A DNA stretch of 64,000 nt, from assembly GCF_015207425.1 (NCBI RefSeq), contig NZ_JADEWZ010000018.1:1-64000 (forward strand), written 5' to 3'. The notes under the pieces are model-generated. The model saw only the letters and a program-made list of their open reading frames with translations. It did no database searches and had not been told where the DNA came from. Below, piece by piece: positions 1 through 64,000 of the stretch (the first letter of the stretch is position 1; each line of letters begins with the position of its first letter). The translations under genes and the position numbers were made by a program. Origin of the DNA: Lusitaniella coriacea LEGE 07157. GTDB lineage: Bacteria > Cyanobacteriota > Cyanobacteriia > Cyanobacteriales > Spirulinaceae.

Positions 1-134
1 CGGTTGCTCGTAACTTTGCCCTCAATCTTTATCGCTCCAATGCGTTCTCCAATATGGCTCAGGCTCAACGCTTTTGTCAGTTCGGATTAGACACACTAAA
101 GCTTCTATTTAGAATGAAATAGCCCTGCCCTGCA
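1..134 (+). mobile_element. 3' end of an insertion sequence with transposase C-terminus
   Basis: An open frame enters from the window edge at position 3 and stops at TAG 120-122. Its 39 codons (VARNFALNLYRSNAF... ending FRMK) look like the C-terminal helix of a DDE transposase of the ISAs1/IS4-like type, in which the pattern RN-A-L-N-L-R is common. The terminal inverted repeat probably lies in the C-rich stretch just after the stop (about 121-134). I cannot see the left end or any target duplication. The same reading frame continues directly into methyltransferase sequence, so the element seems to have landed inside that gene. The family assignment is tentative; the truncation by the window edge is certain. 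Confidence 0.55.
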
Positions 135-698
135 AAACCCATTCCTGTTCTGAAAAATGCTATTTGGGATTTAAAAGATTCAGCCATTCCAGCCAAAGAT
201 ACAAATAAAACCAACGGAGACTTATGTCATATCCCGAACCATGAATACATGATTGGCGGATTTTCTAGCATTTATATGTCGCGAAATCGAGTTAGATCGT
301 GGAATGAGCCATCTTTCACGATTCAAGCAGGCGGTCGTCATGCACCAATCCACCCTCAAGCTAATCCAATGATTAAAATTGCCAAAGATGTCTGCAAATT
401 TGATGAGAATTCGCCACAGCTATATCGCAAATTGTCAATTAGAGAATATGCCAGAATTCAAACGTTTCCTGATGATTTTATATTTTCTTATCGCAATCTA
501 GCATCAGCATACAAAATGATTGGAAATGCTGTTCCTGTTAACTTTGGCACTGCTCTAGCTAAAATTATCTATAGAGATTTATTTTCTGGAAATGAGGTAA
601 TCGAAATAAATAAACACAAAAATAACGAACGAGAAATATTGGCTCTCTCACATTCAATGAAGCAGTTAAAACTGGATCTGGATTTAGTAAGTCATTGA
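123..698 (+). pseudogene. 5'-truncated DNA cytosine-C5 methyltransferase, GGCC (HaeIII-like) type
   Basis: This is the C-terminal part of a C5-cytosine DNA methyltransferase. Open sequence runs from the transposase stop, and the first ATG is at 249. The target-recognition region contains [18 protein letters not shown], followed by motif IX ([18 protein letters not shown]) and motif X ([12 protein letters not shown]). These closely resemble the C-terminus I remember for GGCC methyltransferases such as M.HaeIII. Motifs I to VIII, including the catalytic PC loop and the SAM pocket, are absent here. The protein as it stands cannot methylate. The missing half could lie upstream of the insertion sequence outside the window. 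The sequence has low GC and no HIP1 sites, which suggests acquisition by transfer. It ends 3 bases before the convergent restriction gene. Confidence 0.8.
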
Positions 699-701
699 AT
701 T

Positions 702-1472
702 TTACTTTTTCTTCTCAATCATTAAGAAGTAGACTGTCCTTCTATCATTAGCAGGAAAATCATCTCTCCAGCCAGATGTTGGTTCTCCTACCACTTCATT
801 AAATATCCAAGGAAAATTAGCTGGCTTTTTCCCTAAACTCAAAGCCCTTTTATGTTCTGAATTACTTCTTTGACCGACCCATTGTCGTCTAATTGCTATT
901 GACAGTTTATCTTTGTATAAATCAAAATACTCATCAAAAGTGTACAAGTTGACATTATTTTGACTGATATTCTTTTGAGGTGCTTCTAGAATATACTCGG
1001 CTTGATGTTTAGAAATGCTTAAATTGGGACTTCTTTTCATCATTAGAAATTCTAGTACTTTTTTGAACTCTTGCTCTGACCAAAAACTTAACCAAGGCAC
1101 ATTACGGCTCGTCAATTGACCTTGATGAAATTTATTGACATCTTCCTCTAGCAAAGAAAGTTTGCGGTCGATATTGGTCAATTGTAGTTGTTTATGAACT
1201 TGAATAATATTAGCTCTTTGTAAGCGATTGAATGAAAAGCTACCCCCTAATTGCTTGATCGAAATACCGCTTTTGTTTAGATAGATATCAGCCTTTTTCC
1301 TAGAAGATTCCGTTGATATTTTAGATAAATCATCTTCTGTTTTAATGACATAGAGTTCTGAAACTCCTTTAATGGGTGCAGATATTTTATTGATTTTACC
1401 CAAATGCCTCAATTTTAGAAAAGTCTTATTACTCAATATAAATTTACAGACTTCCAATTCATTTCCAGCCAT
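702..1472 (-). CDS. Type II restriction endonuclease, HaeIII-like (putative)
   Basis: This is a full-length 256-residue frame with an ATG start. The N-terminal part (FLKLRHLGKINKISAPIKG) and later KKADIYLNKSGISIKQLGG have the look of a PD-(D/E)xK nuclease core: an acidic residue followed by a beta strand ending in K-Q. The protein resembles my memory of the HaeIII family of GGCC-cutting enzymes. It faces a GGCC-type methyltransferase remnant tail to tail, which is the usual layout for such a pair. The start lies only 15 bp after the rsmD stop on the same strand, so it may be read through from rsmD. GC is low and there is no HIP1 site. With its methyltransferase interrupted, either protection comes from elsewhere or this enzyme is silent or inactive. 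The specificity is inference. Confidence 0.7.
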   Translation of the reverse strand: MAGNELEVCKFILSNKTFLKLRHLGKINKISAPIKGVSELYVIKTEDDLSKISTESSRKKADIYLNKSGISIKQLGGSFSFNRLQRANIIQVHKQLQLTNIDRKLSLLEEDVNKFHQGQLTSRNVPWLSFWSEQEFKKVLEFLMMKRSPNLSISKHQAEYILEAPQKNISQNNVNLYTFDEYFDLYKDKLSIAIRRQWVGQRSNSEHKRALSLGKKPANFPWIFNEVVGEPTSGWRDDFPANDRRTVYFLMIEKKK

Positions 1473-1487
1473 TCTTTAAACTCTCGG

Positions 1488-2051
1488 CTAAACATCAACT
1501 GTAGCGTTCGACGGATTGCGATAAAAACTGAGAGTCGTATTGCCATAGGTTTTTTGACGAAAAAGTTCCAGTCCTGGAATCGTGCTTGCTTGCCAAAATT
1601 TAGGGTTATGTTCGATGGCGAGTTCCCCTTGGGGAGAAAGGAGATTTAGTCGCGCGATCGCGCCCAGAATTGGCTGATACAATTCACTCTTGTAGGGTGG
1701 ATCGAAGTAAATTCGGTCGAATTGCTTCCCCCCTAAGCTTTTGAGTCGCTGGCGGACATCCCCTCGAATCACCTTGAATTCTTGTTCGGGTTGGGCGACT
1801 TGCTGCCAATTTTGCCGTATAATTCCACAGGCTCGTCCGGACTGTTCGATCCCCACAACCCACACCGCGCCGCGACAGAGCGCCTCTGCACCCATCGCAC
1901 CATTCCCCGCACATAAATCCAACCAATGACAATCCGCGATCGCGCCCTGCCATATATTAAACACTGCTTCCCGCACGCGCGCAGCAGTGGGACGGGTTTC
2001 TTGTCCGGGAACGGTTTTTATCTGGCGATTTCCATAAATTCTGACAGACAC
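1488..2051 (-). CDS. rsmD: 16S rRNA (guanine(966)-N2)-methyltransferase RsmD
   Basis: The enzyme methylates G966 of 16S rRNA on the assembled small subunit, using SAM. The 187-residue length is typical. The N-terminus has the family pattern RIYGNRQIKTVPG followed by TRPTAARVREAVFNI. SAM motif I is DLCAGNGAMGAEAL near residue 45, and the catalytic N-methyltransferase motif DPPY sits near residue 117. The start is GTG at 2051; no closer ATG keeps the conserved N-terminus. HIP1 sites and GC match the core genome, unlike the restriction gene immediately downstream. Confidence in the family is high. Confidence 0.92.
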   Translation of the reverse strand: MSVRIYGNRQIKTVPGQETRPTAARVREAVFNIWQGAIADCHWLDLCAGNGAMGAEALCRGAVWVVGIEQSGRACGIIRQNWQQVAQPEQEFKVIRGDVRQRLKSLGGKQFDRIYFDPPYKSELYQPILGAIARLNLLSPQGELAIEHNPKFWQASTIPGLELFRQKTYGNTTLSFYRNPSNATVDV

Positions 2052-2080
2052 TTAGGCTATGTTAATGAGTTATCTCGTAG

Positions 2081-2097
2081 GGTGGGCATCGCCCACC
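2081..2097. repeat. Short intergenic hairpin GGTGGGC-ATC-GCCCACC
   Basis: A perfect 7-bp inverted repeat with a 3-base loop lies between rsmD and the ankyrin gene, preceded by GTAG. There is no T tract after it on either strand, so it does not look like a standard intrinsic terminator. It resembles the small dispersed palindromes common between cyanobacterial genes. It sits upstream of both divergent genes. Confidence 0.5.
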
Positions 2098-2195
2098 AGC
2101 TTTAAGTTAGTGCCATTTATCTTAGCTTAGATCGGAAATTTAATAGGGCGTAAAATTAAGGGATGCAGGTTTTGAGAAAAATGCAATAGGAAACT

Positions 2196-2885
2196 ATGAA
2201 CGGAAAAATCAAACACCATGAATATTTTGTATATAAACTTCTAGATTTGGCTAAAAATGGGAATATTGAAGAAATTAAGAGGATTATATCTCTGGACAGT
2301 AGTATTCTTCATCAGCAAGATGAAAATGGTACAACAATTCTTAGTGCAGCATCAATTAATGGGCATTTCGAGCTTGTTAAATATCTAGTTGAGGCAGGAG
2401 CTGATGTTAATCAATTAGACATTTATTACACTCCTCCATTGCTAGATGTAGCTTTCGAGAGACATTGGGATATCTTTGAATATTTATTTGAGTTAACAGA
2501 TCGAGAATTAAAAGAATCAGCGCTATCTATTTGTGCAGCAGATGGAGATTTAGAGGCTCTTAAAGCTCTCATTCAAAAAAAGGTAAATGTGGATTCTCAG
2601 AATATTTTGTTGGCAGTTATTCAACAAGGAGAATTCATTAAAATAGTAGAAACGCTTTTGAATGCTGGTGCAGATCCTAATTTAACTGAAGAAGATACGG
2701 GTAGTACTCCTTTAATATATGCGGCAAAAATGGGATGTTCGGAAACGATTCGTTTGTTACTCAAAGCGGGTGCCGATCCCAACATTAAAAATATGTACGA
2801 TAAAACAGCTTTGACTTATGCAAAACAGAAAGGAAATTCTGAAATCGTGCAGTTTCTTCTTGAGGCGGGAGCAACAGAAGAATAG
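2196..2885 (+). CDS. Ankyrin-repeat protein
   Basis: The 229-residue protein is made almost wholly of ankyrin repeats, which serve as protein-binding scaffolds. Recognisable units include GTTILSAASINGHFELVKYL, then VEAGADVNQLD, a middle weaker set, GSTPLIYAAKMGCSETIRLL with KAGADPNIKN, and the final KTALTYAKQKGNSEIVQFLL. No signal peptide or catalytic domain is seen, so it is probably cytoplasmic. The start ATG at 2196 has AGGAAAC just upstream. The gene is AT-rich compared with its neighbours and lacks HIP1, which suggests recent acquisition. Its partner is unknown. Confidence 0.88.
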   Translation: MNGKIKHHEYFVYKLLDLAKNGNIEEIKRIISLDSSILHQQDENGTTILSAASINGHFELVKYLVEAGADVNQLDIYYTPPLLDVAFERHWDIFEYLFELTDRELKESALSICAADGDLEALKALIQKKVNVDSQNILLAVIQQGEFIKIVETLLNAGADPNLTEEDTGSTPLIYAAKMGCSETIRLLLKAGADPNIKNMYDKTALTYAKQKGNSEIVQFLLEAGATEE

Positions 2886-3001
2886 ATCGAGTTGAGATTT
2901 AAGATTAGTTTGAAAGGGTTTTGGTGGGTTACGGTGAAGACAAAGGTCAACGAGAAGATATTACCCTACACAAGCGTTTAATCTTTTTTAGTAATTAGCT
3001 C

Positions 3002-4939
3002 TTACGGAGAAGAAGGGGCTTGCTCCAAATAAAATTTAAACCGATCGCGCAATTTTTCGATACTGAGATTTTGCGTCCAATATTCCACCAAAGCATGACC
3101 AAACGCCCAGGCATCGCGATCGGGCGTACTGGGATTTTCTAATAACAAAGACCAAAGATCGAGGAGATTAAAAGAAGGGGATTCTTCTTCGGAAAGTTCG
3201 TCGGGATTGAGAAGAGAGAAGAGATCGTAAGCCATCTGAAGTTTGCCAATGACCACGGGTAACTGTTCCACAGGAATTTGTTCGGCGAGGAGGTATGCCA
3301 GTTGCGGGGAACCCGTGGTGAGGGTGGAGATGAATCCCAGAATCGGACTTTTGAGGAGTGCGGTGAGTCCTTGAGTGGTTGCCATTTGCAGGGTGTAGCG
3401 ATCGATGATTTTTGCTGCCGCAACGGTACGGGCTTCTAGGTTGCGCAGAAAGCGGGCGAGGCGCAGTTGCTTGGCTGGCGCGATCGCGTCGATCAAACAT
3501 AAAGAAAGAGCATCCACATTCCACGGAACGCGATCGGTTTTGCTGTCGCGGGTAACGAAAGGAAGAACGCGGTTACACAATTCCCCCAGGCGTTCGGCGC
3601 GATATTCCGTGGCTTCCCGAATCGATTTTTCTTTCGCGCGATCGCCCCATTGCCAGTCGTAGGGGGGATCCCACTCTCGAATCGGGCGCAGGCGATCCAC
3701 TTGACTTACGATGGCAATGGCGGGTAAATCCGGGGTCAATTCCCCTACATCTTCAAGGAAATCCACATCCATTTGCAAGGCAGGATCGAGGGCGGGAGTC
3801 AGAAGGAGGAGTAAATCTGCATTGGTGGCATATTCCACGACTAATTCGCGCAAATCCCCACGATTGACTTGTTCGTAACCGGGGGTGTCCCAAAGGTTAA
3901 GGGCTTCTCCGGTGGAAGCTTCCCAGTGGTAGTGCTGTAGGCGATCTGTGCTGGGCAGAACGTCCACCTCCGCGCGATCGGCTTGAAAGATGGTGTTGAT
4001 CAAACTGCTTTTCCCCGCCCCCGTGCGCCCCACTAGAAGGATATTGACGGGCTTTTCTTTGACGGTTTCAACGGGTTCGGCTTTGGTGAGGATGTCTCGG
4101 AGGGTTTGGGTCTTCGCTTTGGGCAGTTTAGGGGTTTCGGGAGTCGCCTCCAAACCCGGTAGCGTCGTGCCACTGTAAAGGGTGGCTGCCTGTTGTGCGA
4201 GGTTGCGTAGGGCGGCTTCCCGCAGCATTTGGCTCAAATTCACGAGCAATTGTTGCGTCGCTTGGGTACTCGTCTGCTTGCTAGCCGTTCTGGCAACTGC
4301 AACGGCGGGGTTGAGCAGCCATTGCGCCCAGTTCCAGAGTTTGAAGAGTTTTCGGGCGGAGGGTTCGAGCTTGCGATAGACTTCGTAGCCTTGGTAGGCT
4401 TGTCCCACTGTCACTTGACCGAGAACGGGAGAGAGTTGATTCATCCATCGATCCGTGTCGTCTACGGTTCCTCGAATTAACCCGTAGGCTTGGGGAATGT
4501 AGATGTTGAGCAGGGGATATTTTACTTCGGGATGGTAAATGTGCGCGATCGCGACCACAACATCTTGACAGCGCTGCCAAAAGGTCTGCCAGTCTTCCCA
4601 AAGGGGCAAATCGTTTTGTGTGGATTGGAGAATTTCTTGGAGGGCGGTTTCTACGCGCTGGGTGGTTTCTTCGGTTCCTGCACTCGCTGCAAGTTGGCTG
4701 GTTGCGGCTTCGAGTTCCTCCTGCGCGTCGGTGAGTGCTGCTTCTATCGGCGAGATTGCAGGTTTTGTCCATTTCCCCAACAAAAATCGCCAACCCACCA
4801 ATACCAGGGTGACAATTCCCCAAATCCAATTGATTCCCCAAGCATGAATTTGCAGTCCCGCCGCGAGTAAGAGGAAAAGAACAATTACCGCGATGGGAGA
4901 AGCCAGAACAACCCACTGCCAAACTTTGAACTGCACCAT
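3002..4939 (-). CDS. Membrane-anchored Era-like GTPase
   Basis: The start was placed at ATG 4939, which has GAGG 8 bases upstream. The longer frame to 5092 has a poor, non-hydrophobic leader and overlaps the divergent promoter. The 645-residue product begins with two membrane segments (about residues 8-31 and 35-55). A long helical region follows (about 60-280), then a GTPase domain with P-loop GRTGAGKSS (about 304-312), DTPG (351-354) and SQVD as the G4 motif. The C-terminus is helical. Cyanobacteria carry several such GTP-binding HSR1/DUF697-type proteins of uncertain role, possibly in membrane or cell-envelope organisation. The GTPase call is secure; the physiological role is not. Confidence 0.85.
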   Translation of the reverse strand: MVQFKVWQWVVLASPIAVIVLFLLLAAGLQIHAWGINWIWGIVTLVLVGWRFLLGKWTKPAISPIEAALTDAQEELEAATSQLAASAGTEETTQRVETALQEILQSTQNDLPLWEDWQTFWQRCQDVVVAIAHIYHPEVKYPLLNIYIPQAYGLIRGTVDDTDRWMNQLSPVLGQVTVGQAYQGYEVYRKLEPSARKLFKLWNWAQWLLNPAVAVARTASKQTSTQATQQLLVNLSQMLREAALRNLAQQAATLYSGTTLPGLEATPETPKLPKAKTQTLRDILTKAEPVETVKEKPVNILLVGRTGAGKSSLINTIFQADRAEVDVLPSTDRLQHYHWEASTGEALNLWDTPGYEQVNRGDLRELVVEYATNADLLLLLTPALDPALQMDVDFLEDVGELTPDLPAIAIVSQVDRLRPIREWDPPYDWQWGDRAKEKSIREATEYRAERLGELCNRVLPFVTRDSKTDRVPWNVDALSLCLIDAIAPAKQLRLARFLRNLEARTVAAAKIIDRYTLQMATTQGLTALLKSPILGFISTLTTGSPQLAYLLAEQIPVEQLPVVIGKLQMAYDLFSLLNPDELSEEESPSFNLLDLWSLLLENPSTPDRDAWAFGHALVEYWTQNLSIEKLRDRFKFYLEQAPSSP

Positions 4940-5079
4940 GTCAATACCTCGCTCGAACCGGACTCTATCGTTAAGTTTAAAGCAAGGTTCATCGTTGCAG
5001 GAGAACAAAGCGCGCGATCGCGCATAGCCTGCGCTCAATCCGGTAAAGTGAAGAAACGATCCGATTGGCAACAGGTGGC

Positions 5080-5952
5080 ATGGGAAAAACAATTTGGGAA
5101 CTCGATTTTTATTCGCGTCCGATTTTTAACGAAGAGAAAAAAAAGGTATGGGAAGTCTTGATTTGCGAGAGTCCGTTGGACGGGACGCGATCGCGCGACT
5201 CGCTGTTTCGCTACGAAGAACGGGTTGATAGTAAGAATGTTAACTCGATTCGCTTGCAGGAAATTCTCACAAACGCGATCGCGCAAGCCCCCGCCCCCCC
5301 CAGCAAAATTCGATTCTTCCGCCGCCAAATGAACAACATGATCCTCAAAGCCTGTGAGGGTCTAGACATTCCCGCCGCCCAAAGTCGCCGAACCTATTTT
5401 CTTCGCCAATGGTTAGAGGAACGCTTGGAAACGGTTTATCCCCAAGAACCGGGCTACGATGAATCTGCCGCCCAAGCCGCTTCCGTACAATACCCCCCCT
5501 CAAACGCCGTTCCCCTCCCGGACAAATTGCGGGGCGACAGGGCGGATAAATGGGCATTTGTCACCTTGGAAGCCGAAGCCTTTGAGGAAATGAACGAATG
5601 GGAGATTGGTTTCGGCGAATCTTTCCCCCTTTCCCTGTTGAAAGTCGAACCGGACGCGCGCATTCCCGGACTGATCGTCTTTTCTCCTCGCGCCCTTCCC
5701 ATTGCTGCGTGGATGTCGGATTTAGAGTTATCATTTCTCCAGTTTGAAGGGGGTTCTTTCCCGCGAATTCGCCTGGAAACTGGAGTCAGCGACAGTTGGA
5801 TTCTTGCCAATCTCACCAACGAACAAACGATCGCAGAAGCCAAAGGATTCGAGCAAGCCAAAGACAAAGCCAATAAGGTTCATTTTCTCGCTTTGCAATC
5901 GAGTCCCGAAGCACAATCTTTTGCGGGTTTTTGGTTAATGGCAGAGGTATGA
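5080..5952 (+). CDS. Tab2/Atab2-family RNA-binding protein
   Basis: The 290-residue protein begins MGKTIWELDFYSRP, the usual N-terminus of the Tab2/Atab2 (DUF1092) family. The plant and algal members bind RNA and are needed for translation of photosystem I psaB mRNA (and, for Atab2, photosystem II subunits). The cyanobacterial role is less clear. The conserved FWLMAEV end is present. A TTG 15 bases upstream (5065) could also start, but the family begins at this methionine and AGGTGG precedes it. The last codons overlap the ATG of the next gene by four bases (ATGA at 5949-5952), so the two are probably translationally coupled. It is divergent from the GTPase, with 140 bp between the starts. 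Confidence 0.85.
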   Translation: MGKTIWELDFYSRPIFNEEKKKVWEVLICESPLDGTRSRDSLFRYEERVDSKNVNSIRLQEILTNAIAQAPAPPSKIRFFRRQMNNMILKACEGLDIPAAQSRRTYFLRQWLEERLETVYPQEPGYDESAAQAASVQYPPSNAVPLPDKLRGDRADKWAFVTLEAEAFEEMNEWEIGFGESFPLSLLKVEPDARIPGLIVFSPRALPIAAWMSDLELSFLQFEGGSFPRIRLETGVSDSWILANLTNEQTIAEAKGFEQAKDKANKVHFLALQSSPEAQSFAGFWLMAEV

Positions 5953-7256
5953 ATTCAGAGCATTCCCCCCCGGATCTCCTAGCAGAACAGCTACTAGACC
6001 TTGCCATCCAAGCAGGGGCAAACGCGGCGGAAGTTTATCAGTCTCAATCTCTCTCTCGTCCGGTTTTTTTTGAGGCAAATCGACTCAAACAACTCGAAAG
6101 CGCCCAATCCGAAGGCACGGCTTTGCGGGTGTGGCATAACGATTGTCCGGGGTTAGCGGTGGCTTACGGACAGGTCAAACCGGGCGAACTGGTCGATCGC
6201 GCGATCGCGCTTTCTGCGCTCAATCCCGCCGAAACCCCCGAACTCGCAGCCGGACACACCCGCCTGTTTCCCAACTTAGGGGAAATCGTCCCGGTTGAAG
6301 AACTGATCAAAATGGGTAAGGGCGCGATCGCGCGGCTGCGGGAACTTTACCCCGAAGTCCTCTGTAGCGTCGAACTAGAGTGCGAACAAGAAACCACCCG
6401 CCTGATCAACTCCCACGGACTCCACTGCCAATATACCGACATCACCCTCAGTTGTTTCCTCAGTACCGAATGGATTAGAGGCGAAGACTTTCTCAGTATT
6501 TATGAAGGTCAAGAAATGCGCGGTCAACTCAACCTCGCGTTCCTCGTACAAACCCTCCTCGCCCGCCTCGATTGGGCGCAAAACAACACCGCACCGCCCC
6601 TGGGTCGCGTTCCCATCCTCTTCACCAATAAAGCCGCCACCCTCCTCTGGGAAACCGTCGCCACCGCAATGAATGGCAAACAAATCCTCGAAGGGACTTC
6701 CCCCTGGACAGAACGGCAAGGAGAAGTGGTCGTTGCCGAAATTCTCACCCTCACCCAACATCCCGATACGGGCCCCTACAGTTGCCCCTTCGACGATGAA
6801 GGAGAACTCACCCAATCCCTCTCCTTGATCGATCGCGGACGACTCCAACAGTTTTACACCGATCGCGCCACGGCTCGCGCCCTGGACATTCCCCACACCA
6901 GCAACGGCTTTCGCCCCAGTTTGGGACGCTATCCCACCCCCGAACTGATCAACCTCATTATCGAACCCGCCACCGGAACCCTCAACGACCTCATTCGTCA
7001 AATCGATAACGGATTAATCGTCGATCAAATCCTCGGCGGCGGCGCGGATATCTCCGGCGACTTCTCCATTAACGTCGATCTGGGCTATCGCATTCAAAAC
7101 GGCGAAATTGTTGGTCGTGTCAAAGATACAATGGTTGCCGGAAATGTTTATACCGCTCTCAAACACGCGATCGCGATCGGCGGCGACGCATTGTGGAACG
7201 GTTCCTGTTATACTCCCTCCATCATTGTCGAAGGATTATCTGTCGTCGGCGGTTAG
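5949..7256 (+). CDS. TldD/PmbA (TldE-like) family protein
   Basis: The 435-residue protein belongs to the TldD/PmbA family of modulators of DNA gyrase. E. coli TldD and TldE form a heterodimeric metalloprotease that degrades the CcdA antitoxin and helps process microcin. Visible features are the N-terminal LAIQAGANAAEVYQSQS and RLKQLESA, and the C-terminal VGRVKDTMVAGNVY segment typical of the family. The HExxxH-type zinc motif that marks TldD is not seen, so this is the TldE/PmbA-like subunit. The start is ATG 5949 inside an ATGA overlap with the Tab2 gene. A TTG at 5931 is possible but unneeded. Confidence 0.85.
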   Translation: MNSEHSPPDLLAEQLLDLAIQAGANAAEVYQSQSLSRPVFFEANRLKQLESAQSEGTALRVWHNDCPGLAVAYGQVKPGELVDRAIALSALNPAETPELAAGHTRLFPNLGEIVPVEELIKMGKGAIARLRELYPEVLCSVELECEQETTRLINSHGLHCQYTDITLSCFLSTEWIRGEDFLSIYEGQEMRGQLNLAFLVQTLLARLDWAQNNTAPPLGRVPILFTNKAATLLWETVATAMNGKQILEGTSPWTERQGEVVVAEILTLTQHPDTGPYSCPFDDEGELTQSLSLIDRGRLQQFYTDRATARALDIPHTSNGFRPSLGRYPTPELINLIIEPATGTLNDLIRQIDNGLIVDQILGGGADISGDFSINVDLGYRIQNGEIVGRVKDTMVAGNVYTALKHAIAIGGDALWNGSCYTPSIIVEGLSVVGG

Positions 7257-7322
7257 TCTCGCTACTACTTATCATTCCCTCCTCTGCCTCGCCATCAGCG
7301 CTGATGACTGTTAACTGAAAGA

Positions 7323-9953
7323 ATGGCACTGTTTAAACGTCTCCGAACCTGGATTCACGCTCGGCAACTGGGGCGACAATCCACCGAACTCTACTACGTC
7401 CTCGCAGAAGCCTGTCTGATTGGATTGGTATCGGCACTCACCGCCCTATTCCTCGAACGAGGGATTGGTATCCTTGGCTCCCTGCGATTGCGCTTGGTTC
7501 AAGACTATGGCGTAATCATCTTGCCGATTTTTGGGCTGAGTTTGGGTCTTTTTGCCGGGTGGTTTGTGGAATTCTTCTCTCCCGCCGCCGCCGGAAGCGG
7601 CATTCCTCAAGTTAAAGCCGTTCTCGCCCAATTCCCTATTCCCCTTTCCCTGCGCGTTGTCGTTGTGAAACTGATTGGCACGATATTTGCCCTCGCAAGC
7701 GGTTTAGCCTTGGGACGCAGAGGGCCCACCGTCCATATTGGAGCGGCATTAGCCGCTCAATTGAGTCACTGGTTTCCCACCTCTCCCCAACATCGCCATC
7801 AAATCATTGCAGCAGGAGCCGCAGCAGGATTAGCAGCAGGATTTAACACCCCCATTGCTGGCGTACTTTTCGTTGTGGAAGAACTTTCGCGAGATATGTC
7901 GAGCGTCACCCTCGAAATTGCCATTCTCGCCTCCTTTACCGGTTCGATTGTCTCCCGCTTGTGGGGTTCGGCAGATTTGAATTTGACTCAAGAATTTTTT
8001 GAACACTCCGCCGAAACGCTATTCAATCCCCAGGAAATCCCTTTCTATCTGCTGTTGGGAATTTTGGCAGGTCTTTTGGGCAATTCCTTTAAATACAGCA
8101 TTCTTAAAAGTTTGGAGTTCTACCGCAATTTGAATGTTCCCATGTTTGCGCGGGTGGGACTGGCGGGGTTGGTGTCCGGTTCAATTGTCGCTTTTGCCCC
8201 GCCCATTCTCTTGGATAATGCGGGAATTCGAGATTTTTTCCTCACGGGAGATGTGGGGTGGCAAGAGGGAACCCTCGCTTTTGTTCTCTATTTCGTTCTG
8301 ACGCTGATTGCTTACGGTTCTGGCGCGCCGGGAGGATTGTTTTCCCCAACGCTTGTGCTGGGGGCGGCTTTGGGTTACTTAGTGGGGAATGGTGCCGCTT
8401 TGTTTTCGAGCAGTGCCGAACCGTCAACTTTTGCCCTAGTGGGGATGGCAGCGTTTTTCTCTGCGGTGGCTCGCGTTCCGGTAACCGCGATCGTCATTGT
8501 GTTTGAGATGACGACGGCGTTTAATTTAGTTCTGCCTTTGATGATTGGATCGGTCGTGGCGTATTTTATTGCGTCAACGTTTTCTCAGGGTTCTCTTTAC
8601 CAACGCTTGCTTGAAGCCAGTGGGATTCAATTGAGCGAAGAAGCAACGCCTCATGATTTGCTTTCTAATTTGACGGCGGCGGATGTAATGCAGCGACAGG
8701 TGGATACATTAGTTGCAGATATCACCCTCGATCGCGCCCTGCAACTTTTTTCAGAGATGCATCACGAAGGATTTCCCGTGGTGGAAGGACGGAAGTTGGT
8801 GGGGATGATTACCGTCGCGCAAACTAACTTGGCAAAACGCCGGGGACAATCGGGAGAAGCCACGGTGCGGGAGATCATGACCCCTCGACCGATTGCGGTG
8901 GACGATCGCGCAACCTTGGGTAATGTTCTCTATCTGATGGAGCGCTATCACTTGTCCCATTTGCCCGTGACAGAAGGCTCGCGGTTAATTGGCATTATTA
9001 CTCGCAGCGATATTATTCGGGCAGAAGCCAATCAATTGAGTCAGTCGATTTCCCAAGCGGACGCACAACCAGCACCCTCCTATTTGGTGTATCAAACGCG
9101 AGATCCTTCTGTGGGACGGGGGCGCATCCTTCTCCCCTTGGCGAATCCGGAAACCGCTCCCGCACTGGTGCAAATGGCTGCCGCGATCGCGAAAGAGCAA
9201 CAATACGAACTGGAATGCCTCTGCATTATTCTGGTTCCCAAGCACAGTCCCCCCGCTCAAACGGCAGTGAGAACGGGTCGCAGTCGCAGGTTGCTGCGTA
9301 AAGCACAGCGATTGGTCAAACAGTGGCAAATTCCCGTACATTGTCAAATTCGCGTGGCTCACCATGCTAGTCAAGCCATTCTCGAAACTATTGACGAACG
9401 CCATATTGACCTGCTTTTGATGGGGTGGAAAGGCATTACCTCAACGCCGGGACGCATCTTTGGCAGTACGGTGGATAGCACGATTCAAAAAGCTCCCTGC
9501 GATGTGGTTTTAGTGAAGCTGGGCGAGGGGGAATTTGCTTATCCCAATGATTATCACACCCCCTCTAACTGGATCGTCCCGATCGCGGGAGGTCCCAATG
9601 TTCGGCGTGCAATTCAATTGCTTCCGGCGTTTAAGTTACTGACGCGATCGCCCAAAATTCTAATGTGCAAAGTGTTCTCCCCCGATATTACGACCCCCGA
9701 TACGGTGGATTTGGAGAAGGTGACGGAGTTGATGGAAAAACGTCTAAAAATCCGCGCGATCGCGCTCCCGATCCGTTCTGAATCTGTTGCTGATGCCATC
9801 GTTCATCTGGCAAAAACGAAGAAATGCGATGCGATCCTGCTCGGTGCGAGTCGGGAAGGGTTATTGCAACAAGCAGTACGAGGCAATATTCCTGAAGCGA
9901 TTGCCAATGGCGTGAACTGCACTGTTATTCTTGTCCGCAGTACCCTCGATTAG
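7323..9953 (+). CDS. ClC chloride channel/transporter with CBS pair and two USP domains
   Basis: Residues 1 to about 430 form the ClC membrane domain, with the selectivity motifs GSGIP (91-95), GRRGPTVHIG (131-140) and GAPGGLFSPTL (334-344), and a Tyr in SLYQRLLE near 426. Two CBS domains follow (about 451-500 and 516-568), which usually bind adenine nucleotides and regulate gating. Two universal-stress-protein folds complete the C-terminus (about 600-735 and 748-875). This three-part architecture is known in cyanobacteria. Odd point: the external gating glutamate of GREGP is arginine here (R133), while the inner EE pair (186-187) is kept. That may favour channel-like over H+/Cl- exchange behaviour. 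The gene stands alone, convergent with psbK. Confidence 0.93.
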   Translation: MALFKRLRTWIHARQLGRQSTELYYVLAEACLIGLVSALTALFLERGIGILGSLRLRLVQDYGVIILPIFGLSLGLFAGWFVEFFSPAAAGSGIPQVKAVLAQFPIPLSLRVVVVKLIGTIFALASGLALGRRGPTVHIGAALAAQLSHWFPTSPQHRHQIIAAGAAAGLAAGFNTPIAGVLFVVEELSRDMSSVTLEIAILASFTGSIVSRLWGSADLNLTQEFFEHSAETLFNPQEIPFYLLLGILAGLLGNSFKYSILKSLEFYRNLNVPMFARVGLAGLVSGSIVAFAPPILLDNAGIRDFFLTGDVGWQEGTLAFVLYFVLTLIAYGSGAPGGLFSPTLVLGAALGYLVGNGAALFSSSAEPSTFALVGMAAFFSAVARVPVTAIVIVFEMTTAFNLVLPLMIGSVVAYFIASTFSQGSLYQRLLEASGIQLSEEATPHDLLSNLTAADVMQRQVDTLVADITLDRALQLFSEMHHEGFPVVEGRKLVGMITVAQTNLAKRRGQSGEATVREIMTPRPIAVDDRATLGNVLYLMERYHLSHLPVTEGSRLIGIITRSDIIRAEANQLSQSISQADAQPAPSYLVYQTRDPSVGRGRILLPLANPETAPALVQMAAAIAKEQQYELECLCIILVPKHSPPAQTAVRTGRSRRLLRKAQRLVKQWQIPVHCQIRVAHHASQAILETIDERHIDLLLMGWKGITSTPGRIFGSTVDSTIQKAPCDVVLVKLGEGEFAYPNDYHTPSNWIVPIAGGPNVRRAIQLLPAFKLLTRSPKILMCKVFSPDITTPDTVDLEKVTELMEKRLKIRAIALPIRSESVADAIVHLAKTKKCDAILLGASREGLLQQAVRGNIPEAIANGVNCTVILVRSTLD

Positions 9954-9975
9954 GAGCGGCGCGATCGTTGAAGAA

Positions 9976-10022
9976 GGACACCAACGAGAGAGAGGGTGTC
10001 CCAAACAAAACTTGCTTTTTTT
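9976..10022 (+). terminator. Possible weak terminator after the ClC gene
   Basis: Inverted repeat GGACACC (9976-9982) and GGTGTCC (9995-10001) flanks a 12-base loop, and a run of seven T follows at 10016-10022. The T run is about 14 bases from the stem, so it is a poor match to an intrinsic terminator. The position, 23 bases past the ClC stop and between convergent genes, favours the call. Confidence 0.35.
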
Positions 10023-10031
10023 AATCGCGTG

Positions 10032-10058
10032 CTGCGTTCGGCAGATCCCTTTGGGATC
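10032..10058. repeat. Two abutting hairpins (CTGC..GCAG and GATCCC-TTT-GGGATC)
   Basis: CTGC (10032-10035) pairs with GCAG (10041-10044). GATCCC (10044-10049) pairs with GGGATC (10053-10058) across a TTT loop. They share one base and lie 3 bp beyond the psbK stop codon. They could protect or end the psbK message, but no T tract follows on the minus strand. It looks like a dispersed cyanobacterial palindrome. Confidence 0.45.
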
Positions 10059-10061
10059 GCG

Positions 10062-10199
10062 TTATTTAAACCCAACTGCCGCTTGCCAAACGAACGCAAG
10101 TAACAGGAAAAAAAGTGGAATTAAGGGTAGAACGTCTACCAGTGGGTTAAAAATTGAGTAGGCTTCCGGCAATTTTGCCAACAGCATGGCTGCTTCCAT
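10062..10199 (-). CDS. psbK: Photosystem II reaction centre protein K
   Basis: This 45-codon gene encodes a precursor starting [17 protein letters not shown] and continuing [19 protein letters not shown] then VWQAAVGFK. It matches the PsbK family end to end. The mature protein begins at the lysine of KLPEAY after removal of a short leader. It has one membrane helix and sits at the periphery of the photosystem II core near CP43. GAAGG lies about 10 bases before the ATG on the minus strand. The gene is monocistronic and convergent with the ClC gene. This is the clearest marker that the host performs oxygenic photosynthesis. Confidence 0.95.
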
Positions 10200-10536
10200 T
10201 TGATTAAGTTACCTTCGCAATACAGTGTTTTTATGATTGAGATAAATTTTAACATGGCACGAGCGCCCGACCGCGATCGATACCTCACCAGAGCGAGAAT
10301 TGCTAGATCTCTTCGATCTCGCGAATTTCTGCAAACTCTTTTTGAAGATCGGTGTAACTTTAATCATCTAGAATCAACATAAATGTTAAAATTCAATTAA
10401 ATCTACAGGAAAAGTCTAAAATTTTTGGTACTGCCTCATTCTTGGGAAAGTCGGCTTCCGGGTCGCGGTCAACCCGGCAATCCATAATAGTGGCGATGCA
10501 GAACAAAGGCTAAATATAGTTAAAGAGGACAGCAGC
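10200..10536. other. Intergenic region between psbK and the GNRP-repeat gene
   Basis: This region of about 340 bp must hold the divergent promoters of psbK (minus) and the next gene (plus). I see one stem, CCGGGT with ACCCGG around 10458-10478, with an 8-base spacer and no T tract. A GAGGAC ribosome-binding site lies about 8 bases before ATG 10537. A 60-codon open frame at 10200-10382 has no SD, no family resemblance and biased composition, and was not called. No known RNA motif was recognised. Confidence 0.4.
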
Positions 10537-10890
10537 ATGAGTGTAGACGCGATACAAAATAATGAAACCGAAGATTCTAAAGCGACATCAGAGAAAGGGG
10601 GATTGGTTCCAGCCTCCCAACCCGCCGGATTAGATCTTTATCAAACACCCCGGTTGCCCCAAAATCGCCCCATTGAGCAAAGTCACCTTAAAGTGGATCA
10701 TATGATCTTTGGCAATCGTCCCGTGATGAAGAGTGAGATGGATGTTAGCAATAGCATCGTTATTTCCGGTAATCGTCCAATTGCCAAGAGTCACTTAGCC
10801 GTTAGCGAGACCTATACTGTAATGGGCAATCGCCCCGTCGCCTCCAACGAAATTGAGGACATTAATACGCTGATTGGTTATCTCGACTAA
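10537..10890 (+). CDS. Small GNRP-repeat protein of unknown function
   Basis: The 117-residue acidic protein has about four tandem units of 20 residues built around N-R-P-[IV]: QNRPIEQSHLKVDHMIF, GNRPVMKSEMDVSNSIVIS, GNRPIAKSHLAVSETYTVM and GNRPVASNEIEDINTLIG. The first 40 residues are polar and probably disordered. There is no signal peptide, membrane segment or cysteine. I believe similar proteins occur in other cyanobacteria, but no function is known to me. A good SD (GAGGAC) supports expression. The regular alternation of hydrophobic residues suggests a small beta-solenoid or a stacked repeat. Confidence 0.7.
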   Translation: MSVDAIQNNETEDSKATSEKGGLVPASQPAGLDLYQTPRLPQNRPIEQSHLKVDHMIFGNRPVMKSEMDVSNSIVISGNRPIAKSHLAVSETYTVMGNRPVASNEIEDINTLIGYLD

Positions 10891-10967
10891 ATGCTTGGAA
10901 AAACTTAAAAAATAGTAGTGGGGTGAGGTGGAAAACCTGCCCCTTTTTATTCGTCTCAACTCTCGAT

Positions 10968-11555
10968 ATGACGCAAGTTTCCCAAACCAATTTTATTGAG
11001 GGCGCGATCGCGGGTAATGTTATTAGTTTCCCCACCGATACCGTCCCGGCTTTAGCCGTTCGTCCCGACAATGCCACCGCTATTTTCACCCTCAAACAGC
11101 GCGCGCCGGAAAAACCCTTAATTCTCATGGCAGCCGCTTGGCGAGATTTACAGCCCTATCTCACAGGCACTCCAGACGAATTTGCCACCTGGGAAGGGAT
11201 CGTTCAACGCTATTGGCCCGGTGCGCTCACCCTTGTTTTGCCCGCTTCTCCCTCTGTTCCCCCGGCAATGAATCCCCTCAATCCCGAAACTATTGGGGTT
11301 CGCGTTCCCAACTCAGATATTGCTCTGGCTCTCTTGGCAAAAACGGGCCCCCTTGCCACCACCAGTGCGAATCGTTCTGGGGAGTCTCCCCTAGAAACGA
11401 TGGCAGCTATTGAAGCAGCATTTGACGAGCGGGTTTTAATCCCTAACGATGTCCCAGGAGATATCAAACTCGGTAGCGGTTTGCCTTCTACTGTTGTGCG
11501 ATGGATGGAAGGGGAATGGACGGTTCTGCGCCAAGGGAGCGTAAGGCTTATATAG
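10968..11555 (+). CDS. Sua5/YciO/YrdC-family threonylcarbamoyl-AMP synthase
   Basis: The 195-residue protein is the single-domain YrdC type. This family makes L-threonylcarbamoyladenylate from threonine, bicarbonate and ATP for the t6A modification at position 37 of ANN-decoding tRNAs. Visible are the N-terminal FPTDTVPALAV, the KQRAPEKPLILM motif (family K-R-x6-[LI]), YWPGALTLVLPA and TTSANRSGESP. The start was taken at ATG 10968; an upstream GTG (10923) would add a non-conserved leader. The Sua5 extra domain is absent. Confidence in the family is high, but exact cellular activity (TsaC against YciO) is inferred. Confidence 0.88.
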   Translation: MTQVSQTNFIEGAIAGNVISFPTDTVPALAVRPDNATAIFTLKQRAPEKPLILMAAAWRDLQPYLTGTPDEFATWEGIVQRYWPGALTLVLPASPSVPPAMNPLNPETIGVRVPNSDIALALLAKTGPLATTSANRSGESPLETMAAIEAAFDERVLIPNDVPGDIKLGSGLPSTVVRWMEGEWTVLRQGSVRLI

Positions 11556-11601
11556 CGTTGACTTTAGGACGTGGAACTGGACGCGATCGTAAAAGGGAAG
11601 A

Positions 11602-11638
11602 GGGAAATAGGGAATAGGGAATAGGGAATAGGGAACAG
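11602..11638. repeat. Heptanucleotide tandem repeat (GGGAATA)n
   Basis: Four to five successive copies of a 7-base unit, with slight variation at both ends (GGGAAATA first, GGGAACA last). These short tandemly repeated sequences are a known feature of many cyanobacterial genomes and lie between genes. Two further copies occur near 63728-63744. Confidence 0.8.
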
Positions 11639-11690
11639 GTTTTTTCAGTTATCAATCATTCAGTCATCACTGTGTCACCGTGTCACCGCT

Positions 11691-11827
11691 AGGTCGGCTT
11701 GCGTCCTCTGAGGAGGTGGCGACATTCGACGGGGCGTACAGGGTTTCGAGGAAACCTCGAAACACAGCCCCTCAGTTTTCCTCGAATGCTTGTGACCGCC
11801 GTAGAAACCTCAGAGACGTTCCGACCT
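11691..11827. repeat. 137-bp inverted-repeat element (MITE- or REP-like)
   Basis: The ends are imperfect inverted repeats: 11691-11713 (AGGTCGG...CTCTGAGG) against 11808-11827 (CCTCAGAG...CCGACCT). In the centre is a perfect 9-bp stem, GTTTCGAGG-AAA-CCTCGAAAC (11743-11763), which is itself flanked by GGGGC (11731-11735) and GCCCC (11767-11771). The whole folds into one long hairpin on either strand. No credible ORF is inside. A non-autonomous mobile element or a structured regulatory RNA are both possible. Confidence 0.55.
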
Positions 11828-12010
11828 CTCCCATTCTCCGTGTCTCTCACCGCGTCCCCGTTTCTCCCGGTCACTGAGCGTGTCGAAGTGCCGTGTCCCA
11901 AAAAAACTTCCCCAGCTTCCTCAGCCTCCCTAGCTTCCCCTTCACCGCGTCTCCCCATCCCCGTGTCACTTAAACTTATCCCTTGATTCAACAACACACC
12001 CGTGAAACTT

Positions 12011-12050
12011 ATTGGGGAATCCCCGTCTCTTTAGAGCGGGGAGTAGTCAA
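12011..12050 (+). mobile_element. Remnant right end of an IS200/IS605-type element
   Basis: The stretch GGGGAATCCCCGTCTC, TTTAGA, GCGGGGAG, TAGTCAA has the shape of the 3' end of cyanobacterial IS200/IS605 elements: a short palindrome CCCCGTC..GCGGGG close to a TCAA end. In these elements it also forms the end of the TnpB guide-RNA scaffold. No tnpA or tnpB coding sequence is nearby. It ends exactly where the stop codon of the next minus-strand gene begins. The 180 bp before it is C-rich low-complexity DNA with no feature I can name. Confidence 0.45.
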
Positions 12051-13460
12051 TTACTCGGAAGTGCGGCTTGAGTTGAGGTGGCGGCACAGGATTCGGGCAA
12101 ATAGGCTCGTGCTGGTGGGCGTTTTTCGGGTTTGGGTTGCGGTTTGAGCGTCATCGATCGCGCGATCGATTTGTTCTTCTAGTAAAACTTCAAGCTCTCG
12201 ATTGAGCGCGTACAGGCGTTCGGGAGCGGTGTAAGCTTTCGCCAGTTTGAGGACGCGATCGCGCAACAAAACCAACAACTGCTGTCGAACATCCGCGCGA
12301 AAGGCTTTCAATTTCAGCAAGCGAGCCACTTGATACTGCGCCTTCAACCCCACTTCCTTCGCAATGTCACTCATAATTCGATCTTCGCAGTGAAATAGGT
12401 GCAATGCTGTCAGAAAGTTTTTCGCTTTTCCCGGTTCTCGACACTGCAATTTTTGGAATCGCGTCGTTGCAACGCTCGCTAGGGAGTCTTCTAAGGCATT
12501 CAGAAATTCCTTGCGGTAGGACTGCAAAAATTCTCCCGGTCGATCTTCAGCGTCCTTGAGGGGGTTAGAAGTGGCCGCAGACCGTTGTTCAACAAAGGAT
12601 ACGCGCTCCTCCTGGGACTTATCGAGGGATTCTGTCATCAACGTTCCCCCGCGAACGTGAATGCGGTAGCTTCGCAGGCGCGTCGCAATGGTTTGGAGTT
12701 GAGTGGTAATGTCTTCTGGATCGATGGGAGAGGGAAGCAAAGCTGCCATGCGTTCGAGTTGAGAGACGCTAGGAGGCTTACATCGGCGCGTTCCTCGATG
12801 GGAGCGCTGCCGCCGCTCCAAAAGGCGATCGGCGCGGTAGATCGCGTGATAAGCGGTCAGAAGGGCTTTTCCGCACTGGATTTCTAGGTCGGTACAGCGA
12901 TGAAAGTCTCGGAAAATTCGTTCGAGTTGCTGGGAATTCGTATCGTTGAGAATTGCCCAATCGCCGATCAGATAAACGCCACACTCTAGCAGGAAATGGT
13001 TTAACTCGGAATGGTGTTTGACGCGGAGATTCGTCCAAGTGGACAAGCTTCCCTGTTTGGGTTTAAAGCTTTGCAGGACGCTTTGAGCAAAGGTTTGGTA
13101 GGTAGATGGAGTCGGAATTGTTCCATCATCATCCAAGACAAAAGGGAGCAAATCGGAGGCGCGAAATCCATGATGGCTGCCGAATTGCACTTCAAGATGC
13201 GTGCAGGCGCGATCGCTCTGCCAAGAAATAAAACACAGTAAACAGCGTTCGGCAAGATTTTTTTTCTCTGTTTCTGGCGAGTTCGCGCGAACCCACTCTA
13301 ACAGTTGCCGTTGAATTGGAGCGTTGGGAACATTGCTTTGGGGAGAGATTTGGGGAAATGCGGAGAAAAAGAAGGATTTTGCTGCTGCAATTTCTACAAT
13401 TCTGCGCGCGCCTGTCCCGTTGATGGCGACTAATTGGTAATAGTGGAAAGCAGCCCCCAT
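12051..13460 (-). CDS. Conserved cyanobacterial protein of unknown function, sigma-region-4-like C-terminus
   Basis: The 469-residue protein has no signal peptide or membrane segment. The N-terminal half contains LLEWVRANSPETEKKNLAER, then CLLCFISWQSDRACTHLEVQ, and FGSHHGFRASDLLPFVLDDD. The central part is rich in Arg and polar residues. Near residues 370-410 the segment IMSDIAKEVGLKAQYQVARL with LKLKAFRADV looks like a helix-turn-helix of the sigma-region-4 type, which suggests nucleic-acid binding. I recall similar cyanobacterial hypothetical proteins but no assigned role. The stop codon abuts the IS200/IS605-like end. GC and HIP1 content are core-like, so this is probably a resident gene. 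Confidence 0.75.
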   Translation of the reverse strand: MGAAFHYYQLVAINGTGARRIVEIAAAKSFFFSAFPQISPQSNVPNAPIQRQLLEWVRANSPETEKKNLAERCLLCFISWQSDRACTHLEVQFGSHHGFRASDLLPFVLDDDGTIPTPSTYQTFAQSVLQSFKPKQGSLSTWTNLRVKHHSELNHFLLECGVYLIGDWAILNDTNSQQLERIFRDFHRCTDLEIQCGKALLTAYHAIYRADRLLERRQRSHRGTRRCKPPSVSQLERMAALLPSPIDPEDITTQLQTIATRLRSYRIHVRGGTLMTESLDKSQEERVSFVEQRSAATSNPLKDAEDRPGEFLQSYRKEFLNALEDSLASVATTRFQKLQCREPGKAKNFLTALHLFHCEDRIMSDIAKEVGLKAQYQVARLLKLKAFRADVRQQLLVLLRDRVLKLAKAYTAPERLYALNRELEVLLEEQIDRAIDDAQTATQTRKTPTSTSLFARILCRHLNSSRTSE

Positions 13461-13767
13461 AAGCGATTTAAATTGAAATTACGTGTCCGGCAGTTAAGAA
13501 AAAATTGAAAAGCGTTTTCTGCCTAACCTTTTAAATCCCCGCAGACTTAAAGAAAATGGTTAGGTTGAGATGCAACCTTAATACTATAGTAAGCACTCAG
13601 GGATTGGTCGTCAGTCGCCTGTAAGAAAACTTGCTATTTCGAGCTTTTGGCTTTGTGAAATCTCCTAAGCCTCCGCGATCGCGCGCCTTCTTTCTTTAGT
13701 GAGAGAGCAATCGATTCAGTTAGATTAGAATAGTAAGGTTGTCTACAAATCGGATTAAGCAAATAGT
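13461..13767. promoter_or_regulatory. Divergent intergenic region upstream of rpmF
   Basis: These 307 bp separate the unknown minus-strand gene from rpmF. A TACTAT box near 13583 and AT-rich DNA around 13720-13767 could be promoter elements, but the match is only general. One HIP1 site is present near 13676. No RNA gene is recognised. Confidence 0.3.
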
Positions 13768-13947
13768 ATGGCAGTCCCTAAGAAGAAAACCTCAAAATCA
13801 AAGCGCGATAAGCGCAAAGCGACTTGGAAGCGAAAAGCCGCACTGCAAGCACAACGAGCATTATCTCTGGGTAAATCGGTGTTAACCGGACGTTCTAACA
13901 GCTTTTACTATCCAACGGACGAGGACGAAGAGGACGACGAAGAGTAA
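13768..13947 (+). CDS. rpmF: 50S ribosomal protein L32
   Basis: This 59-codon gene begins [20 protein letters not shown], the standard N-terminus of bacterial and plastid L32, followed by [17 protein letters not shown]. The basic N-terminal half binds 23S rRNA. The C-terminal tail is unusually acidic (DEDEEDDEE). Zinc-binding cysteines found in some L32 proteins are absent, as is common in cyanobacteria. It is followed after 75 bp by the sulfite-oxidase-like gene. Confidence 0.95.
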
Positions 13948-14022
13948 CCTGGGAATAGGTGAGAGCTGCTCCCTATCTTTGGAGTGGCTTCTCGATTCGT
14001 TCTTTCTCATTCCTTGCAACTC

Positions 14023-14616
14023 ATGCCCGGTAAGTCTTTCTATAAAGCCAATCCAGAACAGCGCGACCGCGTGCCGCCCGGTCAATACCTAACCAATGGC
14101 TTTCCCGTCCTCACCTACGGACAAACCCCTGTTGTCGATTCCAAAGCCTGGGAGTTACGAGTTTGGGGTTTGGCAACGCCAAAAACCTTCAGTTGGTCGG
14201 AAATGATGGAGTTTCCCCAACAGGAATTTACTAAGGATTTTCACTGCGTGACGCGCTGGTCAAAACTAGATGTTCAGTGGACGGGGATTAAAATCGCCGA
14301 TTTTATGGAACGGGTTGAACTCGACCCCAAAGCCACCCACGTCCTACAGCATTGCTATGGCGATTACACGACGAATCTTTCTCTTGAAGATTTTGTTCGG
14401 GAAGAGAACTTTTTTGCCTTTCGGCTGTTCGGCGAACCCCTCCCCGCAGAACACGGCGGTCCGATGCGAACGGTTGTGCCTCATCTCTATGCTTGGAAGA
14501 GTGCAAAATGGATTAATGGTTTGGAATTCCGCGATCGCGAAGAGTTAGGATTTTGGGAGCGCAACGGCTACCATCGTCGCGGAGAACCCTGGTCAGAAGA
14601 GCGTTACAGCTACTGA
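14023..14616 (+). CDS. Sulfite-oxidase-like molybdopterin protein
   Basis: The 197-residue protein carries the oxidoreductase molybdopterin-binding fold of sulfite oxidase and YedY/MsrP. The segment TKDFHCVTRWSKLDVQWTG holds the conserved Cys that ligates molybdenum, followed by AEHGGPMRTVVPHLYAWKSA and KWINGLEF, both typical of the family. There is no Tat signal and no cytochrome or dimerisation domain, so it is the small cytoplasmic type. The substrate is not known; sulfite or an organic S- or N-oxide are possible. ATG 14023 was chosen. An upstream GTG (13984) adds a leader without family features. Confidence 0.85.
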   Translation: MPGKSFYKANPEQRDRVPPGQYLTNGFPVLTYGQTPVVDSKAWELRVWGLATPKTFSWSEMMEFPQQEFTKDFHCVTRWSKLDVQWTGIKIADFMERVELDPKATHVLQHCYGDYTTNLSLEDFVREENFFAFRLFGEPLPAEHGGPMRTVVPHLYAWKSAKWINGLEFRDREELGFWERNGYHRRGEPWSEERYSY

Positions 14617-14621
14617 TTTCA

Positions 14622-14693
14622 AGCCGATGATGAGATTTGAACTCACGACCGCTCGATTACGAATCGAGTGCTCTACCACTGAGCTACATCGGC
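14622..14693 (-). tRNA. tRNA-Thr (anticodon CGT)
   Basis: The minus strand reads as a full cloverleaf of 72 bases. The acceptor stem is GCCGATG paired with CATCGGC. The D arm is GCTCAGTGGTAGAGC. The anticodon stem is CTCGA/TCGAG with loop TTCGTAA. The T arm contains GTTCAAATC. The anticodon CGT reads ACG threonine codons. CCA is not encoded. It lies close behind the sulfite-oxidase-like gene, in convergent orientation. Confidence 0.95.
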
Positions 14694-15018
14694 ATTGCAG
14701 TTGTGTATTATAGCGCAAATTTTCCCGACGCGCTTATTTAACCTTCCTCAATCCTTCCCATCTTTTTCACAATCTTCCTATCAAATGATAGATCGATAGG
14801 ATTCAAAATTGCGATAAATCGTGCCAGAATTTCATGAAATTTAGCTTTTTCCTTGAAAAATATTACATTATTACTGCATCGACGAATTTTTAATAAATAA
14901 TAGAAGAAGGAGACAATTGTTGTCCGGCAGATCGACCGTTTCCTAAGACACTTGTGAGGAGATTGAACCGGACGACCATTTTCTTTTTTTTTTGCGAGCG
15001 ATAGCTCGTTATGAATCT
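14694..15018. other. AT-rich intergenic region with poly-T tract before the pentapeptide gene
   Basis: This region of about 325 bp holds the promoters of tRNA-Thr (minus) and the next gene (plus). A long poly-T tract (TTTTCTTTTTTTTTT, about 14979-14993) sits next to the possible TTG start at 14992. GTGAGGAG at 14954-14961 looks like a ribosome-binding site, but the TTG it would serve (14963) is in another frame. A slippage-prone start or a sequencing indel is possible. Nothing else was recognised. Confidence 0.4.
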
Positions 15019-17190
15019 ATGAAAGAGCGTGAGACATTAGATGCGAGACTGAAATTCTCCACAAGCTACCATCAAACTCAGCACCAAAGTGTTCAAAAAG
15101 CGCAAGAGAAAATTTACGATTTCTTTCTTGAGTTAGTTCAAAATAGTTCTTCTGAAATTGTCTTGCTGGAGTTCAAGAACTTATTCATTTTTGGTGTAAG
15201 TTCCTTGAGTGACAACGTTGTTCGGGATTTATATACCATTCTTTTTAGTAAGGAAGAAGAATCCTTCCGCAATACTTTAAAGCGAACCTGCTATATCTTA
15301 ATCAATAACTGGAGTTCTAGCCGAAAGTATGAATGTATTCAGCAACTGATTGAGACGATTAGCGAGGCTCCCGGACAAGAATCAACTTTCTCGCGAATGC
15401 TGGGACTGCTCAGAACTTGGCTGGCAAACTTTGTCAATAGCGCCGATTATCAAGAGTTGCAAGTCCTCACAGAAAACTATACGCCTTCGGGTAAAAAATC
15501 TTGGCATCATCGCTATTCTTCCTTCTTACTCGTTCCCCAATATCTCAATTTAAATAATCCCAGAGAGCAACGGGAACTGACTCGAAACTTAGCCAACAAG
15601 CTCAAACAAAAGTTTCGGTTTGAGTTGGTTATGTACTCAATTCATGAAACAAATGATTGTAAGAGGAAGTACAAAAATCCCACAACTTTAGGGAATGATG
15701 CGATTGCCATCATCAAAAAAATTGTATCCAAAAATATTGACTTTAGCTATAAGAATTATGCTCGCATTTTCTTGAAAGAAACTGAAAACATTTCTTACCA
15801 TCGATTCAAGGAGAGTTTGTATCGATACTTGACCTTTGGGATTCAAAATACGTTGATTTTAAATATTCTCCAAAGGGACTTATTGCGAAAGTTTGAGGGA
15901 ATGTATAAATCGCGCGATCGCGATTGTCTTGATTTCGATCTATTACTGAGGACTTGTCGGCAAACTATAGAGTTTTTCACCACAGAGGATTCAAAATCTC
16001 CCTCACAGCTTTTTATTGCCTTAGCCGCTCAAGACAACCCCCTGACAATCGCAATTATCCTGCTAAAAATCATTCTAATCTGTAAATATGTACGCGCGCA
16101 CCTCGATATTTGTATTGCCAAATTGATTCTCTACTACGAAAATTTCTCTGAACAAGAATGTCAGTGGTTCATTAATTTTTTAGAAGTCTTTAATATTGTT
16201 TTTGCAATTTACACCGAAAACATTCAATACGATTTAGTCAAGGTCGAAGATTGTACTCAAGGAAATGTACCTGTTGACATGAAAGATTACCGAATTTTTC
16301 CGCAACTCAAAAGTGCAAACTTACGCAGTGTCGATTTGAGCAGTATCGATTTACGCGGTCAGGATCTCAGTTCTGCGGACTTACGGGAAGCTAATTTAAG
16401 CAGTAGCGATTTGAGCCAAGCAAAATTGAGTCTGGCTAAACTTAATTTCGCGAATCTAAATGGCGTTTTACTCAAGAAAGCGGAACTTTTTGCCGCAACG
16501 CTGCAAAACGCATTACTCAAAGGAGCAAGTTTAAATGAAGCAAATCTCCGCCGTGCAGAACTGCAAAAAGCAAACCTCACGGGTGCGAATTTGAGCGATG
16601 CAATCCTGACGCTGGCCAAATTAGAGGGTGCAAATTTGAGTTTTGCTCGATTAAATCGAACGGATTTAGCTCGTGTAATCTTGAATAATGCAGATTTAAG
16701 TCATGCAGATTTAAGTCATGCGGATTTAAGTCATGCAGATTTAAGTCATGCCAATCTAAGTAATGCGAATTTGAGTCATGCCAATCTGAGTAATGCGAAT
16801 TTGAGTCATGCCAATCTGAGTAATGCGAATTTGAGTCACGGAAACCTCAATTCAACCCTTTTGAACAAAGCAAATTGTCAAAATGCGATTCTTCGTCATG
16901 CAATTCTTGACGAATCGGAAATCAGTCATGCAGATTTGAGCCATGCAGATTTGAGCTATGCTAGCGTTGTCAATACAAATATGAGTCATAGCAACTTCAG
17001 TAATGGATTTTTGCGACACGTTCGACTCCACAAAACGAATCTCAGTTACGCAAAACTGAACGGCACAAATTTATTTAAGGCTAAGTTTAATTATGGTGCT
17101 TGCGTGAAAAATGCTCAGTTTATGGATAATGCAGGATTATCGGAAAGACAAAGGGGAATTTTGGAAAAGCAGGAGGTGATTTTAGAATAA
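15019..17190 (+). CDS. Pentapeptide-repeat protein with large helical N-terminal domain
   Basis: The 723-residue protein has an all-helical N-terminal domain (about residues 1-420) of unknown function, followed by about 55 pentapeptide units A-[DN]-L-x-x (residues 430-710). These units fold as a right-handed four-sided beta helix. The centre has nearly identical ADLSHADLSH and ANLSNANLSH units. There is no signal peptide or membrane segment. The start is uncertain: ATG 15019 lacks an SD, and TTG 14992 keeps the frame. One HIP1 site is present near 15912. Its role cannot be deduced; pentapeptide proteins are abundant in cyanobacteria, and a few mimic DNA and bind gyrase. Confidence 0.85.
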   Translation: MKERETLDARLKFSTSYHQTQHQSVQKAQEKIYDFFLELVQNSSSEIVLLEFKNLFIFGVSSLSDNVVRDLYTILFSKEEESFRNTLKRTCYILINNWSSSRKYECIQQLIETISEAPGQESTFSRMLGLLRTWLANFVNSADYQELQVLTENYTPSGKKSWHHRYSSFLLVPQYLNLNNPREQRELTRNLANKLKQKFRFELVMYSIHETNDCKRKYKNPTTLGNDAIAIIKKIVSKNIDFSYKNYARIFLKETENISYHRFKESLYRYLTFGIQNTLILNILQRDLLRKFEGMYKSRDRDCLDFDLLLRTCRQTIEFFTTEDSKSPSQLFIALAAQDNPLTIAIILLKIILICKYVRAHLDICIAKLILYYENFSEQECQWFINFLEVFNIVFAIYTENIQYDLVKVEDCTQGNVPVDMKDYRIFPQLKSANLRSVDLSSIDLRGQDLSSADLREANLSSSDLSQAKLSLAKLNFANLNGVLLKKAELFAATLQNALLKGASLNEANLRRAELQKANLTGANLSDAILTLAKLEGANLSFARLNRTDLARVILNNADLSHADLSHADLSHADLSHANLSNANLSHANLSNANLSHANLSNANLSHGNLNSTLLNKANCQNAILRHAILDESEISHADLSHADLSYASVVNTNMSHSNFSNGFLRHVRLHKTNLSYAKLNGTNLFKAKFNYGACVKNAQFMDNAGLSERQRGILEKQEVILE

Positions 17191-17306
17191 CTTGTTCTAA
17201 ACTTTACCTTAGTAAGCCGTCAGGTATCAGCAAAAGATTTGCTGTTTCTAGCTGGTTGCTCTGAAGCTCTAGATTGCCTCAATTCAAAAATATAATTTTA
17301 AAATTT

Positions 17307-17951
17307 ATGTCAAAGGAAGATCGAACTTTCGGTCCCAATCCCCAAACAACCTATCCTTTAAAAGGATACGATCGCCTGTGCTTTCTCAAAAACATTATTC
17401 GCAATCCCAATATCATTATTGGCGACTATACCTACTATGATGACTTTGAGAATCCCGAAAACTTTGAAAAGAATGTTCTTTATCATTTTGAGTTCATCGG
17501 CGACAAACTCATTATTGGTAAATTTTGTACTATTGCCAGCGATGTGAAATTCATCATGAATGGTGGGAATCACCAAATTGATAGTTTTAGCAGTTATCCT
17601 TTTTCTATTTTTGGTTGCGGCTGGGAAAAAGCAAGTCCTGATGCTTGGCCTTATAAAGGAGATACAATAATTGGAAATGATGTTTGGCTGGGTTATGATG
17701 CGACAATTCTTCCGGGTATAAAGATTGGAGATGGTGCAGTGATTGGCGCAAAATCCGTTGTAGCTAAAGATGTCCCTCCTTATACAATTGTTGGGGGAAA
17801 TCCAGCTCAAATCCTTCGGAAGCGATTTGATGATGAAATTATTCAACTTCTCCTTGAATTGAAATGGTGGGATTGGGAAATTGAAAAAATCACAGAAAAC
17901 TTAGAAGTTCTTTGTAGCAATAATCTTTCTAAACTCAAAGTATTAAAGTGA
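17307..17951 (+). CDS. Vat/CatB-like O-acetyltransferase (left-handed beta helix)
   Basis: The 214-residue protein is a hexapeptide-repeat acyltransferase of the xenobiotic (Vat/CatB) group. Seen are GDYTYYDD, an LIIGKFCTIASDVKFIMNGG coil with GNHQ (catalytic His), TIIGNDVWLGYDATILPGIK, IGDGAVIGAKSVVAKDVPPY and IVGGNPAQILRKRF. Homologues acetylate streptogramin A or chloramphenicol with acetyl-CoA. In a cyanobacterium the natural substrate may be a sugar or lipid. ATG 17307 was chosen, since TTG 17274 adds a non-conserved leader. The next gene follows closely and may be co-transcribed. Confidence 0.88.
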   Translation: MSKEDRTFGPNPQTTYPLKGYDRLCFLKNIIRNPNIIIGDYTYYDDFENPENFEKNVLYHFEFIGDKLIIGKFCTIASDVKFIMNGGNHQIDSFSSYPFSIFGCGWEKASPDAWPYKGDTIIGNDVWLGYDATILPGIKIGDGAVIGAKSVVAKDVPPYTIVGGNPAQILRKRFDDEIIQLLLELKWWDWEIEKITENLEVLCSNNLSKLKVLK

Positions 17952-18025
17952 TTCTCGTTCAGCTATTAAGATTGCCTACCTCCACTTACGATCGTATCTC
18001 TTACCTAACTAAAATTTTTACCAAA

Positions 18026-18829
18026 ATGATCCACGAATTTATTCCTCCCCAACGCTTCTTTCCCTATCTCACTTGGACGGACATTGAAGCTCTGAATGAT
18101 AAGGAAAATACGGTCATTATTCAACCTGTAGGTTCGATTGAACAACACGGCGCGCACTTACCGATTGTTGTCGATTCTGCAATTGGCATAGGTGTTTTAG
18201 GGAAAGCATTGGAAGAACTCGATACGAGTATTCCCGCTTACGCACTTCCCAATCTTTATTATGGGAAATCCAACGAACATTGGCACTTTCCCGGAACGAT
18301 TACTTTATCCGCTCAAACGCTACTTTCTGTCTTGATGGAAACGGCGGATAGTTTATATCGTGCGGGGTTTCGCAAGCTGATTTTCATGAATTCTCATGGG
18401 GGACAACCGCAAGTAATAGAGATTGCTGCACGGGATATTCATCAAAAGTATGGGGATTTTTTAGTGTTTCCTTGGTTTACGTGGCGCGTTCCCAATGCAG
18501 TAGCAGAATTGTTTGATGAAAAAGAATTAGAAGAAGGCATTCATGCGGGGGGAATTGAAACGAGTTTGATGCTTTCTCTGCTTCCAGAACAGGTGAGAAT
18601 GGATAAGGCTGTATGCGAATTTCCCCCAGAGTTACCGCCAAATAGTTTATTGAGTATGGAAGGAAAATTACCTTTTGCTTGGCTAACTAATGAATTAACA
18701 ACAAGTGGTGTGTTGGGAGATGCAACAATCGCGACGAGGGAAAAAGGCGATCGCCTGCTAGAATCCCTAGCAGAGGGTTGGAGGCGCGCGATCGCGGAAG
18801 TTCATCAATTCCGTCAACCCAACATCTAA
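18026..18829 (+). CDS. Creatininase-family amidohydrolase
   Basis: The 267-residue protein shows the creatininase fold with metal-binding motifs PVGSIEQHGAHLPIVVDS (E, H and D ligands) and NSHGGQPQVIE, plus GIHAGGIETSLML near the C-terminal third. This matches the MftE/ArfB/creatininase superfamily, whose members hydrolyse cyclic amides or formamides. The true substrate is not deducible; no mycofactocin or F420/riboflavin partner genes lie nearby. The frame opens at GTG 17948, overlapping the acetyltransferase stop, but ATG 18026 directly precedes the conserved region. Confidence 0.85.
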   Translation: MIHEFIPPQRFFPYLTWTDIEALNDKENTVIIQPVGSIEQHGAHLPIVVDSAIGIGVLGKALEELDTSIPAYALPNLYYGKSNEHWHFPGTITLSAQTLLSVLMETADSLYRAGFRKLIFMNSHGGQPQVIEIAARDIHQKYGDFLVFPWFTWRVPNAVAELFDEKELEEGIHAGGIETSLMLSLLPEQVRMDKAVCEFPPELPPNSLLSMEGKLPFAWLTNELTTSGVLGDATIATREKGDRLLESLAEGWRRAIAEVHQFRQPNI

Positions 18830-18979
18830 AACGGGGATATCATTAAATCTTACGCACCGAACTCATGCTTAATGTGTATTAGGCGTTCAAACCCTGACTC
18901 TACTGTAGTTAATTCTGACGATTCTCCTTTACCCAAAACGGGTTTCAAGTCATTCACATCAGGCGTAACTTATAAACTC

Positions 18980-19246
18980 ATGCACCTCATTCTCTATAGC
19001 AAACCCGGTTGTCATCTGTGCGAAGGACTGCAAGAAAAACTCGAACAGGTTCGCAATCCCCCCCTCGAACTCGAAATTCGCGACATCACCACAAACGACG
19101 ATTGGTTCGCGGCATATCAGTACGAAGTCCCCGTTCTCGCAGGAGTCCAAGGAGAACAAGAAAAGATAATTCCTCGCCCTTCTCCTCGTGCCTCTGTGCC
19201 ACAATTGGAGCGTATGTTACAGAAATATTCAGGAACGTTGTCTTAA
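18980..19246 (+). CDS. Glutaredoxin-like thioredoxin-fold protein
   Basis: The 88-residue protein starts MHLILYSKPGCHLCEGLQEK. It has the CxxC redox pair (CHLC, residues 11-14) at the end of the first strand and the cis-Pro in YEVPVL. This is the DUF836/glutaredoxin-like family, common beside biosynthetic genes in cyanobacteria. The longer frame from 18872 has a low-complexity leader and was rejected. It lies 50 bp before murE and may share its transcript. A redox role is likely; the partner is unknown. Confidence 0.85.
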   Translation: MHLILYSKPGCHLCEGLQEKLEQVRNPPLELEIRDITTNDDWFAAYQYEVPVLAGVQGEQEKIIPRPSPRASVPQLERMLQKYSGTLS

Positions 19247-19295
19247 AAAAACTTAACAACAATAGAAATTTTTTGCCCGTCAGGAGTCTAAAAAT

Positions 19296-20792
19296 ATGAA
19301 ATTGCGCGAGTTGTTAGCTCAAATTCCTGGAATTGCAGCGATTCCCGAACATCCGGCATTGGAAATGGAAGTCAAAGGCATATCCACCAACTCCCATGCT
19401 TGTCAACCCGGAGATGTTTTTGTCGGAATGCCGGGAACGCGGGTTGATGGGGGAGAGTTCTGGCAAAGTGCGCTCGATGCGGGAGCGATTGCTGCGATTA
19501 TTTCACCTCAAGCGGCGCAAAAATACCCCCTCACCGCCGAGACTTGCGTTGTTTGTGCCAAGGATATGATTCAAGCTTGCGCGTCAGTGGCAACGACGTT
19601 TTACGATTCTCCCGCGCAAAAAATGACAACGATTGGGGTGACGGGAACCAATGGCAAAACCACAACCACCCATTTGATTGAATTTTTATTGAGTCAATCC
19701 CAACACCTAACGGCACTCTTCGGGACGCTATACGCCCGCTGGCAAGGCTTCGAGCAAACGGCAACTCACACGACCCCTTTTGCAGTTCAATTGCAGGAAC
19801 AGCTTGCTGAGGCACTGGAAGCGGGGAGTCAGTACGCGGTGATGGAAGTGAGTTCCCACGCACTCGCGCAAGGACGGGTTTTAGGGTGTCCCTTTGATGT
19901 GTCGGTTTTTACGAATTTGACGCAGGATCATCTGGATTACCACGAAACGATGGAAGAGTATTTTCTGGCGAAGGCACTGCTGTTCCGCGATTCTTATCTC
20001 AAGGGTAAGGCGATTATCAATCAGGATGACGCTTACGGACGGCGGTTGATTGAATCGCTTTCCCCTGAACAAGTTTGGTCTTATAGCGTTAGCGATAAAA
20101 GCGCCGATTTGTGGACGAGTGGGTTGCGCTACGAACCCAATGGGGTTAGCGGGATGTTACATACGCCTGCGGGTTCGGTGAAATTTCGTTCGCCGTTGGT
20201 GGGTCAATTTAATATTGCCAATCTTTTGGCAGCAGTGGGTACGGCACTACATTTAGGTTTGTCCTTAGAGAAAATTGCGGAATCATTGCCGAGTTTTGTT
20301 GGCGTTCCGGGACGAATGGAACGAGTGCAGGTGAGTCCCGAACAGGATATTAGCGCGATTGTGGACTACGCGCACACGCCGGATAGTTTAGAAAATTTGT
20401 TGAATGCATCGCGTCCGTTTATTCAGAGTCAGATGATTTGCGTGTTTGGTTGCGGAGGCGATCGCGATCGCGCGAAACGTCCTTTAATGGGTAAAATCGC
20501 CGCAGAACTTGCAGACGTGGTGGTCGTCACTTCAGACAACCCCCGTACAGAAGACCCAGAACGAATTTTAAAAGACGTGTTGGAAGGAATTCCCAACTCA
20601 GTGCAACCCATCGTTTTGAGCGATCGCGCGACAGCCATTCGTACCGCAATTGCCAATGCAAAACCCGGAGATGGCGTACTCATTGCCGGAAAAGGACACG
20701 AAGACTATCAAATTTTAGGAACGGAAAAAATTCACTTCGACGATCGCGAACAGGCAAAAGAAGCACTGCAAGCGAGAATGAGTCAGGATTGA
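19296..20792 (+). CDS. murE: UDP-N-acetylmuramoyl-L-Ala-D-Glu:meso-DAP ligase
   Basis: MurE adds meso-diaminopimelate to the peptidoglycan precursor in the cytoplasm, using ATP. The 498-residue length is normal. The N-terminal domain has VKGISTNSHACQPGDVFVG. The ATP P-loop is GVTGTNGKTTTTHL (about 112-125). The carbamylated-Lys region is FTNLTQDHLDYHETMEEYF. The DAP-selecting motif is DNPRTEDP (about 411-418), so the substrate is meso-DAP rather than lysine. A HIP1 doublet lies at 20458-20471. Confidence 0.96.
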   Translation: MKLRELLAQIPGIAAIPEHPALEMEVKGISTNSHACQPGDVFVGMPGTRVDGGEFWQSALDAGAIAAIISPQAAQKYPLTAETCVVCAKDMIQACASVATTFYDSPAQKMTTIGVTGTNGKTTTTHLIEFLLSQSQHLTALFGTLYARWQGFEQTATHTTPFAVQLQEQLAEALEAGSQYAVMEVSSHALAQGRVLGCPFDVSVFTNLTQDHLDYHETMEEYFLAKALLFRDSYLKGKAIINQDDAYGRRLIESLSPEQVWSYSVSDKSADLWTSGLRYEPNGVSGMLHTPAGSVKFRSPLVGQFNIANLLAAVGTALHLGLSLEKIAESLPSFVGVPGRMERVQVSPEQDISAIVDYAHTPDSLENLLNASRPFIQSQMICVFGCGGDRDRAKRPLMGKIAAELADVVVVTSDNPRTEDPERILKDVLEGIPNSVQPIVLSDRATAIRTAIANAKPGDGVLIAGKGHEDYQILGTEKIHFDDREQAKEALQARMSQD

Positions 20793-20881
20793 GAGTAATG
20801 TAAGCATTCAGCCTTCAGCTTTAGAGTCCTATAAAAGTACTCCAATCAACGTTTAACCCTATAATTCCCGAACTCCCAACA

Positions 20882-21643
20882 ATGTATAAGCTGAAATTTC
20901 CCCAACCTCCCACTTTCAAAACCATTGAAGCAGAACGCCGACACCGCAAAGAACGCCTAGCGGCTGCTTTTCGTGTTTTTGCTCGTTATGGCTTTGATGA
21001 AGGCGTTGCCGGACATATTACCGCTCGCGATCCCGAACAGACGGATTATTTTTGGGTTAACCCTTTTGGGATGTATTTCGGTCATATTAAAGTATCAGAC
21101 CTGCTACTCATCAACGATCGCGGAGAAGTTGTCGAAGGCAATAAATCCGTTAATGCTGCTGCATTTGCCATCCATTCCCAAGTTCACAAAGCGCGTCCCG
21201 ATGTGGTCGCAGCCGCTCATGCTCACTCCCTGCACGGAAAAGCTTGGTCTTGTTTGGGACGACTCCTCGACCCCCTAACCCAGGATGCTTGCGCGTTTTA
21301 TGAAGATCATGCCTTGTTTGACGACTATACCGGGGTTGTTTTGGATGAAGGGGAAGGACAAAGAATCGCCAAAACCCTAGGAGAGAAAAAAGCGGCAATT
21401 TTACGCAATCACGGATTGCTCACCGTGGGACATTCAGTCGATGAGGCGGCGTGGTGGTTCATTACGATGGAACGATCTTGTCAAGCGCAATTGCTTGCAG
21501 AAGCAGCAGGAAGACCTCGCGAGATTGCGCCGGAAGTCGCGCGATCGGTACGCGATCGCGTCGGTTCCCCCCAAGGAGGTTGGTTAAGTTTTCAATCCCT
21601 GTATGAAAAAATCGCGCGCGAAGAACCAGAATTATTCGACTGA
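20882..21643 (+). CDS. Class II aldolase/adducin-family protein
   Basis: The 253-residue protein has the class II aldolase fold with zinc-binding histidines AHAHS (HxH, about 112-116) and RNHGLL. It also has the opening RYGFDEGVAGHITARDP and WVNPFGMYF typical of the adducin-like branch. These enzymes cleave or dehydrate sugar phosphates such as fuculose-1-P or methylthioribulose-1-P, but this branch has no agreed substrate. The gene stands alone. Its last 12 bases overlap the convergent small gene. Confidence 0.85.
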   Translation: MYKLKFPQPPTFKTIEAERRHRKERLAAAFRVFARYGFDEGVAGHITARDPEQTDYFWVNPFGMYFGHIKVSDLLLINDRGEVVEGNKSVNAAAFAIHSQVHKARPDVVAAAHAHSLHGKAWSCLGRLLDPLTQDACAFYEDHALFDDYTGVVLDEGEGQRIAKTLGEKKAAILRNHGLLTVGHSVDEAAWWFITMERSCQAQLLAEAAGRPREIAPEVARSVRDRVGSPQGGWLSFQSLYEKIAREEPELFD

Positions 21644-21952
21644 ATTCCCTCGATACACGATCGCGTCCGGAAGAGCGGGATACTGAATAACAAAGCGACG
21701 CGCCATAATATTTAATTGTGCCAATTGAGTTTTCTGTCGGCACAACCCTTCCCGTACTTCGGGATTCGGACAATGGATTGCAAGGGTTTCACTTTCCGTT
21801 AACCATTGAAGTTTGCAAAGTTGCGTGAGGGGAATTTCAGCCTTCAGTTGCCTCAATCCGAAACTCAATTGCTTGAACTTCTGCAACCATTCAGACCCTT
21901 GCAATTCCTGTTCTAACTCTCGTTTTTTGCGATTGTATTCCTCTGGGTTCAC
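21632..21952 (-). CDS. Small conserved protein of unknown function
   Basis: The start was set at GTG 21952 because AGGAG lies 8 bases upstream, giving 106 residues. The frame can extend to a GTG at 21985 without SD support. The protein begins with a charged helix (NPEEYNRKKRELEQEL) and ends with a more conserved-looking part, TLAIHCPNPEVREGLCRQKT followed by ARRFVIQYPALPDAIVYRG. There is no signal peptide or membrane span. The C-terminal half recalls the DciA/DUF721-like pattern of a small RNA- or protein-binding fold, but I cannot assign it. Confidence 0.6.
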   Translation of the reverse strand: MNPEEYNRKKRELEQELQGSEWLQKFKQLSFGLRQLKAEIPLTQLCKLQWLTESETLAIHCPNPEVREGLCRQKTQLAQLNIMARRFVIQYPALPDAIVYRGNSVE

Positions 21953-21985
21953 AAGCAGCACTCCTGTGTTGCAGGTTGCACTCAC

Positions 21986-22279
21986 AGAATAACAGAATCT
22001 CCGCGAAAATGCGCTGGTCAGACTTCAATACATATCAATAAATTCACTATAAATTCTCGCTCTTCATTGGTTTTTTAATAAAAATTCAACAAAGCTTTAG
22101 GGTAGTAGTTTATACTTGTTCCACTATTGAGCGCGTATTCTCGCCGGGTCGTTAAGGATAACCCCCATCAATATTCCCTTAAAAACAAAAAGCTGGCGCT
22201 CGCGCAGGGTTGTGTAAAAGAATACCCCTGTTCAAAATAAAGAGCCTCCAAGGAAGATAACCATAGTAAATAGGAGCGA
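21986..22279. promoter_or_regulatory. Divergent intergenic region upstream of the SulP gene
   Basis: These 294 bp separate the small minus-strand gene from the SulP transporter. AGGAG lies 5 bases before ATG 22280. An AT-rich patch at 22040-22110 could hold promoters. There are no HIP1 sites, no clear operators and no recognised RNA motifs. Confidence 0.35.
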
Positions 22280-23761
22280 ATGAAGAAAAATTTTACCCAG
22301 CGAGCTTGGTTTTCCAACATTCCCAATGATTTACTTGCGGGTGCAGTGGTTGCATTAGCATTGATCCCAGAAGCAATTGCCTTTTCCATTATCGCGGGTG
22401 TTGACCCCAAAGTTGGACTCTACGCCTCCTTTTGTATTGCTATTATTACCTCATTTATGGGCGGTCGTCCCGGCATGATTTCCGCCGCAACCGGTGCAAT
22501 GGCGCTGTTAATGACCCCCTTGGTTCGAGAACACGGAATTAATTACCTCTTTGCCACCACAATCCTCACCGGAATTCTACAAATCGTTTGGGGTTGGGTG
22601 AAATTAGGCAACCAAATGCGGTTTGTGCCTCGTGCCGTGATGATTGGTTTTGTTAATGCTCTCGCCATTTTGATTTTTAACGCACAACTTCCCCAATTAG
22701 AAGAGGTTCCTGTCACGGTTTATGTCATGGTTGCGGCAGGATTGGGGATTATTTACGGTTTGCCGCGACTCACAAAAGTCATACCGTCTCCCTTAGTCGC
22801 AATTGTCGTTCTAACCGCGATCGCGATTAGAACTGGATTAAATATTCCAACCGTTGGAGATATGGGAACCCTCCCCACAACCCTTCCCTCCTTTAACGCA
22901 CCCATTGTTCCCCTCAACTTCGAGACAATTGAAATCGTTCTCCCCTATGCTTTAGCGCTCTCCCTCGTCGGGTTGCTCGAATCCTTCCTCACAGCCAACG
23001 TCATTGATGACCTAACCGACACCCCCAGCAACAAAAACCAAGAAGCACTCGGACAAGGCATTGCCAACATTGCTACAGGATTCTTTGGGGGAATGGCAGG
23101 ATGTGCAATGATCGGTCAATCGGTTATCAATATTCGTTCCGGAGGACGCACGCGACTGTCCACCTTAAGTGCAGGAATTTTGCTCTTACTCTGCATACTT
23201 CTCTTAGGAGATTGGGTCGCACAGATTCCAATGGCTGCTCTCGTTGCAGTGATGATTATGGTTTCGATTAGTACCTTTAGCTGGAATTCGATTCGCAACG
23301 TTCGCAACGTTCCCAAGAGCGAAACCGCCGTCACCCTAACCACCATTGCCATTACACTCCTGACCCATAACCTCGCCATTGGCGTAATTGTTGGCGTTGC
23401 ACTCAGTGCAATCTTCTTCAGTCGTAAAATTGCTGCTTTGGTTTTTGTGGATTCTGCCATCGTAAAGAAAGAAACCGAACGCCTCTACACCGTTAACGGT
23501 CAAATTTTCTTTGTATCGGTAGAAAGCTTCCTTGGTTCCTTCGATTTCCGGGAACACCTCGAACGAGTTACGATCGATTTAACCCACGCTCATCTTTGGG
23601 ATCATTCTGCGGTTGATGCGGTGGATAAAGTGGTATTGCGCTTCCGCAAACGAGGAGTTGAAGTCGATTTGATTGGTTTGAACGAAGCAAGTGCAACGCT
23701 ATTGGATCGATTGGCAATTCACGATAAACCCGATGCCTTTGAACAAATTTCGAACCATTAA
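22280..23761 (+). CDS. SulP-family anion transporter with STAS domain
   Basis: The 493-residue protein has about 12 membrane segments with the SulP opening [20 protein letters not shown] and the VGLYASF motif. It ends in a short STAS domain (about 410-490) with [20 protein letters not shown]. In cyanobacteria SulP proteins include the BicA bicarbonate transporter and sulfate permeases. This shorter form cannot be placed by eye; no carboxysome or sulfate genes adjoin it. AGGAG precedes the ATG, and a likely terminator follows at 23800. Confidence 0.9.
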
Positions 23762-23799
23762 ATTTGAATCTTTCGGGTGCAATGCTTGTACCCCTTCTC

Positions 23800-23834
23800 T
23801 CCCCTCTTTTTTTCGAGACGGGGGATATTTTTTG
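23800..23834 (+). terminator. Probable intrinsic terminator of the SulP gene
   Basis: TCCCCTCT (23800-23807) pairs with AGA(C)GGGGA (23816-23825, one bulged base) across a T-rich loop, followed by TATTTTTT. It lies 39 bp after the SulP stop codon on the plus strand. Confidence 0.5.
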
Positions 23835-23937
23835 TGAATATTGACTATAAGAAATTTTATCTGGCGCGATCGCGCGGTATGAAAAGACAATCTCGATCGA
23901 TCTACCATAGGTGTAAAATCCTCTCCCCGTAAAAGCG

Positions 23938-24642
23938 ATGGTTTCCACTACCTCCAAATGCTTCCAAATTCCTCCCCTGGAAAACGGCGATCGCCTGACG
24001 CGCTATGAATTTGAACGGCGCTATAACGCTATGCCTCATCTCAAAAAAGCCGAACTCATTGAAGGAATCGTACATATGGCTGCTGCTTTGCGTTTTCGGA
24101 GTCACGGTCAACCTCATGCCAACATCATGGGTTGGTTATTTGTTTATGCCGCCACTACTGCTGGTGTATCTCTGGGTGATAATCCCACTGTTCGTCTCGA
24201 TGCGGATAACGAACCGCAACCCGATGCAGTATTACTGATTGAGGAAAATGTAGGGGGACAAACGCGAATTAGCGAGGATGACTATATCGAAGGCGCACCG
24301 GAGTTGGTGGTGGAAATTGCCGCAAGTAGTGCCGCGATCGATCTCCATGCCAAAAAACGAGCCTATCGACGCAATGGGATTCAAGAATATATTGTTTGGC
24401 AGGTATTGGACGAGCGATTGAGTTGGTTCTATTTGGACAAAGGGGAATATCTGGATTTATCCGTGGATGAGGACGGGATTCTACGCAGTCGGGTGTTTCC
24501 AGGGTTGTGGTTAGCGATGAGTGAGTTGCTTGGGGGAAATATGCAGGCGGTGTTAGCAGCGTTGCAACAAGGTTTGAGTTCGGCGGAACACGAGACTTTT
24601 GTGCAAAATTTGGCAAAGGAAAGAGATGAACGGGGAGAATAG
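23938..24642 (+). CDS. Uma2-family protein (DUF820, PD-(D/E)xK nuclease fold)
   Basis: The 234-residue protein shows the DUF820/Uma2 signature: LTRYEFERRYNAMPHLKKAELIEG, then ADNEPQPDAVLLI and GAPELVVEIAASSAAIDLHA followed by KKRAYRRNGIQEYIVW. The D...E-x-A...K pattern is that of a PD-(D/E)xK nuclease-like core. Cyanobacteria hold many copies, often next to mobile DNA, with no settled function. It is convergent with the FkbM gene, with an 11-bp gap, and marks the left border of the polysaccharide locus. Confidence 0.9.
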   Translation: MVSTTSKCFQIPPLENGDRLTRYEFERRYNAMPHLKKAELIEGIVHMAAALRFRSHGQPHANIMGWLFVYAATTAGVSLGDNPTVRLDADNEPQPDAVLLIEENVGGQTRISEDDYIEGAPELVVEIAASSAAIDLHAKKRAYRRNGIQEYIVWQVLDERLSWFYLDKGEYLDLSVDEDGILRSRVFPGLWLAMSELLGGNMQAVLAALQQGLSSAEHETFVQNLAKERDERGE

Positions 24643-24653
24643 GCGCATCCGTC

Positions 24654-25820
24654 CTAACAATAAAGCCAAGGTTCCAATCGCTCGAAACCTTGAATTTGAT
24701 AAACCTTAGCACCTCGAACCATAAAGGTTTCATCGCTGGTTTCATTGAGAAAGTCAAAATAAAGCTGAATCTCAGACGGTTGAGAAAGATGGATTGCCCA
24801 ATCGCGATAACTTGAGGCTAATAACTGAGTGTAGGCGTGATATCGAAAAATAACTTTTTTACCTGTTTTAACGCCGCACATCATCTCATTATCCGCTCCC
24901 TTTGCCACAAAATCTACATCGATCGCGTACCGTCCCGGATTGAGCTTCAAAGGCGATTTTTGCGCAACAGAACCGCCATCTAAACATTGGAAATCGACGG
25001 GATTGAGGGAAGCAATTTCAACGGATTGGAAGGGAGGTTGATAGGGAGTTTCCAAGAGGCGATCTTGGTGAATAAACAGCGTGTTGCGGATTCCCGTTCC
25101 TTCTGGATAATCCTGTGCGGTTGTAATTTCACGATAGCTATTGAGATCGATCGCGCGATACCCTTGTTGGCGCAGGAAATCCAGACAGCGCGAGTCGTCC
25201 GGCTGTTGTTCTAAGATTAAATGGGGTTTTGCGCGATTTAGGGTTTGGGACATTCCTTTCAACGCATCAAACTCCGCACCCTCAATATCCATCTTGAGGA
25301 CATCGGGAACCAATCCGGTAAAGTCAATAAAATCATCTAACGCCAAGGTTTGCACTTCAAACGCTTCCGTATCCCCTGTATTTTGCTGCGGATAAATACT
25401 GTCATTGAGATGAGAACCCGCATAAATGGAAACCGTTTGATGAGACGTGTGATAAATCGCCGCGTGATAAAGTTGGGTATTATTACAACCATTTAAAATC
25501 AGATTTCGCTGACACTTATCCACAATTCTTGGACTCGCTTCAAAGGAACAAACAACCCCTTTTGGCCCAACTAAACGAGAAATTAAAGTTGATAAACCCC
25601 CAAAATTTGCCCCCACATCAAAGGCAACGCTACTCGGTTTGCACAAATCTCGCAATGCCAATTGTACTGTGGGTTCCCAGAAGTTTTCTTCATACCAATA
25701 CTGCATTCCAATGGGAGAGGTTTGCAACCGTTCGTCCAGTTGGTTAATGGCGGATTGAATGGAGGGAATTGCCAGTGCTTTTGCCAGTCGCGTTTTCAAA
25801 AATCCTTTAAGAAGTTTCAT
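24654..25820 (-). CDS. FkbM-family methyltransferase with C-terminal beta domain
   Basis: The 388-residue protein has a short basic N-terminal helix (MKLLKGFLKTRLAKALAIPS) and then an FkbM-type SAM methyltransferase: AFDVGANFGGLSTLISRLVG, CSFEASPRIVDKCQRNLILN, LKMDIEGAEFDALKGM. FkbM homologues O-methylate sugars or polyketides. Residues from about 275 to 380 form an extra beta-rich region (LKLNPGRYAIDVDFVAKGAD, VRGAKVYQI) which I do not recognise and which may bind glycan. ATG 25820 was taken because the frame upstream overlaps the next gene. It is the last gene of the minus-strand cluster. Confidence 0.85.
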   Translation of the reverse strand: MKLLKGFLKTRLAKALAIPSIQSAINQLDERLQTSPIGMQYWYEENFWEPTVQLALRDLCKPSSVAFDVGANFGGLSTLISRLVGPKGVVCSFEASPRIVDKCQRNLILNGCNNTQLYHAAIYHTSHQTVSIYAGSHLNDSIYPQQNTGDTEAFEVQTLALDDFIDFTGLVPDVLKMDIEGAEFDALKGMSQTLNRAKPHLILEQQPDDSRCLDFLRQQGYRAIDLNSYREITTAQDYPEGTGIRNTLFIHQDRLLETPYQPPFQSVEIASLNPVDFQCLDGGSVAQKSPLKLNPGRYAIDVDFVAKGADNEMMCGVKTGKKVIFRYHAYTQLLASSYRDWAIHLSQPSEIQLYFDFLNETSDETFMVRGAKVYQIQGFERLEPWLYC

Positions 25821-25830
25821 AAGCCATTTT

Positions 25831-26799
25831 TTAAAGATGAGTAAACCACAAGGAACCGCCTTCAAGCCATTGGTGATTGTCTTCTGGCCAAGTTTCTAGA
25901 AGCGGCGCGATCGCGTTCTTCAATTCCAAACTATGAGACATGAATTTAGATGGCATCAAAACTTCGATCTTTTCCCCCTTTCCCAAGAGATAAGCCGCTA
26001 AGATATACTGCTCGTTCCAATACCATTGGCTAAATTCTGGTGGATAATCAAAAGGAAGTGTAATATCGTGAATGTGGACAATTACCCCCGGTTGAAGCTT
26101 GGGAAGAACGTCAAGCATAAACACGGTTACGTCGGAATTCATAAACGAACGGTGCGTACCGTCTACAAACACAATATCTCCGGGTTGAAGTTGAGAAAAA
26201 ATTGATAGATCCGCCGTTTCTAGACCTTCTCGAATAACTCGATCGCAGACCATATTCACCTCAGCACGCGGTTTTGGATCGAGGGAAATAATTTGCGTGG
26301 CTAATTGATGGTCGCGTTTGGCTTTAGCAGCAAAAAGGGTGGTCACTCCCGAACCAATTTCGAGATAAATTTTGGGTTTAGTCTGAGTAACAAAATAGTA
26401 AAGCAATGCAGAATCGATAGCGTTAATTGCACCGCCAAACCAACCGGGTTCTCCCGGTCGTTCGTGAGAAAAATCGCGATTAATTTGTACGAGATAAGGT
26501 TTTAAAGTGGCGAGTTCTTCAAATCGTTTGATATAGTTCTGACGATTTTTTTCAAACAAAGTCGTTAATTCTGGGTGAGGGGGATGGGTATATCCCCAGC
26601 GAGGTCGATAGTCGCGAGAAGGAGGATATTCAAGAAATAGTGCGAACCCGCCAGAAGGAACATTGGAAGCCATTAAGTGCTGTTTTATTTCGGGTAAAAA
26701 TTCCGCGAATTGGCGAATTTCTCGAATTTGGTCTTCAAGTTCGGGGAGTGCTAAAGCATGGCGCAAGCGCTTTCTAATCCAGTTTTTCAAAGGTTTCAT
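25831..26799 (-). CDS. Class I SAM methyltransferase (Methyltransf_24-like)
   Basis: The 322-residue protein has SAM motif I YLEIGSGVTTLFAAKA, an acidic LDPKPRAEVN and the DGTHRSFMNSDVTVFMLDVL segment with a following HIHD that is typical of Methyltransf_24 proteins in surface-glycan loci. The N-terminal 20 residues (MKPLKNWIRKRLRHALALPE) closely resemble those of the FkbM protein encoded 11 bp downstream, although the methyltransferase domains differ. The acceptor is unknown, probably a sugar hydroxyl. It lies 12 bp behind the large glycosyltransferase. Confidence 0.83.
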   Translation of the reverse strand: MKPLKNWIRKRLRHALALPELEDQIREIRQFAEFLPEIKQHLMASNVPSGGFALFLEYPPSRDYRPRWGYTHPPHPELTTLFEKNRQNYIKRFEELATLKPYLVQINRDFSHERPGEPGWFGGAINAIDSALLYYFVTQTKPKIYLEIGSGVTTLFAAKAKRDHQLATQIISLDPKPRAEVNMVCDRVIREGLETADLSIFSQLQPGDIVFVDGTHRSFMNSDVTVFMLDVLPKLQPGVIVHIHDITLPFDYPPEFSQWYWNEQYILAAYLLGKGEKIEVLMPSKFMSHSLELKNAIAPLLETWPEDNHQWLEGGSLWFTHL

Positions 26800-26811
26800 A
26801 AGTTGAAGCTT

Positions 26812-29800
26812 TTAAAGATCGGTTAACCACAAGAAGGAGTGCTGTTCGTAGCGATTATCGTTGAATACGCGGTAAATGGGATCGGCTTTTTGAGGATCGA
26901 GTTGGCGGTGTTCCTTCTCCAAGTTGGCAGCAATTTGTTTGGCGCGAATCACCGTTTTTATGACCTCCAAAGTGGAAAGGTGGGGGAGATAATCGAGGGA
27001 ACGGTACGTGTTGAGAAGCTGTTGAACGCCGGGATAAAATTGCGACACCGAGGACGTTGGAGCCACTTTTTGAAGATAGCAGGCAATATTATTGGCATAT
27101 TCAATATCCGTACTCCAATGCTGGCAGTAGGACTTGCGGTAGCGCAAACATTGGAAAAACAAGGCTTCTGCTTCTTCCGGCAATCGGTTTTGAAAGGCGT
27201 ACTGAACTCCAGCAACACTACGATGCAGATACCAGGCGCGCAAATCTTCCAATTCTGCTCTGGGGTGTTGCGTGGTGCGCTCTTCGGGATAGTTCCAAAA
27301 TAACCCCAACGTGCGGGGAATATGCTTGGTTTTGATGAATGGTAAGACGCGGTTTTTAAATTCCGTATCTCCAGCCGCGCGGAATGTGGCGTTGTAGTAG
27401 CCAAAGCGATCGTGGATGGAACGTCGGTAGAGCGCGCCAACCCAGGAAAGGTAGCAGGTTTCGAGATAAACCAGGTTGCTACTGTATCCCGCGCGATCGT
27501 AGGTCATGATATCGCTTACCCATGTGCCATGGGGATCGACGTTAGTGACGAGGGAATCCCCCAAAACCCAATCCAGTTCGGGATCTTTGTCGAGTTCGTC
27601 CGCGAGAACTTCCAAACAGTCGGGAAGGATGGTTTCGTCTGCACCAAGAAAGCTAAGATAGGGCGATCGCGCCATTGCAATACCTCGATTCCATGCACTC
27701 TGAATCGTCTCTCGCTGCCGCGATCGCGCGTACACGATCGGTAAGGTCATTTCTGTCATTAATTGCTTGAAAACGGCGTATTCGTCCCCCGGAGAGCCGC
27801 TATCGATCAAAATAATTTCCACTGCACCCTTTTGAATCAGGGTTTGTTGGCGCAGTGCTTTGAGAAAGAGGGGGAGTTTGCTAGCGGCGTTGTAGAGAGA
27901 AACAATGATCGAAACGCGATACTCTTCTGCATCCCTGCGATCGTCGATAAATTCGTACTCCCACGGTTGATTGTAGAGGCGATCGAGTAAGGCTTTATCG
28001 AGCAATTCCGTGCAACGTTGTTCCCGTTCTTGGGGATCGCCGTATAAGGCTTGCGCCGTCTGCGCTTCTTGGTGAAATCCTTGTTGGTTCAGGGTTTGTA
28101 CGATCCAAGGGAGATCGTTAAATCGATCGTCGCCGCGATCGCGCATTCCCCGCACTAAATACGTCGCCGCAACCAGATCGTTCCCCCGCATCCGTTCGAG
28201 TCTGGCAATTTCTTTCCATACCCGCGCGCGATCGATCCGAAAACTCGTTCCAAACCGCCGATTAAGCCTTGAAGAAATACTTTTTTCAACTCCGTAAATT
28301 TGTTCGGCGCGCCTGAGTTCGTTCAACAATAGCGATTTTTCAGGGTCGTAGATTGCACCCAAAATCCAATATTGTTTCAGCTTACTGGCTAAATCTTCCT
28401 CCGTCTGCTCTAACGTATCGAACGCATTTTTATACTTTTGAATTAACCACGGTGCTTTAGCAATTTGTGCTGCTAGTCGTAGATCGTCTCGCTCCACATT
28501 TGGCAGGACTTTTTGAGCCACTTTTTGGAGGTTGGATTTAAGGATATTTTTCCAATTTAAAGGAGGAGTTTGACTAACCAGTTCGGAATCGGGTTTTTGG
28601 GGTTGTGAAACCTCTTCCGCGATCGCTAATGATTGCTTGGCATTTTCTGAATTTGCACTTCTTTGACGAATTTGCTGCTTGATGATTTTTTTGACTTCTC
28701 GCAATTTTCCTTGCGCCATTCTTTTGATAACAGGGAGAGGATTACTTTTTTGCGATTGACCCAATTCCCAAACTCGAATCAAATGCTCGTACCAACGATC
28801 TAATTGTGCTGCAACTTCTGGATTGTAAGAAGAGGAACTCTGATAAATATCCTCAAGGGGCGGATCGTCTGTTTCGATTTTCAATTGCTGCAAGTGTTCG
28901 ACTAAATCTTGGCGATATGAATCATAGTTTTCTAAAACCGATGCAATTTTGGGAAGACAGGAATAAACCTCTTTAAGATCGATTGCAATAAAGGGAATTT
29001 CTGGAAACGTTTCTTGCAAAAAACGACATACTCCCGCACCACTTCCAATGGCGGTGGGACATCCAGAAAATAAGGACTCCAATGCCAGTAAATTCAAGCT
29101 ATCGTAACGAGATGGAAGAAAAGTAATAGATTTACTCGCAAAAACTTTTTCCAATTCCTCCCGATTCATTGCTGGATGCAAACCAATATCTAAACTGCGA
29201 TTGTTAATTGCTGATTGAAGATAACCACTCGAAGCATTTCCATTCCCATCGTAACTCTCAGGGCCAATAATATTCGCACCACTAAAGGAAGAACGCGGCA
29301 ACCACCACACTAAATCGATAAAAATATCTGCGCCTTTTCGTTTTTCTGTGCGTCCGATAAAATTTAAACTGGGCAGATCGTTGGAAGGTTCTGCTGAGGT
29401 TGGTTTGGGAAAGGGGAAGAAATGAATAGGATTAAAATAATGAGATTCTAAGTCAATACTTTCTCGCCATTCATCCAAATAACTCTTGCTAATTCCATAG
29501 CGAATATCTACAGTTTGATATTGCATTTTTTCTTGAATATCTAGTGCAATATCGTCATTAATCTGATTTGCCCAATTTAGGCGTAATGTTGTAGAAATTT
29601 TGCCGTGCATGGACAAAGCAAGACGTTTGAAATTAACCTGATGGTGTTTGAGTGCAGGTCGTAATACCGTTCCAAACTGTTCGTAATCGGGAAGATCGAC
29701 AAGATCGAAGCTTTGATTAGCAACAGATACAGCAATATTATTAGCAATAATAAAAGCTCGATGAATCCATTTTGGCGGTTCGGGGTCATCAAATCCGTCT

Positions 29801-29991
29801 AAATCGGAGAGAAAATATTTTTCTTGATAGGGAATTGCTGTTGCATTTTCCGGACGTTCTGCCTCTAGGGATTCTAATCGAGTTAAATAGTAAAATTCAA
29901 TGTTAGGATTAGTTTCAATAATTCGTCGATAAAACGTTTGACCGCCACCAATTGTTTTAAAAAGATCGAAGTCAGCAATTAAGACTTTCAT
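26812..29991 (-). CDS. Bifunctional glycosyltransferase: GT-B (GT4-like) plus GT-A (GT2)
   Basis: The 1059-residue protein has a GT-B half (about 1-380), with GGGQTFYRRI at the start, SLNFIGRTEKRKGADIF and the donor-binding LPSRYDSLNLLALESLFSG. A helical linker of about 280 residues (400-680) is followed by a GT-A/GT2 domain (about 695-930) with VSIIVSLYNAASKLPLFLKA, DSGSPGDEYAVF and SFLGADETILPD (in place of DxD). The C-terminus is helical. No signal peptide or membrane span is seen. It probably transfers two successive sugars onto a lipid- or nucleotide-linked acceptor. The sugars are not known. Confidence 0.85.
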   Translation of the reverse strand: MKVLIADFDLFKTIGGGQTFYRRIIETNPNIEFYYLTRLESLEAERPENATAIPYQEKYFLSDLDGFDDPEPPKWIHRAFIIANNIAVSVANQSFDLVDLPDYEQFGTVLRPALKHHQVNFKRLALSMHGKISTTLRLNWANQINDDIALDIQEKMQYQTVDIRYGISKSYLDEWRESIDLESHYFNPIHFFPFPKPTSAEPSNDLPSLNFIGRTEKRKGADIFIDLVWWLPRSSFSGANIIGPESYDGNGNASSGYLQSAINNRSLDIGLHPAMNREELEKVFASKSITFLPSRYDSLNLLALESLFSGCPTAIGSGAGVCRFLQETFPEIPFIAIDLKEVYSCLPKIASVLENYDSYRQDLVEHLQQLKIETDDPPLEDIYQSSSSYNPEVAAQLDRWYEHLIRVWELGQSQKSNPLPVIKRMAQGKLREVKKIIKQQIRQRSANSENAKQSLAIAEEVSQPQKPDSELVSQTPPLNWKNILKSNLQKVAQKVLPNVERDDLRLAAQIAKAPWLIQKYKNAFDTLEQTEEDLASKLKQYWILGAIYDPEKSLLLNELRRAEQIYGVEKSISSRLNRRFGTSFRIDRARVWKEIARLERMRGNDLVAATYLVRGMRDRGDDRFNDLPWIVQTLNQQGFHQEAQTAQALYGDPQEREQRCTELLDKALLDRLYNQPWEYEFIDDRRDAEEYRVSIIVSLYNAASKLPLFLKALRQQTLIQKGAVEIILIDSGSPGDEYAVFKQLMTEMTLPIVYARSRQRETIQSAWNRGIAMARSPYLSFLGADETILPDCLEVLADELDKDPELDWVLGDSLVTNVDPHGTWVSDIMTYDRAGYSSNLVYLETCYLSWVGALYRRSIHDRFGYYNATFRAAGDTEFKNRVLPFIKTKHIPRTLGLFWNYPEERTTQHPRAELEDLRAWYLHRSVAGVQYAFQNRLPEEAEALFFQCLRYRKSYCQHWSTDIEYANNIACYLQKVAPTSSVSQFYPGVQQLLNTYRSLDYLPHLSTLEVIKTVIRAKQIAANLEKEHRQLDPQKADPIYRVFNDNRYEQHSFLWLTDL

Positions 29992-30028
29992 TCCGATGAT
30001 TTAAAATTATTAATAGAATTCCCTATTT

Positions 30029-30883
30029 TTAAACGAGTTCTGGATGATAGGGGTTAATATTTGGATATTTTAGTGCAGTTCGCACTAGGGGAAACTGAGA
30101 TAGGAGTTGAGATCGAACAAAAGCAGGCAGAATGTCTTGATATAGCTCTGTTCTTAGAATTTCAATTAAATTTCTTAGAACTTCGTGTTCCCCTGCAATA
30201 TCCTTTTGCCTTGTTGTTGAGTAAGAATTAGGTAACACTCTCAATGCCGACAGTGCTTCTGGAATGTAGCAAATTCCGTAACGAAACGCGATCGCGTGGA
30301 AAATAAACCAATCGCAATACCATTTCAAATCGGAAAGATATCCCCCTTCCTCAAGAAAAAACTCCCGCTTGATAATACACGTATGTCCGGCAATCCACAA
30401 TTTATGGGAACTCACCACCTCGATTAAGGCTTCTGGTGAGATGTAACAGGGTTTCTCGCCATAATGGAACCAATCCTCGTGTTTATCAATGTCCCCCGTC
30501 GCATCGTCCAGAAACGCGGGGTGAGAGCAACACAATCCCGCACCGGGATATTGGGCGAGAAGAGTCATGGATTTCTCAAAAAACCCTGGTAAAACCCTGT
30601 CGTCTGCGGGACAACAGCAAATATAGTCTCCCGATGCCAATTCGACTGCTCGATTAACGGTAGAGATAACGCCTTGGTTGCTGGGATTGCGGTGTAGGTG
30701 AATCAGATCGGACTGTTTTGCAAAGCTTTCGATAACCTCAACGCTAGAGTCCGTCGAATCGTCGTCAATGACAACAATTTCTTTCGGACTCCAACTCTGG
30801 TTCAAAATCGCCTGCAACTGTTCGCCGACATAATTGGCGTGGTTATAGTTGGGAACGATCGCGGATAGCGTGGGCAAGTTCAA
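30029..30883 (-). CDS. GT2-family glycosyltransferase
   Basis: The 284-residue protein is a GT-A fold enzyme: SAIVPNYNHANYVGEQLQAI, VVIDDDSTDSSVEVIES and CCPADDRVLPGFFEK (a PADDR variant of the DxD motif). The start is TTG 30883, overlapping the stop of the gmhA-like gene by four bases (TTGA), so the two are coupled. It is cytoplasmic and likely acts on a sugar nucleotide. It stands between the isomerase and the bifunctional glycosyltransferase. Confidence 0.9.
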   Translation of the reverse strand: MNLPTLSAIVPNYNHANYVGEQLQAILNQSWSPKEIVVIDDDSTDSSVEVIESFAKQSDLIHLHRNPSNQGVISTVNRAVELASGDYICCCPADDRVLPGFFEKSMTLLAQYPGAGLCCSHPAFLDDATGDIDKHEDWFHYGEKPCYISPEALIEVVSSHKLWIAGHTCIIKREFFLEEGGYLSDLKWYCDWFIFHAIAFRYGICYIPEALSALRVLPNSYSTTRQKDIAGEHEVLRNLIEILRTELYQDILPAFVRSQLLSQFPLVRTALKYPNINPYHPELV

Positions 30884-31503
30884 GCCATCATCTCCTGAAG
30901 GGCAACTTCCGGCAGCGATCCTTTCATCAACCCGTCTAAAATGCAGTGACAGATGGATAAATGGGCGATTTCTGCAAAACCATAGGAATGAGAAGGGACG
31001 TAGAAATTAATATCTCCCGACTGACGCAGGGGATTGTCCGGTTTGAATGCGGATAGAGTGATGACATGACACCCCATCTGCGTTCCTTGGTTCGCACCGG
31101 CGAGGATATTCGCCGACTGTCCCGAACTGCTGATGGCAAAAATCACATCTCCCGGTTGAGCAAACATGGCGATGGGTTTGCTGAACACCTGTTCGTAGCC
31201 GAAATCGTTGCCAATGCAGGTGAGCATCGCGCCGTCGTTGAACGAAACCGCCGGAAAACCGCCATTCCGCCAGTAGTCAATAGCTTGGTGGCTGGCAACG
31301 GCTGCACTTCCCCCATTCCCAATGAAAATCACTTTTTTCTGCTGCTGGGTTTGTTGCTGAACGAGTTTTGCCGCTTGAGAAACTCCCTCATCAAAGGATA
31401 GGGGAGAAGACGCGCGATCGCTTGCTTGAAAATTCTCGCTCAATTGAGCGAGTTTGCGAAAATAGTCGGTTGCAAAAGGGAGTTCTGAATTGAAGGATTG
31501 CAT
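30880..31503 (-). CDS. GmhA-like sedoheptulose-7-phosphate isomerase (SIS domain)
   Basis: The 207-residue SIS protein has the GmhA pattern: VIFIGNGGSAAVASHQAIDY, CIGNDFGYEQVFSKPI, DVIFAISSSGQSANIL and a C-terminal HLSICHCILDGLM helix. GmhA converts sedoheptulose-7-phosphate to D-glycero-D-manno-heptose-7-phosphate, the first step to nucleotide-activated heptose. A GmhB-like gene lies at the right edge of this window, which supports a heptose product. DiaA-like SIS proteins are an alternative, but this genetic setting favours GmhA. Confidence 0.82.
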   Translation of the reverse strand: MQSFNSELPFATDYFRKLAQLSENFQASDRASSPLSFDEGVSQAAKLVQQQTQQQKKVIFIGNGGSAAVASHQAIDYWRNGGFPAVSFNDGAMLTCIGNDFGYEQVFSKPIAMFAQPGDVIFAISSSGQSANILAGANQGTQMGCHVITLSAFKPDNPLRQSGDINFYVPSHSYGFAEIAHLSICHCILDGLMKGSLPEVALQEMMA

Positions 31504-31528
31504 ATCACTTGGTTAAAAACAATAAATT

Positions 31529-31969
31529 TTAGGTGCGTTGTTCCGATAAAACCTTCCAAGCCAATTGAAGCTCTGGAGACTTTATCATGGGTACAGCTTG
31601 AGGTAAAGTCTCATGAAGGTCGGGGACGGTTGGCAAACGCATAGTTTCCTCCAACGTAAATAACTTCAAAGCTTGACCTTCCGTTAAATTGAGCTGGTGG
31701 ATTGGAACGGTTAAAGGAGCTGCAAAGATGCGGGTTAAACAGTCAGGATGGGTTCCCTCCCACAGAAAGAGAAACTCAAGATCGGGAGGCTGCCATCCCA
31801 ATTCTTCTTCAATTTCGCGCGCGATCGCGCATTCTGCCGTTTCCCCCGGATCGATCTCGCCCCCAAACAACCCCCAGTAGTTGGGATAATAAATATCTGG
31901 GTTGTTATCCCGCAATTGCAGGAGAAGATGCGAACCCTGGTAGATAAATGCTTTGGCAACCTGATACAT
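31529..31969 (-). CDS. Nudix hydrolase
   Basis: The 146-residue protein has a complete Nudix box, GGEIDPGETAECAIAREIEE followed by ELGW, preceded by LLLQLRDNNPDIYYPNYWGL. ATG 31969 was used as start; the frame runs back to 32074 but would overlap the epimerase gene and lacks an SD. Family members hydrolyse nucleoside diphosphates linked to another group, including GDP-mannose or NDP-sugars, which suits the locus. The substrate is unproven. Confidence 0.88.
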   Translation of the reverse strand: MYQVAKAFIYQGSHLLLQLRDNNPDIYYPNYWGLFGGEIDPGETAECAIAREIEEELGWQPPDLEFLFLWEGTHPDCLTRIFAAPLTVPIHQLNLTEGQALKLFTLEETMRLPTVPDLHETLPQAVPMIKSPELQLAWKVLSEQRT

Positions 31970-32024
31970 AGTCGAGAGAACGTCTGTTATTGTTTCTCTA
32001 AGCTCAATCTCAAAAAACGCTTGG

Positions 32025-33023
32025 TTAAGAATTCGATCCCAAATGCTCAAACCAGGCTTTTGTCGCCTCCTCAATGGAATCTGGAGTCCATAGGGGAGCT
32101 TCTCGCCACAGTTCGATATTCTCCAGCATTTGAGCGACCCCTTCCGGGAAGGAAACCTGCGGTTCCCACCCTAACAGCGTTTTCGCCTTTGTAATGTCGC
32201 CCCAAGTACAATCCGGTTCGCCGGGACGTTTGGGAATATGGGTAATCTCGCCTCCCAGGAGTTCCACAAGGGTCAAAACGCTTTGAGGATTGCCAGAACA
32301 GATATTAATCCTTTCATTTGTAATATCCGACTCTGCCGCCTTTACAAAGGCTTCAACCACATCGCTCACAAAGGTGAAATCTCTCGTCTGTTTACCATCC
32401 CCCACAACGGTGAAGGGTTGACCCGCCAGCTTTTGCTTCAAAAAGACCCCAAACACCGCTCCATAAGCCCCCGTCGTACGAGAGCGAGGACCATAAACAT
32501 TAAACAAGCAGAGGGAAAGGGCAGGAAGTTTGTAAACCTTTGCCCAATGCATGACCAATTGCTCCCCTAAATACTTCGTTAAAGCGTAGGGATGTTCGGG
32601 GGCAGAGGGGGTCGTCTCTGGCGTAGGATATTGGTCTGGAATCCCATAACAGGTAGAAGATGCCGTGTAAATAAAACGCTGAATTTTTGCTTTGCGACAG
32701 GCATTCAGCAGTGCAAACGTGCCGTGAACGTTGGAATGATAGTAATTCTCCGGATTTTGAATCGAAGGAACCAAATCGGCGAGTCCGGCGAGGTGAAATA
32801 CCCAATCAATCCCCTCTAAAGTCGCTGGGGTGACATCCGCCACATCTTGATGGATGAATTCAAACCCATCCTTTTGCTTTGCCGCTTCCAAGTTGGCGGG
32901 ATTGCCCACAATCAAGCTATCCAAACCCGTAACGCGATAACCCAATTCAAGCAGGCGATCGCATAAATGACTGCCGATAAAGCCAGCCGCACCCGTTACT
33001 AAGCAGTGTTTTGGTGTTGTCAT
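32025..33023 (-). CDS. NAD-dependent sugar-nucleotide epimerase (SDR)
   Basis: The 332-residue extended SDR has the NAD-binding GAAGFIGSHLCDRLLE, the serine region TASSTCYG and the YALTK catalytic pair, then FNVYGPRS. It looks like a UDP-glucose/UDP-GlcNAc 4-epimerase-type protein (GalE/WbpP branch). ATG 33023 is the start; a TTG one codon earlier is also open. Its stop is 55 bp before the Nudix ATG. The product could be a C4-inverted NDP-sugar for this glycan. Confidence 0.87.
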   Translation of the reverse strand: MTTPKHCLVTGAAGFIGSHLCDRLLELGYRVTGLDSLIVGNPANLEAAKQKDGFEFIHQDVADVTPATLEGIDWVFHLAGLADLVPSIQNPENYYHSNVHGTFALLNACRKAKIQRFIYTASSTCYGIPDQYPTPETTPSAPEHPYALTKYLGEQLVMHWAKVYKLPALSLCLFNVYGPRSRTTGAYGAVFGVFLKQKLAGQPFTVVGDGKQTRDFTFVSDVVEAFVKAAESDITNERINICSGNPQSVLTLVELLGGEITHIPKRPGEPDCTWGDITKAKTLLGWEPQVSFPEGVAQMLENIELWREAPLWTPDSIEEATKAWFEHLGSNS

Positions 33024-33082
33024 CAATAATTCTGTTCCTACTCCTCACGCTGAGATTCTACCGCATTGATATTACTCTTGAA

Positions 33083-34126
33083 TCAATGATTGAAATTCAT
33101 TGCCATGCGCCACATTTCTTCAACCAATTGCAAATCCGCGATCGCGTCCGCACCGCTTGCAATTGGCTCTGTTCCGTGTTGAATATCGCTCACAAAAGCC
33201 TCTGCTTGACGGCGAAATGCCCAAGTCCAATGACACTGGGGGCGATACACTTCATGTAGTTCGCCTGTCCCTTTGTACAGTTCTACACGAGCGGGTATAT
33301 TTTTTAACATTCCAGGAGGATATTCGATTCGCAAGCGACCGCGCTCGAAGTAGATTTCTGTCACCTCATCCCACCCTCGGTAAACCGTGCGTCCGGCTTC
33401 CAACGTTGCGATATGATTGCCGAAGTCAAGAACGGCGATTTGCCCGTGTTCCTGTTTGAATTCGACATAACTGACTCTGGGAGTGGAATCGAGAAGATAG
33501 CGCAGCAGGTTAATATTGTGGCAATAAACATTGAGAAACCAAGCATACTTGGGTTTTTGGGGTTCGGGAACCCAGTCCGGCGCGATCGCCCACTCTACGC
33601 CACTGTTTGTCCTCGCCTCATCCGTGACAATATGCCCATCTGCATTGCAATAAAACTCTCCCATAAAACAATGGGCGCGTGCATAGACAATTGACCCCAG
33701 TTCGTTGGTTTGTCGCAGTTCATCAATTATCCTTTTAGCCACTTGAACGCCTTCATCGTGACGTTTCATACAGCCGACTGTGTAACGAACGTTTTGAGCG
33801 AGCGCTGTGTCAGTTAGCGTTTGTGCTTGTTCGACCGTTGCAGCCATTGGTTTTTCTGTTAGGACGTGCTTGCCTGCCAAAAGGCAATCTAAGGCAATGG
33901 GACCCATCTTAGGACGTTGAGTGACAACAACAACCGCTTCCACCTCTGGGTCTTCGAGCAGCGCTGTATGATTGGGATAGGTTCGAGGAATAGTGTAACG
34001 CTCCGCAACCAAATGCAGGCGCTTGGGTTTCGGATCGGCGAGGGCAACAATTTTACAATTGTCAAGAGCAGCATAGTTCGCAAGATGAGCTAACTGTCCC
34101 ATCAGTCCTGCACCGACAAAACCCAT
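33083..34126 (-). CDS. Gfo/Idh/MocA-family oxidoreductase
   Basis: The first ATG (34126) gives 347 residues starting at the Rossmann strand MGFVGAGLMGQLAHLANYAA. The frame is open back to TTG 34156 or 34207, and the true start could be there. The motif EKPMAATVEQAQ holds the catalytic Lys-Pro, and GCMKRHDEGVQ is a typical second-site region. Such enzymes oxidise or reduce sugars or NDP-sugars with NAD(P). It immediately follows the methyltransferase gene on the same strand. Confidence 0.85.
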   Translation of the reverse strand: MGFVGAGLMGQLAHLANYAALDNCKIVALADPKPKRLHLVAERYTIPRTYPNHTALLEDPEVEAVVVVTQRPKMGPIALDCLLAGKHVLTEKPMAATVEQAQTLTDTALAQNVRYTVGCMKRHDEGVQVAKRIIDELRQTNELGSIVYARAHCFMGEFYCNADGHIVTDEARTNSGVEWAIAPDWVPEPQKPKYAWFLNVYCHNINLLRYLLDSTPRVSYVEFKQEHGQIAVLDFGNHIATLEAGRTVYRGWDEVTEIYFERGRLRIEYPPGMLKNIPARVELYKGTGELHEVYRPQCHWTWAFRRQAEAFVSDIQHGTEPIASGADAIADLQLVEEMWRMAMNFNH

Positions 34127-34161
34127 CTTGACTGGACGAGAGTGTAAAGAATTCAACTGTT

Positions 34162-35370
34162 TTATTTCTGTTTCTGGAAGACAATGAAATGGTAGGGAAT
34201 GCCCCAATTTTTGATAAAAGCGGGGTCAGAGTGACAGAACTCTGTCAATCCTTTCACATCATCGGCAGCCAGTAGATCGAAAATCCTTTGAATCGTTCCA
34301 ACCAGTTGAATTGCTTCTTGCTTATCCTGTTCTGAATCGGCTAGCACTGCATCGCCATTTAAGACGGTTTTGATTTGTTCCGCGCGATCGCGCGCCTTCT
34401 CAAGTTTATCCGTTTCAAATCGATCGATTAAACCATCAACGAGAACAATCAGTTCGGTAACGTCATCACTGATTTTTTGAATTTCCGTTGCAGAGGGATG
34501 GGTTAAAAAAAGTTTTTTCCCAAAAGTAAAGCTGAGTCGGCTTCTTGCAATGAACTCTAAATTACGCTGAAGTTTCTCTGACTCAGATAATTGTTTCTTA
34601 TGCCAATAAATATCTAAGCGATCGATGTAATTAGGCCAAGAAGAGTAAAGGGAATATCCATGTTCAAACAGCTTTTTGCATAGATCGCCAGCATCGAAGA
34701 AATATTCGTATCGTACAAATGGATTTTCCAAAACATCCATTACCCAAGATTTGAAGGCGCGGGTATGCGGGATTGAATCCCATTTGGGTTGGAATAATTT
34801 CCACGCATTTTCTTCTGCTTCCAAACCCGTTAGCGATTTAACCCTAGCGTGGATTAATTTCAAAATCAATTCAAAGAAACCGCCAGCAGCTTCATAGTAA
34901 TTAACAAGAGCAAAGCCATTATCATCCAATAATTCCTTGAAAAGTTCTAGCCAAATTGATTCAGGACGAAACGTGTAAATAAATCCTTCAGCATCAATGA
35001 AGTCAAATTTTTTATCCGATTTAAATTTTGCTAGCTCTTCTTTTACAAGGTTTTCTAATTTGATTTTTAGATTGAATTTTTCAAAGTATGCGAGGATGCG
35101 AGTATGAGCATCAGGGTTTGGCTCAACCAAAGTTAAAGATGCACCCCATCGCGCAAACGCCAATGCATTCTCACCTGAATCGGGACCAAATTCTAGTAAT
35201 TTTGCATCTTTAAAAATCTGAGTGGGTAAATTGAGCTTTTCTGTAAAAACGTTTGCTCTTTGAGATTCATAGCGATCCAACTCTTCTGTGCCATTAAATC
35301 GTGCAAAGGTAGGTAATGTTTGCTCTCGCTCGTAATACAGGTATAGCTTGTCAGTTTGTTCTGGGTTCAT
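34162..35370 (-). CDS. Class I SAM-dependent methyltransferase with helical C-terminus
   Basis: The 402-residue protein carries SAM motif I LLEFGPDSGENALAFARWGA and TLVEPNPDAHTRI in the first 130 residues, then FDFIDAEGFIYTF. The C-terminal 120 residues are helical and charged and resemble no domain I know. The gene has low GC relative to the housekeeping region. It lies between the Gfo/Idh protein and the cupin gene on the same strand, so a sugar is the likely target. Confidence 0.8.
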   Translation of the reverse strand: MNPEQTDKLYLYYEREQTLPTFARFNGTEELDRYESQRANVFTEKLNLPTQIFKDAKLLEFGPDSGENALAFARWGASLTLVEPNPDAHTRILAYFEKFNLKIKLENLVKEELAKFKSDKKFDFIDAEGFIYTFRPESIWLELFKELLDDNGFALVNYYEAAGGFFELILKLIHARVKSLTGLEAEENAWKLFQPKWDSIPHTRAFKSWVMDVLENPFVRYEYFFDAGDLCKKLFEHGYSLYSSWPNYIDRLDIYWHKKQLSESEKLQRNLEFIARSRLSFTFGKKLFLTHPSATEIQKISDDVTELIVLVDGLIDRFETDKLEKARDRAEQIKTVLNGDAVLADSEQDKQEAIQLVGTIQRIFDLLAADDVKGLTEFCHSDPAFIKNWGIPYHFIVFQKQK

Positions 35371-35439
35371 AGAGGGAAAACTAGGTCAAAATTGGGATGA
35401 TTTTGGAAAGAGAAATGCTTTAGAAAGATCTTGAAAAAT

Positions 35440-35967
35440 TTAAACTTTTGTGGAATTCAATTGACTGTGTAAATCCTCAAAAAACTTCTGAACTCCAGCC
35501 GTATCCTCTTCAGTTGGCGACCAAGATGCAAATTCAGTTTCACTTCGGTTAAATGGTCCATTCGTAGTTTCGTGGAAAACGAGAAACTCAGAGTGAATCA
35601 ATAAGGTATGGTAGTAAGGCTCTGGAAGTCGGTAATAGAAGCGTTTTCCTGAATCAAACGTTCCCATTGGAATCACTTCAGAAACGGTTCCTTCCTCGTC
35701 AAAAATAACGACATCACAGGCTCCTTCAATAATATGAAAAGATTCACTTTTATTGAAATGCTTGTGAGGCCTAACATACGTCTCGTTCGTATGAATAATC
35801 AGCATTTCATGAAGCGTGTCATCAACTCCTTGATGAGCGCACAAACGAATGCGCTTGCGAAGATTTTCTTGAGACTTTTCCTTCAAGTACTCAATATCAT
35901 CTCGATTGACCTTTGTAATTGGTTCGTTGGTATATAAGACTTCTGGATTGAATTTTTTAACTTCCAT
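35440..35967 (-). CDS. WbuC-like cupin metalloprotein
   Basis: The 175-residue single-domain cupin begins MEVKKFNPEVLYTNEP. It has the metal-binding RPHKHFNKSESFHIIEG (two His plus Glu) and the later EPYYHTLLIHSEFLVFHETT. It resembles WbuC, a cupin found in O-antigen clusters whose function is not settled. Cytoplasmic. It lies 8 bp after the degenerate C-methyltransferase-like gene, which suggests co-translation. Confidence 0.8.
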   Translation of the reverse strand: MEVKKFNPEVLYTNEPITKVNRDDIEYLKEKSQENLRKRIRLCAHQGVDDTLHEMLIIHTNETYVRPHKHFNKSESFHIIEGACDVVIFDEEGTVSEVIPMGTFDSGKRFYYRLPEPYYHTLLIHSEFLVFHETTNGPFNRSETEFASWSPTEEDTAGVQKFFEDLHSQLNSTKV

Positions 35968-35975
35968 ACTTTATC

Positions 35976-37178
35976 CTAAATTTTTAAAGCTAATTGACTT
36001 GCAGGGAAAATGGATGCAAAGGTTCCTCCTTGTTCGAGAAAGGCTTGATTTTTTTGAACCACCTTGGTTTCGCTATCTGGACTAAGACTTAACAAGCACA
36101 GTTTAATCTCTTTTTCGAGTAAAGTGGCAGAACTGTAAATAGGTAAGCGGGAACCGGGCATAAATAGATTTTGTTTGTTGGGATTATCATCAACAACAAA
36201 CTCAAAATAGTCATCAAGTTCCAAAAAGGTAACAAACGCACAGCATAAATGTCCTGCACCCATCAACGCAATCTTTCCTTGTTCCTGTTGATAGTTTGAG
36301 AAGAATTCTTTTAAGCGATCGCGCCGTTTCTCTAAACCTTGACTAAAAACAGTTCCCCGTTGATTTTCTGCCTCTAATTTTTCTAGAGTTGGGAACGTTT
36401 CGATTGCTGATTCTTGAGCCTGTCCGATTCCCACCAAAGAATTTTCAAAAGGATAGGGAAAACTTTCAAAATGGACGAGAGAAAACCCGCAAAATCCAAA
36501 ACAGTTACGGAAGGTTTCCGGCGTGAAATAAACCAGATGTTCTTCCCAAATGGTCGTATAATCGCACAAACTTAGGGAACGCTCGCAGTCAGGAACCTCA
36601 AAAACGATGTATCCTTGCGGGGTTAAAAGTTCTCGCAAACCTGCCACAAAGCTGTGAAGATGGTGCGCGTGTTCGAGGATGTGTCTAACAATCAAAAGAT
36701 CGACTTTGCCGCGAGTTGCGACAATAGATTGGGCAGTTTGGGGGGTCAATCGTTCTTGAAGAATTTCGATTCCCGCACTGGGGTCGTCAATTCCTAAATC
36801 TTGTTGGGGATCGAGTCGCCAAATGTTGCTAAATCCTCGCTGTTCCATCCGTTCCAATAGGGGATCGTCTTTATAGCTGATCCCAGCAATGGCTGCGTCT
36901 TTGGATAGTCCAGAGAGTTGACTGAGGGTATCGGCGAGGGAGTTAAGGTGCGCGTCGGGTTCCCGGTAGGTAATCCAATCGTAACGCGGTTTAACTTCCT
37001 CAGCAGGGACGGGATCGTTAATTTGAACGGTTCCGCAAGCATTACACTGGTTAACCACAATGGGGTAGCTTGTTTCCTCTGCTTCGGGATTGGGAAGAAA
37101 GCGATTGCTGATGGGTTGCTCTCCCAAATCCAGCAGCTCGACAATATCCGTGGATTGACAAATATGGCAAGTTTTCAT
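35976..37178 (-). CDS. C-methyltransferase-like protein, degenerate SAM motif
   Basis: The 400-residue protein has the three-part layout of sugar C-methyltransferases (TylCIII/NovU): zinc site CHICQ...CNACG (residues 4-7 and about 45-48), a methyltransferase middle and a C-terminal nucleotide-like domain (GKIALMGAGHLCCAFVTF, FVVDDNPNKQNLF). The usual motif I glycines are missing; the region reads AAIAGISYKDDPLLERM. The catalytic YHEH is replaced by IWEEHLVYF. It may not methylate, or may act in a complex with the paralogue at 38117. Its ATG overlaps the upstream epimerase stop (ATGA). Confidence 0.78.
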   Translation of the reverse strand: MKTCHICQSTDIVELLDLGEQPISNRFLPNPEAEETSYPIVVNQCNACGTVQINDPVPAEEVKPRYDWITYREPDAHLNSLADTLSQLSGLSKDAAIAGISYKDDPLLERMEQRGFSNIWRLDPQQDLGIDDPSAGIEILQERLTPQTAQSIVATRGKVDLLIVRHILEHAHHLHSFVAGLRELLTPQGYIVFEVPDCERSLSLCDYTTIWEEHLVYFTPETFRNCFGFCGFSLVHFESFPYPFENSLVGIGQAQESAIETFPTLEKLEAENQRGTVFSQGLEKRRDRLKEFFSNYQQEQGKIALMGAGHLCCAFVTFLELDDYFEFVVDDNPNKQNLFMPGSRLPIYSSATLLEKEIKLCLLSLSPDSETKVVQKNQAFLEQGGTFASIFPASQLALKI

Positions 37179-38110
37179 CCTTTCTCTCCTGTCGTGACTT
37201 GCTCTTGTAACTGCGTTTTCTGATAGTTTAGAGTTTTCTGAATGCCGGTTTCGAGATTAGTAAATTCAAAGTTAGGAAATAGAGTTCTCAGAGCAGTATT
37301 GTCAAAGCAATTATCAACTTTGTTTTTAGTGCGCGATCGCGTGTTAATTTGTAACTCCCGATCTAGGATATTCGAGATCGAGTCAAGAATATCCATAAAC
37401 GAGTAACTCTTGCCGCTAACCAGATTAAGAACGCCGTCGAATTCATTAAAGGTCAACCGATAGATCAGTTGCACCACATCCTCGATAAATAGAAATTCCC
37501 GCAACTCCGTCCCATCTCCCCATAGAGTAATTGTTTCTTGTTGCAATGCAACCCGTCCAAACCCCGAAGGACTGTAGGCAGAACCGCTATCGCCGGGACC
37601 GTAAATGGTTGCCGGACGAACGAGAACGAGAGAGCTATTTTCCTGAGTTGAAAACTGCTTGCGGAGGAGAAACTCGGAGCTGTATTTTGCCCCACCATAA
37701 TAGGATGTGGGATGAACGGGTGTTGCTTCAGTAATGTTCGTGTTGTGAATATCCTCGCCGTAAACGGCTGCCGAACTGAAGTAAATTAAACGCTTAACGG
37801 GATGTTGTTCGAGGAGGCGACACAGGTTCGCGACCATTTTTAAGTTTTGCGAGAAAGCATCCAGCGTATCTCCCAATTGTCTTTTAATCGCAGAACAGAC
37901 AATCACAGCCGTTTGCAGATCGAACAACGGGGCGAGGGAAAAGGTATCTTCTTCTTGAGTGAGGTCTAACGTCGGGAAAGAACGACCGACAACTTCAAGG
38001 TCTGGTAATTGGTCGCTGAAGAATCGCTCTAGGTGAGAACCGATGAATCCACTGTGTCCGAGAATGATGACTCGCCGGATGTCGTTCTGGAGGGCAGGTG
38101 ATGGTGTCAT
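37175..38110 (-). CDS. NAD-dependent epimerase/dehydratase (SDR), sugar-nucleotide
   Basis: The 311-residue SDR has GHSGFIGSHLERFF as its nucleotide-binding loop, the FSSAAVYGED serine site and YYGGAKYSSEFLL as the YxxxK pair (K in AKY, slightly shifted from the canonical spacing). It lies 6 bp behind the C-methyltransferase gene and overlaps the following paralogue by four bases, so all three may act on one NDP-deoxysugar. It could be a 4-ketoreductase or epimerase. The exact reaction is not known. Confidence 0.82.
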   Translation of the reverse strand: MTPSPALQNDIRRVIILGHSGFIGSHLERFFSDQLPDLEVVGRSFPTLDLTQEEDTFSLAPLFDLQTAVIVCSAIKRQLGDTLDAFSQNLKMVANLCRLLEQHPVKRLIYFSSAAVYGEDIHNTNITEATPVHPTSYYGGAKYSSEFLLRKQFSTQENSSLVLVRPATIYGPGDSGSAYSPSGFGRVALQQETITLWGDGTELREFLFIEDVVQLIYRLTFNEFDGVLNLVSGKSYSFMDILDSISNILDRELQINTRSRTKNKVDNCFDNTALRTLFPNFEFTNLETGIQKTLNYQKTQLQEQVTTGEKG

Positions 38111-38116
38111 TGAACC

Positions 38117-39358
38117 TTAGATGACTTTAAGTTCGGGCAAAAACTGAATGAAATGTCCGCCTTGAGCGAGATAGGCTTGATGCTTGCTCATAATGGGTTC
38201 GGCGTATCGCCAAGCGAGAATCAAAACATAGTCTGGTTTTCGTTCGTATAGTTCTTGAGACGGAAGCACGGGAATGTGATGTCCGGGAGAGAATAAGTCG
38301 TGCCGAATCGGGTTATCGTCAACCAAAAAACTCAACAACTCACTAAGCTCGAAGTAGTATAGCAGGGTTGTTACGCCGACCGAAGCGCCATAGCCCGCGA
38401 TCGTTTTACCCTGTGCTTTGAGGTCTTTCAACAGGTCGAGCAGTTGCTCTTTAACCCCTTGGATTTTAGCTGCAAATTCTAGGTAAGGAGTTGCGCGATC
38501 CATTCCCAAACGAACTTCAGCATCAATCATTGCTTTGACTGACGGGGAAACCGGACGAGAACCCCCTTTCAGTTGTGCGGTACAGCGAATCGAACCGCCT
38601 TTTGTCGCTACGTGGTCAACGTGAATCAGTTCCATATCGTGGCGACGGAAGAAGGATTCTAAGGGTTTGACATTGAAGTAAGTGAGGTGTTCGTGGTAAA
38701 TGTTGTCAAACACGTCGTTTCTAATCGTATCCGCACAGTAACCCGTTTCCATAACAAAAACGCCATCGGGTGCTAGGAGATGGCGAATGCCTTCAAGGGT
38801 GTTGGGTAAATCGTCGATATTAGCAAAGACATTATTTGCCGTAATAATCGTTGCTGCACCGTATTTTTGCTTGATTTCGCTCGCAACTTCGGGATTGAAG
38901 AAGGTTGCTAAGGTTTCAATGCCCGATTCGGTCGCTTTCTGGGCAATATGAGCGGCGGGTTCCACCCCTAAAACGCGCATTCCTCGATCTTGGAAGTGTC
39001 GCAGAATTGTGCCATCATTGCTACCAATATCGATAACCAGAGCGCTTGCAGGCGGATTGATGCGTTGTAGAACGTCGATGGCGTATTGCCGGAAGTGTTC
39101 GACGAGTCCTAGGGAAATTGAAGTGGTGTAGATGTAGTTGCCATAGAGAATGTCAGGATCGACAACATCGATCAGTTGAAGAAGACCACAATCTTGGCAA
39201 AAAAAGACATCGAGGGGATAGGTTTCTTGAACTTTATCCAGAGCCTCAGCAGCGACGTAGCGATCTCCCGGTGGAGTCGCCGCAGGTTGGATAACGAGTT
39301 CTAGATTCTTGCTGTCACACAGGCGACAGGTTTCGCGTCGGTAGTGAGACGCACTCAT
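38117..39358 (-). CDS. Sugar C-methyltransferase (TylCIII/NovU-like)
   Basis: The 413-residue protein has the full family set: N-terminal zinc site CRLCD...CQDCG, SAM motif I VIDIGSNDGTILRHFQDRG, the METGYCADTIRNDVFDNIYH followed by EHLTYF catalytic region, and a C-terminal domain with GYGASVGVTTLLYYFEL and FLVDDNPIRHDLF. Homologues add a methyl carbon to C3 or C5 of dTDP-4-keto-deoxysugars. With the adjacent epimerases, a branched deoxysugar is likely. The gene is divergent from the DUF4058 gene. Confidence 0.88.
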   Translation of the reverse strand: MSASHYRRETCRLCDSKNLELVIQPAATPPGDRYVAAEALDKVQETYPLDVFFCQDCGLLQLIDVVDPDILYGNYIYTTSISLGLVEHFRQYAIDVLQRINPPASALVIDIGSNDGTILRHFQDRGMRVLGVEPAAHIAQKATESGIETLATFFNPEVASEIKQKYGAATIITANNVFANIDDLPNTLEGIRHLLAPDGVFVMETGYCADTIRNDVFDNIYHEHLTYFNVKPLESFFRRHDMELIHVDHVATKGGSIRCTAQLKGGSRPVSPSVKAMIDAEVRLGMDRATPYLEFAAKIQGVKEQLLDLLKDLKAQGKTIAGYGASVGVTTLLYYFELSELLSFLVDDNPIRHDLFSPGHHIPVLPSQELYERKPDYVLILAWRYAEPIMSKHQAYLAQGGHFIQFLPELKVI

Positions 39359-39447
39359 GTTGACTCTTCCTCACCAAAAAAACAAGCTTATTGTACTATC
39401 TTGTTACACTGCGAGTAGAGGAACGTTGTTTTGTTGGAGCGCGATCG

Positions 39448-40245
39448 ATGCCTTCTCCGTTTCCTGGAATGGATCCTTACTTGGAACAGCCTGATTTTTG
39501 GTCGGAGGTTCACAATCGATTAATTGTCGCGATCGCGGATTGTCTCGTTTCCCAAGTACGTCCCAAGTATCGAGTCGCAATTGAGAAGCGCATTTATCGA
39601 GTCGATCCCGAAAATGACGATAATAATCTTCTAGTAGGAATTCCGGATGTTACGGTCAAGCGTCAGCCCAGCGATCCCGACAAGCCGATTAAAGGGGTTG
39701 CAACTGTTCTTCCCGGACGACAGCCCGTGACTGTCACATTGCCCCTACCCGAACGGGTGAAACAAGCCTATCTTGAAGTTCGCGACCTGGCAACCGGACA
39801 GGTTGTAACTGCTCTTGAAATTCTTTCCCCTGTTAACAAGCGTCCCGGTGAGGGACGAGAGATTTACCTTAAAAAACGTAACCGAGTTCTGGGAAGCTTG
39901 ACTCACTGGGTTGAAATCGATCTGTTACCAGACTGGGAACCCATGCCGATGTACGGTAGCTCAATCCGATCGGATTATCGCGTTATAGTTAGCCAAGCTG
40001 CATCCCGTCCCAAGGCTGACCTCTATGGTTTTGGCGTGAGAGAGTCTTTACCTTCGTTTCCCATTCCCTTACGACCTAAAGATTCTGCCGCGATCGTTGA
40101 CTTACAGCAGATTTTGAGTGAGGTTTACGATCGCGCGGGATACGATTACATAATTGATTACGCGATCGCGCCCATTCCACCTTTAGCAGCAGAGGATGCA
40201 GCCTGGGCAAACGACAGATTGCGAGAAAAAGGATTTCGTCTTTAG
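39448..40245 (+). CDS. DUF4058-family protein
   Basis: The 265-residue protein begins MPSPFPGMDPYLEQPDFWSE, the hallmark of the DUF4058 family, which is nearly confined to cyanobacteria and planctomycetes. TALEILSPVNKRPGEGREIY and the C-terminal YIIDYAIAPIPPL are also visible. GGAG lies about 10 bases before ATG 39448; the upstream start at 39391 is not needed. Fold and role are unknown to me. It interrupts the minus-strand cluster, so it is perhaps a passenger gene. Confidence 0.9.
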   Translation: MPSPFPGMDPYLEQPDFWSEVHNRLIVAIADCLVSQVRPKYRVAIEKRIYRVDPENDDNNLLVGIPDVTVKRQPSDPDKPIKGVATVLPGRQPVTVTLPLPERVKQAYLEVRDLATGQVVTALEILSPVNKRPGEGREIYLKKRNRVLGSLTHWVEIDLLPDWEPMPMYGSSIRSDYRVIVSQAASRPKADLYGFGVRESLPSFPIPLRPKDSAAIVDLQQILSEVYDRAGYDYIIDYAIAPIPPLAAEDAAWANDRLREKGFRL

Positions 40246-40323
40246 GATTTATTTTCCCTCTACAGTTCGATCGCGAACTCTTGTCAAGTACAATTGATAT
40301 CCAATTTAGATGAGCTTCTTCTA

Positions 40324-42435
40324 ATGACCATACTGATTCGGTATATGTGGGGAGCCTTATTCGGCTTTGTTTTTACGGCAGCGATCGTTCAGATATTAAT
40401 AGGACTGAGTGCTGGACAATCTGATTTCATTCATCCTCATATCCTGGAATCAGAATACATGAAGGACTATATCATTATTGATTGGCAAGAAAAATACGAG
40501 CGCTTACTGTATTTGATGGGATTATTGATTTGTCCTCTCTTTTCTTATTTGTTGAGATCGAAGGTTGCCAAAATCCCTGTTGTTTTACTTGTGGCTAGTA
40601 TCGTTATCGGCATACTTTGTTTGAATCTTGTATGTGAAAAAATGTTTGCAGGAGACACCACATATATTTCAGTTTGGTTTGTCTTATTGTTTACAATTAT
40701 AGTCTCGCCTTTACTAACAAAAAATTTGGATTTAAAAAGCAAAAAGACAACATCAAATATAAGTGCCGATTCCAAGAATTCACCTTTCGACAAACAAAGA
40801 AAAATAAGGAATTATATTCTGTCCGCTTTACTGTACTTCATGATTCTTCTTTTTTCTTTGTATCCTATAAGTATAAAATACTTTTCTGTAAGTGTGGCTA
40901 GTTCTTCTCACGTAGCATCTTTTATACTGTCTCCTAGTCTATATTACTTGTCTCCAGGAGCAACTCCAACAATTGATTTTGAATCACATTACGGAGTTGG
41001 TCATGCTTGGTTATTTTCCAATTTTTTATCAAATAGCTTGGAAAGCAGTAGCTATAATTTAATTATTTTTTTTGTTGCTTGCTTATTTTTCTTCTATGCT
41101 ACAGTACTTTTTATTTTATTCGATTTACTAGAATCACCTTGGTACGCTCTAATTTCAGGACTAATCATTCTGGTATTTGGCTTTGACAACTTTTCATTTG
41201 GCCTACCATCAAACTTACCTATTCGCTTTCCTTTCATTTTCATTTTTATCTGGTTGATTGTACGTGCTACCATCTCAAGAAAAAAAATAGTATGGGGGTG
41301 TTCTGCGGGTGTAGCGACAAGTATCTCTCTGATCTGGCAAACAGATATCGGATTATATACATTGGCAACAGGTATTATCTTTTTATTACTTGGCACTTTA
41401 AAGAATCGAAAATTGCTCAAAATATTTTTTGTTTATCTATGTAGCTTTATTACTTCTTTCTTTTTTGTGATTTGGATAATGCTGGGAAAAGATGCAATAT
41501 CAATTTTGTTTTTGAAAAGATTAGCAGAACCTTTACTACTTTATGGTAACGGTTTTGGAGGTGTGCTTCTCAATTGGCAGCCAGGTTGGTGGTATCTATA
41601 CAATTTTATTTTCCCATTAATTGGATTTGCTTCTATCGCTTGGGCGAGTACAAAAGGCTCGAAACAAAACTTACATTCAATACAAGTTCAGAACTTGAAA
41701 AAAACTAAAATGTATCTGTTAGCACTGTCATTGCTTGGTCTATTTATGCTAACAAAATGGGTAAATCGCTCTATAGATGTTTTATGGTGGTTGAATGGTC
41801 AAGCCTTACTGATCGCTATTTTGTGGTGGTTGAGAGAAATATTTTTCGATCTCAGCAGTCGTTTCTACTCTTTACTAAGAAGCTATGAGGTGGTTTTATC
41901 TCTTAATTGGGTTAGAACTATCTGCATACTTGTTATTGCTATTCCATTAGTGGTGATAATCACTTATGATCCAATCAAGGATTTCCCAGGTGGTAGTATT
42001 TCTCCAGTCATTCGTGCTTATAAAAGTTTTAAAGTGCATCCTAATTTAATCAGTTATAAGGATTTACCTTACAATGAAACTCAACATAGACCTGTGATAG
42101 CTTCTAATACAGATTTCATAAAAAATAATATTCAAGAAGGAGAACAAATTACTCTAATATCAACATCAGATTGGGTATATCTTACTGATGCAAAGCTTCC
42201 ACCTAAATTACATTATATGCCACTTTATCTTACCCACAGTAAAGTCTTGCTTGAACGAAACTTACAATCTCTCCAGTCCTCTAGTCAAATATTTGTTGAA
42301 TTAGACACTATAGATTCCTTGGAATTTCAGAAAAATCCAAAGCTTTATGCAAGTACTAAACAGTTAATCGATCGATGCTTTGAAAAAGAAAAGAGCAATC
42401 AAAACTGGACTATCTACAGGAATATTTGCAACTAG
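40324..42435 (+). CDS. Large multi-pass membrane protein of unknown function
   Basis: The protein has about 703 residues and a dozen or more membrane segments (several between 5 and 560). A soluble C-terminal part of about 130 residues contains TLISTSDWVYLTDAKLPPKL. The general layout recalls polyprenyl-sugar-dependent glycosyltransferases (GT-C) or O-antigen-type enzymes, but I see no clear DxD or family motif. The sequence is AT-rich and the stretch 40170-42500 has no HIP1 site, which suggests foreign origin. ATG 40324 is the start; TTG 40294 also keeps the frame. Confidence 0.75.
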   Translation: MTILIRYMWGALFGFVFTAAIVQILIGLSAGQSDFIHPHILESEYMKDYIIIDWQEKYERLLYLMGLLICPLFSYLLRSKVAKIPVVLLVASIVIGILCLNLVCEKMFAGDTTYISVWFVLLFTIIVSPLLTKNLDLKSKKTTSNISADSKNSPFDKQRKIRNYILSALLYFMILLFSLYPISIKYFSVSVASSSHVASFILSPSLYYLSPGATPTIDFESHYGVGHAWLFSNFLSNSLESSSYNLIIFFVACLFFFYATVLFILFDLLESPWYALISGLIILVFGFDNFSFGLPSNLPIRFPFIFIFIWLIVRATISRKKIVWGCSAGVATSISLIWQTDIGLYTLATGIIFLLLGTLKNRKLLKIFFVYLCSFITSFFFVIWIMLGKDAISILFLKRLAEPLLLYGNGFGGVLLNWQPGWWYLYNFIFPLIGFASIAWASTKGSKQNLHSIQVQNLKKTKMYLLALSLLGLFMLTKWVNRSIDVLWWLNGQALLIAILWWLREIFFDLSSRFYSLLRSYEVVLSLNWVRTICILVIAIPLVVIITYDPIKDFPGGSISPVIRAYKSFKVHPNLISYKDLPYNETQHRPVIASNTDFIKNNIQEGEQITLISTSDWVYLTDAKLPPKLHYMPLYLTHSKVLLERNLQSLQSSSQIFVELDTIDSLEFQKNPKLYASTKQLIDRCFEKEKSNQNWTIYRNICN

Positions 42436-42487
42436 AATTTTATCAAGACCTATTTCAATCAAATTCAACTAGGGGAAAACCACTTAT

Positions 42488-44197
42488 TTACTCAATCTTA
42501 TACTTGATAGCGATCGCATATTGGTATTGTTCTATTGCCTCATTGAGTCGATTTTGACGTACTAAAACATTTCCGAAATTGAAGTGTAACTCTACCCAAT
42601 CTAGTCCGAGAGAGATAGCCTTTTGATAATTTTCAACAGCTTCATCGAATTTGCTTTGAGCAGTTAGAGCATTTCCGTAATAAAAGTAAGCAGCAGCCCA
42701 GCTAGGTTTAAGAGCAATTGCCTTCCGATAGTTCAGAATTGCTTCTTCTAACTGACTTTTTTGAATCAAGATGTTACCTGAATCCAAGTAAGCCTGAGCT
42801 TTTTGTTCTAAAGTTAGTAATTGACGCAAACGCTCAAGCAGCTTTTTTGCTTTTGGGAATTTTTCAAAACTCCTCTGGATTGTTGATGTGACTATAGCGG
42901 AATAGGTCTGAGTTGAAGTTTCTAACGAAGTTTGCTCAAGCGCAAGAATATTTTCAGGTTTGCTATTTTCTTGACTTTTAATTTGGCTATTTTCGCTTTT
43001 ATTAAGGACACAAATTTTGCTACAATTTTCAAGAAGTAAATTGGTTAAATGCAACCTATTTGCTTTGATTTTATTAGCCAAACTTTGTAAATCCCAATTA
43101 ATCAATAAGGTTTCAATGGCAGAATCTTTATCAATTAAGTTAATTGCTATATCTGATAAATTATTTACAATAAAACTCTTTTCTTTTCCATAATACCCAT
43201 CAATCTTCGCCTGTCTCTCAAATCGTGACATACTTTGCTCAACTGTATATCGTGAACTAAAAGTTTCCGGAAACATTTGAGGAGAGCTATCAGATTTAAT
43301 GAAATCGGCTAATTCTTTTAAGAATTCAATATAAAACTCTTTACATTCTTTGATTTTTTTAGTTATTGTGTCATTACTTTCTTTAATTAATACACTGTTT
43401 TGTAAGCATTCAAGACCATACTCAAGTTGATGAAAACAGATAGACATGAAAGCTAACTTTAATAGCATTATTTCTTGTTCTATTTCACTTTTTTCTAGTG
43501 GTAAAGCTGAATGTTTTCTCAAAAACAAAGCATCGGCGACTGTATGAAATCCTTCACTACGAAGACCGATTGGAACTCGGTGAGGATAATATTCTGAAAG
43601 GTTTAGAAATCTAATAAATTCAAATCCGTGTTCGGATAATAGCTTGGTAATATCTCCAAAAAGTTTCTGATCTTTATATATCTCACGAAATTCAACTTCA
43701 ATGACTAATCCTAAAACATTTGATGACACAATCGACAATCCTCCAGTCAGAATTTCATATTCCGATCCTTGAGTATCAATAGAAATAAAATCAGGAGGAG
43801 GTGTTAATTGAGATGATTTTGAGTTAACAAAAATTTCATCTAAGGTATTGAGTAGAACATCACGTTTTTCAACTGTTTTTGCTGCATCTGAAAGAATGTA
43901 GTCATAATCAGCATAAAGATAATAGGAACTGTAATCGGCATTTAACTCCTTAAGCGAACTCGTACATGGATCGTAATTAAGATTGAATTTAGCGGGTTGG
44001 CAAGCACCTCCTAAACAATAAGGCAGAATATAAAATTCACCTTCAAAGGATTGATGAGTTTCTTTAATTTGATCGAGGCACTCTGAGTAAGCGTCATAAA
44101 AAACATAGGTGACATCTTTCTTGAATTTCTTGGGAATTGGAAATGCTGTATTTTGATGGCTTGCACCAATATAGTGTATGGAAAACTGGTTGTTCAT
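42488..44197 (-). CDS. FkbM-like methyltransferase fused to C-terminal TPRs
   Basis: The 569-residue protein has an N-terminal FkbM-type region (about 1-230) with FISIDTQGSEYEILTGG. The usual motif I GANxG is not evident; the sequence there is VTYVFYDAYSECLDQIKE, so the SAM site may be atypical. The middle is helical and unassigned. Residues from about 460 form three TPR units, such as LEEAILNYRKAIALKPSWAA, closely like those at the N-termini of the two upstream TPR-glycosyltransferases. The protein ends shortly after the third TPR, as if cut from a longer TPR gene. Confidence 0.78.
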   Translation of the reverse strand: MNNQFSIHYIGASHQNTAFPIPKKFKKDVTYVFYDAYSECLDQIKETHQSFEGEFYILPYCLGGACQPAKFNLNYDPCTSSLKELNADYSSYYLYADYDYILSDAAKTVEKRDVLLNTLDEIFVNSKSSQLTPPPDFISIDTQGSEYEILTGGLSIVSSNVLGLVIEVEFREIYKDQKLFGDITKLLSEHGFEFIRFLNLSEYYPHRVPIGLRSEGFHTVADALFLRKHSALPLEKSEIEQEIMLLKLAFMSICFHQLEYGLECLQNSVLIKESNDTITKKIKECKEFYIEFLKELADFIKSDSSPQMFPETFSSRYTVEQSMSRFERQAKIDGYYGKEKSFIVNNLSDIAINLIDKDSAIETLLINWDLQSLANKIKANRLHLTNLLLENCSKICVLNKSENSQIKSQENSKPENILALEQTSLETSTQTYSAIVTSTIQRSFEKFPKAKKLLERLRQLLTLEQKAQAYLDSGNILIQKSQLEEAILNYRKAIALKPSWAAAYFYYGNALTAQSKFDEAVENYQKAISLGLDWVELHFNFGNVLVRQNRLNEAIEQYQYAIAIKYKIE

Positions 44198-44220
44198 AAA
44201 TTGGTTCTCTTTTTTTTTAG

Positions 44221-47082
44221 TTATAGAAGATGTAAGTGTTTTTGTAAAAATGCTCGCCCAACTCGACTATTAAACCCATAGCTTCCATGAGTTTTTCCAA
44301 GCCGATTAAACTGAGATTGCAGACTATCATTTTCAAGAGTGTAGGTCAACTTACCGTCTAACTGTTCTAAAATCTCTAACACAAGATCTTTGATTTCATC
44401 TGATGTATTATCAATAAACTGAATACCTTGTGCTAGATAAAAATTACTGTGGAAGTTTTCTGCTAGAAAAGAAGACCAGATTTCTTCAAATGTGAGATAT
44501 CTTTTTTCTGGAATCGACCAATAGAGTTTTGGGATGTACAAATTATTAAAATAAAAAGGTCGGGCAACAATAGGATTGTAATTAGTCAGCGCGCAGGGAA
44601 TGCCAAAGGCAGGAGGAATCATACAAGGACCCGAAGCGGTTCCCAGGTAAAAGTGACAGCAAGCACACAAAAAAACATCCATCCAGTCGCTTTTCATTTC
44701 GCTGTGAGCGTAATCGATAACCTGCTTCATAGGAGGGAGAGGCTTCATTGTTGGGTCGCCAATACGAATCACCCACCCTCCTTGTTCTACAATCGTTTGA
44801 ATGGCAAGTAAGTAGGTTTGGATATCAGCGTTGCGGTGATTATTGGGAGGTCGATCTTTGTCCCCGGTATATCCCGATTCTCTGACGTGAAGGCAGACAA
44901 ACCAAGCATCTTTAGGAACGCCGAGTTTCTGCAAACAATTCCAACCGCGATGGGTATCGGAATCGGATAAGGTAAGTAAAGGCGCTCGTTTCTCCTCGTG
45001 CCACTGTTTTTCTACCTCAGCAATAAGTTGGTCAACCGCTTGTGCTTGACCTTGACGAAAACCAACCACATTAATTCGTTCTTCTAAATATTGGGCAATA
45101 GGGGTAAATTCTTGAATGGTGTCAGGGTCGGAAATGATTTTAATGTAAGGACTCCAATAATTGAGAAAACAGGGATTAACCATTTTGTCTGGAGGGACTA
45201 ATACAGCAGTTCGGCATGAAGTTCGCCAACCTAAAATCCCCATTTTGACGTAGTAGTCTAATAGCGTAATGTGTCCGATTCCGTTGGGAATACAGAGAAT
45301 TAATCGAAGATCGATTTTATCTAGAAGTTTTTCTTTTGCTAGTTTTTTCTGAACCTCAGCCGCTTTCTGGTAAATTGCTAATGCTTCATTTTTTCTCCCG
45401 ATAATGAGCAAGTTATCTCCCGCTTTGTAATAGGCTTCTAGCCAATCGTTTTTCAAAGTAAAAGCTTGTTTCCAATGCGCGATCGCGCGCTCAAAACTTG
45501 GCATAGCTTCATCGCTCTCAATATCGCTGTAGTAAAGCTTTTCCAGCATATTACCCAAGCGAAAGTGCGCCTCCGCAGCATCAAGAGAAAGTACTGTGCA
45601 TAACTGATATTTTTGTGCGGCTTGTTCCCATAAACTTTGGCACTCAAGAATTGACCCAATTTGTAAGAAAACATCGAACAAGTCAGGTGAGATTCTTGGG
45701 TGTTTTTGCTCGATCTGTCGATCGATCCCTTCAGGATTGGGTAAAGCACTTTTAAGATCGATTCGTGAATCAACCTCCTTTAATCCCAACGTAATAGCTT
45801 TTTGATAATCTTGAATTGCTTTGCTCAACTGACCATCAAACTCTAGAGCATTACCTCGATAGAAGTAAGCCACAGACCAATTAGGCTGTAAAGCGATAAC
45901 TTTTTGGTATTGCTCGATAGCTTTTTGGTGTTTGCCCAAGTTGAGTAAGGAATGACCGAGCTTGAAGTGAGTTTCTGCAACAGGAGGTTGAAGAACCAGT
46001 ACCCGATACCAACTTTGAGCTGCGTTTTCCCAATTACTTTGGCTAAAGAATAGTTCTCCCAAACATCGATGGGGATCTACCCATTCTGGTTGTAGCGCGA
46101 TCGCGCTCTGATAACTCTCAATTGCCTCATTTAATTTGCCTTGATGAGAAAGGATATTGCCTAAGTTGAAGTGAGAATCAGCCTTATCCGGTTGCAGCGC
46201 GATCGCGGATTCAAAACACTTTTGCGCCTGTTCTAATTGCTCTTGAGCTTTGAAGGCTTCTGCGAGGTATAAATGAGGTTCTACCCATTCCGGTTGCAGC
46301 GCGATCGCGCTCTGATAACTCTCAATTGCCCTCTCTAATTTGCCCTGATGAAAAAGAATATTGCCTAAATTGAAGTGAGAATCGGCTCTCTCCGGTTGCA
46401 GCGCGATCGCGGATTCAAAACATTCTTTTGCTTGTTCGAGATGTCCTAGGGCTTTGAAGGCTTCTGCGAGGTATAAATGAGGGTCTACCCATTCTGGTTG
46501 CAGTGCGATCGCGTTCTTATAGTTCTCAATGGCTTCCTCTAATTGACCCTGATTGTTCAGAGCATTGGCAAGATTAAAATAAACCTCTGCTCTTTCGGGT
46601 TCAAGCGTCAGAACTTTTTTGTAAATTGCTGCTGCTTTGTTAAACTGACTTTGGTTTAGTAGTGCATTCCCCAATAGCCAAAAAGCATCTACCCAACGAG
46701 GCTGTAGCGGTATAGCCTGTTGGTATTGTTCAAATGCCTCATCCCATCGCTCTTGTTGGGCGAGAACCTTCCCATAATTGAAGTGTAATTCTTCCTCGTT
46801 GAAACCCAGCGCGATCGCCTGTTGATAATCCTGAGTTGCTTCCTGTAACTGCTCTCCTACGGCGAAAGCGTTTCCTCGGTAGTAGTAAGCAGACGCATGA
46901 TTAGGATAGAGCGCGATCGCTTGATTGTACTTTTCAAGAGCTTCTGCGAATTTCCCTTGTGCTAAGAGAATATTTCCGGAGTTTACAATTTCATCTAAAG
47001 ACCAAAAATTGAACCGACGAATCAGGTTAAGGAAATATTTTAGCCAGGGAAACTTTTTCAAGAGTGGCAGAAAACGCTGCAT
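44221..47082 (-). CDS. TPR-glycosyltransferase (TIGR04372-like)
   Basis: The 953-residue protein begins with a basic amphipathic helix (QRFLPLLKKFPWLKYFLNLI), then about 14 TPRs (residues 30-585). The C-terminal domain (about 588-953) has WFVCLHVRESGYTGDKDRPP, RNADIQTYLLAIQTIVE, GGWVIRIGDPTMKPLPPM, DYAHSEMKSDWMDVFLC and CHFYLGTASGP. That domain matches my memory of the TIGR04372 glycosyltransferases of surface-polysaccharide clusters. The TPRs may bind a partner enzyme or the glycan carrier. A DNA-level 204-bp repeat lies within (see separate entry). The acceptor is unknown. Confidence 0.8.
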   Translation of the reverse strand: MQRFLPLLKKFPWLKYFLNLIRRFNFWSLDEIVNSGNILLAQGKFAEALEKYNQAIALYPNHASAYYYRGNAFAVGEQLQEATQDYQQAIALGFNEEELHFNYGKVLAQQERWDEAFEQYQQAIPLQPRWVDAFWLLGNALLNQSQFNKAAAIYKKVLTLEPERAEVYFNLANALNNQGQLEEAIENYKNAIALQPEWVDPHLYLAEAFKALGHLEQAKECFESAIALQPERADSHFNLGNILFHQGKLERAIESYQSAIALQPEWVEPHLYLAEAFKAQEQLEQAQKCFESAIALQPDKADSHFNLGNILSHQGKLNEAIESYQSAIALQPEWVDPHRCLGELFFSQSNWENAAQSWYRVLVLQPPVAETHFKLGHSLLNLGKHQKAIEQYQKVIALQPNWSVAYFYRGNALEFDGQLSKAIQDYQKAITLGLKEVDSRIDLKSALPNPEGIDRQIEQKHPRISPDLFDVFLQIGSILECQSLWEQAAQKYQLCTVLSLDAAEAHFRLGNMLEKLYYSDIESDEAMPSFERAIAHWKQAFTLKNDWLEAYYKAGDNLLIIGRKNEALAIYQKAAEVQKKLAKEKLLDKIDLRLILCIPNGIGHITLLDYYVKMGILGWRTSCRTAVLVPPDKMVNPCFLNYWSPYIKIISDPDTIQEFTPIAQYLEERINVVGFRQGQAQAVDQLIAEVEKQWHEEKRAPLLTLSDSDTHRGWNCLQKLGVPKDAWFVCLHVRESGYTGDKDRPPNNHRNADIQTYLLAIQTIVEQGGWVIRIGDPTMKPLPPMKQVIDYAHSEMKSDWMDVFLCACCHFYLGTASGPCMIPPAFGIPCALTNYNPIVARPFYFNNLYIPKLYWSIPEKRYLTFEEIWSSFLAENFHSNFYLAQGIQFIDNTSDEIKDLVLEILEQLDGKLTYTLENDSLQSQFNRLGKTHGSYGFNSRVGRAFLQKHLHLL
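46069..46542. repeat. 204-bp (68-codon) tandem repeat within the TPR gene
   Basis: Units 46339-46542 and 46135-46338 are nearly identical in protein and highly similar in DNA, and a partial third copy follows (46069-46134). Each holds two TPRs (AIALQPEWV-PHLYLAEAFKA and ESAIALQP--ADSHFNLGNIL). HIP1 sites recur at the AIAL codons. This looks like recent unequal recombination inside the gene. Confidence 0.7.
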
Positions 47083-47261
47083 GGTTTTTAGGGAGGAAAA
47101 TTGCGAACAGGTGCAAAGGTTGAGTATAAACCCTAAAACCTAATTGCCTGTCCCCATCATTAAGCTACCAATCGTAGCAGATGGACAGAAGAGAACTCTC
47201 TATCTAGCAATCTATTGAGGAACGCGCGATCGCGTCCCTCCATTAAAAAAGGTATTAATCT

Positions 47262-49292
47262 TTAGTCAAGAAGATCTCTATACTTTTGCAGGAAATTTCG
47301 CCCTAACCGACTAGGATAACTCGTGTACTGAGAAGAAATCCGATCTAACTGCTCTTGCAGGCAAATATCTTCTTCTGTGTACTCAATACTGCCCTCCAAA
47401 CGTTCCAGCATTTCCACCACTAGGGCATTAATCTCCTCTAGGGTATTGTCTACGGGTTTAATGCCCTTCTCAATCAAGAATGGAGCGTATTGAATGTATC
47501 CAATAGAAGGATCTATAACCTCGGCAAAGGATAAGTATCGCTGCTCTGGTTCTGACCAGTAAAGCTTGGGAAGCAGTACGTCAGCACTATAAGCAGAGCG
47601 AATTCCCATCGGAGTCCAGTTAGTAATCGCACACGGTACGCCGAATGTTGGCGGAACGTGAGACAATCCAGAAGTCGTGCCAATATAGAAGCGACAAGCT
47701 CCACATAAGAAAACATCCATCCAATCGCTTTTAATCGAACTATGGGCATAGTCAATCACCTGCGGTTGAGGGGGTAGGGGTTTCATGCTCGGATCGCCAA
47801 CGCGAATAACCCATCCCCCTCGCTCTACAATAGTTTGAATGGCAAGGGAGTAGGTGTCGATATTTGCATTGCGGAAGGTTTGATATAAACCCTTGGAATC
47901 TTTGTGAAAACCTGGTTCGCGGACGTGAAGGCAGACAAACCAAGCATCCCTCGGAACGCCAAGAGTTTCAAGTGCTTGCCATCCCCGTTCCCGGTGAGAT
48001 TCTGACAGACTCAATAGCGGGTGTCGATTTTCTGCTTCCCACTGTTTTTGTATGATTGCCCAAGCTTCAAAATAAGGTAGCGTTCGACCATCCGAAAATG
48101 TTACGCCAGCCAGCACATCTTCAGAACAATCTTTGAGAAAGGAGAGTTGCTGAATCACAGCAGGCTCGCTCACAACGTCGATGTAAGATTTCCAATAGTC
48201 CAATAAGCAGGAGTTAACGATTTGATTAGGAGGGGTCAGAAGAATGGTGTGTCGATGGGTTTGACGATCTAAAAGACCCATTTTCACGTAGTAATCTAAC
48301 AAGCCAATATGACCGATGACAGAACTCCAGGTGGAGGATAAGCAGCGAACATTAATCTGACTAAGCTTTTTCTCTTTCGCCTTTTGCGCTTGCTCCTGAT
48401 AGCCTTGCTGTAGCACATCGATCATTTGCGCGCGATCGCCTCTGAACATTAAGCGAATAGCTAAGTCGTTATATAGCACCATATCGCCAGGTTTGAGTGC
48501 CATCGCCTTCCCCCAAGCGGTTTTGGCTTCCTCCAGCCGATTCATCCGGTCGAGAGTATTGCCGAGGAAGTGATACCCTTGAGCAAAATCAGGTCTGCAT
48601 GACAGTTCCTTACGGTAGTACTCAACTGCCTCCTCGAGTTTGCCTTGATAAGTTAGTGCCGTCGCAAAGTTAAAGCGGAATCCGTGTAAGTTGGGGTTGA
48701 GTGCAAGTACTTTTTCGTAAATTTCAACGGCTCGATCGTACTGCTGTAGCGATAAAAGGGCGTTGCCATAATAGAAGTAGGTTTCTGCTGAATCTGACTG
48801 ACGCGCGATCGCGCCCTTATAACTCTCAATCGCCTCCTCCATTTTGCCTTGCCCTGTCAGAGCATTGCCCATATTCACGTAGAGATCGCCCCAGTCTAAC
48901 CCTAGGGCAATTGCGGAGTTGTAATCTTGAAGCGCATCATCCAAATCTCCTTTAGAGGAAAAGGCATTGCCACGATAATAGTAAGCAGCTCCCCAGTCCG
49001 GTTTGAGCGCGATCGCTTGGTTATAATTCTCTAGCGCCTCGCCAACACTATTTTGTAGAATTAAGGTATTACCCCTTTCTAAATAAGCAACAGCCAATGC
49101 TTCAGAAGATTGATTCTGTTCTTCTTGCGAAACTGGACGTAGAACGCTGAATAAATAATAGGCAAGATAGAAGAATACTTTTTTGAGCAAACGCAACACT
49201 CTTGGCAGAATGGGAGCGTTTTTAAAGCGTAGTTTAACTAGAGCCTGAACTTGCTCCCAGGAACTATTTTTATCTGGAGTAAAAACAACCAC
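47262..49292 (-). CDS. TPR-glycosyltransferase (TIGR04372-like), paralogue
   Basis: The 676-residue paralogue of the downstream gene starts at GTG 49292, with AGGA 9 bases upstream. It has an N-terminal hydrophobic helix (about 28-52), about six TPRs (residues 68-285) and the same C-terminal glycosyltransferase-like domain (about 312-676) with WFVCLHVREPGFHKDSKGLY, RNANIDTYSLAIQTIVE, GGWVIRVGDPSMKPLPP and CRFYIGTTSGLSHVPP. Two copies in tandem suggest duplication with divergence, for two different glycosidic links or for chain-length variation. Confidence 0.8.
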   Translation of the reverse strand: MVVFTPDKNSSWEQVQALVKLRFKNAPILPRVLRLLKKVFFYLAYYLFSVLRPVSQEEQNQSSEALAVAYLERGNTLILQNSVGEALENYNQAIALKPDWGAAYYYRGNAFSSKGDLDDALQDYNSAIALGLDWGDLYVNMGNALTGQGKMEEAIESYKGAIARQSDSAETYFYYGNALLSLQQYDRAVEIYEKVLALNPNLHGFRFNFATALTYQGKLEEAVEYYRKELSCRPDFAQGYHFLGNTLDRMNRLEEAKTAWGKAMALKPGDMVLYNDLAIRLMFRGDRAQMIDVLQQGYQEQAQKAKEKKLSQINVRCLSSTWSSVIGHIGLLDYYVKMGLLDRQTHRHTILLTPPNQIVNSCLLDYWKSYIDVVSEPAVIQQLSFLKDCSEDVLAGVTFSDGRTLPYFEAWAIIQKQWEAENRHPLLSLSESHRERGWQALETLGVPRDAWFVCLHVREPGFHKDSKGLYQTFRNANIDTYSLAIQTIVERGGWVIRVGDPSMKPLPPQPQVIDYAHSSIKSDWMDVFLCGACRFYIGTTSGLSHVPPTFGVPCAITNWTPMGIRSAYSADVLLPKLYWSEPEQRYLSFAEVIDPSIGYIQYAPFLIEKGIKPVDNTLEEINALVVEMLERLEGSIEYTEEDICLQEQLDRISSQYTSYPSRLGRNFLQKYRDLLD

Positions 49293-49321
49293 AATAATTT
49301 CCTACCTCACACCACAAATAT

Positions 49322-49999
49322 TTATTTTCGACCGACACACAAAGCAAATAGATAATGCGCCATCGGATGAAAACCCGTATGGACAACCTCATCATTCATC
49401 GAGAACATAAAAACATTGAAAAAATAATTTTGCATCAATGCTTTAAGCTCTTTCTGATCCTTGCAATTAATATGACCCTGTTTGCTTCCCTCAGAAGCAT
49501 AAACTTGTGACTGAATTGAGGGCGCACCAACAATTAAAACACCATTCTCACTCAAAGATTGAGCGATATTATTCACAAACGTGCATTCATCTTCTTTGGG
49601 AATATGCTCGATGACATCCAGGGAATAAGCGGCATCAAAACCCCCTTCAACTGGCCCTGAGAGCATATCGTGAACGCGACAGTCGAATGTCCAAGGGTCT
49701 TCCATTTGCTCGTTCACATGATCGACAAATACCGGATCGAAGTCAATGGCACAAATCGAACCCACTTCTTGCAGAACGATGCGCGTGGCAAAAGCATCTC
49801 CACAACCAACTTCCAACACTTTTTGTTTGCCACTTAACATTTTTGAGACAAATTTATACCTCGACAGAACAAACAGTAAGCGTCGCGGATCCTGGTGCCA
49901 CGTTGCATTTGCTCGGAACCCAAGCTGTGTCAGCCCTTTAGTTTGACCAAGCGTTATATGCTCTTGATATTGAGGCTCTTTCGTTGTCGCTTCATCCAT
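49322..49999 (-). CDS. Class I SAM-dependent methyltransferase
   Basis: The 225-residue protein has motif I VLEVGCGDAFATRIVLQEV, the acidic loop AIDFDPVFVDHVNEQ and the FDAAYSLDVIEHI motif. The start was taken at ATG 49999; a TTG two codons upstream is also open. The N-terminal GQTKGLTQLGFRANATWHQD and the sugar-cluster setting suggest an O- or N-methyltransferase for a glycan. The acceptor is unknown. It is the first gene upstream of the two TPR-glycosyltransferases, on the same strand. Confidence 0.83.
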   Translation of the reverse strand: MDEATTKEPQYQEHITLGQTKGLTQLGFRANATWHQDPRRLLFVLSRYKFVSKMLSGKQKVLEVGCGDAFATRIVLQEVGSICAIDFDPVFVDHVNEQMEDPWTFDCRVHDMLSGPVEGGFDAAYSLDVIEHIPKEDECTFVNNIAQSLSENGVLIVGAPSIQSQVYASEGSKQGHINCKDQKELKALMQNYFFNVFMFSMNDEVVHTGFHPMAHYLFALCVGRK

Positions 50000-50093
50000 A
50001 AACAAGCCGAGAATTATCTTGATTGATTACGCGATCGATCATACTAGCTTCAGTCTCGATCTTCAGCGCAAAAATAGACGAACCGGATAGTTC

Positions 50094-50543
50094 TCAGGTT
50101 TCCTGAAATAACAAACTAGCTCTCGCGACTTGCTCAATGCCGTTTTCTGCTTCCATCGCAATTGTTCTGCAACTCAAAATATCTTCGATTAGGCTAATCT
50201 GCTCCCCTCTCGCAATGACCAATTCTTCCAGTGCAAAATGTACCTCGCATTCTTTGCTCAAGATAGTCTCATAAAGCTGTTTTCTTCGCTTCCACTCCCC
50301 AGGCAATAAATCTAGAGAATAGAAAACCAAGCCAGCTAGATTAATTAGCTCTTCTTGTAGTGAATTGAGCATCATATAACAATTATCCATATAATACTCT
50401 GTGGCACTCAAAAGAAAAAGCATATTGTTTTTTTGAGTGTAGTTGCGAATTACTAAATTCTGGACTCTTTGGGGAATAATTTGTCCTGCGATTTCACGAC
50501 TAGAAATATAGCCTCGCCATCCCAATTTCGATTTTATTGACAT
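50094..50543 (-). CDS. LIC12192-like 'sporadic carbohydrate cluster' protein
   Basis: The 149-residue protein starts KSKLGWRGYISSREIAGQII followed by PQRVQNLVIRNYTQKN. It has LFLLSATEYYMDNCYMMLNS and VHFALEELVI, the signature pattern I remember for the LIC12192 family (TIGR04323-type), a group of unknown function in sporadic carbohydrate clusters of Leptospira and other bacteria. The fold may be resolvase-like, judging from the short alternating segments; this is a guess. Its start overlaps the 2OG oxygenase-like gene by 10 bases, so the two are coupled. Confidence 0.7.
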   Translation of the reverse strand: MSIKSKLGWRGYISSREIAGQIIPQRVQNLVIRNYTQKNNMLFLLSATEYYMDNCYMMLNSLQEELINLAGLVFYSLDLLPGEWKRRKQLYETILSKECEVHFALEELVIARGEQISLIEDILSCRTIAMEAENGIEQVARASLLFQET

Positions 50544-51337
50544 TGTGGTTTTGTATAACTCATTCCAATTCGAGTGGTTGGACGGATTGTAATGGGCAGG
50601 AATGACTCTCCTAATCCCTTAGTGCCGTAAGGCGAAAGCAAGCTTTTAAAACGTACATTAATTGTCCAGCGCGTTTCTTTCTCTTTATTAACACAATTGC
50701 CATGAGGGAGAGAGTGAGAAAAAATTACTGCATGACCATAGGGAACATCCAGCCAAACGAGTTGTTCTTGAATTGCTTGAAAGAATTCTTCGGAATTAAG
50801 TTTAGAGTATTCTTGGAAATTTTGATAAACGCGATCCGAAGCAGGTTTAGGCAAAATAAACATCGACTTGGTGCAATAGCAATCCACTAAGGGGAGCCAG
50901 AAGACCACTTCATAAGGAGAATTTCCCGACCAAACATCGGAATGAACAGGTAATAGCGAACTGTTGTCTCCTGGCAATTGAATACTAAGATTGCAGCTTC
51001 TTTGCATTGCTAGCTCATTGCCAACTAATCGATCGAGGTATTGCTTCCCCAAGAAATACACCAGATGATTAATGGACTTGTCTTGTGCGAGATGAGAAAT
51101 CAATTTTACTCGAAAGTTATTTAACTGCTCGACTGCTACAAAAGTGTGAGTTTTATCAAAAAAAGAATCTCGACCTAGCTTTTTTTCTAAAGCAAGTAAT
51201 TTTGTCCCTGCTTCATATAAACTCACTTTGATTTGATTCAAAATTGTAATATCTTTTATCGGAAAAATAAGGTAACCATTTTCTAAAAATTTTTGAATTA
51301 TTTCATTCTCTTCTAAGGTAAAGAAGGGATTTTTCAT
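50534..51337 (-). CDS. 2OG-Fe(II) oxygenase-like protein of a sporadic carbohydrate cluster
   Basis: The 267-residue protein starts at ATG 51337 with GAGG upstream. The iron site HSD in LLPVHSDVWSGNSPYEVVFW and the distal HGNCVNKEKETRWTINVRFK (His and Arg) fit the cupin-fold 2OG dioxygenases. SLLSPYGTKGLGESFLPI is a conserved-looking tail. It resembles the family found beside LIC12192 proteins (TIGR04324-type). It could hydroxylate or oxidatively modify a sugar or lipid. The exact reaction is unknown. Confidence 0.72.
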   Translation of the reverse strand: MKNPFFTLEENEIIQKFLENGYLIFPIKDITILNQIKVSLYEAGTKLLALEKKLGRDSFFDKTHTFVAVEQLNNFRVKLISHLAQDKSINHLVYFLGKQYLDRLVGNELAMQRSCNLSIQLPGDNSSLLPVHSDVWSGNSPYEVVFWLPLVDCYCTKSMFILPKPASDRVYQNFQEYSKLNSEEFFQAIQEQLVWLDVPYGHAVIFSHSLPHGNCVNKEKETRWTINVRFKSLLSPYGTKGLGESFLPITIRPTTRIGMSYTKPQCQ

Positions 51338-51450
51338 GAAAATATTCCTCTTGCTTATCTCCAGAAAAGTACTTGAGTTATTTGAGGCGGAACGCAAGCT
51401 AAAATTTCAATGCTATTCTTTACAACCTTTTTTAAGCAAATCAATAGAAA

Positions 51451-52113
51451 TCACTCAAAAAAGATATATCCGAAATCTCCTGTATAGCCACTCTGTTGAG
51501 CAAACCACTCCCATTCCTGGGGAGTATAGAAGGTTTCGCAGGTTAGTTGCCAATAAAGTAGGTTCACTCTTTCTCGTTCATTCCGATAAGACTCAATAAG
51601 AACATATTTATTTTCTTTGCCAACGCGCTCGATTTCTTGAAGCACTTTGTGCAATTCGTAGTTATATAAGTTGTGGAGTGTTGTGATGGAAACAATAAAG
51701 TCAAAGCTGTCATCAGGATAAGGTAAGTCAGTTGCATTACCTATTTGCAAAAACGGTTTAACTTCTTCCTTGGCATTGGCAATTGCATACTCAGAAATAT
51801 CAATTCCGGCAATTTCAATACCTGGGACAGCTTGAGTGAATTCGTATAGGAGGTAGCCTTTTCCACATCCTACATCAAGAATTTTATCGCCAGCTTTTAG
51901 TCCATAGTGATCTGCCATTGCCTTAGCAACAGTCAACCAACGCCCATCATAACGATAACCTCCATAGCCATAACGGCGATCTCCATCCCAGTAATCTTTG
52001 CCGTACTGTTTGGCAATGATGGCACATTCTGCCTTGTCATCAGAAGTTACTCGTTCGAGGTAATTACGTTGAGTGCGGGTGTGAAGTCTGGTTACAAAAT
52101 CGAGATTTGCCAC
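51451..52113 (-). CDS. Class I SAM methyltransferase of the LIC12192-associated set
   Basis: The 220-residue protein has YGKDYWDGDRRYGYGGYRYD at its N-terminus, then motif I KILDVGCGKGYLLYEF, GIDISEYAIANAKE and DSFDFIVSITTLHNLYNYEL. The start is GTG 52113 with AGATAG before it. It lies 113 bp upstream of the oxygenase gene and on the same strand. The set of methyltransferase, oxygenase and LIC12192-like gene repeats a pattern I associate with sporadic carbohydrate clusters. The acceptor is unknown. Confidence 0.8.
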   Translation of the reverse strand: MANLDFVTRLHTRTQRNYLERVTSDDKAECAIIAKQYGKDYWDGDRRYGYGGYRYDGRWLTVAKAMADHYGLKAGDKILDVGCGKGYLLYEFTQAVPGIEIAGIDISEYAIANAKEEVKPFLQIGNATDLPYPDDSFDFIVSITTLHNLYNYELHKVLQEIERVGKENKYVLIESYRNERERVNLLYWQLTCETFYTPQEWEWFAQQSGYTGDFGYIFFE

Positions 52114-52264
52114 TTTCTATCTTTTAAACTCCTGAGTAATAATTGAGCTATTCTATGTCAAGAAGAAATACGCGATCTGCAATTTTCCCCATTCAGATTA
52201 TCATTTTTAGTATCTTTTCTAGAAAATTATGCTAGATCGAAAAAAATCTTGCGGTTCTCTACAA

Positions 52265-53911
52265 TCAATCAAACAACCGTCGCCATAAAAAAGACCAGTT
52301 TTTGAGCTTAGGGAGTAAAATTATCGCGATCGCGGCGTAAAGTAAAACTGCCGTTGCGACATAAGCCCCAGATAACGTTGTTGCAGAGGTATAAAAGATT
52401 ACAGATGGAATAAAGCTGAATGCAAAAAATACCAAACATAGAACTAAAAGATCGCCCCTAAGTCGAGTTTTACGAGGTAAGACAAGAATTGCTGAAACCA
52501 CTAGACCAATTGCCCGATAATCAAAGGGATTATAATAGATTCCTTGCTGATAGCCGTTCTTCAATAAATGACGATTCTCCGAATCGCTAAGCAAGCGAAA
52601 AGCAGAGGAATGATTAATTAATATCTGTAAAGCCTTCATTGGTCTTGTATGAAGATGATTCAACAACAGCGCCAAGGGTTGCTCTCGCCAAATGTGAAAA
52701 TAGAAATTTCGCGCACCCTGCTCGTACTCTGAGAAATCGAATTCTGTATGTCCGCCAAAAGAATTTGTAATCGTGTCCTCTGTCCAAATATTAGAGTATC
52801 GGGGACTCTTGCTATCATGCAAATATTTTATAACAGCTCTAACTGCTACACGATCGTCAACATTAACAAGACCATACGGCTTCCCAATATCATGATCGCC
52901 CAATCCCATTACTAGATTATGCCAAAAGGTTCTGCTACCACGATCTGCAAAATAGCGCTCGTTGAAAGTGGCATGTTGATAGGCAGTCAAGCTATGGAAC
53001 CCTACAAGCAACAAGACAGCAGGTAGTAATATTCCAAAGGTTTGTTGAGGAAATTTCGGGATTGAGGGTTTATTAAATCGGTACTTAATAAGTTTATAGG
53101 CAAATAATCCAGCAACAAAGATGATGACTGCCATGTATTGCCAACCCAAGGTTGAACGGCAGTTATAGATGAATAGAAAAATAAAGAGCTGTCCTAATGC
53201 AGTCAGAATTTTTACAGCTCCGACTTTTGAGGAAAGGGTTGAGGAGATTGCCAAGGCAGCAATATGAAAAATTGCCATGTAGGCAAGAATCTCAAAAGTG
53301 CGAGATTCGTACAGGGTAACTTTTGGTGCAGATATGCCCCATAAATTAAATGTTGGTAGAGTTGCAATAATTGCAGCGTTAATGAATATACCGAAGGTCA
53401 AAATGGCAGGATTGAGAAAATAAGCGATTATGTATAAAATTCCTGATAGTGCCAAGATTGCGAAGTAAAAGTAAAATAAGCTACTTAGGTTAGCCCCAAA
53501 TAGGGTGAAAGCAATTTTTATATAATCAGCTAGCCCTCGATCGTCTACAGCCCAATAATAGGTTCGATCGTCAATCGGAATTTCCAGGTTAATACTACCA
53601 GATATTAACTGTTCAACTGACATTGAAGTGTAATTCGACGTAAACCAATTTGCAATAGCTTGATAAGCAGTATAGTCTCCTATCCGATTGTGATAAAGAT
53701 CGGATATTGCTACAGGAAATGCATGGAATAACATACGAGTTGAAACTTTGTCATTATTCAGATTTAATTCTACGGCCCATTCATAAATCAGAAATACAGA
53801 AAATAGAATTAAAGCCGAAAGAACCATGTTGGCTTTATATTTTCTGAAAACCCGATAAAAGTTTTCGATCGCGATATTTTTTTTTGTTGAGATTTTAGAT
53901 TGAGCTCTCAT
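52265..53911 (-). CDS. Multi-pass membrane protein of unknown function
   Basis: The 548-residue protein has about 10 to 12 membrane segments and a long extracytoplasmic part (about residues 320-430) with GDHDIGKPYGLVNVDDRV and RYSNIWTEDTITNSFGGHTE. ATG 53911 was chosen over TTG 53920. I do not recognise the family. Size and setting would fit a GT-C or a polysaccharide polymerase, but no diagnostic motif is visible. It is divergent from the GT2 gene. Confidence 0.7.
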   Translation of the reverse strand: MRAQSKISTKKNIAIENFYRVFRKYKANMVLSALILFSVFLIYEWAVELNLNNDKVSTRMLFHAFPVAISDLYHNRIGDYTAYQAIANWFTSNYTSMSVEQLISGSINLEIPIDDRTYYWAVDDRGLADYIKIAFTLFGANLSSLFYFYFAILALSGILYIIAYFLNPAILTFGIFINAAIIATLPTFNLWGISAPKVTLYESRTFEILAYMAIFHIAALAISSTLSSKVGAVKILTALGQLFIFLFIYNCRSTLGWQYMAVIIFVAGLFAYKLIKYRFNKPSIPKFPQQTFGILLPAVLLLVGFHSLTAYQHATFNERYFADRGSRTFWHNLVMGLGDHDIGKPYGLVNVDDRVAVRAVIKYLHDSKSPRYSNIWTEDTITNSFGGHTEFDFSEYEQGARNFYFHIWREQPLALLLNHLHTRPMKALQILINHSSAFRLLSDSENRHLLKNGYQQGIYYNPFDYRAIGLVVSAILVLPRKTRLRGDLLVLCLVFFAFSFIPSVIFYTSATTLSGAYVATAVLLYAAIAIILLPKLKNWSFLWRRLFD

Positions 53912-54037
53912 GCTTACCAATAATTATCGAAAACAACGTTGCAAGAATGTTTTCACCCAATTCAGTTCATCTTTTTAAGTCACGTGTAGATTTTTTTGCT
54001 ACTCTACTGAAATGCTAGAAATTACAAAGAACACTCA

Positions 54038-54823
54038 ATGCACTTGCCTATAGTATCCGATCCCAAAACCAAACAGCTTTCAATTATAGTACCTGCCTAC
54101 AATGAAGAGTCAACTCTTGGCATTACGGTAACAGAAATTCTCTCGATTGCCCCAAAGATTCTGGATACTTATGAGGTAATAATTGTGAACGACGGCAGTA
54201 CAGATGATACAGCAATTACCGCAGATTATCTCGCTCAACAGCATTCTTGCGTCTCCGTGATTCACCAACCCACGAATCGGGGCGTTGGGGCGGCTTATAT
54301 CGCCGGCTTGGGAGCAGCTCAGTATGAATATCTCACCCTAGTTCCAGGGGATAACGCCTTCAACGCTGCTGGGATTGAAGCTTTGTTCAAAGCTGTCGGA
54401 ACGGCTGAATTACTTGTGTCTTACCGCAGTAATATGAAAGTCCGTACCCCCCTGCGCCACTTTCTATCTATTGCTTGTACGCTATCCATGCAGTTACTGA
54501 CGGGTCGCCCCATCCGCGATGCTCACAGCTTATATGTTTACCCTGTTGCACTCGCACGGCAAATCAAAGTCAATCCAGGATATGGCTATCACATCGAGAG
54601 TCTTTCCAAGATGCTGCTGCGTGCGGAGTCTTATAAAGAAGTTCAAGTTTGGCTGAATCCTCGACCGGATGAAAGTTCGGGCGTGATGAAACCCCGTGTC
54701 ATTTTTTCTCTAATTGCAACGATGTTACGGCAGTTTGTCGAGCGCTTTCGCAATTTCATCAGCCGTCGTCCCACCGAGAAAGTTGTGGAGAAAAGTCAAC
54801 GTAAAGTTAAGGTCATGAAGTAA
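54038..54823 (+). CDS. DPM1-like GT2 glycosyltransferase
   Basis: The 261-residue enzyme has LSIIVPAYNEESTLGITVTE, VIIVNDGSTDDTAITADYL, GVGAAYIAGLGAAQYEYLTL and VPGDNAFNAAGIEALF (a PGD variant at the DxD position). This pattern is typical of polyprenyl-phosphate glycosyltransferases such as dolichol-phosphate mannose synthase. No membrane segments follow the catalytic domain. It may supply the lipid-linked sugar for the membrane proteins nearby. Confidence 0.88.
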   Translation: MHLPIVSDPKTKQLSIIVPAYNEESTLGITVTEILSIAPKILDTYEVIIVNDGSTDDTAITADYLAQQHSCVSVIHQPTNRGVGAAYIAGLGAAQYEYLTLVPGDNAFNAAGIEALFKAVGTAELLVSYRSNMKVRTPLRHFLSIACTLSMQLLTGRPIRDAHSLYVYPVALARQIKVNPGYGYHIESLSKMLLRAESYKEVQVWLNPRPDESSGVMKPRVIFSLIATMLRQFVERFRNFISRRPTEKVVEKSQRKVKVMK

Positions 54824-54923
54824 CATTTTTTATCTTCTATTCCTTACTTTAGAAATAGCCAGGGTCTACCGTTGTTCTTCGAGAATTGCTATCTCTTCGC
54901 TTCTTCACAACCTGAAAAGATAG

Positions 54924-55451
54924 TTATTGACTGGCTTTAGGGTCTGGAACTGTTGAATAAAGACCGCTCTGTTCGATTCCAAATAACCTTTGGACTACCG
55001 CGATTCGACGAGCAAGATGTTTTCCCTTTTGTGTCAGCTCGAAAGTACTATTTTTACTTAATACATAGCCAGCGTTTTGCAAAATTTCGATACGTTCTTG
55101 AAAGCTGGGCTGCACGTAGATAGCAGAGATTTCTTCAATTGTTGCGGATTGACTGGGGCGACGAGCTAGAGAGAGTAAAATGTTTAGGGAAATTGACTTG
55201 TAGACTGCGCTGTAGGCAAACAGATAGAGATTAAAGCAGAACCAATAGAGGGCTGCTCCATGCCAGTAAGGAAGTGTTTCAAATACGATAAAACAGGTAA
55301 GTACGGTTATTATATGAATTACCAGGGCAAGGCTAAAATGGACGATTATCGGAGGTAGAGAAAGTGGTAAGCGCAACAGAATTAAAACGGTAAGAGCATA
55401 GAGGAAGAATGTAGCCGCTCCAATAAGAAAAGAAAGAATTTCAGGAATCAT
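54924..55451 (-). CDS. Membrane protein with helical/winged-helix-like C-terminus
   Basis: The 175-residue protein starts at ATG 55451, which overlaps the preceding stop as TAATG; the TTG at 55481 is not needed. It has four membrane segments in the first 105 residues. A soluble tail follows with SLARRPSQSATIEEISAIYV and YVLSKNSTFELTQKGKHLAR, a pattern that recalls a winged helix. Function is unknown. It is tightly coupled to the next membrane gene and to the flippase-like gene. Confidence 0.7.
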   Translation of the reverse strand: MIPEILSFLIGAATFFLYALTVLILLRLPLSLPPIIVHFSLALVIHIITVLTCFIVFETLPYWHGAALYWFCFNLYLFAYSAVYKSISLNILLSLARRPSQSATIEEISAIYVQPSFQERIEILQNAGYVLSKNSTFELTQKGKHLARRIAVVQRLFGIEQSGLYSTVPDPKASQ

Positions 55452-55987
55452 TACTCCAGTCCAAACATAAAACGCAGCCAACGGGTTAATCTAACAATTG
55501 GAATTCCGCGATCGCGTACAATAAACACGCGATCGTTTTTTTGTTTAGCCCATCCAAACCGGAAGAGTACGCTAAGTCGGTCGAGGGTAAAAGTATTAAG
55601 AGTTTGACCTCCTGTATAAGCAGCAACCCATTCCTCAAAGGTTAGAGGCTGTTGAATGTCAGTTAGCCTCATGAGCATCGACAGCGTAAAACCCCAAGCA
55701 ATTAGCGTCCAGAAAGTAAATACGCACAAACTCGCTGTAGCAAGAATGAGAATTCCCGCTAATAAATCTGCCACCAACTGACTTGTACCGACACTCTGCA
55801 ACGACTGTGAGATACTTATAAGACTTAACCCTGACCATAAGCCAATCGAGAGTAATGAGGCAAAGATAAAGCGTTTACCCAAACCGGAAATTTTCAGGGG
55901 TGTATGAGATAAGATCGCCAGAAAAATCGGCAATGCAAAACTGGAGAATAGGGCTGCTAGAATTGGAAATCGGGGGATAAAGATCAT
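55451..55987 (-). CDS. Small membrane protein of unknown function
   Basis: The 178-residue protein has about four hydrophobic segments and a C-terminal tail (YTGGQTLNTFTLDRLSVLF, VRDRGIPIVRLTRWLRFM). It is translationally coupled at TAATG to the following gene and lies 6 bp after the flippase-like gene. I do not know its family. The three genes probably form one membrane module. Confidence 0.65.
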   Translation of the reverse strand: MIFIPRFPILAALFSSFALPIFLAILSHTPLKISGLGKRFIFASLLSIGLWSGLSLISISQSLQSVGTSQLVADLLAGILILATASLCVFTFWTLIAWGFTLSMLMRLTDIQQPLTFEEWVAAYTGGQTLNTFTLDRLSVLFRFGWAKQKNDRVFIVRDRGIPIVRLTRWLRFMFGLE

Positions 55988-55993
55988 TCTACT

Positions 55994-56950
55994 TTAGGGT
56001 TTTTGTGAGAGTTTTAAGCGCAACCAGCAAAAATATCCTGCTAAGCTCAAAGCCAAGATATTCGAGAAAATAAGTAAGGACATACTGACAGAAACTTCTT
56101 TGCTTACCCCTACTGTTGCAAATAACAAATAGTGAAGCTGCTCTCTTAGACCGATTCCATTAACTGAGATTGGAATGTTAGTAAGAATATCAATACTGCT
56201 AAGAGCGGCAACGACTAGCCCCAAATTAATATTACCTGAGGAGAAACGTTCAAAAAAACTGTAATAAACAACGGCAGTCGTTAGTAGGTAACAAGAAACA
56301 AGGGTTACTGCTGCGAATAGTACAGTTGGGTTTTTCCCAATAAGTCTAACTTGGTCGATGAATTTTTGTAGCTTTTCAATGATAGATTTTGACCGCGGAA
56401 TAAAAATGAGTGCCTTAAGCAAGAGTTTTTCAATAGGAGCAAATCCAGCAATCAAAAAGATAGTAAAAAACATCAACAAACAAGCTGTAAGCAAGTTTTT
56501 TGAAAGAGTGAATATCATGGATGAAGGATTTAGAAGCCAACAGAGTATCGTTCCTACTAAAGTCAGAGAGAAAAAGCCAAGAAAACGATCCATAAAAACT
56601 GAAGCAGTCATACTGACAAATCCATGCTGTTGACCGAGATAGTAAATTCTTGCCCAGTCTCCACCAATCCCGGTTGGCAGAAAATTATTAAAAAATGCGC
56701 CGATTAAGTACTGTCTGAGTAACAATAAAAAAGGAAGCTTAATCCCCATTGAATTGAGAATACATTGCCATCTAATCGTATAAAGAACTGCTCCAAGAAA
56801 AACAATGCTTAGAGAGAAAAAATAGAACCAAAGTGGAATATCGCTTAAAAGAAGCCAAAAACTATTCCAATCAAATTTTTTGAAGAGGAAAAACAGTAGG
56901 GCAATTGTTCCAATCATTTGAATGATTAGCCCAAGATGTTTGCGAGTCAT
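55994..56950 (-). CDS. Lysylphosphatidylglycerol-synthase TM-like / flippase-like membrane protein (UPF0104)
   Basis: The 318-residue protein has about eight membrane segments and the family motif FLPTGIGGDWARIYYLGQ, with LTNIPISVNGIGLREQLHYL near the C-terminus. This is the AglD/UPF0104 fold related to the membrane domain of MprF. Members are often found in glycan clusters and may move lipid-linked sugars. It is divergent from asnB across 170 bp. Confidence 0.85.
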   Translation of the reverse strand: MTRKHLGLIIQMIGTIALLFFLFKKFDWNSFWLLLSDIPLWFYFFSLSIVFLGAVLYTIRWQCILNSMGIKLPFLLLLRQYLIGAFFNNFLPTGIGGDWARIYYLGQQHGFVSMTASVFMDRFLGFFSLTLVGTILCWLLNPSSMIFTLSKNLLTACLLMFFTIFLIAGFAPIEKLLLKALIFIPRSKSIIEKLQKFIDQVRLIGKNPTVLFAAVTLVSCYLLTTAVVYYSFFERFSSGNINLGLVVAALSSIDILTNIPISVNGIGLREQLHYLLFATVGVSKEVSVSMSLLIFSNILALSLAGYFCWLRLKLSQKP

Positions 56951-57120
56951 AATGTAGCAAAAATAAGTAAGAGTAGCGCTTTCACAGATAGCAATTAGGG
57001 TATCCTACTACAATCTTGTTATGAAAACCGTGCAGTGAATTGCGCGATCGCGGAAAACTCAAGATAAAAGAAAACGGTAAAATCTTAGACACGATCTCGA
57101 TGTAGGGAAGGAAAAGCTAG

Positions 57121-59025
57121 ATGTGTGGAATTTGTGGTGTTGTATACGCAGAACGCGATCGCCCTGTCAATCCCGAACTGGTGAATATTATGACTGCGAC
57201 TATTACCCATCGCGGACCCGACCAAGATGGTTTTTACGTTCGCGAGAATGTGGGTTTAGGGTCAAGGCGACTCTCCATTATCGATCTTGATGGCGGACAG
57301 CAGCCGATCCACAATGAGGATAAAACAGTTTGGGTGGTTTTCAACGGCGAACTCTACAACTACCGCGACCTCACCCGATCCCTTAACCATCTGGGACATA
57401 AATTTTATACCTCTACCGATACGGAAGTTCTCGTTCACGCCTACGAAGAATTTGGCGATGAGTTTATTGAATATCTCAATGGGATGTTCGCTTTTGCTTT
57501 GTGGGATACGCGGAAGCAAAGATTAATTATTGCGCGCGATCGTCTGGGGATTAAACCCCTCTACTATACGCTTCATGATGATGCTTTGATTTTTGGTTCT
57601 GAACTGAAAACGATCCTCACCTATCCAGGCATTTCCCGCAGCGTAGATCTCGTTGCTCTCAATGAATACCTCAGTTTTGAATATGTTCCCACCCCTCGCA
57701 CGATTTTCCAGGGCATTTCTCAACTTCCTCCAGGACACGCTCTGAGCTTTTGTCATGGCAGAATGAATATTTGGCAATATTGGGATGTTAATTTAGGTCG
57801 CAGCGAAAATATCAAACCCAAACGAGCTAAAGAGTACGAACGAGAGCTATTGAGTATTCTCAGACATGCTGTTGAGAAAGAAATGGTCAGCGATGTTCCC
57901 GTTGGGGTATTACTGAGTGGCGGACTCGATTCCAGTGCAGTTGCTGCGTTAATGACTGATATTGCACCGGGAAATGTTAAAAGCTTTTCCGTTCGCTTTG
58001 ACGACCCTTCCTTTGATGAATCTTCCTACGCGCGCCAAGTTGCGCGTTACCTCGGAACGGAACATTATGAACTAACCCTCACGCCGAATATTGCTTTAGA
58101 TTTAGTTCCACAAATCGCAAAATTTCTCGACCAACCTTTGGGTGACTCTTCTTTTATCCCAACCTTTCTTCTCTCTCAATTCACCCGAAATCACGTTAAG
58201 GTAGCATTAGGAGGAGATGGAGGTGACGAGCTTTTTGCAGGATACTCTACCTTACAAGCTCACCGACTGGTGGAATATTACGAACGATTAGTCCCTGGTT
58301 TTGTGCGCCATCGCATTGTTCCTTGGTTTGTGGATAGAATGCCTGTTTCGTTTAATAACATCAGCTTAGATTTCAAGCTTCGTCGCTTCATCGAAGGACG
58401 CGGTATTCCAATCGTCATGCGCCACCATCAATGGTTGGGATCGTTCACAGTGGCACAGAAGCGACAACTGTTGCAGCCTTGGACGCAATTACTTGAAAAA
58501 GATACCTATCACGCGGCATTTGAGCATCAAATTCAGTCGGGGGCAAAGGAAGCACTCAATCAACTGCTTTATTGCGATCTAAAAATGTATTTGGAAGGGG
58601 ATATTTTGCCAAAAGTCGATCGCGCGAGCATGGCAAATTCTCTTGAAGTTCGCGTTCCCCTACTCAATCACACTTTAGTTGAATATGTCGCACAAATCCC
58701 CCACAGCATGAAATTACACGGTTTAACCACAAAATATATCCTGCGGCGAGCAATGCGCGATCGTCTGCCCAAAGAGATTTTAGGACGAGGCAAAAAAGGA
58801 TTTAATATGCCTGTCGCTAAGTGGCTAACAGGCGACCTTCGACCGTTGTTAGAGGATATGTTGTCGGCGGATCGACTGAAGCGAGAGGGCTTTTTCAATC
58901 CCCATTACGTTCAGCAGTTATTGCAAGACCATCAACAAGGAAAACAAGACAATCGGAAGTTATTGTGGACGTTGCTGATCTTTGAACTCTGGCACGAGCA
59001 TTGGGGATTTTCAGGGAAAAGTTGA
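57121..59025 (+). CDS. asnB: Asparagine synthase (glutamine-hydrolysing)
   Basis: The 634-residue class B enzyme starts MCGICGVVY, with Cys2 as the glutaminase nucleophile. The N-terminal Ntn-hydrolase domain has RGPDQDG and SIIDLDGGQQPI. The ATP pyrophosphatase domain has VLLSGGLDSSAVAALM (about 262-277) and GGDGGDELFAGY. Within a surface-glycan locus such proteins often transfer an amide to uronic acids rather than to aspartate, so the substrate may be a sugar acid. An AAGGAAAAG ribosome-binding site precedes the ATG. Confidence 0.93.
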   Translation: MCGICGVVYAERDRPVNPELVNIMTATITHRGPDQDGFYVRENVGLGSRRLSIIDLDGGQQPIHNEDKTVWVVFNGELYNYRDLTRSLNHLGHKFYTSTDTEVLVHAYEEFGDEFIEYLNGMFAFALWDTRKQRLIIARDRLGIKPLYYTLHDDALIFGSELKTILTYPGISRSVDLVALNEYLSFEYVPTPRTIFQGISQLPPGHALSFCHGRMNIWQYWDVNLGRSENIKPKRAKEYERELLSILRHAVEKEMVSDVPVGVLLSGGLDSSAVAALMTDIAPGNVKSFSVRFDDPSFDESSYARQVARYLGTEHYELTLTPNIALDLVPQIAKFLDQPLGDSSFIPTFLLSQFTRNHVKVALGGDGGDELFAGYSTLQAHRLVEYYERLVPGFVRHRIVPWFVDRMPVSFNNISLDFKLRRFIEGRGIPIVMRHHQWLGSFTVAQKRQLLQPWTQLLEKDTYHAAFEHQIQSGAKEALNQLLYCDLKMYLEGDILPKVDRASMANSLEVRVPLLNHTLVEYVAQIPHSMKLHGLTTKYILRRAMRDRLPKEILGRGKKGFNMPVAKWLTGDLRPLLEDMLSADRLKREGFFNPHYVQQLLQDHQQGKQDNRKLLWTLLIFELWHEHWGFSGKS

Positions 59026-59111
59026 TTGACTGTTCCCTATCGAAGTCATTACGATTGCGTTATTCTAGTTTCTTACGGTACGCGATCGCGCGCTTCATTT
59101 TCCTCACCCAA

Positions 59112-60035
59112 CTACTGGCTCAGTACCTCAACCACAGCAACCAACTTCTCCGCACTAATCCCATAACGTGCCATTACATCCAACTGCGCGCCATACTTAT
59201 CGGGGAATACATCCGGAATTCCAATGCGCTTGAAGCGCTTTGATGGATTAAAGTTCGCCTCAGCAACGATTTCGGCAACTGCACTTCCTAATCCCCCCAT
59301 TAAAGTATGCTCTTCAATGGTGACGACAACCGGAACGGAAGCCATATGCTCTAGAAGCGCCGTTGTATCTAGGGGTTTAACCGTCGGCACGTGCAGCACT
59401 GCTGTAGAAATTCCTTGCTGTTTTAGCGTATCCGCCGCATCTAGCGATGCTTTCAGCGTTACCCCCGTTGTGATAATTAACGCATCAGATCCCTCGCGCA
59501 TCGGAAATACCTTACCAATCGCAAATGGTATATCATCGGTGGTTAAAATTGGCTCGTTCCCCTTACCCAAACGGATATACATCGGACCCGGATGTTCGAC
59601 AGTGAGCGGCATCAAGCGTCCCATTTCCGCCTCATCCGCCGGAGCTACAATGGTCATATTGGGAATAGCGCGTAAAATGGCAATATCGTCTATTGCCAAG
59701 TGTGTCGGACCAAGAGGCGCATAGACAACTCCACCCCCATTTCCAATGAGGCGAACATTAACATTATGCAAGCCTAAATCGAGTACGACCTGCTCGAAAC
59801 AGCGGCGGGTAATAAAGGTTGCAATCGTATTGACATAAACAATTCGACCTTCAAGAGCCAGTCCCGCAGCAATTCCAATAATATTCGCTTCGTTAACCCC
59901 CTCCATCAAAAATCGACCGGGTATTTCTTCTTTAAATTGATTAAGGGTTCCAAACCCCAAATCCGACCCCATAAAGAAAATGCGCTCGTCGTTTTTCGCG
60001 AATTCGTAGACCTTCTCCAAACAAAGTTTACGCAT
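59112..60035 (-). CDS. Transketolase C-terminal subunit (split transketolase)
   Basis: The 307-residue protein matches the pyrimidine-binding and C-terminal domains of transketolase: FMGSDLGFGTLNQFKE, FLMEGVNEANIIGIAAGLAL (the Glu of the ThDP site), APLGPTHLAIDDIAIL and the regulatory PTVKPLDTTALLEH. ATG 60035 overlaps the stop of the N-terminal partner. Split transketolases make a heterotetramer with ThDP and are common in sugar clusters, where they move two-carbon units. The substrate is unknown. Confidence 0.88.
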   Translation of the reverse strand: MRKLCLEKVYEFAKNDERIFFMGSDLGFGTLNQFKEEIPGRFLMEGVNEANIIGIAAGLALEGRIVYVNTIATFITRRCFEQVVLDLGLHNVNVRLIGNGGGVVYAPLGPTHLAIDDIAILRAIPNMTIVAPADEAEMGRLMPLTVEHPGPMYIRLGKGNEPILTTDDIPFAIGKVFPMREGSDALIITTGVTLKASLDAADTLKQQGISTAVLHVPTVKPLDTTALLEHMASVPVVVTIEEHTLMGGLGSAVAEIVAEANFNPSKRFKRIGIPDVFPDKYGAQLDVMARYGISAEKLVAVVEVLSQ

Positions 60036-60891
60036 CGACTCCAACCTCCAGTTCTGCCAACATAGACTGAATTTCCTCGTCCGATATCTTATTTTTGTGG
60101 TGCCATTTCAAGTTATTTTCGGCATAACTAATGCCTTTGCCTTTGATGGTATGGCAAATAATTGCACTCGGTTTGTCAGACTCGAAAGGGACTTGAGTCA
60201 AAGCGGAACGTAACGCCTCGACATCATGACCATCTACCTCCGTTGCAGCAAAACCAAATGCTCGCCATTTATCTGCGAAAGGTTCTAAATCCTGAACCTC
60301 AAAGGTAGAGCCGTAGGATTGATGCTTGTTGTAGTCCACTAAGACGGTTAAGTTACTTAACTTGTGTTTTCCCGCACACATTGCAGCTTCCCAGACTGAG
60401 CCTTCATTCGATTCGCCATCACCCAGAATCACAAAGGTACGAGAATCGGTTTGAGCGTAGCGCGCATTCAGCGCAAAACCAATCCCAATAGACAGTCCGT
60501 GTCCCAAGCTTCCGGTAGAAGCTTCTACACCCGGAACTTTACTGGCTTCTGGATGACCGCCGAGAATCCCATCTTCTTGACAAAACTTGTCCAGCTCGGT
60601 TTTGGGGAAGAAACCTTTGTCAGCAAGTATTGCGTATAGTGCCAGACAGCCATGACCTTTACTCAGGATACAGCGATCGCGCGCTGACCATTTCGGATTT
60701 TTGGGATCATAGCGAAGGATATCGTCATACAGGACTCGCAAAATCTCGATTAAAGAATATGCCGCACCGAGGTGTCCTCTACGACTTCCTTCAAGGATTC
60801 TAACAACGATTTTGCGTAACGCCCTGGAACGACGATCTAATCCAGGAGAATCAGCATTTGGCGGTTCAGCGATAGTAGGGGAATTGCTCAT
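60028..60891 (-). CDS. Transketolase N-terminal subunit (split transketolase)
   Basis: The 287-residue protein has the ThDP diphosphate-binding domain: RGHLGAAYSLIEILRVLYDD, SKGHGCLALYAILADKG, HPEASKVPGVEASTGSLGHG and the GDGESNEGSVWEAAM motif for the Mg2+/ThDP site. It is translationally coupled to the C-terminal subunit. The start ATG 60891 lies inside the 3' end of the kinase-like gene. The pair could make a two-carbon branch or sedoheptulose-7-P for the GmhA-like isomerase. Confidence 0.9.
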   Translation of the reverse strand: MSNSPTIAEPPNADSPGLDRRSRALRKIVVRILEGSRRGHLGAAYSLIEILRVLYDDILRYDPKNPKWSARDRCILSKGHGCLALYAILADKGFFPKTELDKFCQEDGILGGHPEASKVPGVEASTGSLGHGLSIGIGFALNARYAQTDSRTFVILGDGESNEGSVWEAAMCAGKHKLSNLTVLVDYNKHQSYGSTFEVQDLEPFADKWRAFGFAATEVDGHDVEALRSALTQVPFESDKPSAIICHTIKGKGISYAENNLKWHHKNKISDEEIQSMLAELEVGVDA

Positions 60892-61927
60892 ATTCACTCG
60901 CGATTTTATTTAACATTTGCTTGGACTTTGCCAATTGTTCGGCTTGCCGCTTACTTTTATCCATTGGGTTTACATCTGCAAACCCACGCCTGAGAAGATG
61001 TTCTGGAATGAACTCATTTAAGAAAATTAGACACCATTTAAGACCGAACAGAGGATATACAATTTCGACTCTTTTTGTCAAATCTTTATGATCTTCAAAT
61101 CCTAGTTGAATTTGCTCAAAAAATTGCTGCTTAAGGGAGTAATCCAATATCCTTGCTGGGTGAAGGAGAAAATCAGAAATCATTTTTGCGGGATCGTCCC
61201 AACCAAAGTACTCAAAATCCAGAAAGACTAATTTTCCATCATTACATCTCAGTGCATTGTGAAACCCAAAATCAGAAGGACTGAGGGTTCTTTTGACAGC
61301 ATTTATCTCTTTCTCGAAGCTTGTGTTTGACTGTTGGAGACGAGATTTAGACCACTCTATAAGCTGTTCTAAAAACGGAATAAAATCTTTTGTTAGAAAG
61401 CATTCGAGTTCTTCATATTGCCCCTTTTTTTCTTCAAGAGAAGTTAAACGGTAAAGGCGCTGTTCGAGATTATTGGCAATTGCACTAACAGAAAAGCAAG
61501 CTTCTGATGCTGGGGAAAGATGCTGGCACTGCGGGAGTTTTTTGAGATTTTTCAGGTTAATCAGAAATTGGACTAGCGCATTAATATCTGACTCTCGAAT
61601 TTCTGAAGAATCGATCGCGTCTCCTTCAATATACTCGTACAGCGCCCATCCTTGCTCTTGATTACGCAAAAAAGCTTTAGGAACGCTTTTAATCCCGTTT
61701 TCTTCAAATAGCTGAAGAGAGGTAAATTCAGTTTCCAAACGATTTCTTCGATCCAGGTGATGGCGAAAATAGAGCTTTAGAGCATATTGTTCGTCAGCAT
61801 CATTTCTGAGTCGATAGACTTGGCTGTTTTTTCCGCCGCTTACTCTGTTAGCTTCTGAGAAGGGATACCCTGGTAACTGAGGAAGGATTGATTCTAAATT
61901 AGAGACTTGTACTGAAAAAGTATTCAT
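60866..61927 (-). CDS. APH/choline-kinase-fold phosphotransferase
   Basis: The 353-residue protein has NRVSGGKNSQVYRLR as the ATP-binding loop, QYALKLYFRHHLDRRNRL (Lys for the phosphates), LSPSDFGFHNALR (the catalytic Asp, with Ser at the usual His position of the Brenner motif) and VFLDFEYFGWDDPAKM (metal site). It resembles aminoglycoside or choline kinases. In this setting it may phosphorylate a sugar or polyol. The start overlaps the stop of the HAD gene by 29 bases, and the end overlaps the transketolase gene. Confidence 0.78.
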   Translation of the reverse strand: MNTFSVQVSNLESILPQLPGYPFSEANRVSGGKNSQVYRLRNDADEQYALKLYFRHHLDRRNRLETEFTSLQLFEENGIKSVPKAFLRNQEQGWALYEYIEGDAIDSSEIRESDINALVQFLINLKNLKKLPQCQHLSPASEACFSVSAIANNLEQRLYRLTSLEEKKGQYEELECFLTKDFIPFLEQLIEWSKSRLQQSNTSFEKEINAVKRTLSPSDFGFHNALRCNDGKLVFLDFEYFGWDDPAKMISDFLLHPARILDYSLKQQFFEQIQLGFEDHKDLTKRVEIVYPLFGLKWCLIFLNEFIPEHLLRRGFADVNPMDKSKRQAEQLAKSKQMLNKIASEYEQFPYYR

Positions 61928-62534
61928 TAACCTCTTTCCAGCTATTGATAATTGTTACATCTGTTTTTGGGATGTATTGTTGATGAGGATCGTAAAGAAT
62001 TTTCTGAATATGCGTTGGAAATGAAGTTTCTTGAAACGTTTCTTCTAAGTCGTCAATAAAACTTTCACAACTTAACGTTTTAACGCGCTCGATTTTATCA
62101 GTTCGAGTTGATTCAAAAAATACGCGATCGCGCGATAAACCCAATTCTTCTTTTTCAAAGAATTTATTCTGTTGCATCCAGTTTAGTGCAGCCTCGCGTA
62201 AATTTGTTTGCGTTTCATCAAAATTAGCGTATTCTGTTTTGTGGCTGACAATGTACGTTGTGATATTATTTTGTTTACAGTATTGAAAAAAATCTTTTAC
62301 GCCGTCGATTAAATGAGCTTTTTCCATTTTGCACCCATAAGCAAGTGCTTGTAGTTTCTGCCATTCAACGTCGCCGTCTGGCAATTTTCTGATGCTGTCT
62401 CGAATCACTTTTTTACTTTTCTGCGTTTCACGATCGATCCAACCGTGCTGTACTGCGAGTTCGTGCATCAACTCATCGTAACTAACAATTGTATTGTCAA
62501 AATCTACGCCAATTATTCGATCAACCCGATTCAT
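61899..62534 (-). CDS. HAD-superfamily hydrolase-like protein
   Basis: The 211-residue protein has motif I GVDFDNTIVSYD (D-x-D-x-T), a helical cap (about 25-85), motif II TTYIVSHKTEY (Ser in a T/S site) and motif IV SFIDDLEET. It probably dephosphorylates a small phosphosugar. It is the first gene of the coupled four-gene run with the kinase-like and split transketolase genes. Kinase and phosphatase next to each other on the same strand suggests an activated-intermediate pathway. Confidence 0.75.
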   Translation of the reverse strand: MNRVDRIIGVDFDNTIVSYDELMHELAVQHGWIDRETQKSKKVIRDSIRKLPDGDVEWQKLQALAYGCKMEKAHLIDGVKDFFQYCKQNNITTYIVSHKTEYANFDETQTNLREAALNWMQQNKFFEKEELGLSRDRVFFESTRTDKIERVKTLSCESFIDDLEETFQETSFPTHIQKILYDPHQQYIPKTDVTIINSWKEVNEYFFSTSL

Positions 62535-62611
62535 TTCTTGAGTTTTCCTTACGCGATATAGATAAGGTGTAGAAAAAGCAAATTCAAAAGCCCATCAATT
62601 CAAAATATTTT

Positions 62612-62639
62612 TCTTGAGAAACCCGGTCATTTGACCGGG
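62612..62639 (-). terminator. Hairpin CCCGGTCA-TT-TGACCGGG, possible terminator
   Basis: A perfect 8-bp inverted repeat (62622-62629 and 62632-62639) lies 30 bp after the stop of the epimerase gene on the minus strand and is followed there by TTTCTC. The T tract is short, so strength is uncertain. It would separate the epimerase from the HAD gene. Confidence 0.5.
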
Positions 62640-62668
62640 AAATGGAAAATTCCAGTCTCAGGAAGAAA

Positions 62669-63670
62669 TCATTTGAGTTCGATCTCTTGCATGGTTTTGA
62701 TGTTGTAATAATTGATATCGGTCATGGAGTCGGGAATTAGACCTTTGTTAAAAGCTTTGAGTAAATCCTCAACTGCTTCTTCTATGGTGTGCTGCGGGAC
62801 AAATCCAATTTCTTCTTTAATTTTATCGGAGGAAACGTGATAGGAACGGTTGTCATCGGTGGGAGTGGTGACAATTTCCACATCTTCCCCAACGACGTTG
62901 CGAACCATATTGGCGATTTCTTTGACTTTGTAGTTTTCGTATCCGGCGTTGAAAATTTTGCCATCAATTTTTTCGTCGGGAAGTTGAAGGCATTTAATGT
63001 ACAAATCGGTCATGTCCTCAATGTGAATATTAGGACGTTTCTGTTCGCCGCCGAAGACTTTGATTTTGTTGTTGTTAACGGCGTGGTTAGTGAGAATGTT
63101 GACGGTTAAGTCGAGGCGCAGGCGGGGAGAGTAGCCGCAGACGGTTGCGGGACGCAGGACGAGGGTGACAAATCCGGGTTCCCGTTGGGAGAGGAGGACT
63201 TCTTCGCAGAGTGCTTTGTATTTGGAGTAGTCGGTGAGGGGTTGCAGGGGGAGGTCTTCGGTGACGTTTTCGGTTTCTTTGATGCCGTAGACGCTGGAGG
63301 AGGAGGCGTAGATGAAGCGTTTGACTTTGTTGGCTTTGGCGACTTCTACGAGGCTGATGAAGGCATCGTAGTTGATGGATTTGCCTAAGTCGGGGTTAAG
63401 TTCAAAGCTGGGATCGTTGGAGATGCAGGCGAGGTGGATGACGGCATCGCAACCGGGCATAATTTTTTCTAGGAGGGCGCGATCGCGCAAATCTCCTTTA
63501 ATCTGTTCTAATCCGGGATGGTCTTTAACGGCATCTAATACGTTTTCGCCGTAAATATAAAGGTCGATGACTTTGACGCTATACCCTGCGTTCAGTAGTT
63601 TTGGGACTAACACCGATCCCACATAACCGGCACCGCCTGTGACTAAAACGGTTTTAATTTCTGCTGTCAT
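62669..63670 (-). CDS. NAD-dependent epimerase/dehydratase (SDR), sugar-nucleotide
   Basis: The 333-residue extended SDR has VTGGAGYVGSVLVPKLLNAG, YASSSSVYG as the catalytic Ser region and YSKYKALCEEVLL as YxxxK. C-terminal parts (FGGEQKRPNIHIEDMTDLYI, FNAGYENYKVKEIANMVR) are typical of heptose- and deoxysugar-active SDRs. ATG 63670 has GAGG five bases upstream, while the frame opens six codons earlier. Next to the partial GmhB it may modify an activated heptose, but a hexose is equally possible. Confidence 0.88.
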   Translation of the reverse strand: MTAEIKTVLVTGGAGYVGSVLVPKLLNAGYSVKVIDLYIYGENVLDAVKDHPGLEQIKGDLRDRALLEKIMPGCDAVIHLACISNDPSFELNPDLGKSINYDAFISLVEVAKANKVKRFIYASSSSVYGIKETENVTEDLPLQPLTDYSKYKALCEEVLLSQREPGFVTLVLRPATVCGYSPRLRLDLTVNILTNHAVNNNKIKVFGGEQKRPNIHIEDMTDLYIKCLQLPDEKIDGKIFNAGYENYKVKEIANMVRNVVGEDVEIVTTPTDDNRSYHVSSDKIKEEIGFVPQHTIEEAVEDLLKAFNKGLIPDSMTDINYYNIKTMQEIELK

Positions 63671-63727
63671 ATTTTCCTCACAAACCACAAGTTTTCAATA
63701 GATTCAAAAAGTTCAAAGATGCACGAT

Positions 63728-63744
63728 TGGGGAATAGGGAATAG
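63728..63744. repeat. Two copies of the GGGAATA heptamer
   Basis: A short run GGGGAATAGGGAATAG lies between the epimerase and the partial gmhB gene. It is the same unit as the larger array at 11602-11638. Confidence 0.5.
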
Positions 63745-63774
63745 AGTTAAGACAGTAGAGAGTAGGCAATGGAA

Positions 63775-64000
63775 TTAAGTTACCAATTCTTCTCCCCGTC
63801 TCCCTCTCACCCCGTCACCCCGTCTGTCCAGATCGAACAAATATGCTAAAGACGAAATAACCGTTACAAGCTCGCGGTAAGATTTTCCCTTTAGCTCCTG
63901 TTTGGCTTGCAACCCATACCCGGTTTCCACTAGAAAGGCTTTCATTCCCAATTCAATTCCCGGTTCTAAGTCCCGGAGGCGATCCCCCACAACCCAACAG
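63775..64000 (-). CDS. HAD phosphatase, GmhB-like (C-terminal part; continues past the window)
   Basis: The frame enters from the right edge (in phase at 63999) reading CWVVGDRLRDLEPGIELGMK, then AFLVETGYG. That pattern is the C-terminal part of D-glycero-D-manno-heptose 1,7-bisphosphate 7-phosphatase and related HisB-type HAD enzymes. The last 16 residues (RRGDGVRGRRGEELVT) are encoded by low-complexity repeat DNA and are probably not part of the conserved domain. A heptose pathway is supported by the GmhA-like gene at 30880. The N-terminus lies outside. Confidence 0.7.
   Translation of the reverse strand, partial: CWVVGDRLRDLEPGIELGMKAFLVETGYGLQAKQELKGKSYRELVTVISSLAYLFDLDRRGDGVRGRRGEELVT

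Follow-up and report, generated by a model that had tools for sequence, protein, structure and literature searches.

The window analysed here, a stretch of 64,000 nucleotides from Lusitaniella coriacea, ends in a run of minus-strand genes. The core of this run consists of four open reading frames, 59112-60044, 60028-60897, 60866-61927 and 61899-62534, with successive overlaps of 17, 32 and 29 bases, which bears out the preliminary description of four genes overlapping end to start in one direction. The run extends past the core: genes for a short-chain dehydrogenase/reductase (SDR), a GmhB-like protein and a cytidylyltransferase-PfkB fusion (CYT-PfkB) precede the HAD gene on the same strand, with 134 bases between the HAD gene and the SDR gene upstream of it. 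A scan for promoters and terminators found sites no more numerous than in shuffles, so strand and spacing are the whole basis on which we infer a seven-gene operon for sugar synthesis. The genes of the run and its neighbours are as follows.

59112..60044, minus strand: C-terminal subunit (C-half) of a split transketolase, with Pyr and TKC domains (PF02779/PF02780); nearest solved chain 6yaj, 180 bits; Asp and His positions altered
60028..60897, minus strand: N-terminal subunit (N-half) of the split transketolase, ThDP pyrophosphate domain (PF00456, 167 bits); nearest solved chain 6yak, 255 bits; GDG...N and His positions present
60866..61927, minus strand: kinase-like protein of predicted APH fold (PF01636, 44.8 bits) with invariant residues
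61899..62534, minus strand: phosphatase-like protein of the HAD superfamily, lacking a Pfam model of its own; invariant HAD motif residues, weak HAD matches
62669..63688, minus strand: nucleotide-sugar SDR, candidate C4-dehydrogenase; Epimerase family, 141 bits; best solved match 6vo6/6vo8, 150 bits
63775..64000, minus strand: GmhB-like phosphatase, cut by the window end (full gene C18 63775-64395; L004:15776-16396); NF006506, 160.6 bits against a cut-off of 178
Contig C18 64395-65963, minus strand: CYT-PfkB (HldE-like) fusion
50094..50543, minus strand: LIC12192-family protein, TIGR04323, 143 bits (cut-off 55); serine-recombinase-like model
50534..51397, minus strand: 2OG-Fe(II) oxygenase of the sporadic carbohydrate cluster, TIGR04324, 299 bits (cut-off 150)
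51451..52113, minus strand: class I methyltransferase (MT2), whose relatives recur near transketolase elsewhere
38117-39358: C-methyltransferase-type gene, ~20 kb from the four-gene set
30880..31503, minus strand: GmhA-like sugar-phosphate isomerase, a possible supplier of heptose phosphate; TIGR00441, 93 bits, below the cut-off of 209

The kinase-like protein passes the APH gathering cut-off (44.8 bits against 23.2), and Lys51, Glu67, Asp219, Asn224 and Asp237 are invariant in an alignment of 15 rows. The usual APH catalytic loop is HxDxxxxN. Here it reads S-P-S-D-x4-N, with the Asp and Asn kept; the Ser-for-His replacement described earlier was wrong in detail, as Pro occupies the His position, and this replacement is why we term the protein kinase-like. 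Pro stands at that position in 12 of the 15 rows, Gln in L040 and His in L043 and L044. The predicted structure (mean pLDDT 76, 4 sequences) resembles APH and choline kinases, with Z scores of 12.6-15.6 among the best 50 matches listed. Spectinomycin kinase, choline kinases, homoserine kinase and N-acetylhexosamine 1-kinase fall within ~2 Z units of one another, so the fold comparison does not discriminate the substrate. The HAD protein gives no Pfam match at E 0.001, only weak HAD matches, and its motif residues D11, D13, S97, K147, D161 and D162 are invariant in 13 aligned rows. Sequence searches found no convincing solved relative of either protein, and no phage match to the HAD protein.

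The HAD, kinase and split transketolase genes were found together in 16 loci from several phyla. The preliminary description called for a survey of the four-gene order in other genomes; the set recurs and the order varies. Given this recurrence, the arrangement is not due to chance. The count leaves out L020, a second place on the contig of L017, and includes L067, the sole annotated locus, where the HAD gene was recognized by sequence match and the kinase by annotation. HAD and kinase form one reading frame in two loci (L018 and L033), and the N-half of L018 carries an in-frame stop. Relatives of MT2 occur in 12 of the 16 loci, the window included, the SDR gene in 11 and the CYT-PfkB gene in nine; CYT-PfkB, SDR and the HAD-kinase genes do not form a fixed unit. 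The suggested link to C-methylation also holds up to a point: seven of the 15 other loci have a relative of the C-methyltransferase-type gene (102-413 bits) close to the set.

A LIC12192-like block had been placed about 7 kb away, and it does lie 7.7 kb from the C-half. A second LIC12192 and oxygenase pair is located just past the other end of the gene run (C18 66060-67332), so that both families of the NCBIfam 'sporadic carbohydrate cluster', TIGR04323 and TIGR04324, occur twice above cut-off, the LIC12192 copies at 143 and 145 bits. Among 386 sampled genomes, the HAD gene is present in 13 overall and in all seven with LIC12192 above cut-off (Fisher p 7e-12, kinship ignored), consistent with the expected co-occurrence. 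The exception, G302, falls just below the cut-off (49.7 bits); its LIC12192, oxygenase, MT2-like and CYT-PfkB genes share one stretch that has neither HAD nor cluster transketolase. In three of the 13 HAD-positive genomes (L042, L045 and L046), the HAD relative has no transketolase neighbours.

The transketolase is split in the usual sense, with Transketolase_N (167 bits) on one chain and Transket_pyr (100 bits) and Transketolase_C (95 bits) on the other. These domains set it apart from the YerE-type decarboxylase ThDP fold. An alpha-keto acid dehydrogenase of type 2 (AviB-like) was considered and rejected, E1_dh scoring 38.8 bits against 167 for Transketolase_N. The closest solved relative of both subunits is the split-gene transketolase of Carboxydothermus hydrogenoformans (6yaj/6yak), which keeps the GEDG and TH motifs that the window pair has lost. 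The window proteins preserve the ThDP motif GDG...N, the catalytic Glu and the N-half His residues. In the C-half, Leu and Gly stand at the positions of Asp469 and His461 of E. coli transketolase, which we take to be the acceptor Asp and the phosphate His. Two of the four presumed phosphate-binding positions of the E. coli enzyme (R358 and R520) are kept, and the other two are changed. Asp469 is also among the positions whose mutation betters the use of aromatic aldehydes in split transketolase (PMC7661550). Asp and His are both present in all 17 presumed housekeeping split transketolases and both missing from all 25 of the window's group, 'housekeeping' being a label given to one family, mostly from genomes of 1.6-2.3 Mb, after the kept His and Asp had been seen; L113, of the same family and without the Asp, was left unlabelled. 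The preliminary description would have been contradicted by a pair that was the sole transketolase of central metabolism. That possibility is ruled out by a separate full-length transketolase of 683 residues (518 bits) in the same genome, and the split pair is therefore not the housekeeping enzyme.

Phylogeny of the C subunit places the pair among enzymes from other sugar clusters. In a tree of C-subunit relatives (30 loci among the matches listed, with further second matches, e.g. in G264 and G361, not included; L018 and L043, which are truncated, and L106 and L089, which hold the same genes as L036 and L038, left out), 14 transketolases of HAD-kinase clusters group with nine others in a 23-member clade (support 96/87) that excludes the presumed housekeeping split enzymes. 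Relatives of RfbF and RfbG lie near eight of the nine, and of RfbH near seven. RfbG, RfbH, N-half and C-half are consecutive in four of these CDP-type loci, with RfbF immediately before in three and ~0.9 kb before in L121. NCBIfam cut-offs are exceeded by RfbF and RfbH in L116 and L119, by RfbG in L119 and by RfbH in L117. An SDR gene follows the pair in L119, and a Paenibacillus plasmid encodes an N-half with an SDR fused to it. The 'CDP' label was assigned before the contexts of L092-L096 had been seen and afterwards held for eight of the nine; L096 (context L124) lacks an RfbF neighbour, and its RfbG- and RfbH-like neighbours are weak. In G323, ~17 kb separates the Rfb genes from the pair. 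The N-subunit tree did not resolve the clade; the short loci used yielded no N-half of the 17 housekeeping enzymes, and the genome's own full-length enzyme was the sole stand-in for that group. Some split transketolases that fall outside this clade (L069, L071-L077 and L113) lack the Asp as well, so loss of the Asp marks unusual acceptors, not ketones in particular. Taken together, the clade and the altered residues are in keeping with two-carbon branching and with an acceptor that is a ketone or unusual in some other way. From the genes around it and the changes in its active site, the split transketolase group probably adds two-carbon branches to sugars destined for the cell surface and does not serve central metabolism.

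The upstream genes point to a possible acceptor. The solved relative closest to the SDR, 6vo6, which we take to be Cj1427, appears to be a heptose C4-dehydrogenase. By this likeness the SDR is a candidate Cj1427-type oxidase of C4 in an NDP-heptose, with 2-oxoglutarate as the oxidant. PMC10680097 gives the Cj1427 products as a 4-keto heptose and L-2-hydroxyglutarate. A homologue of L-2-hydroxyglutarate oxidase lies inside locus L043, and cut homologues lie at the ends of L041 and L037 (122 and 33 bits). The GmhB-like protein falls below its equivalog cut-off, as listed, and CYT-PfkB, the genome's only HldE-type nucleotidyltransferase match, scores 142 bits against 521 for the HldE equivalog (NF008454) and has the reverse domain order; because both fall short, a heptose is not assured.

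Combining these data, we propose a pathway, to which we give a probability of roughly 0.45 as a whole: a heptose-type nucleotide sugar would be oxidized at C4 and then hydroxyacetyl-branched for a surface glycan. The genes, domains, recurrence, transketolase clade and altered residues are taken from sequence, and all the reactions are our proposal. The PfkB domain would phosphorylate C1 of a heptose-type phosphate, the GmhB-like enzyme would remove the distal phosphate, and the cytidylyltransferase-like domain would couple the sugar to a nucleotide. The SDR would convert C4 to a ketone, to which the split transketolase could transfer a two-carbon ketol from xylulose 5-phosphate or fructose 6-phosphate. 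The product would be a hydroxyacetyl-branched sugar; a heptose acceptor would make it a nine-carbon one. In the weakest of the proposed steps, the kinase and HAD proteins would put a phosphate on, and then take it off, the branch or a precursor, and MT2 and the oxygenase with LIC12192 (elsewhere a radical-SAM protein) would tailor the product. Two-carbon branching is favored by the C-subunit clade shared with CDP-4-keto-sugar clusters, by the lost Asp and His and by the SDR's solved relative. The earlier suggestion of an unusual branched sugar made by two-carbon transfer thus agrees with the clade and the altered residues, and its substrate and branch remain putative; no specific support was found for a sugar-linked polyol. 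We also suggest, tentatively and with some doubt, that split transketolases of surface-glycan clusters in cyanobacteria and other phyla make up a class still without a name, which would transfer hydroxyacetyl onto NDP-4-keto sugars. Here it would convert a 4-keto heptose to a branched nine-carbon sugar, accompanied by the phosphate-on/off pair of kinase and HAD protein and by tailoring through the oxygenase and LIC12192.

HAD and kinase genes were not found beside the CDP-type pairs, and the branching model therefore leaves these two proteins unexplained. They would be accounted for by a linear elongation, in which the kinase phosphorylates an aldose, the transketolase adds two carbons to give an unusual ketose phosphate, the GmhA-like isomerase converts this to an aldose, the PfkB, GmhB-like and cytidylyltransferase domains yield an NDP-higher sugar, and the HAD protein removes the spare phosphate. 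Such a scheme explains the overlapping (in two loci fused) kinase and HAD genes beside the transketolase, and it would make use of the two kept phosphate-binding positions and of the GmhA-like genes seen in the window and several loci. However, nine of the 16 stretches read showed no GmhA-like gene, the acceptor Asp and the remaining two phosphate positions are altered, and the clade shared with CDP-4-keto-sugar clusters is left unexplained; we consider linear elongation unlikely. A non-sugar aldehyde could instead be extended, as for azinomycin and vazabitide, into a substituent of polyol or amino-polyol type, which would be phosphorylated by the kinase and activated for attachment to the glycan by the cytidylyltransferase domain. 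The AziC5/C6 transketolase pair lengthens N-acetyl-glutamate semialdehyde by two carbons, according to a review (PMC9570651), a LysW-cluster pair in Streptomyces (L072) likewise lacks the Asp, and the predicted kinase fold resembles choline kinases, among others. But the LysW-type pair is outside the 23-member clade, the annotation of L067 (the one annotated locus) shows neither a carrier-protein nor a semialdehyde gene, and the SDR and GmhB-like genes indicate a sugar, making this explanation quite improbable. A redundant second pentose-phosphate transketolase feeding sugar phosphates to the adjacent glycan genes would suit the unbroken catalytic Glu, ThDP motif and N-half His residues, but is very hard to reconcile with the full-length enzyme, the Transketolase_N match outside the cluster in 3 of 3 other genomes tested, the altered acceptor residues and the company of sugar genes in which the pair travels.

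The proposed branching has parallels in known systems. In the yersiniose pathway (CDP-glucose enzymes, YerE and YerF), a ThDP enzyme is likewise encoded beside 4-keto nucleotide-sugar genes, and a two-carbon branch is expected at the ketone. Relatives of the window transketolase lie right after RfbG-RfbH, in the place of YerE as given in a 2025 review (PMC12247030). The review describes YerE as an enzyme of the decarboxylase type, with pyruvate as the source of the activated acetaldehyde that it transfers, whereas the split transketolase would add hydroxyacetyl, to an acceptor that is probably heptose-like. Hydroxyacetyl transfer to a keto sugar is proposed there for the split-gene transketolases of miharamycin and amipurimycin, although these serve nucleoside antibiotics. 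Besides the two antibiotic pathways, the review reports 13 putative ketone-using transketolases, all streptomycete, none of them characterized in vitro. The capsular heptose pathway of Campylobacter jejuni (GmhA, HddA, GmhB, HddC and Cj1427) similarly activates a heptose before C4 oxidation by an SDR, as described in PMC10680097, where the word transketolase does not appear; activation here would differ in using an HldE-like fusion whose domain order is reversed. Our literature search, insensitive since it missed a paper on a split-gene transketolase, returned no split-transketolase phrase and, among the papers listed, nothing clearly on transketolase in Leptospira O-antigen loci.

Our analysis adds candidate ketone-using transketolases from cyanobacteria, a Paenibacillus plasmid, a Solidesulfovibrio plasmid and metagenome genomes. 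Several of them adjoin a complete gene set for CDP-3,6-dideoxy-4-keto-hexose, and since this compound is obtainable with known enzymes, branching at the ketone is directly testable. Transketolases that form tertiary alcohols would be useful in biocatalysis. If correct, our proposal would also provide the first functional setting for the LIC12192 family; neither this word nor the phrase 'sporadic carbohydrate cluster' was found in our literature search. A comparison of the LIC12192 profile with solved structures gave chance matches only, and its predicted model resembles the catalytic-domain fold of serine recombinases, with Z scores of up to 14.0 in the fold comparison.

The four genes overlap end to start in one direction, as the preliminary description had stated; they lie on the minus strand, with measured overlaps of 29 bases between the HAD and kinase genes, 32 between the kinase gene and the transketolase N-half, and 17 between the two halves. 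Domain searches returned Transketolase_N for the N-half, Transket_pyr and Transketolase_C for the C-half and APH for the kinase, and left the HAD protein otherwise unclassified. Upstream of the HAD gene, the same strand carries an SDR, a GmhB-like phosphatase and a cytidylyltransferase-PfkB fusion (CYT-PfkB), and the spacing suggests that the whole run is an operon. A promoter scan of the run found nothing beyond chance. Two pairs of LIC12192 (TIGR04323) and 2OG-Fe(II) oxygenase (TIGR04324) genes flank the region. Two strong matches to a photosystem reaction-centre family indicate a cyanobacterial genome; of 14 control genomes, Synechococcus alone matched this family. The features are as follows; positions past 64,000 lie on the same contig beyond the window.

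50094-51397: first LIC12192 and 2OG-oxygenase pair
59112-60044, minus strand: transketolase C-half
60028-60897, minus strand: transketolase N-half
60866-61927, minus strand: kinase
61899-62534, minus strand: HAD protein
62669-63688, minus strand: SDR, 134 bases from the HAD gene
63775-64395, minus strand: GmhB-like phosphatase, 86 bases beyond the SDR, cut by the window end
64395-65963, minus strand: CYT-PfkB fusion, sharing 1 base with the GmhB-like gene
66060-67332: second LIC12192 and 2OG-oxygenase pair, on the other side of the region

The split pair is very unlikely to be a housekeeping enzyme. It is not the only transketolase in the genome, a point raised by the preliminary description: a full-length enzyme of 683 amino acids is encoded on another contig (Transketolase_N, 518 bits). 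The genomes of three other loci with the set (L017, L018 and L019) all have a further Transketolase_N match outside the cluster. In a tree of 53 C-subunit sequences, in which several outer branches are long, the window protein falls in a clade of 23 (96/87), comprising 14 proteins from HAD-kinase clusters and nine others, called CDP-type here (CDP-sugar genes of the Rfb type lie near eight of them). Seventeen presumed housekeeping split enzymes, the full-length transketolase and the DXS of the same genome lie outside it. The N-subunit tree did not resolve this clade and speaks neither for nor against it.

The window proteins retain the ThDP motif, the catalytic Glu and, in the N-half, the His residues. 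Two further positions, the G-E-D-G Asp (E. coli D469) and the T-H His ahead of it, are conserved in 17/17 presumed housekeeping split enzymes, in the full-length transketolase of this genome and in 6yaj, and the DXS of this genome has the Asp. Both residues are absent in 25/25 proteins of the other group (all 16 from HAD-kinase clusters and all nine CDP-type). The Asp is also absent in pairs outside the clade (L069, L071-L077 and L113), including the LysW-cluster pair of L072, which is close to those that extend amino-acid semialdehydes (PMC9570651). A study of the Carboxydothermus enzyme (PMC7661550) gives R358, S385, D469 and R520 as sites where mutation betters the use of aromatic aldehydes. 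We infer that enzymes lacking this Asp use acceptors that do not carry the usual alpha-hydroxyl, of which ketones are one example.

Among the nine CDP-type pairs, RfbG, RfbH, the N-half and the C-half are consecutive in L119, L121, L122 and L123, with RfbF immediately ahead (0.9 kb ahead in L121). All three Rfb genes share a stretch with the pair in L116 and L117, and lie ~17 kb upstream of it in one further genome (L125, L118). RfbF and RfbG adjoin the pair in L068, a Paenibacillus cellulosilyticus plasmid where an SDR is fused to the N-half beside CDP-glucose genes (6103-8010); L124 has only weak RfbG-like and RfbH-like genes, and RfbF was not found there. NCBIfam cut-offs are exceeded by RfbF and RfbH in L116 and L119 and by RfbH in L117; of L116 and L119, RfbG exceeds its cut-off in L119 only. 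RfbF, RfbG and RfbH lead to CDP-3,6-dideoxy-4-keto-glucose. In yersiniose synthesis, YerE moves activated acetaldehyde onto this ketosugar (PMC12247030). A transketolase in the place of YerE would transfer a hydroxyacetyl group. L119, L121, L122, L123, L116 and L117, all from genomes other than those of streptomycetes, are candidates for yersiniose-like clusters whose branch would be hydroxyacetyl.

For the present locus, the best reading is that a heptose-like nucleotide sugar would be oxidised at C4 and the split transketolase would then add a two-carbon branch (probability about 0.45). Among solved structures, the SDR matches 6vo6/6vo8 best (titled 'putative sugar-nucleotide epimerase/dehydratease'; 150 bits, residues 12-314), and we take these entries to be Cj1427 of Campylobacter jejuni. 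Cj1427 oxidises GDP-heptose at C4, converting 2-oxoglutarate to L-2-hydroxyglutarate (PMC10680097). In line with such 2-oxoglutarate reduction, an L-2-hydroxyglutarate oxidase homologue is found inside L043 (256 bits against an NCBIfam cut-off of 299), and partial homologues at the ends of L041 (122 bits) and L037 (33 bits). A homologue at 33% identity is encoded elsewhere in the window genome. CYT-PfkB and the GmhB-like protein resemble heptose-activating enzymes, both below equivalog cut-offs; CYT-PfkB, though below cut-off, is the only HldE-type nucleotidyltransferase match of the genome, and a GmhA over cut-off is encoded on another contig. Taken together, these matches make a heptose likely, not assured. 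The chemistry proposed here resembles YerE-type branching and that suggested for the miharamycin and amipurimycin transketolases (PMC12247030), and differs in its type of enzyme, its hosts and its likely acceptor. Literature searches in a limited collection listed no paper on the present cluster. The main rival, elongation of a free sugar phosphate, we consider less likely.

The kinase and HAD proteins keep the residues needed for catalysis, except for the kinase-loop His. The His is indeed gone, as first described, but its replacement is Pro and not Ser; among 15 aligned proteins, 12 have Pro, L040 has Gln, and L043 and L044 retain His. The overlap of the two genes, and their fusion in L018 and L033, point to a single putative phosphate-on, phosphate-off step. 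Neither gene was found beside the nine CDP-type pairs, suggesting that they serve something special to the present set.

With the HAD protein as query, matches were found in 13/386 genomes of the phylum and 3/13 of the family, the window genome counted in both. Ten of the 13 phylum genomes have the full set nearby; three have a HAD relative without kinase or transketolase neighbours (L042, 9485-10096; L045, 9041-9709; L046, 9418-10125). The proposed co-occurrence with LIC12192 is largely borne out: all seven of the 386 genomes with LIC12192 over cut-off are among the 13 (Fisher p 7e-12, kinship ignored), and with weak matches included (15/386) the overlap is the same seven (p 4e-8, kinship ignored). 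Among the eight others, two matches are clearly identified as serine recombinases by their sequence (L061, L064), and another three fall within long proteins of sensory or chemotaxis appearance (L059, L060, L062). The association is nevertheless not strict. One genome (L120) has LIC12192 (49.7 bits) together with oxygenase, MT2-like (MT2 being the class I methyltransferase at 51451-52113 in the window), radical-SAM-like, SDR and CYT-PfkB genes, with no HAD or cluster transketolase within the stretch read. The LIC12192/oxygenase and HAD-kinase-transketolase modules can thus part.

The set occurs at 16 distinct loci, drawn from the phylum and family samples, three metagenome genomes and a Solidesulfovibrio plasmid. 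The genes are not always arranged alike: in L034 they run N-half, C-half, HAD, kinase; the oxygenase and LIC12192 stand between the two pairs in L036; and the kinase lies apart in L038. With the window counted, neighbours include MT2 in at least 12/16, SDR in at least 11/16, CYT-PfkB in at least 9/16 and oxygenase with LIC12192 in at least 8/16, lower bounds because some stretches are short or end early. A radical-SAM gene lies near MT2 in L017 and L067. The L067 glycan cluster (Solidesulfovibrio carbinolicus plasmid) contains pseudaminic-acid genes and two split transketolases, one keeping the Asp and the other, of the present kind, without it. In L018, an archaeal MAG, the N-half of the set (11852-13152) is interrupted by an in-frame stop and the C-half is short, which may reflect decay, misassembly or a different genetic code.

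The LIC12192 copies are at 50094-50543 and 66859-67332. The predicted fold (AlphaFold, pLDDT 88) is that of a serine-recombinase catalytic domain, which is unexpected in sugar clusters. The 29 highest-scoring alignments (Z 10.2-14.0) include 27 to entries whose titles name a recombinase, resolvase, integrase or invertase; the remaining two are to a transposon ORF and a putative DNA-binding protein, after which Z drops to 7.9. Foldseek by itself returned two hits with E of 0.001 or less, each a serine integrase, and weak family matches land on true resolvases. A Ser near the start, one residue off the resolvase spacing, is at most a candidate nucleophile. Next to the LIC12192 block are a gene for a large TPR protein (47262-49292) and a long ORF related to it (44221-47082), both possibly part of glycosyltransferases using the product; their relatives neighbour the set in L017, L035 and L036.
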